Assembly (NCBI GenBank): GCA_963575745.1 | Contig: CAUYUJ010020611.1 | Location: forward strand, 1 to 64,000 | Source: Prorocentrum cordatum | Taxonomy: Eukaryota; Sar; Dinophyceae; Prorocentrales; Prorocentraceae | Length of the DNA stretch: 64,000 bases | Direction of reading: 5' to 3' | Shown here: positions 1 through 64,000 of the stretch, one piece after another | Numbering within the stretch: the stretch's first letter is position 1 | Layout of the letters: every line of letters starts with the position of its first letter | Program-made: the position numbers and the translations under genes | The notes under the pieces: generated by a model | What the model saw: only the letters and a program-made list of their open reading frames with translations | Database searches by the model: none | What the model was told of the DNA's origin: nothing

Positions 1-350
1 GTCTGCTTGCACTTCTAGTGCCTCGTAGAGCTCTGAAGGTAGAAGAGCTAGAGGAATTCGGCGACAGGGTGGAGCTAGTTGGCGAAATGTCGAAAAGGGA
101 CGCGATCATACCTTCCGCGGCCTGGCTCAGCCGATTTTGCAGTTCTAACAATTCGTTTGGGCTGCTTTTTGCGCAGAGCGAAGCTTTGCATTACAGAAGT
201 TACTTCACAAATTCTTAGTTCATTCCGTCGAAAAATTTTCCCGAGCGAAGCCAGGGACCGACTTCACGTTGGCAGTCCAAAAATACCTCGTGGAGCTCTT
301 CGGCATCGATGAGCTAGAGGAACTCCGGCGCGGGGTGGAGCTAGTTGGCC
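1..350 (+). repeat. Dispersed block D, copy 1
   Basis: Non-coding repeat block. Near-identical copies recur at about 2290-2690 and 6728-6990, and a diverged one at 32282-32560. It holds two CTCGTAGAGCTC-type motifs, each followed some 25-60 bp later by GAGCTAGTTGG, and these recur at block edges across the window. Short open frames here are repeated with the DNA and look incidental. Confidence 0.75.
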
Positions 351-627
351 GACCCGGCCTTAAGAGACAAAGTGGTGACTTTGGGTCGGTTTTGCTTTGA
401 TTTGAAAGATATTTGACAATTCATTTTGAGAAAGCAGATTTTTCGCACCTGTCAAAGTTCATGAGGGCCTCAGCGTCTTAATATGAGCTCTCTAGGCGCA
501 GTTTTACTACCGAAACACTTGGAGCAACCAACTTTATTTCGACATGAAAAAAATCAATGTTCACTTTTTCGAGAATTGCCTTCAGAAACTTTCTCTTTCG
601 ATTCTGAGCTCTCTCACGCGTGAAAGG
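351..627 (+). repeat. Dispersed block B, copy 1
   Basis: AT-richer non-coding block that begins at TTGGCCGACCCGGCC, passes through a GAAAGATATTTGACAATTC segment and ends at GAGCTCTACGAGG, just before a stem-loop. The same block, variously diverged, precedes many stem-loops (for example 3486-3764, 37086-37370, 44653-44920). Confidence 0.7.
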
Positions 628-640
628 AGCTCTACGAGGT

Positions 641-660
641 TCCCGGCGGTGACCAGGTTG
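641..660 (+). repeat. Left half of stem-loop, split by E1
   Basis: The left arm and the loop start (TCCCGGCGGTGACCAGGTTG) stop abruptly at 660. The loop resumes at 2239 and the right arm follows (GACGGTTCACCGCC). ACCAGGTTG is present on both sides (652-660 and 2239-2247) and is a 9-bp target-site duplication. Confidence 0.85.
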
Positions 661-1284
661 CTCCACAAGGTACGCTCGCACTTCGCCAGCGGGAGCTTCC
701 CTTCGGCCGTGCAGATGATTGCATGGAAGAGCTGGACGATGATGCTGAGCGTTCGCAATTATATTCTTTCTGACCCACGTGCGCGGTGTTCACCTACCGC
801 AGACGTGGCGACACCGAGGACTGACGACGGGGCCGAGCCTTCACAGAAAAGAGTCCGATTTGAGGGACCATCATCACAACCATTGGAGCAGAATATGACA
901 CATATTGCACAGGATGCCGATTCTTTGACACATAGACTGGAGGTTATCTCTCAAAACTTGGCACAACATATCAATATTCAGAGAACGGACATCAATAGAC
1001 AGAATCTCAAAAGACGCAGGCTCTCAGGATTGAGGCTGGGTTTTGGAGGTACAATATCGGGGAGTCAGACGGCGACCTCTGTGCTTGCTTCTGAGCCTTC
1101 CGTCTCCCCGCCTCCTGCATGCAGTATGGCCCAATCTCAGGAGAATCGTGCATATGTTGATTCTCGCAGAGGCCTTCTGATGTATAATGTTGAATGGACT
1201 ACGCGCAGGGATACTCTGAGTGAATGTCTTCGTCTGCATGCAAATCGCACGCAGGCATCATCTGGCAAGAGAATACGCATTTGA
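661..1284 (+). pseudogene. E1 ORF2 fragment (region before RNase H), decayed
   Basis: An open frame runs through this stretch. Near its end it carries NVEWTTRRD, matching the ASGEWTEQRD and VSGEWTVQRD motif that lies between the reverse transcriptase and the RNase H-like domain in E6 and E5. The upstream part has no recognised domain and the frame is lost at 1284, so this is a remnant. The frame also opens upstream into block B, which is coincidental. Confidence 0.5.
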
Positions 1285-1318
1285 CCTGAGAGCGTGGGTC
1301 AGAGGAGCTGGCAGTATC

Positions 1319-1341
1319 CATATATATATATATATATATTA
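1319..1341. repeat. (TA)n microsatellite
   Basis: About 22 bp of alternating TA inside the decayed E1 coding region. It is one reason the E1 frame is broken here. Confidence 0.9.
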
Positions 1342-1545
1342 TCATACGGAACTATGTGGTGGCAGGCTGTGGTTCCTTCATACAGAGCTTTTCTCGACAT
1401 GTGGCAGAATATATTATGCACATATAATAAAACAAAGACCTTTGAGTATTTCGTTCAGAATTGAAAAGGGACCGCTATCCAGAGTACGCCGCCAGAGGAG
1501 ATCGGACAGGAGGGACGTGCACAGAGCGAGAAAGAGGCCGCGAGG

Positions 1546-2202
1546 ATGGCCAAGCGTCTGGCCACGATCAATGAAAGACAAACCGTGTGGGACATCATCA
1601 GCCCTGGGTTTGCAGTTGAAATGAAAGGGGATAGCATGTTAGTACACGCATGGTTGACGGGACGATGGCGGTGTCGAAACAAACAATAGCAACGCCGCGT
1701 TGATCAATGTATTGATGTCATGGAACGAAACGCTAATGAGTTGGGGATTAGATGCTCTGGGCTGGGGAGAGATCTGTACAAACATGAGTATAGGGAGGAT
1801 AACACACGGGCTGACGAGCTTACACACCTGGCCCGTGAGGGCCATTGCATCTACAATGAGTATGAATACAGATTCAACTTTGAAAGCTATCTTCAACCTA
1901 TCGCCTGTCGTGGTGCCTTCGACGGGGGTGTGTGCAGCAAAGGGACGGGATGTGGGTTCTGGCTTCAGATCGGGCTTTTGAATCTCGATTACGATTGTAA
2001 TAAGAGTACTCCTTATTCCCCTCTTCTTTCCTCCTCTCCTTACTCTGTGCCCTCCAATACCCCCCTCGTTTGGAGGGATGCGTGCGAAGCCGCGTGGTGC
2101 CTTGAGGAAGGTGCTACGATAACCGATGCCGAACTCAGTGCTGCTGAGGCGCTCTCAAGCGCTGTTGTGCATTTGGCACGACAGATCCTCACCGCCAGCT
2201 GA
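1546..2202 (+). pseudogene. E1 ORF2 C-terminus: permuted RNase H-like domain, one nonsense codon
   Basis: One frame from 1546 to the TGA at 2200-2202 with a single TAG at 1687-1689. In order it shows KGDSMLVHAWLTGRWR (GDS, Asp codon 1630), YREDNTRADELTHLAREG (Asp codon 1812), RGAFDGGVCSKGTGCGFW (Asp codon 1921) and TITDAELSAAEAL (Glu codon 2131). These are the four acidic positions of an RNase H fold with the usual C-terminal half placed before the usual N-terminal half. The element is dead because of the TAG and the 5' truncation. The assignment rests on motif reading, not on a profile search. Confidence 0.7.
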
Positions 2203-2247
2203 CCCTGCTGGACGAACGGTGCGAAAACCCAAAAAAAAACCAGGTTG

Positions 2248-2870
2248 ACGGTTCACCGCCAGCGCCAGTGCAATTTTCCAGTTTTGCAGAAAATGCCATC
2301 AGAGGCTATCTGCTTGCACTTCAGGCGTCTGCTTGCACTCCTAGTGCCTCGTAGAGCTCTGATGGTAGAAGAGCTAAAGGAATTCGGCGACAGGGTGGAG
2401 CTAGTTGGCGAAATGTCGAAAAGGGACGCGATCATATCTTCCGCGGCCTGGCTCAGCCGATTTTGCAGTTCTACCAATTCGTTTGGGCTGCTATGTGCGC
2501 ACAGCGAAGCTTGGCATTACAGAAGTTACCTCACAAATTCTTAGTTCATTCCGTCGAAAAATTCTCCCGAGCGAAGCCAGGGACCGACTTCACGTTGGCA
2601 GTCCAAAAATACCTCGTAGAGCTCTTCGGCATCGATGAGCTAGAGGAATTCCGGCGCGGGGTGGAGCTAGTTGGCCGACCCGACCACAACAGACAATGTG
2701 ATAAACTTGGGTCGGTTTTGCTTTGATTTGAAAGATATTTGACAATTCATTTTGAGAACCGGTATTTTTGTCACGTGTAGTGTGTTATGCCGCGTCTGCC
2801 AGTTACATTCTCAGGTCCGTAGCTGGAATATTACTATCAGAAGACTTGCTGGAACCAACTGCGTTCCGAG
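2248..2870 (+). repeat. Right half of split stem-loop, then blocks D and B
   Basis: Begins with the right arm of the E1-split stem-loop (to about 2273). Block D (about 2290-2690) and part of block B follow, and the sequence then passes into satellite monomers. I see no credible gene. The open frames duplicate those of copy 1. Confidence 0.7.
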
Positions 2871-3427
2871 TCATCTTGACACTTAACTCGAGATTTCGAG
2901 AGCTACAGAGCTGATACTAACAGAAACCGATTCAGAATGATCAGGCGCGCTCGCCTGTTGCATCCAGAGGCCTGAACTCGGTCTGCTACTCGAGCTAGGT
3001 CCGTAAAAGTCATCTTCACCAGTGATGCCGGTTTTCTGTACTCAACTCAAGATTCAGAGGAGCTACAGAGCTGGTACGCACATAAACTGATTCAGTATCA
3101 CCAGGCGCTTGCGTCTGTTGCATCGAGAGGCCTGAACTCGTTCTGCTAGTCGAGCTAGGTCCACAACACTATTCGTACTTCTCAAGATCTCTTTAGAGGC
3201 GCTGTCGGTATTCTGCACTTAACTCTAGGTGTAGCACAGCTACAGAGGTGGTACGCACAGAAACCGATACAGAATCATCAAGGGCGTTTGGCTGAAGCAT
3301 CTAGAGCTCTGAACAGAGCCTGCTTCTCGAGCTAAGTCCGCAAAACTATTTGTATGCGATCGTTTTTTAGAGTTTTTTGGCTCTCGCTTGAGCTTGCTTC
3401 ACGTGTTCCGAGCAGCTGGGCAAGAAA
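2870..3427 (+). repeat. Short run of diverged ~177-bp satellite monomers
   Basis: About two and a half monomers, recognised by recurring GAGTCATCTTGA, GAGCTACAGAGCTG, AACCGATTCAGAATGATCAGGCGCG and CTGAACTCGGTCTGCT-like strings. They are more diverged than in the main units and lack the usual leader. Confidence 0.75.
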
Positions 3428-3443
3428 AGAGCTCTACGAGGTC

Positions 3444-3478
3444 CCGGGCGGTAACCAGGTTGACGGTTTCCCGCCGGC
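3444..3478. repeat. Stem-loop module
   Basis: Inverted repeat CCGGGCGGTAA...CCCGCCGG around a CCAGGTTGACGG loop, following GAGCTCTACGAG. The right arm has one change. Confidence 0.8.
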
Positions 3479-3485
3479 GCCAAGT

Positions 3486-3799
3486 TGGCCGACCCGGCCA
3501 GAAATGACAAAGTGTTAACTTTTTGTCGCTTTTGCTAAGATTTGAGAGATATTTGGCCATTTATTTTAAGAAAGCAGATTTTTCGCACCTGTAAACGACC
3601 ATCAGGGGCTCTGCGTCTTAATATGAGCTCTGCAGGCGCACATTTACTATCAAAACACTTGGGGGAACCAACTTCATGTCGACATGAAAAAAATACATGT
3701 TGATTTTTTCGAGAAATGCCTCCAGAAGCTCTCTCTTTCGACTCTGAGCACTTTACGCGTGTGAGGAGCCCTACGAGGTTCCTGGCGGTGACCAGGTTG
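3486..3799 (+). repeat. Block B and left half of the stem-loop holding E2
   Basis: Block B up to about 3764, then GCCCTACGAGG and the left arm TGGCGGTGACCAGGTTG, which stops at 3799 where E2 begins. The matching right arm is not found at the E2 end because that end is rearranged. Confidence 0.75.
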
Positions 3800-4084
3800 A
3801 GGTGTTCTTTTGTTCCTCATACTGTACACGGTGCTTCAGTGTCTGTTTTGCCTGAGTACTGTACATTTTTTTTGCACGTGTCGGCGCGCTCTGTCTTGGT
3901 CAGCGGTATTCATTCAGTGCTACTTCATTGCAGGACCATTCTGTGCTTCATTTAGCGGTCTCCATTCATTGCTGGCATACTCTTTCTTGGTGTACACATC
4001 TCTGATTTCAGTGCTGCTTCGCGTTCACATTTCATCATTCAGTGCTTCATTCATCTAGCGCCCTGTTGCACTCTATCAGCACCA

Positions 4085-5143
4085 ATGGCCGATGCTCGGA
4101 TGTCAGATGCGGAGGCCAACGATCGTGAACTGAGGCGAGATTTGGAGATGGCAGAGGAGAGAGCTAAAGAGTTGCAGCAACGTCAGTTGATCCTCAGTCA
4201 ATCTAGCGATTCAGGTTTCAAGGCCTTCCTCGAATGGACTTTTGACAAAGATGATCGATCCAATCGCGAGAGTGAGGAGAGCCGTCAATTACTTCAGACT
4301 CTTCATGAGAAGACGGATAAAACGGAAAAGGCTGTTGTGGATCTCCAGAAGCAACAGCGCGCTGATTCTGCGCGCATCACGGCCCTCGAGCAGCAGATGA
4401 AAAACGGTTCTCCTTCCCTCGGGGGTGCTTCGACTCGCTCGGGTGCCCCCTCTGACTTTGCGCCGTCCTTCGTGGAAGCTTACGGATGGGTGGAGGACTG
4501 GACTTCTGCTGAAACGCGTAATCGTACTTCTATCTCTGACAGGAATGCTTACCGGTTGGCCACTAATTTGTTAGCCGTGCTGGAAATGAAAGATCCTCTT
4601 CTTCGTGCTAAGGTCGACCCCATGGGCTCATGTCGTCTGCAGGGTAATCGTGCATCATACGCGAGTGTTCGGATCAAATTTAATGTGGACGCTGAGAACG
4701 ATGACCTTTGGGGCGCTAAGACGATTTGGGAAAATGCTTGGAACGATGCGGCTCAGAAAAATTTGCTTCTGGATCAGATGACTTGATATGGTGCCAACTT
4801 TCCCTCACGTGTGAAGTTCAGGGTTGAGAGTGCACCGTGGAAGACACCACACCTGCAGGCCATCGGTCGTTTCCACGGGATCTGGGCCAGAGACTCGTGT
4901 CTTCGCAACATCTCGCTCAAAGGAACGGCTGGCAGCGGTGCTACACCCTCTGAGATGTGGACCGACCCAGCGGAGGACGGCAATCGAAAGCAGTTGGGTG
5001 AGTTCACCGCCGGTGGCCAGTACGGTGGTTCGGGCCAGTGGCGTATCATCAAAGAGAACTGGGATGCCTTTGCGTTGCTACCTCGTTTGGCCATCACGTC
5101 AGAAACGATGGAGCCGAGGCTCGCTACTGTCAACCGTCGTTGA
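4085..5143 (+). pseudogene. E2 ORF1 (coiled-coil RNA-binding-type protein), one internal stop
   Basis: Starts at an ATG in good context (ACCAATGG). The N-terminus is rich in E, R and Q and looks like a coiled coil (residues ~10-105). Next comes the SLGGASTR motif shared with E6, and then a region aligning with the E6 and E3 ORF1 C-termini. A TGA at 4784-4786 interrupts the frame, but the same frame continues (RVESAPWKTPHLQAIGRF, aligning with E3 RDHVKAVGRF) to a second TGA at 5141-5143. That second TGA is followed by C, as in E3, E6 and E7. The first is followed by T and is probably a mutation of TGG. The likely role is the RNA-binding partner of ORF2 in the retrotransposition particle. Confidence 0.7.
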
Positions 5144-6727
5144 CAAACGCCGCGGGGCTCGGGTGCTGTCTCCGTCACCTGCGCCTCGCAAAACATCCAG
5201 AAGGCGGGAAAGGCCGCCAATCATCAGTATAATGTGCTGCGTCTTCTCTCTCGCGATGTCCATTGGGACCTGCTGGGCTTGCAGGAGTGTGAGAATGTCG
5301 ACTTTAATTCAGACTGGTTCGCTAAGTTGGGGGTTTCTGCACAGCTATCTTCCTGTCGCAAGGCAGGCATACTGCACCGTGGGGGAACGGCAATAAGTGA
5401 GCAGTCTAGTGGCGACAGGTGGGTGGCTGTCCTTTTCAATCGGGTTATCTTCGTCTCACTCTACCTTCCCGACAGCTCAGTGGGGGAGGCTCTCAACATC
5501 ACGGATGTTTGTCTTCGTTCTATTTCTCTTCTCAGGCGGTACTGGGAAGGCTTGCATGGTTCTCTCAGGTTGGTTGTTGCTACAGATGCGAATGTGGAAG
5601 TCAGACCACATCTCACGGACATCGAAGGCACCGCCTTGACGGGCCCAGGCCTGCTAGGCGCCGATGTTTGTCATGGGGATGGTGGGATGGAGAGGGAAAG
5701 GAGGAGGAGGTACTCGTTACTACGTATCAAGGTGGAGGACTGGATGATGGAGGAGAGCTTGATTGCCAGCAACACGTTCAGGGAGAGAGATTTCACATGG
5801 TACGGATATCGGACAGGGGCACGAGAGGCGGGGAAGGTCTTGGATTAGGTGCTTGTATCTCGTGGCACCGTGTTCGCGCCTGCCTCGGTGTCCTGGCCTC
5901 GCGAGTTGGGCAGTACTCGCAGGTTCAGTGATCACGCATTGGTGCGAACGGAGTTGCAGCTTGATAGACCAGTCGTCGCGCCCAGATACGTTGCACGGGC
6001 TGTGCGGTGCCTATCCAGATGGATGCCGCTGACCTGGCACGACGGCTGCTCGTTTCAGACACGTCTCGACTCGTCAATCGACGCGAGCCTCAGCCTCGGA
6101 GAGATTGAGAAACGTTGTCATCGTGAGGCGTCTGCTACTTCGACTGCCCCTTGCTCGTCTATGCTCCCTCCCCGTCGGCACCCTGAACTTATTCGATTGC
6201 AGGAGGAAGTGAAGAGGTGGGAGGGGGACAAGACGTCGGAGGAGTTCAAGAAGCTCAGGAGGAGGAGGGACCAGGAGAAGAGGAAGTTCGATAGGAGATG
6301 GATGGCTTGGAGGTTCTCGGAAGGGAGGAGGAGGACACAGAAGCACGCGATAGAGAACGTCCACGGGTCCGTGGATCGGGTCGATTGGCACGCCTCCCTC
6401 TTGGATCACACGCAGAGCTACACAGATGTGGACGAGCGTGAGCGTACCCATCTCTCTCTGGCCTCGCTGCGTGCACGCGTGGCTGCTGGTTCCCAGGATG
6501 TTCCCCGTCTGCCTGTCTCAGCGGTGTTTCGAGCTCGTTCTCGTCTTCATACGGCAAAGGCGGCAGGGCCAGATTGGACCTCCGCGGAGGTGCTCAAAGA
6601 ACTCCCGTATCGGACCGTCCGTATTTTTGCTGATCGTTTTGATGAGATATTTCGTGGTCTTCGTGCCGTGCCTGTATCTTGGCGTCAGACCTTCATTGCC
6701 CTGATGCCGAAAAAGTTGAAAGTGCTC
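5144..6727 (+). pseudogene. E2 ORF2: EEP endonuclease and start of reverse transcriptase
   Basis: Continues in the same frame as ORF1 after the TGA at 5141. Endonuclease motifs: LQECEN (catalytic Glu), SLYLPDS, ATDANVEV and FSDHALV. A TAG at 5846-5848 sits where E3 and E6 have Tyr in the LDYI motif, so it is a nonsense mutation. The N-terminal part of the reverse transcriptase follows (VFRARSRL, AAGPDW, SWRQTFIALMPKK) and is cut at about 6727. The open frame then runs into block D by chance to 6859. No in-frame ATG precedes the first endonuclease strand, so translation would need to come through ORF1. Confidence 0.75.
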
Positions 6728-7182
6728 ATGTCGAAAAGGGGCGCGATCATACCTTCCGCGGCCTGGCTCAGCCAATTGTGCAGTTCTAACAATTCGTTTG
6801 GGCTGCTATTTGCGCAGAGCGAAGCTTGGCATTACAGAAGTTACCTCACAAATTCTTAGTTCATTCCGTCGAAAAATTCTCCCGAGCGAAGCCAGGGACC
6901 GACTTCACGTTGGCAGTCCAAAAATTCATCGTAGAACTCTTCGGCATCGATGAGCTAGAGGAATTCCGGCGCGGGGTGGAGCTAGTTGGCCGACCCGACC
7001 AAAAGAGACAATGTGATAACCTTGGGTCGGTTTTGCTTTGATTTGAAAGATATTTGACAATTCATTTTCAGAGCCGGTATTTTTCTCACGTGTAGTGGGT
7101 TATGCCGCGTCTGCCAGTTAAATTCTCAGGTCCGTAGCTGCAATATTACTATCAAAAGATTTGCTGGAACCAACTGCGTTCC
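6728..7182 (+). repeat. Blocks D and B joined to E2
   Basis: Block D lacks its normal left part because E2 is joined to it. Block B follows and changes at about 7183 into the leader of the next satellite unit (GACTTTTGGTCGGTTG). No gene is seen. Confidence 0.7.
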
Positions 7183-8290
7183 GACTTTTGGTCGGTTGAA
7201 AATTTTGTTCTCGAAATTCAACAATTCGTTTGAGCTCTAGTATTTTTCCCCATGATATTCGATCTTATTCCCGCTCTTCATCTTGATCTCAGCTCGATCG
7301 GGTACCTTTTACTGCCAAAAAACAGGCAGGCGGGACCGCCCGTTTCGGATGATCCTGTCACGCGGTGATGGTTTTCTTGAGATAACTCGAGCTTTAGGAC
7401 AGCTAGAGAGCTGGTCAGCACAGCTCATCGATGTAGAATGATCAGGCGCGTTCGCCTGTTCAATCAAGAGGTCTGAACTCGGTCTGCTAGCCGAGCTAGG
7501 TCCGCAAACCTATTCGTATTATTCGAGTCATCTTGACAGACGCTCTCGGTTTTCTGTACTTGACTCGAGCTACAGGGGAGCTACAGAGCTGATACGTACA
7601 GAATCTGATTCAGAATCATCAGTGGCCGTTTTCTCTTGAATCCAGAGCTCTGAACTCGGTCTGCTGCCCGATCTAGAATCGCGAAACTATTTGTATTGTT
7701 CGAGTCATCCTGAGAGATGCCGTCAGTTCTCTGCACTTAACTCGGGCTGTAGGGTGGCTGTAAGGCTGATAATCACTGAAATCGATTCGGAGATATCAGA
7801 CGCGTCCGTCTTTCGAATGGAGAGCTCCGAACTTTGTCTGCTGCCCGAACTAGGTCCGCGAAACTATTCGTATTGTTCGAGTCATCCTGAGAGGTGCTGT
7901 CGGTATCCTGCACCTCTAGGGGGGGCTGTAGGCCTGGTAATCACAGGAATGGATTCAGAGAGATCAGACGCGTCCGCCTGTCGCATGCAGAGGTCTGAAC
8001 TCGGTCTGATACTCGAGCTAGGTTTCTCAAACTATTCGTATTCTTCGAGTCATCTTGAGAGTTGCTGTCGATTCACGCACGTAACTCGGGCTGTAGGAGA
8101 GCTGCAGAGCTCGTACAGAAGATAATCCAGACGCATCGGGGGCGTTCGGCTGTTGCATCCGAGAGGTCTGAAATTGCTTGGGCTGAGAAACTATTCGTTC
8201 TCTACATTTTTTTCGACATCATATGTTGTCAGGAAGCTCTACGAGTCCCCCGGCGGTAAGAAAGGTTGACGGTTTACCGCCGGCGCCCAG
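7183..8290 (+). repeat. Satellite unit U1 with terminal stem-loop
   Basis: Leader, then five to six ~177-bp monomers, then GGAAGCTCTACGAG and a stem-loop at 8250-8283 with a perfect 10-bp stem. The open frame at 7691-8125 runs over several monomers only because the period is a multiple of three. Confidence 0.85.
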
Positions 8291-8936
8291 TTTGGGTGGT
8301 TTTGCATTTTTTTGAAAGATATTCGACAATTCATTTTGAGAAAGCAGATTTTTCGCACCTGTAAACGACTATGAGGGCCTCTCTGTCTTAGCATGAGCTC
8401 TGTAGGCGCATTTTCACTATCAAAACACTTGGCGGAACCATCTTCATGTCGATACAAAAAAATCAATTTTTCTTTTTTTCGAGAAATGCTTCCAGAAGCT
8501 CTCTCTTTCGATTTCGAGCACTCTTACGATCAGCTCTACGAGGTTCCCGTCGGTGACCAGGTTGACGGTTCACCGCCGGCGCCAGTTGGCCGACCCGAGC
8601 TTAAGAGACAATGTGACGACTTGGGGTCGGTATTTTTCATAGGTTATGCCGCGTCTGTCAGTAAAAATTTTCAGGTATGTAGGTGCAGTATCACTATCAC
8701 AACACTTGGGGGAATCGACGTTCAATAAGAACAGAAAAACGTGATTTTTCGAGTTCTTTGTTTCTCGCTCCAGAAGCTTTCTTCATGTGTTCCGACGATC
8801 GCGCCGTGCAAGAAAAGATCTCTACGAGATTCCCGGCGGTAACCAGGTTGACGGTTCACCGCCGGCTCCCATTGGCCAGCCCGGCCCGGGCGGACACTGT
8901 GACGATCTGGGGTCGAAAAACAGATGTGTTTATGTA
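8291..8936 (+). repeat. Two blocks B with stem-loops at 8547-8579 and 8833-8865
   Basis: Two successive B-type blocks, each closed by a TCTACGAG motif and a stem-loop. The first stem-loop has a change in the left arm. The second has arms CCGGCGGTAA and TCACCGCCGG. No coding signal. Confidence 0.75.
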
Positions 8937-9137
8937 ACTTGTAGAGCTTCCCTTAGCAAGTTATTGCTGGAAGCTTAGAGTAATTCCGGGGCGCTGGAGA
9001 GCTAGTTGTCAAGAAAAATCTTGACGGACCTTTTGGTGACTTTTGGTCGGTTGAAAATAACTCGTAGAGCTTCCCTTAGCAAGTTATTGCTGGAAGCTAA
9101 GAGTAATTCCGGGCGCTGGAGAGCTAGTTGGCAAGAA
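8937..9137 (+). repeat. Two C cassettes (~75 bp)
   Basis: Two copies of a ~75-bp cassette that starts CTCGTAGAGCTTCC (the first copy has one change) and ends GGAGAGCTAGTTG, separated by a ~45-bp piece of satellite leader. The start is the reverse complement of the GGAAGCTCTACGAG found at the far end of satellite units. Confidence 0.8.
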
Positions 9138-10242
9138 AAATCTCGACGCACCTTTTGGGGACTTTTGGTCGATGGAACATTTTGTTCTTAGAATTGGAAT
9201 ATTCGTTGGAGCTCTAGTTTTTTTCCCATGATATTCGATCTCATCTCCGCTCGCCATCTTGATCTCAGCTCGATCGGGTACCCTTCACTGCCAAAAAGCA
9301 GGCAGGCGGGATCGGCCGTTTCGAGTCATCTTGATATGAGCTGTCGGTTTTCTGAACATAACTCGAGCTTCAGGACGGCTACAAGGTCAGTAAGCACAAC
9401 TAATCGATGTAGAATGATCAGGCGCGTTCGCCTGTTGAATCCAGAGGTCTGAACTCGGTCTGCTAGCCGAGCTAGATTTCAAGATCTATTCGTATTATCT
9501 GAGTCATCTTGACAGACGCTCCTGGTATGTTGTTCTTAACTCGAGCTGTAGGGCAGCTACAGAGCTCATAGTCACAGACCTCGATTGGGAATCATCAGAC
9601 GCGTTCGTCTGTTGAATCGAGAGCTCTGAACTCGCCCTGTTGCCCGAGCTAGAATCGCGAAACTATTTGTATTGTTCGAATCATCTGAAGAGGCACTGTC
9701 GCTTTCTAAACTTAACTCGGGCTGTAGGGGGCTACAATGCTGCTGGGGACAGCAATCGATTTGAAGACATCAGGCGCGTCCGCCCGTGGAAGCCAGAGCT
9801 CGGAACTGGGCCTGCTACCTGAACTCGGTCCACGAACCTGTTTGTATTCTTCGAGTCATCCTGAAAGATACCATCGGTTTTCTGCACTTAACTCGGGCTG
9901 TAGGGGAGCTGCAGGGCTGGTAATCACAGGAATTGATTCGGAGACATCAGACGCGTCTGCCTGTCGCATTCAGAGGCCTGAACTCGGTCTGATACTCGAG
10001 CTGGGTTTAGGAAACTATTCGTTTTGTTTGAGTTATCTTCAGAGGTGCTGTTGCTTAGCGCACGTAACTCGGGCTGTAGCAGGTCTACAGAGCTCGTACA
10101 TAAGACAATCCAGAAGCATCAGGGGGCGTTCGGCTGTTGCATCGAGAGGTGTGAAATCGCTTGGGCTGAAAAACTATTCGTTCTCTGCAATTTATTTCTA
10201 CGTGATATATAGTCAGGAAGCTCTACGAGTCCCCCGGCGGTG
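9138..10242 (+). repeat. Satellite unit U2
   Basis: Leader, monomers from about 9230, and GGAAGCTCTACGAG at about 10217. With the C cassette to its left the unit is bounded by 14-bp inverted repeats. The stem-loop follows at 10234-10267. Confidence 0.85.
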
Positions 10243-10271
10243 AGAAAGGTTGACGGTTTACCGCCGGCGCC
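10234..10271. repeat. Stem-loop at the left edge of E3
   Basis: Complete stem-loop. Its last 29 bp (10243-10271) are repeated exactly at 16326-16354 on the far side of E3, which makes an unusually long target-site duplication. Confidence 0.85.
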
Positions 10272-10778
10272 ACGTAATCCCGGCTCAAGACATCTCGGCT
10301 CAAGACATCTCGGCTCCAGGGCTCCAGGATCCCACTGGGGCTCAGGGGGGGTCGGCGTCGCGGGGAGACGGCGCGGCAGCCATCGCTGCCATCGACGGGT
10401 ACGGCATCTTCGAGGTCAGCTAGGCTGCTTTCTTTGTTTGCTGCGCTTGTTATCTTTTGTTGTACGTGCGTGACGACGGACGGATACGACTTTTCGGTTC
10501 TCGCGAGAAGGTTTCAGCTGGAGGATATATCACCGACAGTGCCATATTTGCAGTACTCACAGGATTACGGTCAATAGCCAGATACTGCTGTCGAGCGAGC
10601 TTCTCGTAAAAGACAACTTCAGGATATTGAGAAGACCCCAGGTGACTACCCATTGGACGGAAGATTGAATACCGCCGACTCTACTCCAGATAGTGAATCT
10701 GCTGTACCTCTCAGTGAACGGACGGTGACACGACAGTGGTTGCACTCGTGGGGATACGGACCTCAGTGTATCGACACA
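10272..10778 (+). other. E3 5' untranslated region
   Basis: No ATG occurs before 10779 that I could find. The first bases hold a 15-bp tandem repeat containing GGCTCAAG twice, followed by a GC-rich stretch. The octamer equals the 3' end of the dinoflagellate spliced leader as I remember it. This may be chance. Confidence 0.5.
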
Positions 10779-12161
10779 ATGCCCGAGCATGCAGATAACA
10801 TGACGGTGGATGGCGGAGCCCCCCCTGTGAAGCGTAATCGTGAGGAGGTTCTTGCTGAAAGGAAGGCCGCCTTGGAGGGGAAGGATGGTATGCAGAGTTT
10901 ACTATTGCAGATGATGCACAAGATGGATGATAATACTGAAAGGATCCAGGATGCCATAGGAGTTCAGGGGACCAAAATCGACGACGTTCAGGCCCAGGTC
11001 CAGAAGCAGGGTGTTACGATTTCTAATTTGGAGACGAGCGTTCAAGGGCTTGAGACTAAACATAATCGACTCGAGACGATCGTCCAGGGGCTCCAGGGAC
11101 AGGTTCGTGCGGGTTCAGTTGCCAGTGACGCTTCGACGAGGCCTGACAATACCAGGACGGGAAGATACCAGGCTCCTGGAACCACCTACTTCTCTCCAAC
11201 GTATGTCGAACTCAAGGGATGGGTCACCAACTGGAGTGACAGGGATAGGAGGTCTCAGGAGATGCTCATGTGGGAGGATGTGAAGGTGCACATAGATAAC
11301 ATTACAAATCATTGTCTTTCGGAGGATGATCGTGTCGACACGTGTGTGTTGACGGTACTGAGGGATCCAGGGACAGGTTCGTGCGGGTTCAGTTGCCAGT
11401 GACGCTTCGACGAGGCCTGACAATACCAGGACGGGAAGATACCAGGCTCCTGGAACCACCTACTTCTCTCCAACGTATGTTGAACTCAAGGGATGGGTCA
11501 CCAACTGGAGTGACAGGGATAGGAGGTCTCAGGAGATGCTCATGTGGGAGGATGTGAAGGTGCTCATAGATAACATTACAAATCATTGTCTTTCGGAGGA
11601 TGATCGTGTGCACGTGTGTGTTGACGGTACGGAGTGCATTAACGCTGGCCGTTACATGTTCGGATCGGCCAAAATCAATTCAAGCCAGGGACCGGCAGGG
11701 ATATTATTTGGAGGGTCAAACGGTGCATCGACCTTGTGACGGTACCCCCTGCTAAACGCCCCGCGCCTCCTCCAGGAATCCAGATCGCTGCACCACAGTG
11801 CCTCATTGAGAATATGAAGCAGGTTATCAACCCTGAGTCGATCAAAGTCAGTGTCGAATGCCCAGAGTGGAAGAGGGACCACGTGAAGGCGGTGGGGAGA
11901 TTCTGCGGCACTATTCGGAGCATGTGTACACAGATTGGTATCGAGGTTATTGCTGTGCGAGGGGAGATGGGACCGCCCAAATCGACTATATGGACAGTGC
12001 CCACGACGGCCGCTCCGAGGCCGATGCTTCTGGCCGAGTTTACCACGACGCGGGCGACATGGGAGGTGTCGAGTGAGACTGTCGACAGGTTGCATCAACT
12101 CATACCTGCGTTTACTAAGACGAAGGCTGATATCGAGACGGAAGTCAACAGGAGGGTGTGA
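10779..12161 (+). pseudogene. E3 ORF1, broken by a 274-bp tandem duplication and a further indel
   Basis: Begins at the first ATG of the element. The N-terminus carries a coiled coil (about residues 20-110) and then ASDASTR, the equivalent of SLGGASTR in E2 and E6. A 274-bp tandem duplication (copies starting at 11093 and 11367) shifts the frame by one. A second shift lies at about 11697, where the text moves from MFGSAKINSSQG to DIIWRVKRCIDL (aligning with KETVWEVRNEW of E6). The last part ends FTKTKADIETEVNRRV at the TGA at 12159-12161. Likely role: RNA-binding partner of ORF2. Confidence 0.7.
11093..11640 (+). repeat. 274-bp tandem duplication in E3 ORF1
   Basis: The segment beginning CCAGGGACAGGTTCGTGCG at 11093 is repeated from 11367 with few differences. 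Because 274 is not a multiple of three it destroys the ORF1 frame. The differences between copies (for example GTCGACACG versus GTGCACGTG near the ends) show it is not brand new. Confidence 0.9.
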
Positions 12162-15100
12162 CGACGACGACGCCGAACACCGTTCAAGGGGATCCGACTG
12201 GGTAGCTGGAACCTCAATCGGGCGGGGTCGGCCAATTTCAAGGGGAATGAGATTCTGAGGTGCCTTTCAATGCGAGATTGCATCTGGGGTGTTCAGGAAT
12301 GCCAGAATCTTTTTGGAGGCAAATTCGATGCATATATCAGACGGTGTGGTCTATCATATCGTGTGAGTTGTGACGGTAAGTGTGGGTTATTATTTAACAA
12401 AGAGTGGAGTACATGTGTGCGTGAATCAATATGTCAATATGAACGGTTCTGTGTGGTGGTCTTTGGTAGTGGAAGTGCCCCTGTGATAGTTGCCTCTGCG
12501 TATCTTCCCGACCCCGGCGTCGAGAACGCCGTAGATGTGCAGTGCGTGGTGTTGGACACGCTCGAGTCAGTCATTCTCACTCTGCGCAGCCGCTGGAAGG
12601 GGGCGACTGTCTCTGTGCTGCTCGACGCCAACGTTGAGCTATCCCCATCAACTCAGCTGCAGTGCTCACGCACTGGGACTGTCTATGAGGCGGTGGGAAG
12701 TGCTACCAAGGAGGAGAGGAGGACTTGCGAGGAGGGAGGTGCACAGCGGGTGAGGAGGGACGTACGACAACAGTTGCGCGAGCGTGTTCTTTGCTTTCTA
12801 GGGCGCCTGGGGATGAAGGCTGCCAATTCGTTCTTGCCACGACGACTACACACATGGGAGAGCTACGGAGTATCTCGGTGGGGGACGTGTAAGAAGGTTC
12901 TTGATTACATTTTTGTTCCCAGGACGTGGGTGATCGATGAGATGACGGTTGAAACGATCATGAGTAATGGGGGGAAGACAAATCGTAGTCGTCTCAGCGA
13001 CCATGGCCTGCTTCAGGGGACTTTTAGTGACACAGGCGCTGAGCTGGTCAAACGTAGTATCCCGACGGCAGCTCGTGAAAAGAGTTTGGTGGGTTATAAG
13101 ACGGTGAATTGGGGGGACCTCAATATGGCGCGAAAGGAAATCGATCGGGTCTTGGGAGATGCCAATACTATTTGTTCTCCAGGGGACCTTGTGTCGACCA
13201 CTATTCGGGCCTGTACTGAGCAGGAGGATATCAAATTCACGACTGCCACCACGGGACGGGGACTACCGCCAATTAGGCCTGCAGGGCTCACGGCCTGCCA
13301 GGAGATTTTGCGACGGAAGCCTCTGCCAGCGTCAGTGGATGTGCCCAGCTTGCGCAGACGTGCCAGCGGACTGCGGAGGGAGTATCGTGCGGCGTTGGCC
13401 GCGTGGACCTCTCCTGCCTCCAGGCGCAAAGAGCGTCATGGTATCAAGCACCTCATTGTGCAGGGACGGATATCTGAGGACAGGGAGGAGTGGGTGGAGG
13501 AGATCAGAGCACATACCAGACAGAAGTATACTTCGGAGGAGGTCAGAGGACGGGATATGGCGATGTTGGAGGAGTTGAGGAGGGATGCACAACAGAACCT
13601 ATGTGACGGGTACTGCACTGAGGGACTGACAATGGCGGTGGTATGCCAGGCACGGTCACGTCTCAAGTCCAAGCGTGCCACCGGCCCCGACAGGCTGCCT
13701 TGTGAAATCCTCAAGGCATTGCCGTGGGCGACTTTGCGTGGCGTTGCTCGGATGTTTGATGAGATATTTCGCTTGGCACGGCAGTATCCGCAGGATTGGA
13801 GGCAATTTTGATCGCCTTCATGCCCAAGCTGCCGAGCTTGACATCGCTGACAGATGCACGGTACCTCTGTCTGCAAAACAGTCTCAGCCGTTGGTATTCT
13901 GCTTGCGTGGTGATCTTGGTCGAACAATTTGTGTCTCGGGCTGGCCTCATGGGACCCCTGGGCATCTACGGCTTCCAGGAGGGACGTAAGACGGTGGAAA
14001 TTGTGGGGGCCCTCAAGGCTCTGGCTCAACACGGGGACATCTGGGGAAAAGATCAGACGGTCCATATCGCTAACGCCGATATCAAACAAGCGTTCGACCA
14101 CTGCAGCCTTCTAAACGCCAAACGAGCTATGTGCCATGCCAATATTCCTGCCTATCTCCAGTATGCTTTGCTATCACCGCTGGTTTGCACTACGGGGTCG
14201 TTAGTTGTCGAGGGTATGGCCATTCACGACATCAACTGGGACGTCTGCATACGGACGGGCGGCCCTGAGGGGCCTCTTCTATTTAATCTTATCATATGTG
14301 CCATGTGGGGACCTATATTTCGGGATTGGGACAGTAGAGGTGTGGGGTATGTGCTGGAGGGCGTCTGTGGTGAGTATGAGCGACGGACAACGTGAACCAC
14401 TTTGTGTGGGCGGACAACTGCTACCTTGTCTCTGCCTCCTCAACTGTGTTGGCTCAGATGATGCACGATCTAACACTACCACTACATGGCTGGGGGATGA
14501 GATGGAAGGATAGCAGCCTGTTGTACATGACATGTGGGGAGAATGCTAAAGTGGACGGTGACGGACATATACTTACCAGCGAGGATTTGTGTATGCCTGC
14601 GTGCTCGAGATATCAGGGCTTTAGACTTCGACGTGTTGGCAGTATGAAAGTATTGGGTCATGAGATTTTCTCCACATACTTAGTGCCTGCTCATCCTGAT
14701 GTTGAATATCGCATCAAGGAGGCTCGAGCTTGTTTCATTGGACAGTCGAATTTCTTTCGTAACAGAGCGGTAGTTGTTCGTGATAAGTTTTGCCGTTATC
14801 AAGACAAGGTGCAGAGTATGGCGTTGTATTGTCTAGAGACATGTACTGCGGATGCTTCCTCGCTACACATGCTCAATGCCTTCGAGGGATGGTGTTTGTG
14901 CCGTATGTTTCGACGGCCGAGGAGAGAGGAGGAGACTATGGCGGACTGGAACCGACGACGGTACCACGAGGCCAGAGAGCAATTCCGATCTTATGGATTT
15001 GCGAGTTTGGTGCAGAGATTTCTTCGTATGGTGTGGAACTCCGCGAAGGATGCTGCTTATTTCATTTCTATGATGTGTACTGCTTCTCATGAGGAAATAT

Positions 15101-16131
15101 CTTCGACGCAACGTACGTGGAGAGATCACCACATGACTACGGTTGCGTATGGCCCATTGTGGGACAGACTCAGGACGGATGCGTCTGAGTGCTTGCGGGG
15201 TATGTTTCACTTCCAAGAGGCTTCGCAGCTAAAAAGGAGACATGTTAGTTCAGGTCGAGCTGTCGGCCAGAGATGCTGGCTATTTTCTTTCTGCGAATTC
15301 TACGGACTCAAATGGTGGGAGTCCTTTGTGCCGACAGATGCTGCGTATGTTCAGTTCTGCGAGCACATGTGTACACGGACGATGCTGAGTTATTTTCAGA
15401 AAAGAAAAGGGTGCGGTACAACAGGTGGGGCCCCGCAGGAGGTACTTACTATCACACAAAACGACCTACACACCTATGGGGCCCAAGAGGGCACTGCGGC
15501 GTTCAACGACAAACTGGCCAAACGTATTGCGTTACAAAATATGAAGGAGGTTGAGTACGACCTCGACTCATTTGGGATCCCTGTGTATATTTCTGGGGAC
15601 AGTCTTCTGGTGGTGTCTTGGCTGCAGGGTGTCTGGAGGGTGCTTAATCGTACGTATCAGGATAGGATCAACAGAATGATAAACCAACTCGACAACATGT
15701 GTCAAAGATATGGAATTAGGCCTGCCTGTCACGGGAGGGAAATTATTGACCACACATATAGGGAATGGAACACGCGTGCAGATGTACTCACTCATACGGC
15801 CCGCGTCGGGCCACCAGTGATTCGAGATAGGATAGGGCTTCACGCCCCTCAGTTACAACAGGTGTTTCGCGTTTGTGCCATCAGAGCTGGATTCGATGGT
15901 GGTGTCTCTTGCGACGGCGTGGGAGTCGGGTGCTGGATAGATGTTGGACGGGTATCGAGGCTCTCAAGGCAGCCACTCAGCCATGAGATCATTTGGACGG
16001 AGGTGTACAGTGCGGCACTCTCGATTGATCCAACTTCAACAGTGACTGATGCCGAGGTCTCGGCCGTTGAGCATACGATTATGATCTTGCCGCGGGTTGT
16101 ACAAGCGTATTTCGGACAGGATATGATGTGA
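12162..16131 (+). pseudogene. E3 ORF2: EEP endonuclease, reverse transcriptase, permuted RNase H; two frameshifts
   Basis: Runs in the ORF1 frame straight after TGA-C. Endonuclease: GSWNLNRAG, WGVQECQN, SAYLPDPG, LLDANVEL, VLDYIFVP, RLSDHGLL. Reverse transcriptase: ANADIKQAFDHC (motif A), IRTGGPEGPLLF (motif B position), HFVWADNCYLV (motif C, WADN at 14407-14418). The C-terminus has ISGDSLLVVSWLQG, YREWNTRADVLTHTAR, AGFDGGVSCDG and TVTDAEVSAVE, the permuted RNase H order, ending at the TGA at 16129-16131. Frame changes at about 13800 and 14390 kill this copy. The first in-frame ATG (12270) lies after the WN strand of the endonuclease. Confidence 0.85.
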
Positions 16132-16325
16132 TTTTGATTGTGCTCACTCACGCCATGCCCTCGTTTGTCGTGTGTGTGTGCTTGACCTCTCATCCTCCTA
16201 ATAAGAGTTGGCTTTCGCCTCTGATCGTTTGGATCGGTGAGGCTTCCGCCTACTCCCGATGCGCCCGCTCCTTGCTTCCGACTAGGCTGGAAAGCCTGCA
16301 CAGTCGACCGCAAAGTCCGCAAAAA
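16132..16325 (+). other. E3 3' untranslated region with stem-loop
   Basis: Contains GGCTTTCGCC, GAGGCTTCCGCCT and the hairpin AGGCTGGAAAGCCT, then GTCCGCAAAAAAG. There is no poly(A) signal. It is probably the part of the RNA recognised by the element's own reverse transcriptase. Confidence 0.55.
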
Positions 16326-17439
16326 AGAAAGGTTGACGGTTTACCGCCGGCGCCCAGTTTTGTTTCAAAATTTGAACATTCGTTAGAGCTCTAGTATTTT
16401 TTCCATGATATTCGATCTCATTCCCGCTCGCCATCTTGATCTCAGCTCGATCGGGTACCTTTTACTGCCAAAAAGCAGGCAGGCGGGATCGGCCGTTTCG
16501 AGTCATCTTGATACGCGCTGTCGGATTTCTGAACATAACTCGAGCTTCAGGACAGCTACATGGCCAGTAAGCACAGCCAATCGATGTAGAATGAACAGGC
16601 GCGTTCGCCTGTTGAACCCAGAGGCCTGAACTCGGTCTGCTAGCCGAGCTAGGTTCTAACACCTATTCGTATTATCCGAGTCTTCTTGACAGACGCTCTC
16701 GGTATTTTGTGCTTACCTCGAGCTGTAGGGCAGCTACAGAGCTCATAGTCACAGAAATCGATTGGGAATCACGAGACGCGTTCGTCTGTTGAATCGAGAG
16801 CTCTGAACTCGCCCTGCTGCCCGAGCTAGAATCGCGAAACTATTCGTATTGTTCGAATCATCTGAAGAGGTACTGTCGCTTTCTAAACTTAACTCGGGCT
16901 GTAGGGGGCTACAGTGCTGGTGGGGACAGCAATCGATTTGGAGACATCAGGCGCGGCCGCCTGTGGAAGCCAGGGCTCGGAACTCGGCCTGCTGCCTGAA
17001 CTCGGTCTGCGAACCTGTTCGTATTGTTCGAGTCATCCTGAAAGATGCTGTCGGTTTTCTGCACGAAACTCGGGCTGTAGGGGAGCTGCAGGGCAGGTAA
17101 TCACATGAATCGATTCGGAGACATTAGACGCGTCCGCCTGTCGCATTCAGAGGCCTGAACTCGGTCTGATAGTCGAGCTGGGTTTAGGAAGCTATTCGTT
17201 TTGTTTGAGTTATCTTCAGAGGTGCTGTTGATTAGCGCACGTAACTCGGGCTGTAAAGCTCGTACAGAAGACAATCCAGAAGCATCAGGGCGCGTTCGGC
17301 TGTTGCATCGAGAGGTCTGAAATCGCTTGGGCTGACAAACTACTCGTTCTCTGCAATTTATTTTCTACATTATATATAGTCAGGAAGCTCTACGAGTCCC
17401 CGGTGGTAACAAAGGTTGACGGTTTACCGCCGGCGCCCA
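16326..17439 (+). repeat. Right part of split stem-loop, satellite unit U3 and terminal stem-loop
   Basis: Starts with the second copy of the 29-bp target duplication. A shortened leader and about five and a half monomers follow, then GGAAGCTCTACGAG and a stem-loop at 17400-17433 with one mismatch (CCGGTGGTAA). Confidence 0.85.
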
Positions 17440-17574
17440 TTTTGAAGCTAGTATGCAGAAGTTTTTTTCTGCTGTTATCTCGGAACCGACCTGCTCTATG
17501 CAGAGCTCTACGAGGGTCCCCGCGGTACCTGGTTGACGGTTTACCGCCGGTTTCCAGTTCCGACGCGCTGGAGA
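17440..17574 (+). repeat. Short block with degenerate stem-loop (17518-17550)
   Basis: About 70 bp of sequence not seen elsewhere in the window (around TTTTTTTCTGCTGTTATCTC), then GAGCTCTACGAGG and a stem-loop with a damaged left arm (CCCCGCGGTAC), then part of a C cassette. Confidence 0.6.
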
Positions 17575-18600
17575 GCTAGTTAGCAAGAAAAATCTCGACG
17601 GACTTTTTGCTGACTTTGGGTCGGTTGAAAATTTTGTTCTCGAAATTCAACAATTCGTTTGAGCTCTAGTATTTTTTCCCGTGATATTTGATCTTATTCC
17701 CGCTCGCCATCTTGATCTCAGCTCGATCGGGTACCTTTTACTGCCAAAAAGCGTCCCGGCGGGATCGGCCGTTTCGAGTCATCTCGATACGCGTTGTCGG
17801 TATTTTGTACTTAACTCGAGCTGTAGGCGAGATACAGAGCTGGTAAGCACACCTATCGCATTCAGAATCATCAGGCGCGTTCGCCTATTGAACCCAGAGG
17901 TCTGGAATCGGTCTACTATCCGAGCTAGGTCCGCAAACCTATTCGTATTATTCGAGCCATCTTGCCAGACGCTCTCGGTTTTCTGTACTTACTTCGAGGT
18001 TTAGGGCAGCTAGAGAGCCCATAGTCACAGAGATCGATTGGAAATCATCAGGCGCGTTAGTCTGTTGAATCGAGAGCGCTGAACTCGGTCTGCTGCCCGA
18101 GCTAGGTTTGCTAAGCTATTTGTATTGTTCGAGTCATCTGGAGAAGCGCTCTCGGTTTTCTGCACTGAACTGTGCTTGGGGCGGGCTACAGTGCTGCTGG
18201 TCACAGAAATCGATGTGGAGACATCAGGCACGTCCTTCTGTCTAATCCAGAGCTCGGAACTCAGTGTGCTGCTCGAACTAGGTTCGCGAACCTATTGTAT
18301 TATTCGAGTCATCCTTGGACCTGCTCTCGGTTTTCTGCACTTAACTCGGGCTGTAGGCGGGCTGCAGGGCTGGTAATTACATGAGCCGATTTGCAGATAT
18401 CAGACGCGTCCGCATTCAAAGGTCTGAACTCGGTTTGATACTCGAACAAGGTTGCCAAACTGTTCGTTTGTTAGAGTCATCTTGAGAGGTCTTCAAGAAA
18501 CTTGTCGTTCTGAGGAATTTTTCCCACATTATATACTGTCTGGAAGCTCTACGAGTCCCCCGGCGGTAAGAAAGGTTGACGGTTTACCGCCGGCGCCCAG
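17575..18600 (+). repeat. Satellite unit U4 with terminal stem-loop
   Basis: Leader, about five monomers with one shortened near 18420, GGAAGCTCTACGAG and a perfect stem-loop at 18560-18593. Confidence 0.85.
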
Positions 18601-19252
18601 TTGGCCGACCCCACCAAAAGAGACAATGTGATGACTTTGGGTCAAGTTTGTTAATATTCGAAAGATATTTGACAATTCATTTTGAGAACCGGTATTCTTC
18701 TCACGTGTAGTGGGTTATGCCGCGTCTGCCAGTAAAAGTTTCAGGTTCGTAGCTGCAATATTACGATCAAAAGACTTGCAGGAACCGACGTTGGATAAAT
18801 AAAAAAACGTAATATCTCGAGTTTTTTTCTGTCGCGTTCCAGAAGCTTTTTTCATGTGCTCCGACGATCGCCGTGCATGAAAAGAGCTCTACGAGGTTCT
18901 CGGCGGTGACCAGGTTGACGGTTTACCGCCGGTTCCCCGTTGCTCTCCGGGCTTTGGACGCAACCAAGTGATCGGTTGAACAATTTGTTCTCAAAAATCA
19001 ACCATTTGTTTGAGCTCCAGTATACTTTTCCGTGATATTCGATCTTATGCCCGCTCGCCATCTTGGTTTCAGCTCGATCGGGTAGCTTTTACTGCTCGAA
19101 AGCTCCGGCGGGTCGCATTCAGAGGTCAAAAAATATTCACTATGAGTCGGAATGTTGCTAGGTGCTGTCGGTTTTCTCAACTTAAGTCGAGCTAGGAAGC
19201 TCTACGAGTCTCCCGGCGGTAACAAAGGTTGACGGCTTACTGCCGGCGCCCA
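18601..19252 (+). repeat. Block B, stem-loop, truncated satellite unit, stem-loop
   Basis: Block B to about 18884, stem-loop at about 18898-18932, then a fragment with only the leader and first monomer start (GATATTCGATCTTATGCCCGC at about 19035) ending GGAAGCTCTACGAG and a stem-loop at 19213-19245. Confidence 0.75.
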
Positions 19253-20203
19253 GTGGCAACTAGCTCTCCGGCGCCCAGTCCGGGGCGCTGGAGAGCTAGT
19301 TGGCAAGGAAAATCTCGACGAACCTTTTGCTGAGTTAAGTGCAGAGAACCGACAGCATCTCGCAAGCGTCTCGAACAATACGAATAGTTTCGCGATTCTA
19401 GATCGGGCAGCAGACCGAGTTGAGAGCTCTGGATTCAACAGACAACTGCCACTGATGATTCTGAATCAGATTCTGTACGTATCAGCTCTTTAGCTGTCCT
19501 GTAGCTCGAGCTTAAGTACAGAAAACTGAGAGCGCCTGTCAAGATGACTCGAACAAGACGAATAGGTTTGCGCACCTAGCTCGGCTAGCAGACCGAATTC
19601 AGACCTCTGACTTGGGTTATCAAAACCAACACTGCGTGACAAGATGACTCGAAACGGCCGATCCCGCCCATTGCTTTTTGGCAGTAAAAGATACCCGATC
19701 GAGCTGAGATGAAGATGGCGAGCGGGAGTAAGATCGAATATCACGGGAAAAAATACTAGAGCTCAAACGAAGCGTTGAATTTCGAGAGCAAAATTTTCAA
19801 CCGACCAAAAGTAGGGCGGCTGCATGGCTGGTAATCACTGGAATCGACATGGAGACATCAGGCGCGTTCGCCTGCGGAATCCAGAGGTCCGAACTCGGTC
19901 TGTTGCCCGAACTAGGTCCGCGAAACTATTCGTATTCTTCGAGTCATCCTGAGAGTTGCTGTCGGTTTCCTGCACTTAATAACTCGGCTGCAGGGGGGGC
20001 TGCAGGGCTGGTAATCACAGGGATCGATTCAGAGACATCAGACGCGTCCGCCTGTCGCATGCAGAGGTCTGAACTCGGTCTGATACTCGAACTAGGTTTG
20101 CCAAACTATTCGTATTGTTCGAGTCATCTTGAGAGGTGCTGTCGATTTATGCACGTAACTCGGGCTGTAACAAAGGTTGACGTTTTACCGCCGGCGCCCA
20201 GTA
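19253..20203 (+). repeat. Satellite unit U5 containing an inverted segment
   Basis: The leader begins normally, but from about 19334 to 19811 the sequence is the reverse complement of leader plus the first monomers. It then returns to the normal strand at TAGGGCGGCTGCATGG. The end of the unit lacks GGAAGCTCTACGAG and the left stem arm. Only CAAAGGTTGACG and the right arm (20184-20193) remain. Confidence 0.85.
19334..19811 (-). repeat. 478-bp inverted satellite segment
   Basis: Read on the minus strand it matches the corresponding forward part of U6 (about 20490-21045), including leader, GATCTTACTCCCGCTCGCC and the next two monomers. The left breakpoint follows TTTTGCTGA and the right one precedes TAGGGCGGC. 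About eight bases of the expected sequence are missing at the right break. Confidence 0.85.
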
Positions 20204-20463
20204 ATTCCGACGCACTGGAGAGCTAGTAACTCGTAGAGCTTCCCTTAGCAAGTTATTGCTGGAAGCTTAAGAGTAATTCCGGGGCGCTGGAGAGCTAGTT
20301 GGCAAGGAGAATCTCGACGGAACTTTTGCTGACTTTTGGTCGGTTGAAAATTTTGTTCTCGAAATTCAACAATTCGTTTGAGCTCTAGTAACTCGTAGAG
20401 CTTCCCTCAGCAAGTTATTGCTGGAAGCTTAAGAGTAATTCCGGGGCGCTGGAGAGCTAGTTG
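20204..20463 (+). repeat. Two C cassettes separated by a leader
   Basis: C cassettes at about 20227-20301 and 20394-20464 flank one copy of the satellite leader. This C-leader-C arrangement shows that cassettes and leader behave as separable modules. Confidence 0.8.
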
Positions 20464-21580
20464 GCAAGGAAAACCTCGACGGACCTTTTGCTGACTTTTG
20501 GTCGGTTGAAAATTTTGTTCTCGAAATTCAACAATTCGTTTGAGCTCTAGTATTTCTTCCCGTGATATTCGATCTTCTTCCCGCTCGTCATCTTGATCTC
20601 AGCTCGATCGGGTACCTTTTACTGCCATAAAGCACACGGGCGGGATCGGCCGTTTCGAGTCATCTTGTCACGCGGTGTCGGTTTTCTCAAGATAACTCGA
20701 GCTTCAGGACAGCTAAAGAGCTGGTAAGCACAGCTAATCGATTCAGAATGATCAGGCGCGTTCGCCTGTTGAAGCCAGAGGTCTGAATTCGGTCTGCTAG
20801 CCGAGCTAGGTGCGCAAACCTATTCGTATTATTCGAGTCATCTTGACAGGCGCTCTCGGTTTTCTGTACTTAACTCGAGCTACAGGACAGCTAAAGAGCT
20901 GATATGTACAGAATCTGATTCAGAATCATCAGTGGCCGTTGTCTGTTGAATCCAGAGCTCTGAACTCGGTCTGCTGCCCGATCTAGAATCGCGAAACTAT
21001 TCGTATTGTTCGAGTCGCTTGCGAGATGCTGTCGGTTCTCTGCACTTAACTCGGGCTGTAGGGGGGCTGCATGGCTGGTAATCACTGGAATCGATTCGGA
21101 GACATCAGGCGCGTTCGCCTGCGGAATCCAGAGCTCCGAACTCGGTCTGTTGCCCGAACTAGGTCCGCGAAACTATTCGTATTGTTCGAGTCATCCTGAG
21201 AGGTGCTGTCGGTTTCCTGCACTTAACTCGGCTGCAGGGGGGGCTGCAGGGCTGGTAATCACAGGGATCGATTCAGAGACATCAGACGCGTCCGCCTGTC
21301 GCATGCAGAGGTCTGAACTCGGTCTGATACTCGAACTAGGTTTGCCAAACTATTCGTATTGTTCGAGTCATCTTGAGAGGTGCTGTCGATTTACGCACGT
21401 AACTCGGGCTGTAGGAGAGCTACAGAGCTCGTACAGAAGACAATCTAGAAGCATCGGGGGCGTTCGGCTGTTGCATCCGAGAGGTCTCAAATTGCCTGGG
21501 CTGAAAAATTATTTTTTCTGTGTAATTTATTTCGACATTATATGTTGTCAGGAAGCTCTACGAGTCCCCCGGCGGTAACA
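20464..21580 (+). repeat. Satellite unit U6 and left half of stem-loop split by E4
   Basis: Leader and five full monomers at 176-178 bp spacing, then GGAAGCTCTACGAG and CCCCCGGCGGTAACA, which stops at 21580 where E4 begins. U6 is nearly identical to U7 (2,867 bp to the right), so the two are recent duplicates. Confidence 0.9.
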
Positions 21581-22851
21581 CCACCACTGCAGATTCTCAT
21601 ACTCTTTCGTTTCTCCATTCCTTCGAAGGGAAGTGCCTGAAGATGATGATCTCGTCTCGGAAAGGGCCGACGGAAACGGAGCAAGCTTATCAGGAAAGGA
21701 GGTATCATGTTGCACGGGATCGTTTCTTGAAGGCTGGGTACTCCTCTCTGGTCCAGCGTTATCTGATGTTGCACTGGAATTTCGCAAAAGACATTGCAAG
21801 TTTCGCAAATAGCATGATTGTTGAGAAAGTGATCGACTTGAAGGCGGCGGAGAGGACATGGCGCGATTCCCGTATGGCGTGTTTGTGTTTTGGGCCGTAC
21901 ACTGATCGCAATCGCACACTTATGAGTGAGACGATGAGACACTTTGGCAACTGGTCGGAGGCTTCTTCCTACAAACGTCGCTGTCGAGGGACGGAGAGCA
22001 TTGGCCAGAGATCATGGCAATATACATTAGCTGAGTTTTTCGGAGATGATTGGTGGGTTCAGTTCACAGGCTCCCAGCTTGGATTTATGCAATATGTCAC
22101 GCACCTTTGTACACAGAGCATGCTTCGATGTTTCCAGGAGGTGTCGACGTGTGGACCTGTGAGTTCGCCCGCCTATTTGGCGCCCTCAGTGCATGGTGAA
22201 ATTCAGGTGAGCACGGATGATAGTCCGATGGCTGCTGAGAAACTTGCAAAGCGCATCGCCCTTCATAATATGAAAGCAACTCGTTGGAACCTGGAGGCCC
22301 CTGGAATCCCTCTGGAGGTGGTGGGTGACTCGCTCCTCGTGGTTAGCTGGGCTACGGGACGGTGGCGTGCAGATAATAGATCATATGCTGATAGAATATC
22401 GAAAATAATCAATACGCTTGATGGGCTTTGTAGCAGCTATAATATACGACCTCCAGCGGCGGGGATGGATCTTGTTCGTCATGATTTTCGGGAGTGGAAT
22501 ACTCGAGCCGACGTCCTTACACACCAGGCCCGAGAGGGCCAGATATTTAGTTCAGAATGTAGTCCGTATACACACGATTATGAGACAGAATTTTACGTTG
22601 CTGCTGCTATTCGGGCTGGTTTCGATGGCGGCGTGTCGTCTGAGGGATGTGGGTGCGGTTGCTGGATAGACATAGGCCTCAAACCACGGTATTGGGATCG
22701 ACGGGACCCCGCTCAGCTGATATGGAAGTCAGTTTTTGAGAGGGCTTGGCTTATTTGTCCAACTACAACTGTTACTGATACAGAACTCAGTGCTTTGGAG
22801 TGCATCGTGACTGCGCTCCCACAGGCAGCTCTATGGTTACCACAGACTTGA
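21580..22851 (+). CDS. E4 ORF2 C-terminal fragment with permuted RNase H-like domain
   Basis: Open from the insertion edge to the TGA at 22849-22851 and clearly homologous to the E3 ORF2 end (for example TTTADSHTLSFLHSFEGKC against TCTADASSLHMLNAFEGWC). It has no start codon of its own at the edge; the first ATG is 21643. The RNase H-like part shows VVGDSLLVVSW (Asp codon 22327), FREWNTRADVLTHQAREG (Asp codon 22510), AGFDGGVSSEG (Asp codon 22624) and TVTDTELSALE (Glu codon 22793). The frame is intact, but without endonuclease and polymerase it is a relic. Whether it is expressed cannot be told from sequence. Confidence 0.7.
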   Translation, partial: TTTADSHTLSFLHSFEGKCLKMMISSRKGPTETEQAYQERRYHVARDRFLKAGYSSLVQRYLMLHWNFAKDIASFANSMIVEKVIDLKAAERTWRDSRMACLCFGPYTDRNRTLMSETMRHFGNWSEASSYKRRCRGTESIGQRSWQYTLAEFFGDDWWVQFTGSQLGFMQYVTHLCTQSMLRCFQEVSTCGPVSSPAYLAPSVHGEIQVSTDDSPMAAEKLAKRIALHNMKATRWNLEAPGIPLEVVGDSLLVVSWATGRWRADNRSYADRISKIINTLDGLCSSYNIRPPAAGMDLVRHDFREWNTRADVLTHQAREGQIFSSECSPYTHDYETEFYVAAAIRAGFDGGVSSEGCGCGCWIDIGLKPRYWDRRDPAQLIWKSVFERAWLICPTTTVTDTELSALECIVTALPQAALWLPQT

Positions 22852-23133
22852 TAGTTGCAGTTTCTCAATTCGTTGTTTCTTTCCCTTACTATGATATACT
22901 CAGCTTCGCTGAGAGTTCTCATTTCTCTTGCATGTTTAGTTGACTGCATTTTGATTCATTTCTGTGTGCGTTTGCTCGTTCGCTCATATTTGTGATTGAT
23001 GATTCATCGCAGCTTCGCTGCTTCTGGGTTGTCTTGACTTTATGTTCGAATAAGAGCTTTCGCTTCCTGAAGACACCTGACCTCGTGCTTGCTCGTGGCC
23101 CTAGGGCCAGTAGGAGCCTCGCAAAGCCGCAAA
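21581..23133 (+). mobile_element. E4: 5'-truncated non-LTR retrotransposon, same family as E3
   Basis: Inserted in the loop of a stem-loop with a short duplication (AACA at 21577-21580 and 23134-23137). It contains only the C-terminal third of ORF2 and a ~280-bp 3' region carrying CAGCTTCGCTG, GCAGCTTCGCTGC and the perfect palindrome TGGCCCTAGGGCCA (23096-23109), ending CCGCAAAA. Confidence 0.9.
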
Positions 23134-23331
23134 AACAAAGGTTGACGGTTTACCGCCGGCGCCCAGTTGGCAAGACAAATCTCGACGGAACTTTTGCTGA
23201 CTTTTGGTCGGTTGAAAATTTTGTTCTCGAAATTCAACAATTCGTTTGAGCTCTAGTAACTCGTAGAGCTTCCCTCAGCAAGTTATTGCTGGAAGCTTAA
23301 GAGTAATTCCGGGGCGCTGGAGAGCTAGTTG
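23134..23331 (+). repeat. Right half of split stem-loop, leader, C cassette
   Basis: AACAAAGGTTGACGG and the right arm, then a leader copy (from 23167) and a C cassette (23257-23331). Leader plus C cassette duplicate 20300-20464. Confidence 0.85.
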
Positions 23332-24476
23332 GCAAGAAAAATCTCGACGGACCTTTTGCTGACTTTTGGTCGGTTGAAAATTTTGTTCTCGAAATTCAAC
23401 AATTCGTTTGAGCTCTAGTATTTTTTCCCGTGATATTCGATCTTATTCCCGCTCGCCATCTTGATCTCAGCTCGATCGGGTACCTTTTACTGCCAAAATG
23501 CACACGGGCGGGATCGGCCGTTTCGAGTCATCTTGTCACGCGGTGTCGGTTTTCTCAAGATAACTCGAGCTTCAGGACAGCTAAAGAGCTGGTAAGCACA
23601 GCTAATCGATTCAGAATGATAAGGCGCGTTCGCCTGTTGAAGCCAGAGGTCTGAATTCGGTCTGCTAGCCGAGCTAGGTGCGCAAACCTATTCGTATTAT
23701 TCGAGTCATCTTGACAGGCGCTCTCGGTTTTCTGTACTTACTCGAGCTACAGGACAGCTAAAATGCTGATACGTACAGAATCTGATTCAGAATCATCAGT
23801 GGCCGTTGTCTGTTGAATCCAGAGCTCTGAACTCGGTCTGCTGCCCGATCTAGAATCGCGAAACTATTCGTATTGTTCGAGTCGCTTGCGAGATGCTGTC
23901 GGTTCTCTGCACTTAACTCGGGCTGTAGGGGGGCTGCATGGCTGGTAATCACTGGAATCGATTCGGAGACATCAGGCGCGTTCGCCTGCGGAATCCAGAG
24001 CTCCGAACTCGGTCTGTTGCCCGAACTAGGTCCGCGAAACTATTCGTATTGTTCGAGTCATCCTGAGAGGTGCTGTCGGTTTCCTGCACTTAACTCGGCT
24101 GCAGGGGGGGCTGCAGGGCTGGTAATCACAGGGATCGATTCAGAGACATCAGACGCGTCCGCCTGTCGCATGCAGAGGTCTGAACTCGGTCTGATACTCG
24201 AACTAGGTTTGCCAAACTATTCGTATTGTTCGAGTCATCTTGAGAGGTGCTGTCGATTTACGCACGTAACTCGGGCTGTAGGAGAGCTACAGAGCTCGTA
24301 CAGAAGACGATCTAGAAGCATCGGGGGCGTTCGGCTGTTGCATCCGAGAGGTCTCAAATTGCCTGGGCTGAAAAACTATTTTTTCTGTGTAATTTCTTTC
24401 GACATTATATGTTGTCAGAAAGCTCTACGGGTCCCCCGGCGGTAACAAAGGTTGACGGTTTACCGCCGGCGCCCAG
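23332..24476 (+). repeat. Satellite unit U7 with terminal stem-loop
   Basis: TTCGAGTCAT-type anchors at 23522, 23700, 23876, 24052 and 24229 give monomer lengths of 178, 176, 176 and 177 bp. It is near-identical to U6. It ends with a stem-loop at 24436-24469, and the GGAAGCTCTACGAG motif has changes. Confidence 0.9.
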
Positions 24477-25478
24477 TATTTTTGACCGTGATATTCGATC
24501 TTATTCCCGATCGCCATCTTGATCTCAGCCCGATCGGGTGAATATTACTATCGAAAAGCACTGTGGCAGGATCGGCCGTTTCGAGTCATCTTGATACGCG
24601 CTGTCGGTATATTGGACTTAAGTCGAGATACAGGGCAGCTACAGAGCTTATTATCACAGAAATCGATTGCGAATCATCAGGCGCGTTCGTCTGTTCCATC
24701 CGGAGGTCTGAACTCGGTCTGCTGCACGACCTAGATTCGCGAAACTATTCGTATTATTCGAGTCGTCTTGAGAGATGCTGTCAGTTTTCTGCACTTAACT
24801 CGGGCTGTAGGGGGGGCTACAGGGCTCGTACTCACAGGAATCGCCTGCCGAATCCAGAGCTCAGAACTCGGTGTGCTGCCCGAGCAATCTCCGCAATACT
24901 ATTCGTGTTCTTCGAGTCATCTTGAGAGGTGCTGTCCCTTTTCTGCACTTAACTCGAGCTGTGAGGGGGCTGCGGCTGGTAATCACTGGAATCGATGCGG
25001 AGACATCAGTCGCGTCAGCCTGTCGCATTCAGAGCTCTGAACTCGATCTGCTGCCCAAGCTAGATACGCGAAACTATTCGTATTATTCAAGTCGTCTTCA
25101 GAGGTGCTCTCGGTTTTCTGCACTTAACTCGGGCTGTAAGGGGTCTGCAGGGCTAGTAATCGCAGGAATCGATTTGGAGACATCAGGCGGGCACGCCTGT
25201 TGCATTCAGAGGTCTGAACTGATACTGGAGGTAGATTCGCGAAACTATTTGTATTGTTCGAGTGATCTTGAGAGGCGCTGTTCGGCTGTTGCATCGAGAG
25301 GTCTGAAATCGCTTAGAAGCATCGGGGGCGTTTGGCTGTTGCATCGAGAGGTCTGAAATCGCTTGGGCTGAAAAATTATTCGTTCTCAAGAATCTTCCTT
25401 TCCACATTAGTTATTCTCAGGAAGCTCTACGAGTCCCCCGGCGGTAACCAAGGTTGACGGTTTACCGCCGGCGCCCAG
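24477..25478 (+). repeat. Satellite unit U8 with terminal stem-loop
   Basis: Lacks the leader, because the stem-loop of U7 is followed directly by GTATTTTTGACCGTGATATTCG. Two monomers are shortened and the last part (25275-25370) repeats GCATCGAGAGGTCTGAAATCGCTT twice. The stem-loop is at 25438-25471. Confidence 0.8.
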
Positions 25479-25887
25479 AGTGTGTTCTCTTTGCTCATCT
25501 GGTTTTTCCCGGAGAGCTTTCTGAGAGCTAGAGGTTTTTAGATTACAAGCCAGACGGTGGTGGTGCCCGCCCGCAACCCATCTCCGCCGCTCCACGATCT
25601 TCGCAGCGCCTCGCCCGTCCCGGCAGCGGGTCCGGGAGAGCTTCCGGCAAGCGTCCACGCGTGCCCGAACGCGTGCCGGCACGCGTGGAAGCGATCCTGG
25701 CAGCGCCTCAGAAGCGCTGCGAGGGAGCCCCCCAGAGCTCTGGAAGCGCTTCACGAGAGCGTCCGAGGGCTCGCCAGGAATACTTTCTGGTGTCTGTTCC
25801 CTTTGCTCTCTGGGTTGTGGACGCTACAAAGTCACAACTTTGGGCTCTTCGTTAAGCTAGAGGAATTTCAGTGCGGGCTGGAGCTAG
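25479..25887. other. Unassigned GC-rich insert
   Basis: About 300 bp, GC-rich from 25560 to 25780, with no match to any other part of the window except its last ~40 bp. Short frames exist on both strands, but none has a start, a recognisable motif or a length that argues for a gene. It may be a captured host fragment. Confidence 0.5.
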
Positions 25888-27093
25888 TAACTCGTAGAGC
25901 TTCCCTTAGCAAGTTACTGGTGGAAGCTAAGAGTAATTCCGGGGCGCCGGAGAGCTAGTTGGCAGGAAAAAATTCGACGGACGTTCTGACGACTTTTGCT
26001 CGGTTGGAAATTTTGTTCTCGAAATTCAAGCATTCGTTAGAGCTTTAGTTTTTTTCCCGTGATATTCGATCTTATTCCCGATCGCCATCTTGATCTCAGC
26101 TCGATCGGGTACCTTTTACTGTCAAAAAGCGTCCAGGCGGGATCGGTCGTTTCGGGTCATCTTGTCACGCGCTGTCGGTCTTCTCAAGATAACTCGAGCT
26201 TTAGGACAGCTACAGAGCTGGTAAGCACAGCTCATCGATTCAGAATGATCAGGCGCGTTCGCCTGTTGAACCCAGAGGTCAGAACTCGGTCTGCTAGCCG
26301 AGCTAGGTCCGCAAACCTATCCTTATTATTTGAGTCATCTTGACAGACGCTCTCGGTTTTCTGTACTTAACTCGAGCTACAGGACATCTAGAGAGCTGAT
26401 ACGTACAGAATCTGATTCAGAATCATCAGTGGCCGGTGTCTGTTGAGTCTAGAGATCTGAACTCGGTCTGCTGCCCGATCTAGAATCGCGAAACTATTCG
26501 TATTGTTCGGGTCATCTTGAGAGATGCTGTCGGTTCTCTGCACTCAACTCGGGCTGTGGGGGGGCTGCATGGCTGGCAATCACTGGAATCGATTCGGAGA
26601 CATCAGGTGCGTCCGCCTTCCGAATCCAGAGCTCGGAACTCTGTCTGCTGCCGAGTCCGCGAAACTATTGTTTGAGCCATCCTGAGGTGCTGCCAGTTTC
26701 CTGCACTTAACTCGGGCTGTAGGGGGGCTGCAGGGCTGGTAATGACAGGAATCGATTCAGAGACATCAGACGCGTCCGCCTGTCGCATGCAGAGGTCTGA
26801 TCTCGGTCTGATACTCGAGCTAGGTTTGCCAAACTATTCGTCTTGTTCGAGTCATCTTGAGAGGTGCTGTCGATTTACGCACGTAACTCGGGCTGTAGGA
26901 GAGCTACAGAGCTCGTACAGAAGACAGTCCAGAAGCATCGGGGGCGTTCGGCTGTTACATCGGAGAGGTCTGAAATTGCTTGGGCTGAACAACTAATTTT
27001 TTAGTGTAATTTTTTTCGACATTACATGTTGTCAGGAAGCTCTACGAGTCCCCTGGCGGTAACGAAGGTTGACGGCTTACCGCCGGCGCCCAG
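25888..27093 (+). repeat. C cassette, satellite unit U9, stem-loop
   Basis: C cassette 25888-25962, leader, five monomers (one shortened near 26650), GGAAGCTCTACGAG and a stem-loop at 27053-27085 with one mismatch. The C-cassette start and the unit end form 14-bp inverted repeats 1.15 kb apart. Confidence 0.85.
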
Positions 27094-27456
27094 TTGGCCG
27101 AGCCGACGAAAAGAGACAATGTGACAACTTTGATTGGGTTTTGCTAGATTTAAAATATATTTGACAATTGATTTTCAGGATTTTTTCAGTCTTGCGGCGC
27201 GTTTCTCTGTTGCATCTAAAACCCTGGACTCGGTCTGCTACTCGAGCTTGGTCCGTCAAACTATTTTTATTTTCCGAGTCATTCTGACCAGTGATGACGG
27301 TTTGATGTACTGAACTCAAGATTCAGAGAAGCTAGAGAGCTGTACGCATATAAATCAATTCATTTCCACCATTGATAACATAACTCGTACAGCTTACCTT
27401 AGCAAGCTGTTGCTGGAAGCTTAAGAGTTATTCCGCGGCGCTGGAGAGCTAGTTGG
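27094..27456 (+). repeat. Diverged block B with one monomer piece, C cassette
   Basis: A short B start (GCCGAGCCGACGAAAAGAGAC) runs into a monomer-like piece at about 27180-27340. A C cassette with two changes (CTCGTACAGCTTACC) follows at 27381-27456. Confidence 0.7.
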
Positions 27457-28598
27457 CAAGAACAATATCGACGGACCTTTTGCTGACTTTTGGTCGGTTG
27501 AAAATTTTATTCTCGGAATTCAACCATTCGTTAGAGCTCTAGTATTTTTTCCCGTGATATTCGATCTCATTCCCGCTCGTGATCTTGATCTCAGCTCGAT
27601 CGGCTACCTTCTACTGCCGAAAAGCACACGGGCGGGATCAGCCGTTTCCAGTCATCTTGATACGCGCTGTCGGTACATTGGACTGAACTCGAGATATATG
27701 ACAGCTACAGAGCTGGTAAGCACAGCTAATCGATTCAGAATGATCAGGCGCGTTCGGCTGTTGCATCCAGAGGTCTCAACTCGGTCTGCTAGCAGAGCTA
27801 GGTCCGCAAACCTATTCGTACTATTCGAGTCATCTTGACAGGCGCTCTCGGCTGTCTGTACTTAACTCGAGCTAACGGACAGCTGCAGAGCTGATACGTA
27901 CAGAAGTCGATTCATAATCATCGGTCGCGTTTATCTGTTGAATTCAGTGCTCTGAACTGGGTCTGCTGCCTGATCGAGAATCGCAAAACAATTCGTATTA
28001 TTCGAGTCATCTTGAGAGATGCTGTCGGTTTTCTGCACTTATTTCGGGCTGTAGGGGGGGTTACAGTGCTGGTGGTGACAGCAATCGATTTCAAGACATC
28101 AGGCGCGTCCGCCTGTGGAATCCAGAGCTCGGAACTCGGTCTGCTGCCCGAACTAGGGCGCAAAACTGTTCGTACTGTTCGAGCCATGCTGAAAGATGCT
28201 GTCGGCTTTCTGCACTTGACTCGAGCTGTAGGGGGGCTGCAGGGCTGGTAATCACAGGAACTGCTTCGGAGACGTCAGACGCGTCCGCCTGTCGCATTCA
28301 GAGGTCTGAACTCGGCCTGATACTCGAGCCGGGTTTGCCAAATTATTCCTTTTGCTCGAGTCATCTTGAGAGGTGCTGTTGATTAACGCACTGGGCTGTA
28401 GGAGAGCTACAGAGCTCGTACAGAAGACAATCCAGAAGCATCGGGGGGCGTTCGGCTGTTGCATCGAGAGGTCTGAAATCGCTTGGGCTGAAAAACTATT
28501 CGTTCTCTGTTTTTTTTTCCGACATTATATGTTGTCAGGGAGCTCTACGAGTCCCCCGGCGGTAAGAAAGGTTGACGGTTTACCGCCGGCGCCCAGTT
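27457..28598 (+). repeat. Satellite unit U10 with terminal stem-loop
   Basis: Leader, five monomers, GGGAGCTCTACGAG and a perfect stem-loop at 28556-28589. Confidence 0.85.
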
Positions 28599-29818
28599 GC
28601 TGGAAGCTTAAGAGTAATTCCGGCGCGCTGGAGAGCTAGTAACTCGTAGAGCTTCCCTTAGCAAGTTATTGCTGGAAGCTTAAGAGTAATTCCGGGGCGC
28701 TGGAGAGCTAGTTGGCAAGAGAAATCTCGACGGACCTTTTGCTGACTTTTGGTCGGTTGAAAATTTTGTTCTCGGAATTCCTCAATTCGTTTGAGCTCTA
28801 GTATTTTTTTCCGTGATATTCGATCTTATTCCCGCTCGCCATCTCGATCTCAGCTCGATCGGGTACCTTTTACTGCCAAAAAGCGTCCAGGCGGGACCGG
28901 CCGTTTCGAGTCATCTTGATGCGCGCTGTCGGTATATTGGACTTAACTCGAGATACAGGACAGCTACGGAGCTGGTAAGCACACCTTATCGATTCAGAAT
29001 GATCAGGCTTGTTCGTCTCTTGCATCCAGAGGTCTGAACTCGGTCTGCTAGCCGAGCTAGGTCCGCAAACCTATTCGTACTATTCGAGTCATCTTGACAG
29101 GCGCTCTCGGTTTTCTGTACTTAACTCGGCTATAGGACAGCTAAAGAGCTGATGCTTACAGGAACCGATTCATAATGATGAGGCGCGTTCCTCTGTTAAA
29201 TCCAGAGCTCTGAACTCGGTCTGCTGCCCGAGCTAGGTCTGCGAAGCTATTTGTACTGTTCGAGTCATCTTGAGATGCTGTCGGTTTTCTGCACCCAACT
29301 CGGGCTGCAGGGGGGCTGCAGGGCTGGTATTCACAGGAATCGATTCGGAGACATCAGGCGCGTCCGCCTGTCGCATTCAGAGGTCTGAACTCGGTCTGCT
29401 ACTCGAGCTAGGTTCGCGAAACTATTCGTATTGTTCGAGTCCTATTGAGAGGTGCTGTCTTTTTCCTGCACTCAACTCGGGCTGTAGGCGGCTATAGGGC
29501 TGGTAATCACAGGAATTGATTCGGAGACATCAGGCGCGTCCGTCTGTCGAATCCAGAGCTCTGCACTCGGGATACTCGAGCTAGGTTTGTCAAACTATTT
29601 GTACTGTTCGAGTCATCTTGAGAAGTGCTGTCGATTTACGCACGTAACTCGGGCTGTAGAAGAGCTACAGAGCTCGTAGAAAAGACAATTCGGAAGCACC
29701 GGAGGCCTTCCGTGGGCTCTATTCGTTCTCTGCATTTTTTTTGACATTATATATTATCAGGAGCACTACGAGTCCCCCGGCGGTAAGGAAGGTTGACGGT
29801 TTACCGCTGGCGCACAGT
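28599..29818 (+). repeat. C cassettes, satellite unit U11, stem-loop
   Basis: A partial and then a full C cassette (to about 28708), leader, five monomers, a damaged end motif (GGAGCACTACGAG) and a stem-loop at 29777-29810 with a right-arm mismatch. Confidence 0.85.
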
Positions 29819-30798
29819 TGGCAAGAAAAAAATCTCGACGGACCTTTTGATGACTTTTGGTCGGTTGAAAATTTCGTTCTCAAAATTCAACCATTCGTTA
29901 GAGCTCTAGTTTTTTTCCCCGTGATATTCGATCTCATTCCCGCTCGCCATCTTGATCTCAGCTCGATCGGGTACCTTTTACTGCCAAAAAGCGTCCAGGC
30001 GGGATCGGCCGTTTCGAGTCATCTTGATACGCGATAATGGTTTTCTGAACATGATTCGAGCTTTAGGACAGCTACAGAGCTGGTAAGCACAGCTAATCGA
30101 TGTAGAATGATCAGGCGCGTTCGCCGGTTGAATCCAGAGGTCTGAACTCGGTCTCTGAGCCGAGCTAGGTCCGCAAACCTATTCGTATTATTCGAGTCAT
30201 CTTGACAGGCGCTCTCGGTTTTCTGTACTTAACTCGAGCTGTAGGACAGCTACAGAGCTGATGCTTACAGAAACCGATTCAGAATCATCAGTTACAGGAA
30301 TCGATTTGGAGACATCAGGCGCGTCTGCCTGTCGAATCCAGAGCTCGGAACTCGGTCTGCTGCCCGAACTAGGTCCGCGAAACTATTCTACTGTTCGAGC
30401 CACCCCGAGAGGTGTCGGTTTTCTGCACTTAACTCGGGCTCTAGGGGGGCTGCAGGGCTGGTAATCACAGGAGTCGATTCGCAGACATCAGACTCAGAGG
30501 TCTGAACTCGGTTTGATACTCGAGCTGGGTTGCCAAACTATTCGTTTTGTTAGAGTCATCTTGAGAGGTGCTGTCGATTCACGCACGTAACTCGGGCTGT
30601 GTAGGAGGGCTACAGAGCTCGTAAAGAAGACAGTCCAGAAGCATCGGGGGCGTTCGGCTGTTGCATCGAGAGGTCTGAAATCGCTCGGGCTGAAAAACTA
30701 TTCGTTCTCTGCTTTTTTTTTCTTACATTATATATTGTCAGGAAGCTCTACGAGTCCCCCGGCGGTAAGAAAGGTTGACGGTTTACCGCCGGCGCCCA
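29819..30798 (+). repeat. Satellite unit U12 with terminal stem-loop
   Basis: The leader follows the previous stem-loop directly, with no C cassette. One monomer is missing most of its length near 30290. The stem-loop is at 30759-30792. Confidence 0.85.
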
Positions 30799-31432
30799 GT
30801 ACCTCGTAGAGCTCTTCGGCATCGATGAGTCAGAGGAATTCCGGCGCGGGGTGGAGCTAGTTCGTCGACCCGGCCAGAAAGGACAAAGTGTTAACTTTTG
30901 GTCGGTTTTGCTAAGATTTGAAAGATATTAGACCATTTATTTTGAGAAACCAGATTTTTTCGCACCTGTAGTGAGTTAAAGCGCGTCTGCTAGTAAAGTT
31001 TTCGGATCCGTAGCTGCAGTATTTCTATGAAAACACTTGGGGGAACCGACGTTGGATAAAAACAGAAAAACATGATTTTCCGAGTTTCTCAGGTCTTGCT
31101 CTAGACATTTTCTTCATGCTTACCGAGGAGCGCCGTGTGAGAAAAGAGCTCTAAGAGGGCCCCGGCGGTAACCTGGTTGACGGTTTACCGCCGGGTCCCA
31201 GTTATTGCTGGAAGCTTAAGAGTAATTCCGGGGCGCTGGAGAGCGAGTTGGCAAGAAAAATATCGACGGACCTTTTGCTGACTTTTGGTCGGTTGAAAAT
31301 ACCGTAGAGCTCTGATGGTAACAGAGCTAGAGGAATTCGGCGACAGGGTGGAGCTAGTAACTCGTAGTGCTTCCCTTAGCAAGTTGTTGCTGGAAGCCTA
31401 AGAGTAATTCCGGGGCGCTGGAGAGCTAGTTG
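30799..31432 (+). repeat. Block B, stem-loop (31162-31194), C cassettes and a D piece
   Basis: CCTCGTAGAGCTCTTCGGC start, block B, stem-loop with a changed end motif (GAGCTCTAAGAGG). A partial C cassette, a ~45-bp leader piece, a short D piece and a full C cassette follow. No gene. Confidence 0.75.
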
Positions 31433-32281
31433 GCAAGAAAAGTCTCGACAGAACTTTTGCTCACTTTTGGTCGATTGAAAATTTTGTTCTCGAAATTCAA
31501 CCATTCGTTAGAGCTCTAGTATTTTTTCCCGTGGTATTCGATCTTATTCCCGCTCGCTGTCTTGATCTCAGCTCGATCGGGTACCTTTTACTGCCAAAAA
31601 GCACACGGGCGGGATCGGCCATTTCGAGTCATCTTGACACGCGATGACGGTTTTCTGAACATAACTCGAGCTTTAGAACAGCTGCAGAGCTGGTAAGCAC
31701 AGCTAATCGATTCAGAATGATCAGGTGCGTTTGTCTGTTGAATCCAGAGATCTGAACTCGGTCTGCTAGCCGAGCTAGGTCCGCAAACCTATTCGTATTA
31801 TTCGAGTTATCTTGACAGACGCTCTCGGTTTTCTGTATTGAACTCGAGCTATAGGACAGCTACAGAGCTGATGCTTACAGAAACCGATTCAGAATCATCA
31901 GTCGCGTTTGTCTGTCGAATCCAGAGCTCTGAACTCGGTCTGCTGCCCGATCTAGAATCGCGAAACTATTCGTACTCTACGAGTCATCTTGAGAAGTGTT
32001 CTCGGTTTTCTGCAACCTACTCGGGCTGAGGGGGGCTACAGTGCTGCTGGTCACAGGAATCGATTTGAAGACATCGGGCGCGTCCGCCTGTCGAATCCAG
32101 AGCTCGGAACTCGGTCTGCTGCCCAAACTAGGGGCGTTCGGCTGTTGCATCGAGAGGTCTGAAATCGCTTGGTCTGAAAAACTATTCGTTCTCTGCAATT
32201 TTTTCGACATTATGTATTGTCAGGAAGCTCTACGAGTGCCCCGGCGGTAAGAAAGGTTGACGGTTTACCGCCGGCGCCCAT
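31433..32281 (+). repeat. Satellite unit U13 (short) with terminal stem-loop
   Basis: Leader and about four monomers. The penultimate and last monomers are fused at about 32130 (CCCAAACTAGGGGCGTTCGG), which removes roughly one monomer. Stem-loop at 32241-32274. Confidence 0.85.
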
Positions 32282-32612
32282 TCGCGAAATTTCGAAAAGA
32301 GACGCGATTCGACCGTCTGCGGCCTGGCTCAGCCGATTTTGCAGTTCTGACCATTCGTTTGGGCTGATAATTGTGCAGATAAAAGCTTTGCACTACAGAA
32401 GTTACCTCTCAAATTCTCAGCTCATTCCGTCGAGAAATTCTTGCGAGCGAAGCCAGAACCTGACTTCAGATTTTCATCAAAAGTTGACATTGCAGATTTT
32501 CAGGAAATCTACTGCGAAGTGCTATGCTTTGATTTTGGGCACTCTCACGCGTGCAAGGAGCTCTACGAGGTTCTTGGCGGTGACCAGATTGACGGCTGAT
32601 TGCCAGCGCCAG
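32282..32612 (+). repeat. Diverged block D with degenerate stem-loop
   Basis: Block D relatives (GCGAAATTTCGAAAAGAGACGC), then GAGCTCTACGAGG and a stem-loop at about 32575-32607 whose arms no longer pair fully. Confidence 0.65.
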
Positions 32613-33341
32613 TTGGCAGGACAAATCTCGACGGACTTTTGGTCGGTTGAAAATTTCGCTCTCGAAATTCAACCATTCGTTAGAGCTCTAGTATTTTTCC
32701 CGTGATATTCGATCTTATTCCCGCTCGCCGTCTTGATCTCAGATCGATCGGATAGATATTACTGCCAAGAAGCACTGCGGCGGGATCGGCCGTTTCGGGT
32801 TATCTTGAGAAGCGGTGGCGGTTTTCTGAACATAAATCGAGCTATAGAAGAGCCACAGAGCTTGTCAGCAGACCTCATCGATGCAGAATGATCAGGCGCG
32901 TTCGCCTGTTGCATCGAGAGGTCTGAACTCGGTCTGCTAGCCGAGCTAGGTCCGTAAACCTATTCGTATTATTCGAGTCATCTTGACAGGCGCTCTCGTT
33001 TTTTGTACTCAACTCGATCTATATGACAGCTACAGGGCTGATACGTAAGAAACCGATTCAGAATCATCAGTCGCGTTGTCTGTCGAATCCAGAGCTCTGA
33101 ACTCGGTCTGCTGCCCGATCTAGAATCGCGAAACTATTTGTATTGGTCGAGTTATCTGGAGAGGTGCTGTCGGTTTTCTGTATTCAACTCGGGCTGTGGA
33201 GGGGCTGTAGTGCTGTTTGTCACAGGAATCGATTCGGAGACATCAGGCGCGTCCGTCTGTCGAATCCAGAGCTCGGAACTCGGTCTGCTGCCCGAACTAG
33301 GTCCGCGAAACTATTCGTATTGTTCGAGTCATCCTGAGAGG
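32613..33341 (+). repeat. Satellite unit U14, left part
   Basis: Leader and about three and a half monomers, interrupted in a monomer by E5 after CATCCTGAGAGG. Confidence 0.85.
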
Positions 33342-34457
33342 ATCGCAGTACCAATAGATCCAGGGAGATGTTCAAAGAGGGGGGGGGGTCAAAACGTTGG
33401 TGGAGAAAGTTGTGAGGTATAACTTTGAATTTGCCGTGGAGGTATCCCAATATAAGTGCCACGTGCCGTCCACTGTGTATAGCAAATCGTGGCAGCAGAC
33501 GCTGCGCTCCATGTTGCACGTATCGGGGGAGTGGACGGTACAGAGGGATGAAATGCTGGCGGCAGTAAGTCGGGCGATGTCGAGAGAGGGAGCGAGACGG
33601 CTCGGAGGCAGACCACGAATCGTGGCGAGCTGCTGGCATGCACCCTTTGAAAAATGGAGGTCTCTTCTATGGCACGACACGTGCGTTGTACCGACGGATT
33701 GGGAGGAGTTTGTGGAACACATATCACAGATACCCAAAGTGCAGGATATGTTTGTGAGGAGGAGTAAGGAGAGGAGGATGGGAGGGTTTGCGAAGACACC
33801 GACAGATGACGAGTTGGCCCGACGTCTTGCAGTTATTAAGGAACAAACTACGATATGGGACCCTGGGATGGAAGGGATTGCTGTTGAAATGTGCGGTGAC
33901 AGTAAAACGGTCGTACACTGGTTGAGGGGAGCCTGGGCTTGTGACAACAGTGGGTATGCCAGACGGATCGCCAGGATACAACATATCATGTATGACGTGA
34001 GTGAACAACACAACATACGATGCCCGACGTACGGAAGGGATTTCTGGAAACATATCTATAGGGAAGCCAATGCCTATGCTGATGAGCTTACACACCATGC
34101 GAGAGAAGGAAACTGTTACAGAATTTACAAGCACGACTATATCAAACAGAACAGGACAAACATCAAATACATCAGAGGATGCTGGGATGGTGGAGTGAGC
34201 AGTGAGGGTGCCGCAGGAGGTCACTGGATTGAAGTTGCTCCAGAGAATGGCCCGTGGACACTCGTGAGCTCAGAGGCCTACATGTTTGATGTAGGAGCCA
34301 CCGTGGCGGAGGCAGAATTATCTGCTGCCGAGCGCCTGTGCACAGGTGTGGAGCACATTGTTAAAGACATTTCCTCTGCAAAGCGGAGGAGGCGGATTTA
34401 ACTGGCTCTAGCCCTTAGGCTTGGGCGCACGCGCCCTGTGTAGCCTGACCAAACACC
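33342..34457 (+). mobile_element. E5: 5'-truncated non-LTR retrotransposon in a satellite monomer
   Basis: The only non-LTR copy not at a stem-loop. Compared with neighbouring monomers, about 20 bp (TGCTGTCGGTTTTCTGCACT) are missing at the insertion point and there is no clear target duplication. The 3' region has a CCTC...GAGG hairpin and GGGCGCACGCGCCC (34423-34436) and ends CCAAACACCAAA. Confidence 0.8.
33397..34401 (+). CDS. E5 ORF2 C-terminal fragment with permuted RNase H-like domain
   Basis: Open to the TAA at 34399-34401. It starts in the region between polymerase and RNase H, with VSGEWTVQRDEML matching ASGEWTEQRDVHV of E6. The RNase H-like motifs are CGDSKTVVHWLRGAW (Asp codon 33898), YREANAYADELTHHAREG (Asp codon 34081), CWDGGVSSEG (Asp codon 34186) and TVAEAELSAAERL (Glu codon 34315). 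It is a separate family from E3/E4 and E6/E7 by sequence. As a 5' truncation it lacks endonuclease and polymerase, so it should be inert, although the frame has not decayed. Confidence 0.7.
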   Translation: MVEKVVRYNFEFAVEVSQYKCHVPSTVYSKSWQQTLRSMLHVSGEWTVQRDEMLAAVSRAMSREGARRLGGRPRIVASCWHAPFEKWRSLLWHDTCVVPTDWEEFVEHISQIPKVQDMFVRRSKERRMGGFAKTPTDDELARRLAVIKEQTTIWDPGMEGIAVEMCGDSKTVVHWLRGAWACDNSGYARRIARIQHIMYDVSEQHNIRCPTYGRDFWKHIYREANAYADELTHHAREGNCYRIYKHDYIKQNRTNIKYIRGCWDGGVSSEGAAGGHWIEVAPENGPWTLVSSEAYMFDVGATVAEAELSAAERLCTGVEHIVKDISSAKRRRRI

Positions 34458-34832
34458 AAACTCGGGCTGTAGGGGCTGCAGTGCTGGTAATCACAGGAAT
34501 CGATTCGGAGACATTAGACGCGCCCCCCTGTCGCATTCAGAGGTCTGAACTCGGTCTGATACTCGAGCTAGGTTTGCCGAGCTATTCGTGCTGTTCGAGT
34601 CATCTTGAGAGGTGTCGATTTATTCACGCAACTCGGGATGTAGGAGAGCTACAGAGCTCGTATAGAAGACAATCCAAGATCAGGGGCGTTGGGCTGTGCC
34701 ATCGAAGGTCTGAAGTTGCTTGGGCTGAAAAACTATTCGTTCTCTGCATTTTTTTCGACATTATATATTGTCAGGAAGCTCTACGAGTCCCCCGGCGGTA
34801 AGAAAGGTTGACGGTTTACCGCCGGCGCCCAG
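34458..34832 (+). repeat. Satellite unit U14, right part, with stem-loop
   Basis: The monomer resumes at ACTCGGGCTGTAGGGG. One and a half monomers, GGAAGCTCTACGAG and a stem-loop at 34792-34825 follow. Confidence 0.85.
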
Positions 34833-35991
34833 TAATTCTGGGGCGCTGGAGAGCTAGTTGGCAAGAAAAATCTCGACGGACCTTATGGTGACTTTTGGTA
34901 GGTTGACAATTTTGTTCTCGAAATTGAACCATTCGTTAGAGCTCTAGTATTTTTTCCCGTGATATTCGATCTTATTTCCGGTCGTCATCTTGATCTCAGC
35001 TCGATCGGGTACCTTTTACTGCCAAAAAGCACCCCGGCGGGATTGGCCGTTTCGAGTCATCTTGATATACGCTCTCGGTATATTGGACTCAACTCGAGCT
35101 ATAGGACAGCTACAGAGCTGGTAAGCACACCTTATCGACTCGGAATGATCAGGCGCGTTCGTCTGTTGCATCCAGAGGTCTGAACTCGGTCTGCTAGCCG
35201 AGCTAGGTCCGCAAACCTATTCGTATTATTCGAGTCATCTTGACAGACGCTCTCGGTTTTCTGTATTTAACTCGAGCTATGGGACAGCTACAGAGCTGAT
35301 GCTTACAGAAACCGATTGAGAATCACCAGTCGCGCTCGTCTGTCGCATCTAGAGCTCTCAACTCGGTCTGCTGCCCGATCTGGAATCGCGAAACTATTCG
35401 TATTGTTCGAGTCATCTTGAGAGGTACTCTCGATTTTCTGTACTCGAGCTGAAGGGGGGCTACAGTGCTGTTTGTCACAGGAATCGATTTGGAGACATCA
35501 GGCGCGTCCGCTTGTCTACTTCAGAGCTCGGAACTCGGTCTGCTGCCCGAACTAGGTCTGCGAAGCTATTCGTATTGTTCGAGTCATCCTGAGAGGTGCT
35601 GTCGTTTTTCTGCACTTAACTCGAGCTGTAGGGAGGCTGCAGGGCTGGTAATCAGAGAAATCGATTCGGAGACATCAAGCGCGTCGCCTGTTGCATTCAG
35701 AGGTCTGAAGTCGGTCTGATACTCGAGTTTGCCAAAATATTCGTATTGTTCGAGTCATCTTGAGAGATGCTTTCATTTTACGCACGTAACTCGGGCCGTA
35801 GGAGAGCTACAGAGCTCGTAGAGAAGGCAATCCAGAAGCATCGGGGGCGTTCGGCTGTTGCATCGAGAGGTCTGAAATCGCTTCTGCTGAAAAACTATTC
35901 GTTCTCTGCATTTTTTCGACATTATATTGTCAGGAAGCTCTACGAGTCCCCCGGCGGTAAGAAAGGTTGACGGTTTACCGCCGGCGCCCAG
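34833..35991 (+). repeat. Satellite unit U15 with terminal stem-loop
   Basis: Partial C cassette, leader, about five monomers, GGAAGCTCTACGAG, perfect stem-loop at 35951-35984. Confidence 0.85.
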
Positions 35992-37085
35992 TTGGCAAGA
36001 AAAATCTCGACGGACCTTTTGGTGACTTTTGGTCGGTTGAAAATTTTGTTCTCGAAATTCAACTATTCGTTCGAGCTCTAGTATTCTTTCCCATGATATT
36101 TGATCTTATTCCTGCTCGCCATCTTGATCTCACCTCGATCGGGTACCTTTTACTGTCAAAAAGCAGGCAGGCGGGATCGGCCGTTTCAAGTCATCTTGAT
36201 ACGGGCTCTCGGTATATTGGACTTAACTCGAGATACAGGACAGTTACAGAGCTGGTAAGCACACCTTATCTATTCAGAATGATCCGGCGCGTTTGCCTGT
36301 TGCATTCAGAGGTCTGAACTCGGTCTGCTAGCCGAGCTAGGTCCGCAAACCTATTCGTATTATTCGAGTCATCTTGACAGGCGCTCTCGGTTTTCTGTAC
36401 TTAACTCGAGCTATACGACAGCTACAGAGCTGATACTTACAGAAACCGATTCGGAGTCATCAATCGCGTTCGTTTGTTGAATATAGAGCTCTGAACTCGG
36501 TCTGCTGCTCGATCTAGAATCGCGAAACAATTCGTATTCTTCCAGTCATCTTGAGAGGTGCTGTCGGTTCTCTGTACTTCACTCGGGCTGTAGGGGTACC
36601 TGGTAGTCACAGCCGCTTCCGTCTGTCGAATCCAGCGCTCGAAACTAGGTCTGCTGCCCGAACTAGGTCCGCGAAACTATTCGTATTGTTCGAGTCATCC
36701 TGAGAGCTGTCGGTTTTCTGCATTTAATTAACTCGGGCTGTAGGGGCCTGCAGGGCTGGCAATCACAGAAATCGATCCGGAGACATCAGGCGCGTCCGTC
36801 TGCGGAACCCAGAGCTCTGAACTCGGTCTGATACTCGAGCTAGGTTTGCCAAACTATTCGTATTGTCCGGCTCATCTTTTAGAGGTGCTGTCGATTTACG
36901 CACGTGACTCGGGCTGTAGGAGAGCTACAGAGCTCGTACAGAAGACAATTCAGAAGCATCGGGGCGTTCCGTGGGCTGAAACACGATTTGTTCTCTGCAA
37001 TTTTTTTTCGACATTATATGTTGTCAGGAAGCTCTACGAGTCCCCCGGCGGTAAGGAAGGTTGACGGTTTACCGCCGGCGCCCAG
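35992..37085 (+). repeat. Satellite unit U16 with terminal stem-loop
   Basis: The leader follows the stem-loop directly. One monomer is shortened at about 36595. Stem-loop at 37044-37077. Confidence 0.85.
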
Positions 37086-37401
37086 TTGGCCCACCCGGCC
37101 GGGGCGGACAATGTGGTAACTTTTTGGTGGTTTTGCGAATATTTGAAAGATATTTGACCATTTATTTTGAGAAAGCAGATTTTTCGCACCTGTGGACGAC
37201 TATGAGGGCCTCTGCGTCTTAATCTGAGCTCTCTAGGTGCACTTTTACTATCAAAACACTGGGCGAAACCAACTTTATGTCGATCTGAAGAAATCATGTT
37301 TTCTCTTTTTCGAGAAATGCTTCCAGAAGCCCTCTCTTTTGATGCTGAGCACTCTTACGCGTGCAAGGAGCTCTACGAGGTTCCCGGCGGTGACCAGGTT
37401 G
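37086..37401 (+). repeat. Block B and left half of the stem-loop holding E6
   Basis: Block B ends GAGCTCTACGAGG at about 37380, then CCCGGCGGTGACCAGGTTG. GACCAGGTTG (37392-37401) is repeated at 43521-43530. Confidence 0.85.
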
Positions 37402-37913
37402 CTGCTGTCCCTCCTCGGGAATCTCAGCGGTGGCCTGGCCCGTCGGGGGCCTCCTCAAGCCTGTCTCCTCAGGCTGCCCCCTGGGCGGCCGTGGGCGCGC
37501 GTGGGTGCGCGCTGGCCCATAAGTTCGTGTACTTCGTCGGCTGCAACCTCCTGGACGTGCTGCGCATAGGTCGCTGCATTTGTTCTCTGCTTGTGTTAGT
37601 GGGTGAGCCCACACGTGCCGCTGGAGGCGCAAGGCCGCTACCTGTTGCACTTGTATCTTTGCTGTTTGCTTGTGATACTCTTGGGAGCCCAGCACTTACC
37701 AGTTTTGCTCTGGCAGTTGAGAAGGACACTTTGACCGTTTTTGTTGCAGCAGATTTCATCACGTACCGACATTCACCTTCACGGGGTTGGGATAAGTTTC
37801 TTGAAGAACTCGAGGACGAACACTATCGTGATCTGGAGGCTAGTAGGTGCCCTACTTGTCGAGCTTATCGGTATTCTACTTCCAGTTGTGGGCAGTGTGA
37901 TCTTAAGAGAAAG
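37402..37913 (+). other. E6 5' region, open in the ORF1 frame but without ATG
   Basis: I find no ATG in this stretch. The ORF1 frame is nevertheless open throughout and encodes RCPTCRAYRYSTSSCGQC just before the first ATG, a possible four-cysteine zinc-binding motif also present in E7. It could be translated from a non-ATG start, or it could be untranslated sequence that happens to be open. Confidence 0.5.
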
Positions 37914-39026
37914 ATGGTTCCGACTTCTGATGATGATATGGGAACTGAGGGCAACGGAGAGAAGCGACAGAGGAAGCTCCTGGAAGATAGACGTCTTCTT
38001 GGTGATGCCGAGGGTGGTGGAGGAGGGGCAGGTAGTGGGAATGGAAGTGGTAGTAGTGGAGGAGGAGGAGGTGAAGCTGGAGATCTGGCCACTATGCTCC
38101 GTGCACAGTTCGATGCCATGCGTGAAGATATGCAGAGGATGCTTATGCAGAACTCTGTTGACATCAAAGAGCAGATTCAAACGAGGGTATCAGAGCAGGT
38201 TGCCCCTATTGCTTCGTCGGTGCAGGAGATTCGTTCAGCTCAGGAGGCCCAGGCGAAAGAGATCAAAGCACTTCAGTGTCAGATGAACTCTAGGGATCCC
38301 TGGGCAGATTCATCATCTCTGGGAGGTGCGTCTACTCGTGATTCTCGTACTGCTGACTTCCAGAGGCCCTTTGTACCACATGTCCCGACTTGGATCCAGG
38401 TGAGCGGCTTCGCGCAAGATGACCCCCGAAAGGTTGAAACTCGAGATAAGGCCAAGATCCAGGTCGCCACGGTTAGGAACATGATAGGTAAGTTGTACAC
38501 ACTATCGCAAGCACGGGAGAGTGACGTTACTAAGATCTTCGACAGGGGTAGGACGGACGGGGATATCGCTTCCAATCGATTTGGTCTGACCAAGTTTCGC
38601 ATATACTTCATGCCAGGGGCTTCGAAAGAGACGGTCTGGGAAGTACGCAACGAGTGGGCCTCAGCCTGGTCCAATTCTTGCCCTGATCTGGTCGGTTGCC
38701 AGAACAGTTTTGGACCATGCAAAGATCGACACCTCGGTTGGTTTGTCCAACCGGCGCCACAGGACCGACGTCGAGTTGGGGAGACTCGCAAGGCGACTGC
38801 GATCTTTCATAAGCTCAAGACTGTTGCCACCGCTCTCATCACTTTTGAGCCTGAAGGGCCTGCGAAGGCTTGGGCATACCTGCAGAAGGATAGTCAGAGT
38901 GATAAAGTGTGTGTAGGTACGTGGACGGATACCGTGGGATGGAAGTTCGTGGCCGAGCGGGTCCAGCACATCGATTCAGATCTGGACTGCAAGACTTGGG
39001 AGAGGCAGGTGAATAGCAGCTCGTGA
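37914..39026 (+). CDS. E6 ORF1: coiled-coil, gag-like RNA-binding protein
   Basis: 370 residues from the first ATG of the element to TGA at 39024-39026. An acidic and basic N-terminus is followed by a Gly/Ser-rich linker (residues ~40-65), a coiled coil (about 70-125, MREDMQRMLMQ to KEIKALQCQM), the family motif SLGGASTR, and a C-terminal region aligning with the ORF1 ends of E2 and E3. I do not recognise a named domain in the C-terminus. The expected role is binding the element RNA. The stop is UGA followed by C and the next domain is in the same frame, so part of the product may read through into ORF2 (1,791 residues in all). Confidence 0.8.
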   Translation: MVPTSDDDMGTEGNGEKRQRKLLEDRRLLGDAEGGGGGAGSGNGSGSSGGGGGEAGDLATMLRAQFDAMREDMQRMLMQNSVDIKEQIQTRVSEQVAPIASSVQEIRSAQEAQAKEIKALQCQMNSRDPWADSSSLGGASTRDSRTADFQRPFVPHVPTWIQVSGFAQDDPRKVETRDKAKIQVATVRNMIGKLYTLSQARESDVTKIFDRGRTDGDIASNRFGLTKFRIYFMPGASKETVWEVRNEWASAWSNSCPDLVGCQNSFGPCKDRHLGWFVQPAPQDRRRVGETRKATAIFHKLKTVATALITFEPEGPAKAWAYLQKDSQSDKVCVGTWTDTVGWKFVAERVQHIDSDLDCKTWERQVNSSS

Positions 39027-39027
39027 C
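39024..39027 (+). promoter_or_regulatory. In-frame UGA-C between ORF1 and ORF2 of E6
   Basis: TGA CGG separates two long frames that are in the same phase. The same arrangement is found in E2 (TGA CAA at 5141), E3 (TGA CGA at 12159) and E7 (TGA CGG at 47148). UGA followed by C is the leakiest stop context in many eukaryotes. Proposed as a readthrough site. This is inference. Confidence 0.6.
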
Positions 39028-42000
39028 GGTGCCCAGCTTCTGTTGGAGGTTGGAACGTTCGGAGGTTGGGAAGATACACCTCCGAGTGCATGAATCACAT
39101 TGCCGAATTAAAGATTTCCATCGTCGGGGTCCAAGAGAGCCAGTTCTTACACGACTTGGATCTTGCAGATGCGGGTTGGGATATACATCGCTCGGCAGAT
39201 GAGGGGGAGAACGTGGGGAGACGGGCTGCCATCTTGTGCCGAGGTGTATGGAGACATCTGCTTATCGATGTTGTGTGTGGTCGTCGCTGGGTCATTGCGA
39301 TCTTTCGCAAGCTCATCTTCGTTTCTGTCTATCTCCCTCATAAGGAGCGGGGTGCACAGGGTGAAGCGCGCCGTTCTCCTGAAGGGTTTCTCGCTAGTTT
39401 CAAGCTCTATACGGACGTGTTATCGGATCTTGTTGCACATGTCTCTGCGGCCAAAAAGCGATTTCACATTGAGGAGGTTGTTATCTCGGCTGACGCCAAC
39501 GTGGAGGTTTTCCCGCACCACAGGATCAATGGGGTGGAGGTTACGGGGGAGGCGGTGAATGGGCCTATACGTAAGAGGGGGAGGTCTAGTGGAGGTGACG
39601 AAAGTAGAGCCAACAGGATGCGGGAGATGTACTCGGGGGCCTTTCTGAAGACCATGGGGGCCCTCAAGTTGCAGCTAGCCAACACTTTTGGGACTCGTCA
39701 GCCTACTTGGAGACACAATTCAAGCACATACGAGCACGTCTATGATTATCTTGCGGTCCCAGCTTCTTGGATGACTCCAGAGGTGACTTGTTCTTGGGTT
39801 GTGCCGTCCCAGGTCCCACGGTCGGAGGCGACGGAAAGGACGTTTAGCGATCACAAGCTCTTGTGTGCCGAGATGCCCGCCCAGCATGCTCAGTTGAGGT
39901 ATCGACGTCGGCCTCAGCTCAAGACCTGGAAGCTTCAGCCAGGGTTCGAGCTCCAGCAGACAGCCGGCTTGGAGAGAGCGATCTGCCAGCCCGAGCTCGT
40001 GAATCAGATCCACACGGACGTAGGTTTTGAGGTCATGACACAGAGTATACTTGAGGGTGCCAGTGAGACTTTGGATATCTCCCGTCCTCGTGGTCAGCCT
40101 GTTTCAGACTATCCCAGATATTCGGAGGAGGATTTACTGATAAAGGAGGAGTTCTTTAAGGTCAGGAAGAGGTGGAGGGTGGCACGATATGGCGGGGCTA
40201 ACGTGGGACAGGAGGAGTACGAGAGAGTCCAGGAGGAGTATAAGGTGACAGCTAGGAGGTGGCGTCGAGTACGTAAGCGTCATGATCGTGCATGTGAGCT
40301 CTATCGTATTCGTGACGGTGTCCGTCGTAGGCCTGTTATTACGCACATGTATGTGGACGGGGTCCTCACGCGTGACCAGGAGAAGTGGATTGAGGGCCTT
40401 CGGCGTCATGGGCTCCTGAGGTACTCTAGCGATCCCCACCGACAGGACACCAACGCGTGCTTGGATGAGCTTAAGAACCGGTGTAAGGCCCTGCGAGACT
40501 CTGGAGAGTCCCACCGCAACCCGATTAACATGGGTCTCTTGCTGGAGGCACGGTCTAGACTCAGGGAAGGACGGGCAACGGGTGCAGACGGGGTGACGTC
40601 ATCGGTGCTCAAAGCATTGCCATGGGAAGCCCTCCGACACATACTTACCTTATTCCGTTTGCTGTATGATCAGAAACATGTTTCACCGAAGTCCTGGAGA
40701 GAGATCTTGGTATGCTTGATGCCTGAGAATCCCAAGGCTCGTGATTTTGAAGAAACACGGGCCCTTTCACTTCTTTCTCATTTTGGTAAGTGGTATATCA
40801 GTTGTCTATGTGTACTTCTAGAGCACCGCGTTCGGCAGGCTGCACCGCCAGGTTGCAACTTATATGGCTTTATCGCGGGTCACAAATGTTATGAGGTCAC
40901 GGCCCCCCTCAAACGTCTTGCTCAACACGGCGTTGTGTGGGGGAAGGAGGAGAGTCTTTATCTTGCAAGTGCTGATATTGAAAAGGCGTTTGATAATTTC
41001 ACGGTGAGATGTGCAGCAGAGGCGCTTTTATTCCATCATGTCCATCCTGCCCTTGTGTATGCTGTCTTTGAGAGTTATGCTTGTAATACGGCAGAGATCA
41101 GCTTCCAACAGTGTTCTACGACCATCTCGTGGGATACTTGCATACGTACAGGTTCCTTGGAGGCGCCTTTGCTATTTGTTGCCCAGACACTTCGTATGCT
41201 TGCACCAGTGACGGCAGGTTGGAGGCAGTCTGGATACGGCGTCAGGCTCACTGATGAGGCATCCAATCTCTTGGTCAACCACTGGTTGTGGGCAGACAAT
41301 GTTTTGCTGGCAGCAGCTTCCAGGCGAGAATTGACCCATATGCTCGAGGACTTGACTGGGGTCCTCAACCGCTTCGGTTTCAATTGGAAAGCATCTTCGA
41401 TGGAGTTCTTGGCTTGTGGTGTCCAAGGTCCATTGCAGGATATCCGCCTGCCTGTGCCGGGGCTCCTGCCTGCTGAGATGGGTAGGAAGCGTTCTCGTGG
41501 GGCTTCCCAGAGCGCCGCAGGCCCTTCGGAGGAGATGATAGTGAGGCAGGTGGAGAGGATGGAGGTTCTTGGCACGCTATTGGACGTACGATTTCAGGAT
41601 CATGAAGACATTAAGCACCGACTGGAGAAGGCACGACGGGTCTTTATGAGTGAGATTTCTTTTTACTCGTCGCCCGTGGTTCCGCTTCGTTGTAAGTTTC
41701 AGCGTTATGATAGCAGGGTCAGAAGTTGCTTTCTGTACGGTTTGGAGGGTACGACTCTGGATTCGAGTAGTCTCCAACAGATACATGCAGCTGAAGGCAA
41801 CTTCTTGTCCACCATGAGACGTCTCAAAAAGAAGATCACGGAGTCCTGGGGAGAGTACTGGGGCAGGAGGATTAAAGGTGGTCGTCGCTTATTGAAGTGG
41901 GCCCGTAAGCCTTCGATGGTCCAGCTCGCCCTTCATCGCCAGTGGCTCTTCGCCAAACATGTTGTGAGCACGATCCATGAGGAGCATAGTCGGGTGGATG

Positions 42001-43289
42001 AGGACGCACTCAGTCAGGGCATTCTTTATCATGAGCCACGAGATCCTGATATTTTTGGTGGTTCGCAGCGTTCCTTGGAGTTATCGGTTCCCTCGCCTAC
42101 CCCGAATGCCAGACAGCTCAACAGTTCGTGTAGGAGAAAGGCACAGAGCGCATCTTCCTTGGAAAATAGGTCAGTTCGCAGACGTATATCGGAGAACACG
42201 GCACATGAGCATCACGATTCACAACATGTACATGAGCCTGTTCGTAAGCGGGTACGCCATACCTATGCACGGGAGGAGGAAGGAGGATTGCCCACTGCCA
42301 GTATGCAGGGCGCCTTGACGATGATGCACGCGTCGGGGGAGTGGACTGAGCAGCGTGACGTACATGTTAGAGCTCTCCCTGGGGGCCGAAGGTTTACTAG
42401 AGCCTGTCGTCATCGAGTCTTGACGGGACTTAGGCCTTGGTTCGAGGTCTTCGAGCACGCGCGCGGGGTTCATTGGGATCGCACGATGGTCTGGAATGAA
42501 ACTGGCTGGCGTTCTTTCCTGGTGGGTACCCTGGCCGCCCTGGACTTGGATGATCTTCTCGAGTTCTGCCTTCTTCGGGATCCCTTCACGGGTGAGTTCA
42601 AGCAGGAGGAGGAGGGGGAGGAGAAGTCAGAGGAGCAGCAACGACGGGAAAATGAACGGGTGGCGAAACGACTGGCCGCGATAAATGATGATGAAACCAC
42701 TTGGCGTGGGGAAGGGGGTGGATATGGCTTGGAGCTCCGTGGGGATAGCCAGTGTGTTGTGCGCTGGCTTAATGGACGATATCGCTGTCACAATGAAGTA
42801 TATCGCCGCACGATCAAGGGTATGCAGAACCGCCTTCACATAATGAGTGAGGACCATAATCTTGTCACGGCTGAAGTGGGAAGGGATATGTGGAAATGGG
42901 TGTATAGGGAGGGCAACGACGAGGCGGACCATGAGACACATCTTGCACGTGAGGGTAAAGTAACTTCTGATGTTCGTTGGAATCATAACACTCTTTATCA
43001 TATTTGTTCGGGTCATTATATTGTTCGTGCACTTAGAGGAGCTTTTGACGGTGGGCGGTGTGAACGTGGCACTTCGTGTGGCTGGGTTATGGATGCTTAT
43101 CTTGTTCCCTCTCTTCCTCCTCACCAGCTTCCCCCTGGACTTGTGCAGGGCGGATGGCACCCTGGAGTTGGCCGCAGAGGTTTCATGATCCCTCGCCACT
43201 GCACGATCACACAGGCTGAGTTGGCAGCTGCACATTCGCTTCTCAATGGCATTGCCGAGATGTGTATACACGTACAGCTTGGCCGGTGA
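39027..43289 (+). CDS. E6 ORF2: EEP endonuclease, reverse transcriptase, permuted RNase H
   Basis: 1,420 residues to the TGA at 43287-43289 if read from the codon after UGA. Endonuclease (about 1-300): GGWNVRRLG, VQESQF (Glu), SVYLPH, SADANVEV, VYDYLAVP, TFSDHKLL. Reverse transcriptase (about 500-800): RATGADGVTSSVLKALP, SADIEKAFDNF (motif A), IRTGSLEAPLLF (motif B place), WLWADNVLL (motif C, WADN at 41289-41300). A long linker with ASGEWTEQRD follows. The RNase H-like end has RGDSQCVVRWLNG (Asp 42744), YREGNDEADHETHLAREG (Asp 42927), RGAFDGGRCERG (Asp 43047) and TITQAELAAAHSLL (Glu 43218). The first in-frame ATG (39090) lies past the WN strand of the endonuclease, so a complete enzyme needs readthrough or a non-ATG start. 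Confidence 0.88.
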   Translation, partial: RCPASVGGWNVRRLGRYTSECMNHIAELKISIVGVQESQFLHDLDLADAGWDIHRSADEGENVGRRAAILCRGVWRHLLIDVVCGRRWVIAIFRKLIFVSVYLPHKERGAQGEARRSPEGFLASFKLYTDVLSDLVAHVSAAKKRFHIEEVVISADANVEVFPHHRINGVEVTGEAVNGPIRKRGRSSGGDESRANRMREMYSGAFLKTMGALKLQLANTFGTRQPTWRHNSSTYEHVYDYLAVPASWMTPEVTCSWVVPSQVPRSEATERTFSDHKLLCAEMPAQHAQLRYRRRPQLKTWKLQPGFELQQTAGLERAICQPELVNQIHTDVGFEVMTQSILEGASETLDISRPRGQPVSDYPRYSEEDLLIKEEFFKVRKRWRVARYGGANVGQEEYERVQEEYKVTARRWRRVRKRHDRACELYRIRDGVRRRPVITHMYVDGVLTRDQEKWIEGLRRHGLLRYSSDPHRQDTNACLDELKNRCKALRDSGESHRNPINMGLLLEARSRLREGRATGADGVTSSVLKALPWEALRHILTLFRLLYDQKHVSPKSWREILVCLMPENPKARDFEETRALSLLSHFGKWYISCLCVLLEHRVRQAAPPGCNLYGFIAGHKCYEVTAPLKRLAQHGVVWGKEESLYLASADIEKAFDNFTVRCAAEALLFHHVHPALVYAVFESYACNTAEISFQQCSTTISWDTCIRTGSLEAPLLFVAQTLRMLAPVTAGWRQSGYGVRLTDEASNLLVNHWLWADNVLLAAASRRELTHMLEDLTGVLNRFGFNWKASSMEFLACGVQGPLQDIRLPVPGLLPAEMGRKRSRGASQSAAGPSEEMIVRQVERMEVLGTLLDVRFQDHEDIKHRLEKARRVFMSEISFYSSPVVPLRCKFQRYDSRVRSCFLYGLEGTTLDSSSLQQIHAAEGNFLSTMRRLKKKITESWGEYWGRRIKGGRRLLKWARKPSMVQLALHRQWLFAKHVVSTIHEEHSRVDEDALSQGILYHEPRDPDIFGGSQRSLELSVPSPTPNARQLNSSCRRKAQSASSLENRSVRRRISENTAHEHHDSQHVHEPVRKRVRHTYAREEEGGLPTASMQGALTMMHASGEWTEQRDVHVRALPGGRRFTRACRHRVLTGLRPWFEVFEHARGVHWDRTMVWNETGWRSFLVGTLAALDLDDLLEFCLLRDPFTGEFKQEEEGEEKSEEQQRRENERVAKRLAAINDDETTWRGEGGGYGLELRGDSQCVVRWLNGRYRCHNEVYRRTIKGMQNRLHIMSEDHNLVTAEVGRDMWKWVYREGNDEADHETHLAREGKVTSDVRWNHNTLYHICSGHYIVRALRGAFDGGRCERGTSCGWVMDAYLVPSLPPHQLPPGLVQGGWHPGVGRRGFMIPRHCTITQAELAAAHSLLNGIAEMCIHVQLGR

Positions 43290-43520
43290 TTGTTTGTGTA
43301 CTATATCTGCACAGCTCCGCTGTTGTAAGATACATGCTTAGCCCCACTGTTTCTTTGATGTGTGTATATTCCTGTGCAGCTACGCTGTTGTATCATATCC
43401 GCACAGCTACGCTGACTTGTATATCGCACAGCTCCGCTGTTAGTGCTTAGGTTGCCTGTAGGTAATCCTACCGCTGGCCCTGCCCCCTAAGGGGGCTCGA
43501 ATCGGGCCCCGCAGACCGCA
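43290..43520 (+). other. E6 3' region with iterated hairpins
   Basis: CAGCTCCGCTG or CAGCTACGCTG at 43312, 43377, 43404 and 43429, each able to form a CAGC/GCTG hairpin, then GTAGGTAATCCTAC and GCCCCCTAAGGGGGC (43482-43496), ending CCGCAGACCGCA. No poly(A). E7 carries the same series at 61970-62180. It is a likely recognition structure for the element's own polymerase. Confidence 0.65.
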
Positions 43521-44652
43521 GACCAGGTTGACGGTTTACCGCCGGCGCCAGTTTTGTTTTGTTCTCGAAATTCAACCATTCGTTAGAGCTCCAGTATTTT
43601 CTCCCGTGATATTCGATTTTATTCCCGCTCGCCGTCTTGATGTCAGCTCGATCGGGTACCGTTTACTGCCAAAAAGCACTGCGGCGGGATCGGCCGTTTC
43701 GAGTCATCTTGATACGCACTCTCGGTATGTTGGACTTAACTCGAGCTGTAGGACAGCTACAGAGCTGGTAAGCACACCTTATCGATTTAGAATGATCAGG
43801 CGCGTTCGTCTGTTGCATCCAGAGGTCTGAATTCGGTCTGCTAGCCGAGCTGGGTTCGCAAACCTAGTCGTATTATTCGAGTCATCTTGACAGGTGCTCT
43901 CGGTTTTCTGTACTTAACTCGAGCTATATGACAGCTGCAGAGCTGATACTTACAGAAACCAATTCAGAATCATCAGTCGTGTTCGTCTATTGAATCCAGA
44001 GCTCTGAACTCGGTTTGCTGCCCGATCTAGAATCGCAGAACTATTTGTATTGTTCGAGTCATCTCGAGAGGTGCTGTCGGTTTTCGGTATTTACCGCGGG
44101 CTGTGGGGGGCTGCAGTGCTGGTAGTCTCAGAAATCGTTTTGGAGACATCAGGCGCGTTCGTCTGTTGCATCCAGAGCTCAGAACTCGGTCTGCTGTCCG
44201 AACAGGTCCGGAAAACTGTTCGTATTGTTCGAGTCATCCTGAGAGGTGCTGTCGTTTTTCTGCACTTAACTCGGGCTGTAGGGTGGCTGCAGGGCTGGTA
44301 ATCACAGGAATCGATTCGGAGACATTAGACGCGCCCCCCTGTCGCATTCAGAGGTCTGAACTCGGTCTGATACTCGAGCTAGGTTTGCCAAACTATTCCA
44401 ATTGTTCGAGTCATCTTGAGAGGTGCTGTCGATTTACGCACGTAACTCGGGCTGTAGGAGAGCTACAGAGCTCGTAAAGATGACAATACAGATGCATCGG
44501 AGGCGTTCGGCTGTTGCATCGAGAGGTCTGAAATCGCTTAGGCTGAAAAACTATTCGTTCTCTGCAATTTTTTTCGACATTATAAACTGTCAGGAAGCTC
44601 TACGAGTCCTCCGGCGGTAAGAAAGGTTGACGGTTTACCGCCGGCGCCCAGT
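43521..44652 (+). repeat. Right half of split stem-loop, satellite unit U17, stem-loop
   Basis: Second copy of GACCAGGTTG, right arm, short leader, five monomers, GGAAGCTCTACGAG, stem-loop at 44611-44644. Confidence 0.85.
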
Positions 44653-45534
44653 GTGGTAACTTTTGGGTGGTTTTGCGGATATTTGAAAGATATTTGACCA
44701 TTTATTTTGAGAAAGCAGATTTTTCGCACCTGTGGACGACTATGAGGGCCTCTGCGTTTTAATATGAGCTCTCTAGGTGCATTTTTACTATCAAAACACT
44801 TGGCGAAACCAACTTTCTATGTCGACCTGAAACAAATCATGTTTTCTCTTTTTCGAGAAATGCTTCCAGAAGCCCTGTCTTTTGATGCTGAGCACTCTTA
44901 CGCGTGCAAGGAGCTCTACGAGGTTCCCGGCGGTGACCAGGTTGACGGTTCTAGCTCATCGAGCTCGTAGAGCTCTTCGGCATCGATGAGCTAGAGGAAT
45001 TCCGGCGCGGGGTGGAGCTAGTTGGCCCACCCAGCCGGGGCGGACAATGTGGTAACTTTTGGGTGGTTTTGCTGATATTTGAAAGATATTTGACCATTTA
45101 TTTTAAGAAAGCAGATTTTGCGCACCTGTGGACGACTATGAGGGCCTCTGCGTCTTAATATGAGCTCGCTAGGTGCACTTTTACTATCAAACCACGGGTG
45201 GAGCTAGTTGGTCGACCCGACCAAAAGAGACAATGTGGCAACTTTCGGTCGGTTTTGCAAAAATTGAAAGATATTTGACCATTCATTTTGAGAAAGCATA
45301 TTTTTACGCCGAGCATTGGAATATGAAATTTGTTCCCAGAGCAGCTCAGCTCTCTAGGGCCAGTTTTACTATCGGAAAATTAGGAGGAACCGAGATGAAG
45401 TTGACAACCGAAAATGAAAATTCTACATTTTTCCTAGAATTGCTCCAATGAGGTCTCTGGATTAAATCTAAGCGCTCTTACACGTGCAAAGAGCTCTACG
45501 AGGTCCCCGGCGGTGACCAGGTTGCTGCTGTCCC
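44653..45534 (+). repeat. Three block-B copies, a half stem-loop, and the left arm holding E7
   Basis: Block B to 44920, then a left stem arm and loop (44928-44950) whose right arm is replaced by CTAGCTCATCGAGCTCGTAGAGC. Two more B copies follow, and GAGCTCTACGAGG with the left arm (GACCAGGTTG at 45525-45534) abuts E7. The open frame at 45173-45451 is not conserved among B copies. Confidence 0.75.
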
Positions 45535-46037
45535 TCCTCGGGGATCTCAGCGGTGGCCTGGCCCGTCGGGGGCTTCCTCAAGCCTGTCTCCTCAGGCTGC
45601 CCCCTGGGCGGCCGTGGGCGCGCGAGGGCGCGCGTTGGCCCATAAGTTCGTGTACTTCGTCGGCTGCAACTTCCTGGACGTGCTGCGCATAGGCCGCTGC
45701 ATTTGTTCTCTGCTTTGTGTTAGTGGGTGAGCCCACACGTGCCGCTGGAGGCGCAAGGCCGCTACTTGTTGCACTTGTATCTTTGCTGCTTGCTTGTGAT
45801 ACTCTTGGGAGCCCAGCACTTACCAGTTTTGCTCTGGCAGTTGAGAAGGACACTTTTACCGTTTTTGTTGCAGCAGATCTCATCACGTTCCGACCTTCAC
45901 CTTCGCGTGGTTGGGACAAGTTTCTTGAAGAACTCGAGGACGAACACTATCGAGATCAGGAGGCTCGTAGGTGCCCTACTTGTCGAGCTTATCGGTATTC
46001 TACTTCCAGTTGTTGGCAGTGTGATCTTAAGAGAAAG

Positions 46038-47150
46038 ATGGTTCTGACTTCTGATGATGATATGGAAACCGAGGGCAACGGAGAGAAGCGACAGAGAAAG
46101 CTCTTGGAAGATAGACGTCTTCTTGGTGATGCCGACGGTGGTGGAGGAGGGGCAGGTAGTGGGAATGGAAGTGGTAGTAGTGGAGGAGGAGGAGCTGAAG
46201 CAGGAGATCTTGCCACTATGCTTCGTACACAGTTCGATGCCATGCGTGAAGATATGCAGAGGATGCTTAAGCAGAGCTCTGTTGACATCAAAGAGCAGAT
46301 CCAAACAAAGGTATCAGAGCAGGTTGCCCCTATTGCTTCGTCGGTGCAGGAGATCCGTTCTGCTCAGGAGGCTCAGGCGAAAGAGATCAAAGCACTTCAG
46401 GCTCAGATGAACTCTAGGGATCCCTGGGCAGATTCATCATCTCTGGGAGGTGCGTCTACTCGTGACTCTCGTACTGCTGACTTTCAGAGGCCCTTTGTAC
46501 CACATGTTCCGACTTGGATCCAGGTGAGCGGCTTCGCGCAAGAGGACCCCCGAAAGGTAGAAACTCGAGATAAGGCCAAGATCCAGGTCGCCACGGTTAG
46601 GAACATGATAGGTAAGTTGTACACACTATCACAGGCACGGGAGAGCGACGATACTAAGATCTTCGACAGGGGTAGGACGGACGGGGATATCGCTTCCAAT
46701 CGATTTGGTGTGACCAAGTTTCGCATGTACTTCATGCCTGGGACCTCGAAAGAGACGCTCTGGGAAGTGCGCAACGAGTAGGCCTCAGCCTGGTCCAGTG
46801 CTTGCCCTGATCTTGTCGGTTGCCAGAACAGTTTTGGCCCATGCAAAGATCGACACCTCGGTTGGTTTGTCCAACCTGCACCACAGGACCGACGTCGAGT
46901 TGGGGAGACTCGCAAGGCGACTGCGATCTGTCATAAGCTCAAGACTGTTGCCACCGCGCTCATCACTTTTGAGCCTGAAGGGCCTGCGAAGGCTTGGGCT
47001 TACTTGCAGAAGGATAGTCAGAGTGAGAAAGTGTGTGTAGGTACGTGGACGGATACCGTGGGATGGAAGTTCGTGGCCGAGCGGGTCCAGCACATCGATT
47101 CAGGTTTGGACTGCAAGACTTGGGAGGGGCAGGTGAACAGCAGCTCGTGA
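46038..47150 (+). pseudogene. E7 ORF1 with premature TAG
   Basis: The ATG at 46038 corresponds to the E6 ORF1 start and the protein is closely similar to E6 (coiled coil, SLGGASTR). TAG at 46779-46781 replaces the TGG of E6 (RNEWAS). The remaining frame continues to TGA-C at 47148-47150 exactly as in E6. The upstream region again holds RCPTCRAYRYSTSSCWQC, but a one-base difference near 45716 shifts the frame further upstream. Confidence 0.8.
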
Positions 47151-48156
47151 CGGTGCCCAGCTTCTGTTGGAGGTTGGAACGTTCGGAGGTTGGGAAGATA
47201 CACTTCCGAGTGCATGAATCACATTGCCGAATTAAAGATTTCCATCGTCGGGGTTCAAGAGAGCCAGTTCTTACACGACTTCGATCTTGCAGATGCGGGT
47301 TGGGACATACATCGCTCGGCGGATGAGGGGGGGCACGTGGGGAGACGGGCTGCCATCTTGTGCCGAGGGGTGTGGAGACATCTGCTTATCGATGTTATGT
47401 GTGGTCGTCGCTGGGTCATAGCGATCTTTCGTAAGCTCATCTTCGTTTCTGTCTATCTTCCTCATAAGGAGTCTGAGCGGGGTGCACAGGGTGAAGCACG
47501 CCGCTCTCCTGAAGGGTTTCTCGCTAGTTTCAAGCTCTATACGGACGTGTTATCGGATCTTGTTGCACATGTCTCTGCGGCCAAAAAGCGATTTCACATT
47601 GAGGAGGTTGTTATTTCGGCTGACGCCAACGTGGAGGTTTTCCCGCACCACATGATCAATGGGGTGGAGGTTACGGGGGAGGCGGTGAATGGGCCTATAC
47701 GTAAGAGGGGGAGGTCTAGTGGAGGCGACGAGAGTAGAGCCAACAGGATGCGGGAGATGTACTCGGGGGCCTTTCTGAAGACCATGGGGGCCCTCAAGTT
47801 GCAGCTAGCTAACACTTTTGGGAATCGTCAGCCTACTTGGAGGCACAATTCGGGCACATACGAGCACGTTTATGATTATCTTGCGGTCCCAGCTTCTTGG
47901 ATGACTCCAGAGGTGACTTGTTCTTGGGTTGTGCCGTCCCAGGTCCCACGGTCCGCGGCGGCTGAACGGACGTTTAGCGACCACAAGCTCTTGTGTGCCG
48001 AGATGCCTGCCCAGCATGCTCAGTTGAGGTATCGACGTCGGCCTCAGCTCAAGACTTGGAAGCTTCAGCCAGGGTTCGAGCTCCAGCAGACAGCCGGCTT
48101 GGAGAGAGCGATCTGCCAGCCCGAGCTCGTGAATCAGCTCCACACGGACGTAGGTT
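47151..48156 (+). pseudogene. E7 ORF2, part 1: EEP endonuclease
   Basis: In frame with ORF1 after TGA-C. It has the same endonuclease motifs as E6 (GGWNVRRLG, VQESQF, SVYLPH, SADANVEV, VYDYLAVP, TFSDHKLL). The coding sequence is interrupted after NQLHTDVG at 48156 by the recombinase element and resumes at 58690. The apparent frame continuing to 48338 is inside the insertion. Confidence 0.85.
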
Positions 48157-48542
48157 GTGAGCGAACAGCCGAGGCACGAATGCTGTCTCGCGGGCACAGC
48201 AGCGAGGACGCGATGCGCGTGCGTCCGCGCGCCCCGCAGCGAGCGCGTGAGGTTGCGAGGGGCGCTTCGCCGCGAGGCGACGACACGCGAAACGCGAGAA
48301 AGATGGAGCCGCGGTTTTGTCGGATGCGCCGCGGCTAGGTCGCCGCGGAGGGAGCGCACGCGAGCGTTCACCGCGGCACCGGCCAGCCTTGCCGCGCACA
48401 GGAACAGTCATGCGTGGCGGCTAGGCCGCCGCGGAGGGAGCGCGCGCGACCCGTCCGCGGCGCCGACCAGCCTTGCCGCTCGCAGGTTCCATAATTGTTT
48501 GCGGCAGGCGGGGCGCCCATCTTCCTGTGGGCGCGTTTCGCC
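48157..48542 (+). repeat. A1 direct repeat of the recombinase element
   Basis: 386 bp, and by eye identical to A2 at 58240-58625 (constant offset 10,083). It contains an internal ~85-bp tandem duplication (GCGGCTAGGTCGCCGCGG at 48331 and its relative at 48417). Identity of A1 and A2 implies a recent insertion. Confidence 0.9.
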
Positions 48543-50111
48543 TGCCGTTTCGGGCCCTGGCCCCGCGGCGTTTCGCTCTGGCCCCGTGTCCCTGGCCCTT
48601 TCTCTCTCGCCCTTCTGTCCTTCGGTGTCCTCCCGCCCCCTCTCGCGCCTGGCCCTTTCCCCTCTGCTTCGCTCCGCTCTCGCCCCGGCCCGCCTCTTGC
48701 CTCTCGCCCCGCGGCCCGCCGCCGGCCCTGTTCTCGGCCCCTCGGCCTCCCGTTCTGTCCCGCCGTCGGTCCCTTCGCTCGGTCTCTCGGTCCTGCCGTC
48801 CTCCCGCGCGCCGGTCTCCGCGCCGTCCGCCCCGCCGCGCGTCGGCGGGTCGCTCGCCCTCCGCTTCGCCCGCCGCGCGCGCAGGTTCCTCCTCCTTCTC
48901 CCGCGCGCGCGCAGGACAACCGCGGCCCCGCCGAGGCGGGCGGGCCGCGTTGGCTCAGCGCGCGCAAGACCAATCGCGGCCCCGCCGAGGCGGGCGGGCC
49001 GCGCTCTCGCGCGCGTGCAGATTGATTTCGACCCGCCGAGGTGGGCGGGCCGCGCGATGCGCCCAGGCCGAAGGGCGCCCCGTTCTGGCCCCGTCGCCGC
49101 GTCGTCGTGTCGTCGTTGGCGCGTCGCGCCGCCGCCGCCGCCGCTGCTGCCGCTGCGCCGTCGCGTCCGTGTCGCGTCGGCTCGTCGTGCTCTGTCGCGT
49201 CGTCGTCGGGGCGTCGTGCTGCCGCTCGCCGCTGCCGCCGGTGTGTCGCTGCGGCCGTCGCCGTCGTGCCCGCCGCCGCCGCTGCGGTGGCCGCCGCCGC
49301 CGCCGCCGCTTCGTGTCCCGCTTCCGCTTTGGCCCCGGCGGGGCCTGCCCCGGCTCCGGTGGGGCCCGCTCCGGCCCTGGTGGCGTCCCGGTCCCTCCCT
49401 GGGCGCGGTGCTCCGCTCCTTCGTCGCCTCTGCTGGACGCGGCTCGTTTCGCGGCGGGTGCGCTGGGTCCCGGGCCGGCGCCCCGTCCGCTCCTCGTCGT
49501 TTTGCTTGGCTCGAAAGTTCTTTTCTGCCCATGGTCGGGCATCTGCGCAAGTGTGCGCACGGGGCTCGTGGACTCGCGGCAGGAGATCTGGGTTGTTGTG
49601 ACACCCAGACTACCTGCTGCAAGTCCGCGAGTACCCACCCCGGCGCCTCGCGCCCGCACTGGCGGGCAGGCGGACCGCCGGGGACATCCGTACCTGCGTT
49701 CGGCTCGTGTCGGTCGGCCCGGATCGGCCCCGGTGCCAGGCCGGCCCGTCCGGACTCCTGCAGAGACGGCGACTCGCGTTGCCCGTGCAGTCCCGGTCGA
49801 GCGCGCCAGACGCAGCGCGCGCGCGACCAGGTCGATGTTAAAGTCGCGGCGCCAGCGAGCCCGTTTCCCGCAGTGGCAGATCTCGTGGAGGTTGGGCTCG
49901 CAGCGCGCCCCAGCAGCGGCCGCGGCGGTGCGCGGTAGGACATGGAAAAGGATTTAGACGGCTTGCGCCAACCAGGCAAGGGAGATGTGGAGTGTGATCG
50001 GGCCCATCGGGGATCACGCTGACTCCACTAGCGTCGGCCCACTGAGGCCAGGACACGGCACGACCAGGCAAGGTGGCGATGCCCGGATCATCATCTCCGG
50101 GGGGCGCTCGG
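48543..50111. other. GC-rich leader region of the recombinase element
   Basis: No supported gene. Long frames exist on both strands, as expected at this base composition, and they show no domain. Contents: a ~60-bp unit repeated three times at about 48905-49056 (core GCCGAGGCGGGCGGGCCGCG), a GCC/GCN triplet run at about 49240-49310, then mixed GC-rich sequence. It probably holds the promoter and an untranslated leader. Confidence 0.55.
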
Positions 50112-50711
50112 CCCACTGGGGCCCCGCCCGCACCGGCACGTTCGATTGAACGTGACCGGTGGGTCCACTGGGACCCCTTCAGGGAGCAGCGTGCACGCCC
50201 ATGTTGGCTTTGCCCGTACCGGCGCGCTCACTGGACGCGACCGGTGGTCCACTGGGACCCCTCTCCCTCCGCTCAAGGGCTGCAGGCAGGCCCACTGGGG
50301 CCCTGCCTGCACCGGCGCGATCGATTGGACGTGTCCGGTGGGTCCACTGGGACCCCATCAGGGAGAAGCGAGCAAGCCCACGTTGGCTTTGCCCGTACCG
50401 GCGCGCTCACTGGACGCGACCGGTGGTCCACTGGGACCCCTCTCCCTCCGCTCAAGGGCTGCACGCAGGCCCACTGGGGCCCTGCCTGCACCGGCACGAT
50501 CGTTGGACGTGACCGGTAGGTCCACTGGGACCCCTTCAGGGAGCAGCGAGCAAGCCCATGTTGGCTTTGCCCGTACCGGCGCGCTCACTGGACGCGACCG
50601 GTGGTCCACTGGGACCCCTCTCCCCCCCGCTCAAGGGCTGCAGGCAGGCCCACTGGGGCCCTGCCTACACCGGCACGATCGTTGGACGTGACCGGTTGGT
50701 CCACTGGGACC
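50112..50711. repeat. 179-bp tandem repeat, ~3.4 copies
   Basis: CCCACTGGGG anchors at 50112, 50291, 50470 and 50649 give a period of exactly 179 bp. Each copy contains GGTCCACTGGGACCCC twice. The period is not a multiple of three, so coding is unlikely even though frames are open. It lies upstream of gag and could be regulatory. Confidence 0.9.
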
Positions 50712-51248
50712 CGCTAGCCCTATGTTCTCCCAGGACGGCCTTTTGGTGGCCCCGCTCCTGGGTGACAGTGACGCGCCAAGGCCTGGCGCCCCGTTCGGGG
50801 CAGCGGACACCCGGCGCGAGCTGCGGGAGCAAGCGGCACCGACAGCTGAGAACGACGGACGGCCGGCGGCTCCGGCGGACGGTCCGGGCGGGGCGGTCCG
50901 GCTCGCTTACGAGGCTCCGCCATCCCGCCCGCCCCCCCCGCTCTCCGGGGCCCGCGTGTCGGGATTCGTGGCGCATGCGTGATCTCGCGCGCAGGCGGAC
51001 TCGGGCCCCGTTACCGTTCCCGTCGCCGGTCGCACGTCGGTTTCTCCGAGGCTTGCATTCGATCGTGCTTCGTGGCGGCTTCGCCGTGTCGGCCTCGGCC
51101 TCGTCTTTCCCGAGGCTCTCGCCCACCCGCCGACCCGCCAGTCCCGGTACCTCGTGTTCCGCGAACGTGCGACAGAGCGAGCCGCGCCGCGCGGACAGTG
51201 CAGCGGACTCCAGGTTTCCCTTCGTTCGCCGCGCAAACAATTGCCGCC
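50712..51248. other. Region between tandem repeat and gag start
   Basis: GC-rich, with overlapping short frames on both strands and no recognisable motif. It ends in GCCGCCATGG at the proposed gag start. Confidence 0.5.
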
Positions 51249-52767
51249 ATGGAGGCGGCCGCTGCCTTGCGTTTCTTTCTCAAGAAGCATGCGATGGCGA
51301 CAGGGGCTCCAGACCCGGACACATGGCTGAATGACATGGTCGCGATTCTCGACCGAGCGGAGGCACGTGTCCGCCGCCCGCGCGCGCGCTCCCGCTCCCG
51401 CCCGCGCGTCCGTGCGCGCGATCCGGCCGTCCCGCGCGGCCACCCGCGCGAGCGTCCCGTGCAACAGGTGTACACCCCGCAGGCACTCGTGTACGTCAAC
51501 ACAAAGAAGATTGAGATCTCGCCTGGAAAGGCTCACGCCCTCGACCAGGCTATACAGGCAAGCGCGCGCCCAGAACCGCCGCGACGGTCGCCCTGCGACC
51601 GCCGCCGTTCAGGCGGCGAAGAAGGAGTTCGCACCTGCTGGGACCACCGCGCCTGCCGGGCCAGCGGCACCCGCAGCGGACCCGCTGGCGGAGCTCACCC
51701 GCATCCTCACCAAGGATGACGCCCCGACGGTTCACGTCGACTTCCAGGCGCAGCTGAACGCCATCACCCTGGCCAACTTGCCCACCGCGGCGTGGCCCAG
51801 GCGCGCCCCCCCCCCTCCCAGCCTGTTTCGCCGGTCCGCGGCCGCCCGTCCGGCCGCGTCGCGTCAGGACCGTGCGCGTCGATTCCCTCGCATCCGAGGT
51901 CGACCGCCTACAGAAGAAGAAAGGGCTTGCCGCCCCTTTTGTCAACGTCGACTTGCGCCTGTGGCTTCCCACGGGCGCGTCCGCCGTCGGCCGCCCACAT
52001 GACGACGATGCCACCCAGGCGGGCGCGGGCGGCGGGGCCAAGCCTCGCCTGATGAATTGGACCGAGTGGCACCTCGCCTTCGACCAGTACCTCGCTGTCC
52101 CGCCCGCCGACCGTACTCGCGGACCCTCCTCGGCGGCGCAGGTACGCTCTGGCCGCTGCCGCAACGAAGCAGCTCGACTTCGCCGCGGCACTCGCACACA
52201 AGCAGATCTGCCTCCTGGCATCTTGCCGCGCGCGCCCGCGCGCCCTCCGGCCAGCGGATTCCCCGCTCGCTTCGCAGGTAGCGGCCCACGCCCAGCTCAA
52301 GGGCCGCAAAGCCCACCTGGGCGTGTTCTACGACCAGGTCGCCCGCCGCTCCTGGGCCGAGAAGGCCGCCGCTGGCGTCACAGGTTTCCAGGCCCGCCAC
52401 CCCGCTCCGCCGCGCGCGCCCGCGCCCCGCCCCCCCGCCGCGGACCTCGGCATCGCAGGTGAGTCAGGCGGCCCTCGCCCTCGACGAGGTGCTGCTCCGC
52501 CAGGCGGAGCGGGAATACGATTTTGACGAGAAGAGCCTCGGCAGCGCCCCCGCCGCCACGAAGCAGGAGGGAGCCGGTCCGGCCCGAGGCCCGGCGACGC
52601 CCAAGCGCAGCCAGGCCCACCGTGCGGGCCATGGCCTGACCGCCCAGCAGAGTCAGCAGAGTCAGCAGGGCAAGCGCAGGGCCGACACCGGGGCCAAGAC
52701 CGGCTCCTGGAAGAGCTGGAACAACAAGAGCAACGGCGGGGGCGGCGGCAAATGGCAGCGCCGCTGA
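51249..52767 (+). CDS. Gag-like protein of the recombinase element (spliced model)
   Basis: The ATG lies in GCCGCCATGG. The frame changes four times, and at each change a 55-67-nt segment with GC or GT at the left and AG at the right can be removed so that the frame continues exactly: 51558-51612, 51801-51867, 52087-52141 and 52392-52458. In-frame candidates are 52218-52277 and, less surely, 51363-51467. With the first five removed the product is 404 residues. It begins MEAAAALRFFLKKHAM, has DSLASEVDRLQKK (short coiled coil), DFAAALAHKQICLL, LDEVLLRQAEREYDFDEKSL, and ends in a Gln/Gly/Lys-rich tail (QQSQQSQQGKRR, GGGGGKWQRR). I recognise no named domain; Gag is inferred from position and the basic tail. 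Confidence 0.6.
51363..51467 (+). other. Possible intron in gag (105 nt, GC-AG)
   Basis: In-frame Arg/Pro-rich GC-rich segment between GCGGAG and GTGTACACC. Longer than the others and without frame evidence, so weak. Confidence 0.3.
51558..51612 (+). other. Micro-intron in gag (55 nt, GC-AG)
   Basis: ATACAG/GCAAGC...GTTCAG/GCGGCG. Removal joins frame 0 to frame 1 precisely, giving AIQAAKKEF. Confidence 0.7.
51801..51867 (+). other. Micro-intron in gag (67 nt, GC-AG)
   Basis: GCCCAG/GCGCGC...CGTCAG/GACCG. Removal restores the frame, giving WPRTVRVDSLA. Confidence 0.7.
52087..52141 (+). other. Micro-intron in gag (55 nt, GT-AG)
   Basis: GACCA/GTACCTC...GGCGCAG/GTACGC. Removal restores the frame, giving AFDQYALAAATKQ. 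Confidence 0.7.
52218..52277 (+). other. Possible micro-intron in gag (60 nt, GC-AG)
   Basis: CTCCTG/GCATCT...TTCGCAG/GTAGCG. The length is a multiple of three, so the frame gives no test. It is supported only by composition and border bases. Confidence 0.45.
52392..52458 (+). other. Micro-intron in gag (67 nt, GC-AG)
   Basis: TTCCAG/GCCCGCC...ATCGCAG/GTGAGT. Removal restores the frame, giving GFQVSQAALALDEV. Confidence 0.7.
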
Positions 52768-53000
52768 TCAGCGACAGCGCGCGCCTGACGGGCACAGCCG
52801 TCAGCACGGCGCGCGGAATTTTGGGCTTGCTGCTAATTAGAGCGTCCGACGCGGTAAAGGGTCCGAGGCGCACCAGGAATGCGCGGGCCCCGCCCTCCCT
52901 CCTGCGCCCTCCACGGCGCCCCCCTCGCCCTCCACGGCGCGCCCCTCGCCTTGGCGCCCCCCTCGCCCTCCGCGGCGCGTGCGTTCAGCTTGCTTTCGCC
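52768..53000. other. Spacer between gag and pol
   Basis: Contains a short tandem array of CCCCTCGCC/CCACGGCGCG words (about 52905-52980). No gene seen. Confidence 0.55.
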
Positions 53001-55640
53001 ATGAAGCGCTTTCGCGAGCACGCGAGCCCGGACGAGCCGGCTCCCAAACGGTCTGTGTCTGATGCTCGCAAGTTGTCTTTCGCCGAAGCGGCCGCCCTCG
53101 AAGGCGATGCCGGCTTCGAGCCGGGCTGCAAGCTTTCGCAGGACACTTTGGCGGCGCTTGAATGGATGGCATCGAGGCCACCCGAAGAGGCGCCCAGGTG
53201 CGCGCGCAAGGCGACCGCGCGCCACGACCGAGCGCAGGTAAGGGAGGAGCGTGAAGGGGCTGTTCTGCGGGTCCTCTCCATGGCACATCAGTTCAGGACG
53301 GCCGGATTCGTCGAAATCTGGGGTCGCGGCGCGGACCCGGGCGTCGCCAACGTAGCATCCGGCGTCAACGGCCCGCTCTTCGAACGCCTGGTCGCCGATG
53401 TGGACTTCCACGACCCGAAATGCGTTGACTTCTTCCGTGAGGTGCAACGCGCGAGGGGCGGCTCTGCTTCTCGCGCCCGACGGAGCGCGGCCGGCGAAGG
53501 GTGCACCGCTGATTGGGACACTCGAAAAATCCGGCACGGGGACGGAGATGGCGCATAAGCCGCTGATATCAGCGGAAGAGATCCTTCGAGGCCGGCGCGC
53601 GCGCGCGTCGGCAGGGGCCCGGCTTCTCCTCCCTGGCCCCCCGCCCCGCCGCGCGCCAGCCAATGCACGGGACAGAAAAGCATTGTTCAAAAGGACACGG
53701 CCAAGCCCGTGCGACGAAGCGCTGCACGAGGGCGCACTCGCCGACGCGAGCGCGGGGCGATTGACGACGCCCCGGCGACTGAGCCCCGACGACGTGCCCC
53801 CGGATGCCGCGGTAATCCCCCGCTTCGGCGTGGAGCAGGGGACGCGGCCGGACGGCACCGCTAAGGTACCCCGACGGCCGCCCGCGCCGCTCATTCGCGG
53901 ACCGCCGCCCGCGCGCCAGGTGCGCGCCGTAGACGACTGCAGCGCGGCCCACCTCAACAAGGGTACGGAGCCGCAGGAACGGATGAAGCATGACACTGTC
54001 GACGCGCTGTTTGACGCGTGTCGGAAATTGGCGCGACGCGTTTCTCGGGCCCCGACGCCGCGTGCGCTCTGCCCTGTTCAGGCACCCCTGGGGCCCTTGG
54101 AGCTCTTCAAGGCCGATATTGATTCCGCCTTCCGCAGAATCCCCTTGCGCCCGGAGCACCGACGCTTCGCTTGGGTCATCTATTGCTTCGCCGGCGTCAC
54201 CTGGGGAGCCCAGCACGTTGCCCTCCCGTTCGGAGCAGGCCCGCGCGGGCCATCCCGCCCCACCCGCCGCCCCGCCGCGCGTCGCGGCGCAGTCAGCAGC
54301 GTACACAACTGGGAGAGAATCGGCGCGGCCCTAGTGGCCATCTGCAGGCGCCTCTTGCGGATCCCAATCCTGAGGTACGTCGACGATCTGTTCGGCGTCG
54401 AGCGCTCCGGGGAGGCCCGTCTCGCTCTGTCCCCTCCCCCCCTTCCGTCGCACCCGGTCGACCCTCTCCGCGCTCGCGCAAAGGCCCAGCACGCCCTCTC
54501 GTGCGTGGTCCGGGTGATCAGGTGCATCCTGGGCCCTACGTCGGTGGCCGATAAGAAAACTGAGTCGGGCCCGTCGCTCGTGATTCTCGGACTAGCCATC
54601 TCGGTGCACCGCGCGCGACGCGTTCGCGAATGGGGGGCTAGGGCACTGTGCGTGCGGTGTCGCAGACCTCACGCAAAGGGCTGATTGCGCGCCCGTCCAA
54701 GGACAAGGTCGACAAATGGACGAACCGAATCAGGACGGCGCTTGACGACGGTTCGATGACCGCAGGCGCGCGCGTGATCGCGCGCCGCGCGCGCCGGGGG
54801 CGACACCTTTCTTTGCACAGGTGGGGCCGCCAAGCTCGCGGGCGCGTTGTCGTGGGCGGCGTCGTGGCAATTCCGCAAACTAGGCCGTGCGATGCTGCGG
54901 CCCTTGTTCGCCCACGCACACTCGGGGCGTCCGTTTCTACCGCGCCCCGCCCTGCGCAGCCTGGCGTGGTGGTTGGAAGTGTTGCAGAGAAGCGTTGCAG
55001 AGACAAGGGAATGGGAGCCCGCGGACACCCGCCCGCCGGTCCTTGCCTTCGCTGACGCCCGGGGCGAGCCCCCACGAGCGGCCGCCGTCCTCTGGATCGA
55101 CGGACGTTGGGAATACACAGACCAGATGCCGCCGGCCTGGCTAACGAGGCCCCGATCGCGCGCCGGCGACCGATCGATGCAATTCGGCCTGCGCGCAGGC
55201 AATTCCAGCAGCGGAGCGACGATCAGATCGCCGGACTCGAGATGCTCGCTTCGGCCTTGGCGATCTCCACCTGGCAGAAGGAGCTCCGGGGCCGCAAGGT
55301 TCGCCTCTTTAGCGACAACACGATCGCCGAATGGTCGTTCCGAAAGGGATCAGCGAAGTGCTGCGACCACGGGGCCATCGTCCACCACTTCTGGTCGGTG
55401 ATCGGGCTGCTCCAGATCAACCTCCGGATCGACCGTGTCCCTTCCGGCGGGCCCGCGCGTTATCTCTGTCAGGTCGGGTCCCACTCCCGCGGCGCGCCAG
55501 TTGATAACATTTCTGACCTGCCCAGTCGGGAGGATTATGATCTCATGACACGCATTGGGGCCACCTGGAGGCGCCCGTGGCTGCGGCCAGAATTCTGGGA
55601 CCTCCAGCTGCCATGCCAGCTCGCGGCCCGTCCCGTCTGA
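53001..55640 (+). CDS. Pol of the recombinase element: reverse transcriptase and RNase H (spliced model)
   Basis: From the ATG at 53001 to the TGA at 55638-55640. Removing ten segments of 48-69 nt gives one frame of 688 residues; four of them (53442-53499, 54604-54665, 54766-54820, 55149-55198) are needed to keep the frame and do so exactly. Reverse transcriptase: RFGVEQGTRPDGT, RAVDDCSAAHLNKGTEP, LFKADIDSAFRRIPL (motif A), SVHNWERIG and LRYVDDLFG (motif C, 54376-54387). RNase H follows in the normal order: AFADARG (Asp 55054), AGLEML (Glu 55239), LFSDNTIAEW (Asp 55314) and NISDLPSREDY (Asp 55515). The sequence type fits DIRS/Ngaro-class polymerases. It contrasts with the permuted RNase H of the LINEs around it. 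Confidence 0.75.
53190..53237 (+). other. Possible micro-intron in pol (48 nt, GC-AG)
   Basis: CCGAAGAG/GCGCCC...GAGCGCAG/GTAAGG, in frame. Weak alone, but like its neighbours in composition. Confidence 0.45.
53442..53499 (+). other. Micro-intron in pol (58 nt, GT-AG)
   Basis: CGTGAG/GTGCAA...GGCGAAG/GGTGCA. Removal joins frame 0 to frame 1, giving FFREGAPLIGTLEK. Confidence 0.65.
53591..53659 (+). other. Possible micro-intron in pol (69 nt, GC-AG)
   Basis: CTTCGAG/GCCGGC...GCGCCAG/CCAATG, in frame, giving EEILRANARDRKALF. Removes a Pro/Arg-rich stretch. Confidence 0.5.
53866..53919 (+). other. Possible micro-intron in pol (54 nt, GT-AG)
   Basis: GCTAAG/GTACCC...GCGCCAG/GTGCGC, in frame. 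It interrupts the conserved K-VRAVDDCS segment of the polymerase, and removal restores GTAKVRAVDDCSAA. Confidence 0.6.
54239..54292 (+). other. Possible micro-intron in pol (54 nt, GC-AG)
   Basis: GGAGCAG/GCCCGC...GGCGCAG/TCAGCA, in frame. It separates ALPFGA from VSSVHNWERIG, which are adjacent in such polymerases. Confidence 0.6.
54415..54483 (+). other. Possible micro-intron in pol (69 nt, GC-AG)
   Basis: GGGGAG/GCCCGT...GCGCAAAG/GCCCAG, in frame. Removal gives ERSGEAQHALSCVVRV after the YVDD motif. Confidence 0.55.
54604..54665 (+). other. Micro-intron in pol (62 nt, GT-AG)
   Basis: ATCTCG/GTGCAC...GTCGCAG/ACCTCA. Removal joins frame 1 to frame 0, giving LAISTSRKGLIARPS. Confidence 0.7.
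54766..54820 (+). other. Micro-intron in pol (55 nt, GC-AG)
   Basis: ACCGCAG/GCGCGC...TTGCACAG/GTGGGG, with a pyrimidine-rich tract before the AG. Removal returns to frame 1, giving SMTAGGAAKLAGALSW. Confidence 0.75.
55149..55198 (+). other. Micro-intron in pol (50 nt, GC-AG)
   Basis: TAACGAG/GCCCCG...GCGCGCAG/GCAATT. Removal joins frame 1 to frame 0 inside RNase H, giving LTRQFQQRSDDQIAGLE. Confidence 0.7.
55447..55500 (+). other. Possible micro-intron in pol (54 nt, GC-AG)
   Basis: CCTTCCG/GCGGGC...GCGCCAG/TTGATA, in frame. Removal joins RVPS to VDNISDLPSRED, the expected RNase H end. Confidence 0.6.
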
Positions 55641-55729
55641 GCGCTCTCGCGGCCTCGCCAGTGCTCTCCTTCCCCCCGCTCCTGCTCTCCCGCCCACCCG
55701 TCACCCCGCGCTCGCTCGCGCGTAGCGTC

Positions 55730-56212
55730 ATGCGGCAAGTCTGCCCCCGCCCCGAGGGCATTTTCAACGTATCCATGGCGCGCGATCGAACACCGCCGCG
55801 GAGGTGCTGTTACGTTCGGCTGATCCAGCGAGCGCACACCGCAAGTCATCTCGCGAAGGTCGCGGCGCATTCCCTTTTCAGGAGCGAGATGCGGCAGCGC
55901 GACACGGACGCGGCGGCCTCGTGGCTGCGGGGCCGCGGGATCCGCTCGTGGTTCCAGCTCGGGCGGCTTCCCGCGGATTCAGTGCCGTCCCTGGGCTTGG
56001 CTAGGGACGCGCGCGCGACGATCCTCCGGGCCATCCAGCTGGCCATCGAATGCCGACTGGACGAAGCACTCTGCACCTTCGGCACGGAACTCGAACCGGA
56101 GTCCAGCTGCTCAAGCAGCGAATCTGATACCATCGACTATCGCACGACGATGGTGGGCGCGCCGCAGGGCGCGGACGTCGATGACGACCCAATCGAAACG
56201 ACGTCGCCTTAG
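55730..56212 (+). CDS. Unknown 160-residue protein of the recombinase element
   Basis: ATG at 55730, TAG at 56210. I do not recognise it. It is basic at the start (MARDRTPPRRCCYVRLIQRA), its middle is predicted helical (DAAASWLRGRGIRSWFQLG, ARATILRAIQLAIECRL) and its tail is acidic and Ser-rich. It lies 90 bp after pol and about 195 bp before the recombinase, in the recombinase frame. The pattern L-x2-DA-x2-A/TI-x2-AI resembles the start of the recombinase ORF (LSPDAQRAIALFA), so the two may share a domain. That resemblance is weak. Confidence 0.5.
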   Translation: MRQVCPRPEGIFNVSMARDRTPPRRCCYVRLIQRAHTASHLAKVAAHSLFRSEMRQRDTDAAASWLRGRGIRSWFQLGRLPADSVPSLGLARDARATILRAIQLAIECRLDEALCTFGTELEPESSCSSSESDTIDYRTTMVGAPQGADVDDDPIETTSP

Positions 56213-56407
56213 CCGCGCCGTCACCGGCCAGCGCCGGTCGCTCCCGCTCGACCCCGCGCAAGGCTCGCATCAGAGAAAGAGACGCGAGCGCCGCCCGGGA
56301 AGGCGCGTCAGTAACGCGGCACGAACGCTCTCACACGCGAAGGGGGCTATCGAGAGGCGCGCAGGGCGCGGGGCGACCTCTCTCAACGCGCCCCTCGGCG
56401 CGCCAGA

Positions 56408-57979
56408 ATGAAGCTCGCCGACCAGATCGCCGTTGCGACCCCGTGGGCGTCACCCACGGTCGTTGAGGAAGTCGCCAAGTTTCTGGTTTCTTGCGATGTG
56501 TTCGCGATCTCATCTGTGCGGGCGGTTGGCGCACCGGAAAACTGGAGCGGCTACGTGAATCTGTCGCCCGACGCGCAGCGCGCGATCGCGCTCTTCGCGC
56601 GAGCAAAGCCGCCGCCGGGCCCGCCACCTGCGGCGGCGTTCGTGAGTGACGAGGTGCCTGCGGCGCCCGTGTGCGCTCAGCCGTGTGTCTCCTCCGCCGC
56701 TGGCTCCTCCTCTTCCTCCTCGTCCTCCTCCTCCTCCTCGTCCTCCTCGCCCCCCCCGCGGGCGGGTGGTAGGAGTCCAGCCGCGCAGGCACCCGCACGC
56801 CCGCAACAGGAGGGCGTACTCTCGCAGCGGCTGCAATTAGCGCGGGCGACGGCCGCGCTGAAAGCGTCGCCCCTGGGCTCGAGAAGAGGAGGCCCGCGCG
56901 CCGCAATTCGACGCCTGGCCGTTGCGCCGAGCGACCCCGAATTCAGGAAGCGCGCCTTATTCGGGGCCCGGTGCGCCGCCGTCCTCAACGGTGCCCCGCG
57001 CTCCATCGGCACGTGGACAGCCGGCCTGAGGTGCTGGTTCCGTTTCGCCAAATCGCAGCTCGGAAAAGGGGACAGCCCCCTCCCGCCAACTGCGGACGAG
57101 CTATGTCTTTGGGCTTTGTGCTTCTCGAACCCCGGCACTTTTGCCAATTACAAAGCCCAGGTCGACAAGGCCTGCACGCTGCTGGGCCTCGACCGCTCAG
57201 CGTTCAGCAGCCCCGCCGTTTCGCGCGCAAAGGCCGCGATCAAGCACCGTGCGCCCCAGCCTGACCCGCGACCTCCCCCTGTCACGCGGAAGGCGTTAGT
57301 CGCGATGTTGCCGCACGTGCCTGACCCTCAGGTGCGAGCGCTGTTCGTAGTCGCCTTCGCACTGGCCTTGAGGCTTCCCTCGGAGGCGCTGTTGATCAGC
57401 ATAGGCGACCCAGCACGGGCGGCCAACTTCCGGTTCACGCAGGAGGAACTGGACCGCCCAGTGCCGACCATCGTGCTTTTCAACACGAGCGAGGCGGTCG
57501 TACTCCACCTCTCGAGGCGAAAGCATAAGCCCAGGCCTAGCGAAGTCAGGCGCTCGTGCTGGTGCAGCATCTGCACCGCGACCTGCCCAGTGCACGCCCC
57601 GCGCGCCCTACTGGGCGACCTCGCGCCGGGTGCGTCTCCTTTTGCCCACCTGGCAAAGCCGACCAGAGCCGGGCGCGTGCTCCCCGTGCCAGCAATTACC
57701 CGCAACCTGCGCAGGTCGGCGCAAGCGGCGGGCCTCCCCAATGCCGCCCGCATCACCTCGAAGTGCCTGCGGCGCGGCCACACGGAGACTCTCCGCCAAA
57801 GCGGGGGGAGCCTCGCCACCATCTTGAGAGCCGGCAACTGGAGGTCCGGCGCATTTAAGGCCTACCTGGACCAGCCTGCCCTGGAAGACGCGGCGACGGG
57901 CGAGGGCATGGCCCTCTCCGCCAGCGCGGGCCCTGAGGCCGCGGGCCATGACCCCGCAGGCGCTGCATCTCAGCCGTAA
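56408..57979 (+). CDS. Tyrosine recombinase (integrase) of the recombinase element
   Basis: 523 residues, one uninterrupted frame from ATG to TAA. The N-terminal region (1-65) is followed by a Pro/Ala- and Ser-rich linker with a run of about fifteen Ser (~100-114), a SAM-like DNA-binding core domain (~165-270: RSIGTWTAGLRCWFRF, FANYKAQVDKAC) and the catalytic domain. Catalytic residues as I read them: Arg322 (LALRLPSEAL), Arg455 in KCLRRGH, Trp478 (AGNWRS) and nucleophile Tyr486 (KAYLDQ). The usual HxxR box reads KCLR. Two CxxC pairs (SCWCSICTATC) lie between. It would join the ends of the element into a circle and insert it without target duplication, in agreement with the flanks. Confidence 0.85.
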   Translation: MKLADQIAVATPWASPTVVEEVAKFLVSCDVFAISSVRAVGAPENWSGYVNLSPDAQRAIALFARAKPPPGPPPAAAFVSDEVPAAPVCAQPCVSSAAGSSSSSSSSSSSSSSSPPPRAGGRSPAAQAPARPQQEGVLSQRLQLARATAALKASPLGSRRGGPRAAIRRLAVAPSDPEFRKRALFGARCAAVLNGAPRSIGTWTAGLRCWFRFAKSQLGKGDSPLPPTADELCLWALCFSNPGTFANYKAQVDKACTLLGLDRSAFSSPAVSRAKAAIKHRAPQPDPRPPPVTRKALVAMLPHVPDPQVRALFVVAFALALRLPSEALLISIGDPARAANFRFTQEELDRPVPTIVLFNTSEAVVLHLSRRKHKPRPSEVRRSCWCSICTATCPVHAPRALLGDLAPGASPFAHLAKPTRAGRVLPVPAITRNLRRSAQAAGLPNAARITSKCLRRGHTETLRQSGGSLATILRAGNWRSGAFKAYLDQPALEDAATGEGMALSASAGPEAAGHDPAGAASQP

Positions 57980-58083
57980 TGCGCGCTCGTCGCGCCCTTC
58001 ATCCCGCACGCGGTAAGAAACGTCGCGACGTTGGCAGTGGGGGCGCGCGCACACGACGGCTGACGCCGGCCTGCTGTTGCATT
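57980..58083. other. Spacer between recombinase gene and B1
   Basis: GC-rich, no gene. Contains AACGTCGCGACGTT, a 14-bp palindrome, at about 58019-58032. Confidence 0.6.
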
Positions 58084-58239
58084 GGGTTGTAGCAGCCAGG
58101 CGTCGCCGTCGAGGCGCGCGCCGCCACCGCCTTGTGCTCGGCGGGGGCGGCGCCGCCCGACGCGCCGCCGCACCCATCGCAGGATGGTTGCTGCGACCGC
58201 GTGGCGGACGCCGCAGAGCGCCGCGCCCGCAGCGCTGTG
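58084..58239 (+). repeat. B1 repeat of the recombinase element
   Basis: 156 bp starting GGGTTGTAGCAGCCAG and ending CCCGCAGCGCTGTG, immediately next to A2. B2 has the same two ends but lacks about 108 bp between them. Confidence 0.85.
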
Positions 58240-58625
58240 GTGAGCGAACAGCCGAGGCACGAATGCTGTCTCGCGGGCACAGCAGCGAGGACGCGATGCG
58301 CGTGCGTCCGCGCGCCCCGCAGCGAGCGCGTGAGGTTGCGAGGGGCGCTTCGCCGCGAGGCGACGACACGCGAAACGCGAGAAAGATGGAGCCGCGGTTT
58401 TGTCGGATGCGCCGCGGCTAGGTCGCCGCGGAGGGAGCGCACGCGAGCGTTCACCGCGGCACCGGCCAGCCTTGCCGCGCACAGGAACAGTCATGCGTGG
58501 CGGCTAGGCCGCCGCGGAGGGAGCGCGCGCGACCCGTCCGCGGCGCCGACCAGCCTTGCCGCTCGCAGGTTCCATAATTGTTTGCGGCAGGCGGGGCGCC
58601 CATCTTCCTGTGGGCGCGTTTCGCC
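58240..58625 (+). repeat. A2 direct repeat of the recombinase element
   Basis: Second copy of A1, same length. The join with B1 reproduces the end-to-end junction expected of the circular intermediate. Confidence 0.9.
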
Positions 58626-58641
58626 CCACCCACATCCGCCC

Positions 58642-58689
58642 GGGTTGTAGCAGCCAGCCGTCGCCGTCGAGGCCGCCCGCAGCGCTGTG
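58642..58689 (+). repeat. B2 repeat, right end of the recombinase element
   Basis: 48-bp version of B1 at the extreme right end, after a 16-bp spacer. The E7 coding sequence (TGAGGTCATGAC) resumes at 58690. Confidence 0.85.
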
Positions 58690-61600
58690 TGAGGTCATGA
58701 CACAGAGTATGCTTGAAGGTGCCAGCGAGACTTTGGATATCTCCCGTTCTCATGGTCAGCCTGTTTCAGATTATCCCAGATATTCGGAGGAGGATGTGCA
58801 GATTAATGAGGAGTTCTTTAAGGTCAGGAAGAGGTGGCGGGTGGCACGATCTGGCGGGGCTAACGTGGGACAGGAGGAGTACGAGAGAGTCCAGGAGGAG
58901 TATAAGGGGATAGCTAAGCAGTGGCGTCGAGCTCGTAAGCGTCATGATCGTGCATGTGAGCTTTATCGTATTCGTGACGGTGTCCGTCGTAGGCCTGTTA
59001 TTACGCACATGTATGTGGACGGGGTCCTTACGCGTGATCAGGAGAAGTGGATTGAGGGTCTTCGTCGTCATGGGCTCCTGAGGTACTCTAGCGATCCCCA
59101 CCGGCAGGACACCAATGCGTGCTTGGACGAGCTTAAGAACCAGTGTAAGGCCCTGCGAGACTCTGGAGAGCCCCACCGCAACCCGATCAACATGGGCCTT
59201 TTGCTGGAGGCACGGTCTAGACTCAGGGAAGGACGGGCAACAGGTGCAGACGGGGTGTCGTCGTCGGTGCTCAAAGCATTGCCATGGGAAGCCCTCCGAC
59301 ACATACTTACCCTATTCCGTTTGCTGTATGATCAGAAACATGTTTCACCGAAGTCTTGGGGAGAGATCTTGGTATGCTTGATGCCTAAGAATCCCAAAGC
59401 TCGTGATTTTGAAGAAACGCGGGCCCTTTCACTTCTTTCTCATTTTGGTAAATGGTACAGCAGTTGTCTATGTATACTGCTAGAACACCGCGTTCGGCAG
59501 GCTGCACCGCCAGGTTGCAACTTATATGGCTTTATCGCGGGTCACAAATGTTATGAGGTCACGGCCCCCCTCAAACGTCTTGCTCAACACGGCGTTGTGT
59601 GGGGGAAGGAGGAGAGTCTTTACCTTGCAAGTGCGGATATCGAAAAGGCGTTCGATAACTTCACGGTCAGATGTGCAGCAGAGGCGCTTTTGTTCCATCA
59701 GGTCCATCCTGCCCTTGTGTATGCTGTCTTTGAGAGCTATGCTTGTAACACGGCAGAGATCAGCTTCCAACAGTGCTCGACGACCATTTCGTGGGATACT
59801 TGCATTCGCACAGGTTCCTTGGAGGCGCCTTTGCTATTTGTTGCGCAGACCCTTCGTATGCTTGCACCAGTGACGGCAGGTTGGAGACAGTCTGGATACG
59901 GCGTCCAGCTCACTGATGAGGCCTCCAATCTCTTGGTCAACCACTGGTTGTGGGCAGACAGTATTTTGCTGGCAGCGGCTTCCAGGCGAGAATTGACCCA
60001 CATGCTCGAGGACTTGACTGGGGTCCTCCACCGCTTCGGGTTCAACTGGGAAGCATCCTCGATGGAGTTCTTGGCTTGTGGCGTCCAAGGTCCATTGCAG
60101 GATATCCGCCTGCCTGTGCCGGGGCTCCTGTCTGCTGAGGTTGGTAGGAAGCGTCCTCGTGGGGCTTCCCAGAGCGCCGCAGGTCCTTCGGAGGCGATGA
60201 TAGTGAGGCAGGTTGAGAGAATGGAAGTTCTTGGCACACTATTGGACGTGCGATTTCAGGATCATGAAGACATTAAGCATCGGCTGGAGAAGGCACGACG
60301 GGTCTTTATGAGTGAGATTTCTTTTTATTCGTCGCCCGTGGTTCCGCTTCGTTGTAAGTTTCAGCGTTATGATAGCAGGGTCAGAAGTTGCTTCCTGTAC
60401 GGCTTGGAGGGTGCGACTTTGGATTCTGGTAGTCTCCAACAGATACATGCAGCTGAAGGCAATTTTTTGTCTACCATGAGGCGTCTCAAAAAGAAGATCA
60501 CGGAGTCCTGGGGGGAGTACTGGGGCAGGAGGATTAAAGGTGGCCGTCGCTTATTGAAGTGGGCCCGTAAGCCTTCGATGGTCCAGCTCGCCCTTCATCG
60601 CCAGTGGCTCTTCGCCAAACATGTTGTGAGCACGATCCATGAGGAGCATAGTCGGGTGGATGAGGACGCACTCAGCCAGGGCATTCTTTATCATGAGCCA
60701 CGAGATCCTGATATTTTTGGTGGTTCGCAGCGTTCCCTGGAGTTATCGGTTCCCTCGCCTATCCTGAATGCCAGACAGCGTAACAGTTCGTGTAGGAGAA
60801 AGGCACAGAGCGCATCTTCCTTGGAGAGTAGGTCGGTTCGCAGACGTATATCGGAGAGCACGGCACATGAACATCATGAATCACAACATGTACATGAGCC
60901 AGTTCGTAAGCGGGTACGCCATACCTATGCACGGGAGGAGGGAGGAGGATTGCCCACTGCTAGCATGCAGAGCGCCTTGACGATGATGCACGCGTCGGGG
61001 GAGTGGACAGAGCAGCGCGACGTGCATGTTAGAGTTCTCCCTGGGGGTCGACGGGCTACTAGAGCTTGTCGTCATCGGGTCTTGACGGGACTTAAGCCTT
61101 GGTTCGAGATTTTCGAGCACGCGCACGGGGTTCATTGGGATCGCACGATGGTCTGGGATGAAACTGGCTGGCGTTCCTTCCTGGTGGGTACCCTGGCCGC
61201 CCTGGACTTGGATGATCTTCTCGATTTCTGCCTTCTTCGGGATCCTTTCACGGGTGAGTTCAAGCAGAAGAGGAGGGGGAGGAGAAGTCAGCGGAGCAGC
61301 AACGACGGGAGAATGAACGGGTGGCGAAACGACTGGCCGCGATAAATGTTGATGAAACCACTTGGCGTGGGGAAGGGGGTGGATATGGCTTGGAGCTCCG
61401 TGGGGATAGCCAGTGTGTTGTGCGCTGGCTTAATGGACGATATCGCTGTCACAATGAAGTATATCGCCGCACGATCAAGGGTATGCAGAACCGCCTTCAC
61501 ATAATGAGTGAGGACCATCATCTCGTCACGGCCGAAGTGGGAAGGGATATGTGGAAATGGGTGTATAGGGAGGGCAACGATGAGGCGGACCATGAGACAC

Positions 61601-61950
61601 ATCTTGCACGTGAAGGTAAAGTAACTTCTGATGTTCGTTGGAATCTTAACATTCTTTATCATATTAGATCGGGTCATTATACTGCTCGTGCACTTAGAGG
61701 AGCTTTCGATGGTGGGCGGTGTGAACGTGGCACTTCGTGTGGTTGGGTAATTGATGCTTATCTTGTTCCCTCTCTTCCTCCTCACCAGCTTCCCCCTGGA
61801 CTTGTTCAGGGCGGATGGCACCTTGGAGTTGGCCGCAGAGGTTTCATGATCCCTAGCCACTGCACGATCACACAGGCTGAGTTGGCAGCTGCACAATCAC
61901 TTCTCAATGGCATTGCTGAGCTGTGTATACACGTACAGCTTGGTCAGTGA
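58690..61950 (+). pseudogene. E7 ORF2, part 2: reverse transcriptase and permuted RNase H, one frameshift
   Basis: Continues the E7 coding sequence at EVMTQSMLEG. Polymerase motifs match E6 (SADIEKAFDNF, IRTGSLEAPLLF), with WADS (59951-59962) in place of WADN. ASGEWTEQRD is present. A one-base deletion near 61268 relative to E6 (CAAGCAGAAGAGG against CAAGCAGGAGGAGG) shifts the frame, and the RNase H-like domain continues in another frame to the TGA at 61948-61950 (GDSQCVV, YREGNDEAD, GAFDGGRC, TITQAELAAAQSLL). Confidence 0.85.
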
Positions 61951-62182
61951 TTGTTTGTGTACTATATCTGCACAGCTCCGCTGTTGTAAGATACCTGCTC
62001 AGCTCCGCTGTTTCTTCGATGTGTGTATATATCTGTACAGCTACGCTGTTGTAATATATCTGCACAGCTACGCTGACCTGTATATCCGCACAGCTCCGCT
62101 GTTAGTGCTTAGGTTGCCTGTAGGTAATCCTACCGCTGGCCCTGCCCCCTAAGGGGGCTCGAATCGGGCCCCGCAGACCGCA
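61951..62182 (+). other. E7 3' region with iterated hairpins
   Basis: Same series of CAGCTCCGCTG/CAGCTACGCTG units as E6, with one more intact copy (CTCAGCTCCGCTG at about 61996, where E6 has TTAGCCCCACTG), and the GCCCCCTAAGGGGGC hairpin at about 62145. Confidence 0.65.
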
Positions 62183-63363
62183 GACCAGGTTGACGGTTCA
62201 CCGCCTGCGCCAGTTGGCAAGGAAAATCTCGACGGACCTTTTGGTGACGTTTGGTCGGTTGAAAATTTTGTTCTCGAAATTCAACCATTCGTTAGAGCTC
62301 TAGTATTTTTCCCGTGATATTCGATCTTTTTCCCGCTCGCCATCTTGATCTCAGCTCGATCGGGTACCTTTTACTGCCAAAAAGCATTCCGGCGGGATCG
62401 GCCGTTTCGAGTCATCTTGATACGCGCTGTCGGTATACTGAACATAACTCGAGATACAGGACAGCTACAGAGCTGGTGCGCACAGCTTATCGATGCAGAA
62501 TGATCAGGCGCGTTCGTCTGTTGCATCCAGAGGTCTGAACTCGTTCTCTGGCCGAGCTAGGTCCCCAAACCCATTCGTATTATTCGAGTCATCTTGACAT
62601 GCGCTCTCGGTTTTCTATACTTATCTCGAGCTATATGAGAGCTACAGATCGCATACTTACAGAAACCAATTCAGAATCATCAGTCGCGTTTGTCTGTTGA
62701 ATACAGAGCTCTGAACTCGGTCTGCTGCCCGATCTGGAATCGCGAAACTGTTCGTATTGTTCGAGTCATCTTGAGAGGTGCTGTCGGTTTTCTTCAGTTA
62801 ACTCGTGTCGTGGGGGGGGGCTACAGTGCTGGTAGTCACAGGAATCGATTCGGAGAGATCAGGCGCGTCCGCCTGTCGAATCGAGAGCTCTGAACTCGGT
62901 CTGCTGCCCGAACTAGATCCGCGAAACTATTCGTATTGTTCGAGTCATTATGAGAGGTGTTGTCGGTGTTCTGCATTTAGCTCGGGCTTTAGGGGCATCT
63001 GCTGGGCTGGTAATCACAGGAATCGATTTGGAGACATCAGACGCGTCCGCCTGTTGCACATTCAGAGGTCTGAACTCGGTCTAATAATCGAGCTAGGTTT
63101 GCTAAACTATAAGTATTATTCGAGTCATCTTGAGAGCTGTCGATTTACGCGCGTAACTCGGGCTGTAGGAGAGCTACAGAGCCTGTACAGAAGACAATCC
63201 AGAAACATATTGGGGGCGTTCGGCTGTTGCATCGAGAGGTCTGAAATCGCTAGGGCTGAAAAACCATCCGTTCTCTACAATTTTTTTAGACATTATATAT
63301 TGTCAGGAAGCTCTACGAGTCCCCCGGCGGTAAGAAAGGTTGACGGTGTACCGCCGGCGCCCA
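62183..63363 (+). repeat. Right half of split stem-loop, satellite unit U18, stem-loop
   Basis: GACCAGGTTG and right arm (TTCACCGCCTGCGCC), leader, five to six monomers, GGAAGCTCTACGAG, stem-loop at 63324-63357. Confidence 0.85.
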
Positions 63364-64000
63364 GTTGGTCGACCCGGCCTTAAGAGACAAAGTGACAATT
63401 TCCTAAGATTTGAAAGTTATTTGATGATTCATTTTGAGAAACCAGATTTTTCTCACCTGTAGTGGGTTATGCCGCGTCTGCCAGTCAAATTCTCAGGTCC
63501 GTAGCTGCAGTATAACTATCGAAAGACTTGAGGGAACCGAATTTGGATGATTTTCTACTCTTGCTTCAGAAGCTTCCTGCATGTGTTCTGAGGAGCGCTG
63601 TGCAAAAAAAGAGCTCTACGAGTTGCCCGGCGGAAACCTGGTTGACGGTTTACCGCCGGTTCCCAGTTGGTCGACCCGGCCTTAAGAGACAAAGTGACAA
63701 CTTTGGGTCGGTTTTGCGAAGATTTCAAAGATATTTGACAACTCATTTTGAGAAAAAATAAAAAATCGCACGTGTAATGGGTTATGACACGTGCGCCTGT
63801 AACATTTCCAGGCCCGTAGGTGCAGTATTACTATCAAAACACTTGGAGCAACCGATGTCAGATAAAAATCGAAAAACGTTTTTTTCCATCTTTTCGGGCC
63901 TCGCCCCAGAAGCTTCCTTCATGTGTTCCGAGGAGCGCGGTGTCAGAAAAGAGCTCCACGAGGGTCCCGGCGGTGACCTGGTCGCCTCGGATTCGATGCC
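63364..64000 (+). repeat. Two blocks B with stem-loops, window edge
   Basis: Block B copies to about 63610 and 63955, with a stem-loop at 63627-63659 after the first. After the second, the left arm and CCTGGT are present (63967-63982), but the sequence then departs from the expected TGACGG. This may be the start of another insertion, cut by the window end. Confidence 0.7.

Follow-up and report, generated by a model that had tools for sequence, protein, structure and literature searches.

The C-termini of the LINE ORF2 proteins at this locus raise the question of whether a retrotransposon can carry an RNase H whose two halves have exchanged places along the chain. Few enzyme folds are as old or as well studied as that of RNase H, and the usual chain order of the type 1 enzymes is strands 1-2-3, helix A, strand 4, strand 5, helix E. 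In the window, by which we mean the whole stretch of 64,000 nucleotides that was analysed, this order is absent from the six ORF2 tails found (elements E1, E3, E4, E5, E6 and E7) and is swapped in all six. The tails read GDS strand, RExNxxAD helix, [F/W]DGG strand, TxxxAE or TxxxTE helix and stop, and this swapped order marks them as a permuted variant, not an ordinary type 1 RNase H.

The signatures are most easily followed in E6. Its ORF2 occupies an open frame at 39027-43286 (+) with the stop at 43287-43289, and GLELRGDS, YREGNDEAD, AFDGG and TITQAELAAA succeed one another at 42720-43260 (+), such that the protein ends in GLELRGDS, WKWVYREGNDEAD, AFDGG, TITQAELAAA and the stop codon. The two Asp codons of the first half lie at 42744-42746 and 42927-42929, and the Asp and Glu codons of the second half at 43047-43049 and 43218-43220. 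The features are as follows:

39027..43289, + strand: E6 ORF2, open frame with stop; reverse transcriptase mid-protein, candidate permuted RNase H C-terminal
42651..42683, + strand: E6 extra helix NERVAKRLAAI before strand 4 (motif; low-confidence predicted helix)
42726..42956, + strand: E6 first half, assigned to the RNase H second half (strand 4, helices, strand 5, helix E) from motifs, profile matches and model
42957..43019, + strand: E6 putative linker from the old C-terminus to the old N-terminus
43020..43286, + strand: E6 second half, assigned to the RNase H first half (strands 1-3, helix A) from motifs, hhalign and model
61387..61947, + strand: E7 candidate permuted RNase H (motif order, near-copy of E6)
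33877..34398, + strand: E5 candidate permuted RNase H (strongest Pfam match and best model of the tails)
15577..16128, + strand: E3 candidate permuted RNase H (motif order, spacing)
22306..22848, + strand: E4 candidate permuted RNase H (TE replaces AE)
1609..2199, + strand: E1 candidate permuted RNase H (interrupted by an in-frame stop)

Judged from their sequences, the elements appear to be LINEs (non-LTR retrotransposons) with a reverse transcriptase in ORF2. The Pfam family RVT_1 matched E6 ORF2 with 28.4 bits and an E value of 1.6e-6, just below the cut-off of 29.6 (residues 565-777 when read from 39066), and a weak PDB match of the reverse transcriptase (E 0.02) was obtained with 8c8j, which we take to be the LINE-1 ORF2p. 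The N-terminus of E6 ORF2 had no Pfam match at E values up to 10 and is endonuclease-like by eye only. Just 5' of E6 ORF2, a 576-aa ORF (37296-39026), presumably ORF1, matched no Pfam family above cut-off. E2 (5357-6721) is an ORF2 copy confined to the N-terminal part; it has in-frame stops and lacks the RNase H tail.

The preliminary description had reported swapped signatures at the ORF2 C-termini of six elements, with the acidic residues kept in all families and the first two Asp of E6 61 residues apart. The swapped order was borne out in all six tails. The number of independent cases has to be reduced to five families, since E7 is a near-copy of E6 (93% identity of the tails); the remaining tails are 28-31% identical to E6. 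The four carboxylates (D, E, D, D) indeed stand in their own motifs in every tail, in E1 across an in-frame stop between the first and second signatures (GDS and AD), and RExNxxAD is likewise present in all six. The distance of 61 residues between the GDS-Asp and the AD-Asp recurred in all five tails that have both in one open frame. From AD to DGG there are 35-40 residues and from DGG to AE (TE in E4) 43-70, each in six of six tails. In the reference RNases H, the DG-to-AE spacing is 38-49 (11 of 12 matched the pattern, L006 being unmatched), or 38-46 without L003, whose value of 49 stems from an early false start of the pattern. An assembly or frame artefact was ruled out, as the same order occurs in five families and five of the six tails lie in a single open frame.

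We also searched for an ordinary first half hidden upstream. Before GDS, neither DG[GASC] nor [AM]E[LYFVW]x[AS] motifs occur in the inspected stretches of 230 residues for E6 and E3, 227 for E4, 166 for E5, 48 for E7 and 44 for E1, and a first-half profile did not list any tail frame among its 14 best, so that this candidate was rejected. When the six frames of the window were scanned with the pattern hydrophobic-DG[GA]-30 to 70-TxxxAE, five matches were obtained, all within these tails; E4 was missed because it has TE.

The first half of the domain was recognized by several profiles. Pfam RVT_3 matched the E5 tail with an E value of 1.5e-6 and 28.5 bits (cut-off 21.6), and at E values up to 10 it matched three of the six tails, always in the first half only. 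A profile of twelve cellular RNases H (L002-L013) was compared with the 501 open frames of at least 60 residues, and the seven frames that hold the six tails (E1 as two pieces) ranked first, the two E1 pieces weakly (E 0.12 and 0.72). The family profile had its best PDB match in the RNase H 3u3g, in native as well as in swapped order, with an E value of 1.5e-4 for the swapped halves versus 8.7e-4 for the native chain, although the two alignments also differ in rows and length. Influenza HA2 rows in the PDB profile searches covered one long helix and were read as chance matches. The Arg of RExNxxAD, which was equated with the active-site Arg by alignment with 3u3g and the cellular RNases H, is present in all six tails; in the accessible text of PMC5348765, this residue is a mark of archaea-like RNases H.

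The kept residues suggest that the domain would be catalytic. Alternatively, the permuted fold could have lost catalysis and could serve only to bind the hybrid or help the reverse transcriptase, and the strong divergence of the second half would suit such a role; however, all six tails retain the four carboxylates and the active-site Arg, making this explanation unlikely. The dN/dS values between E6 and E7 were 0.06 for the first half (5 changes), 0.32 for the second half (16 changes) and 0.34 for the whole tail versus 0.14 for the reverse transcriptase part and 0.13 for the N-terminal part. Judged from these few changes, both halves look constrained.

Placement of the second half relied on alignment of the separate and swapped halves with cellular RNases H. 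Profile searches did not assign the halves to different known families; with the second-half profile alone, neither an RNase H nor any known family was found in the PDB, and the second half was absent among the 14 best frames for the cellular first-half profile. With hhalign, the native chain aligned in two pieces in swapped order, the second of which, independent of the first, set query 84-153 on template 2-56, where the DGG motifs coincide, as do the AE motifs. When the halves were swapped, a single alignment over template 2-125 resulted, with a score of 59.4 versus 56.6 for the native chain. Upon column shuffling of the second half, the swapped score was reached by 19 of 400 shuffles, and two shuffles had the same template span. 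The second half alone scored 14.9, its reversed version 9.5 and an upstream block 12.8, and the last of these values leaves the second half a small margin. Against shuffles, the placement by profile alignment is only moderately significant. E5 alone yielded two blocks on 3u3g in swapped order in the PDB search, neither of which was significant singly. Swapping the halves raised the RVT_3 score from 26.4 to 27.9 bits for E5 and from 14.4 to 18.1 bits for E6, while E3 and E4 were unmatched in native and in swapped order. Ten columns of the second half are invariant in all six tails, including D, G, G, T, E and A of both motifs. We infer that the second half is homologous to the first half of RNase H.

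These data also bear on a different explanation, namely a decayed RNase H without strands 1-3 as the first half, followed by the FDGG...AE tail as a small domain of its own, whose resemblance to an RNase H first half would be due to chance. This would agree with the lack of a significant match for the tail alone and with its profile score being reached by 12 of 399 shuffles. Nevertheless, it is quite improbable: neither acidic residue of the tail varies among the six cases, the DG[GA]/TxxxAE motif pair was found in none of 20,000 random 233-mers of equal composition, and AlphaFold2 packs both halves as one domain.

The structures of the E6 and E5 tails were predicted with AlphaFold2 from six-row alignments. 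The pLDDT and pTM values were 79.4 and 0.76 for E6, and 83.9 and 0.82 for E5. Both models form a single compact domain whose elements follow the order expected for a permuted RNase H, in that strand 4 and helices come first, then a short strand 5 and helix E, and finally three long strands with a long helix at the C-terminus. Of the four carboxylates, the Asp of GDS comes immediately after strand 4, that of AD occupies position 8 of helix E and that of DGG is within the first of the long strands (strand 1), while the Glu of AE occupies position 5 of the last helix (A). In RNase HI, D70, D134, D10 and E48 are placed on like elements. Both models thereby contain the elements of the five-stranded sheet 32145, in which the four carboxylates would cluster.

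In the VIA chain-order fold comparison, solved RNases H were matched in parts only and never over the whole domain: 4e19, 3aly, 4h8k and 3u3g covered model 18-109 at 20-28% identity, and residues 585-662 of the foamy-virus RNase H 7o24 fell within model 20-192 at 19% identity. The comparison also gave weak matches to other folds, the topology of which is presumably that of a permuted RNase H. The missing whole-domain match in this chain-order comparison proves nothing. Actin capping protein, at the top of the VIA list for E6, was regarded as chance at that Z. In Foldseek searches of the PDB, the top rows were PelC (E 2e-4 to 9e-4, rmsd over 10), an HPF-type factor (6eri) and beta-lactamase pieces, all of which were read as shared local topology; 3aly stood at rank 7 for the E6 model (E 0.079, prob 0.91). 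In a viral structure library, there was no match with an E value up to 0.001; the third was a Solivirus ribonuclease H (E 0.11).

Together, the predicted fold in two families and the hhalign pieces support the circular permutation suggested in the preliminary description. In our judgement, the ORF2 C-terminus is very probably a naturally circularly permuted archaea-like type 1 RNase H, and it is probably functional, as far as kept residues can tell.

An additional helix with the motif [LMV]A[KR]R[IL]A, which the preliminary description did not contain, directly precedes the GDS strand in all six tails and was modelled by AlphaFold2 at low confidence. Pfam and hhalign both place it on helix A: the E5 match to RVT_3 from profile position 20 takes it in (28.5 bits versus 26.4 bits without it), and hhalign sets it on template 42 onward. 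The helix may be a relic of helix A from a lost RNase H copy. Because hhalign does not gain from the helix and no acidic residue is conserved in it, the relic is something that we infer. The same placements would favour another cut of the domain, in which this helix takes the role of helix A and the AE helix at the C-terminus is an extra element, but that is very improbable, given that the hhalign score was 55.6 with and without the helix, that its model has low confidence, and that the position three before its conserved Ala holds E, E, E, D, D and A in the six tails, unlike the C-terminal Glu, which never varies among them.

In the permuted RNase H, a linker of roughly 20-30 residues would connect the old C-terminus (helix E) with the old strand 1, and the new ends would lie between helix A and strand 4. 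The chain would then run through strand 4, helices, strand 5, helix E, strands 1-2-3 and helix A, and the ordinary fold with its four-carboxylate, two-metal site would be rebuilt in space. In other retroelements, RNase H cleaves the template RNA in the hybrid, according to the accessible text of PMC5348765. By analogy, the LINE enzyme would most likely cleave the RNA strand in the RNA:DNA hybrid that arises from target-primed reverse transcription, and would clear the template for second-strand synthesis. The permuted gene probably originated from a tandem RNase H duplication followed by loss of the outer halves. Duplication and trimming are a usual route to permuted proteins. We lean towards the fuller account that an active natural permuted RNase H defines a LINE lineage, having arisen by duplication and loss inside the transposon with the LAKR helix as a relic, and having been kept down to about 30% identity.

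The window as a whole (1-64000) is densely filled with nested LINE copies and repeats of 1.1-1.4 kb, nearly all on the + strand, and no tRNA genes were found in it. By arrangement, the array resembles the Zepp-like clusters at algal centromeres and telomeres; Zepp and Zepp-like LINEs of green algae form nested arrays of the same direction with many 5'-truncated copies (PMC8226300). RNase H does not appear in the accessible text of that paper, in contrast to the RNase H tails of the LINEs studied here. The E7 ORF2 is split by a GC-rich insertion (48154-58625, about 0.7 GC), which is bounded by 389-bp direct repeats (48154-48542 and 58237-58625) with 99.7% identity. By eye, the insertion contains a DIRS-like reverse transcriptase, a tyrosine recombinase (56315-57976) and, in two frames near 54778-55637, an RNase H with the normal signature order; Pfam named none of its ORFs scanned. 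This recombinase element had been proposed as a normal-order control. The normal order is visible by eye, but the control is weak, because its RNase H was undetected by the RNase H profile and is split over two frames.

Archaea-like RNases H at the C-terminus of ORF2 have been described, in the accessible text of PMC5348765, for the plant Ta11 L1, oomycete L1 and Utopia non-LTR elements. They share with the tails the position in ORF2 and the archaea-like type with the active-site Arg; permutation is unmentioned in that text, whereas the halves are swapped in the window. The closest solved sequences, 3u3g and 4h8k (LC11) and 3aly (Sulfolobus tokodaii), have the four carboxylates in common with the tails, but the ordinary order and shorter loops. 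The unpermuted parent of the tails would have had the sheet order 32145 with an antiparallel strand 2, as given for the RNase H-like superfamily in the accessible part of the survey PMC3985635, the main text of which contains no word beginning with "permut". Among predicted structures, a 2025 preprint (PMC12667903) mentions a single permuted pair of RNase H-like domains, unnamed in the accessible text. This pair shares circular permutation in an RNase H-like fold with the tails, while that text leaves retrotransposons unmentioned.

A permuted RNase H in a retrotransposon was not found in the open-licence literature among the matches listed, nor in the accessible parts of PMC5408684, PMC3578095 and PMC4686048. 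The permuted item was an RT thumb in PMC10830420, an rRNA in PMC11602121 and a winged helix in PMC2848206, as far as the accessible texts go. Relatives were absent from viral contigs with the queries A1, P0001, E3 ORF and E5 ORF, from prokaryote genome contigs with A1 and P0001, and from plasmids with the E6 tail. As far as we could see in these sources, a permuted RNase H in LINE tails appears to be new, although permutation within the RNase H-like fold has already been mentioned (PMC12667903).

If the domain is active, it would represent an unusual natural rearrangement of a very old enzyme fold. A natural permuted form with all catalytic residues would, if true, be a ready test of the extent to which chain order can be altered with the two-metal site surviving, and it would also inform how transposons reshuffle domains. 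Because profile and fold searches that follow chain order see only part of such tails, as the Pfam matches illustrate, permuted RNases H may hide in LINEs that have been taken to lack one.
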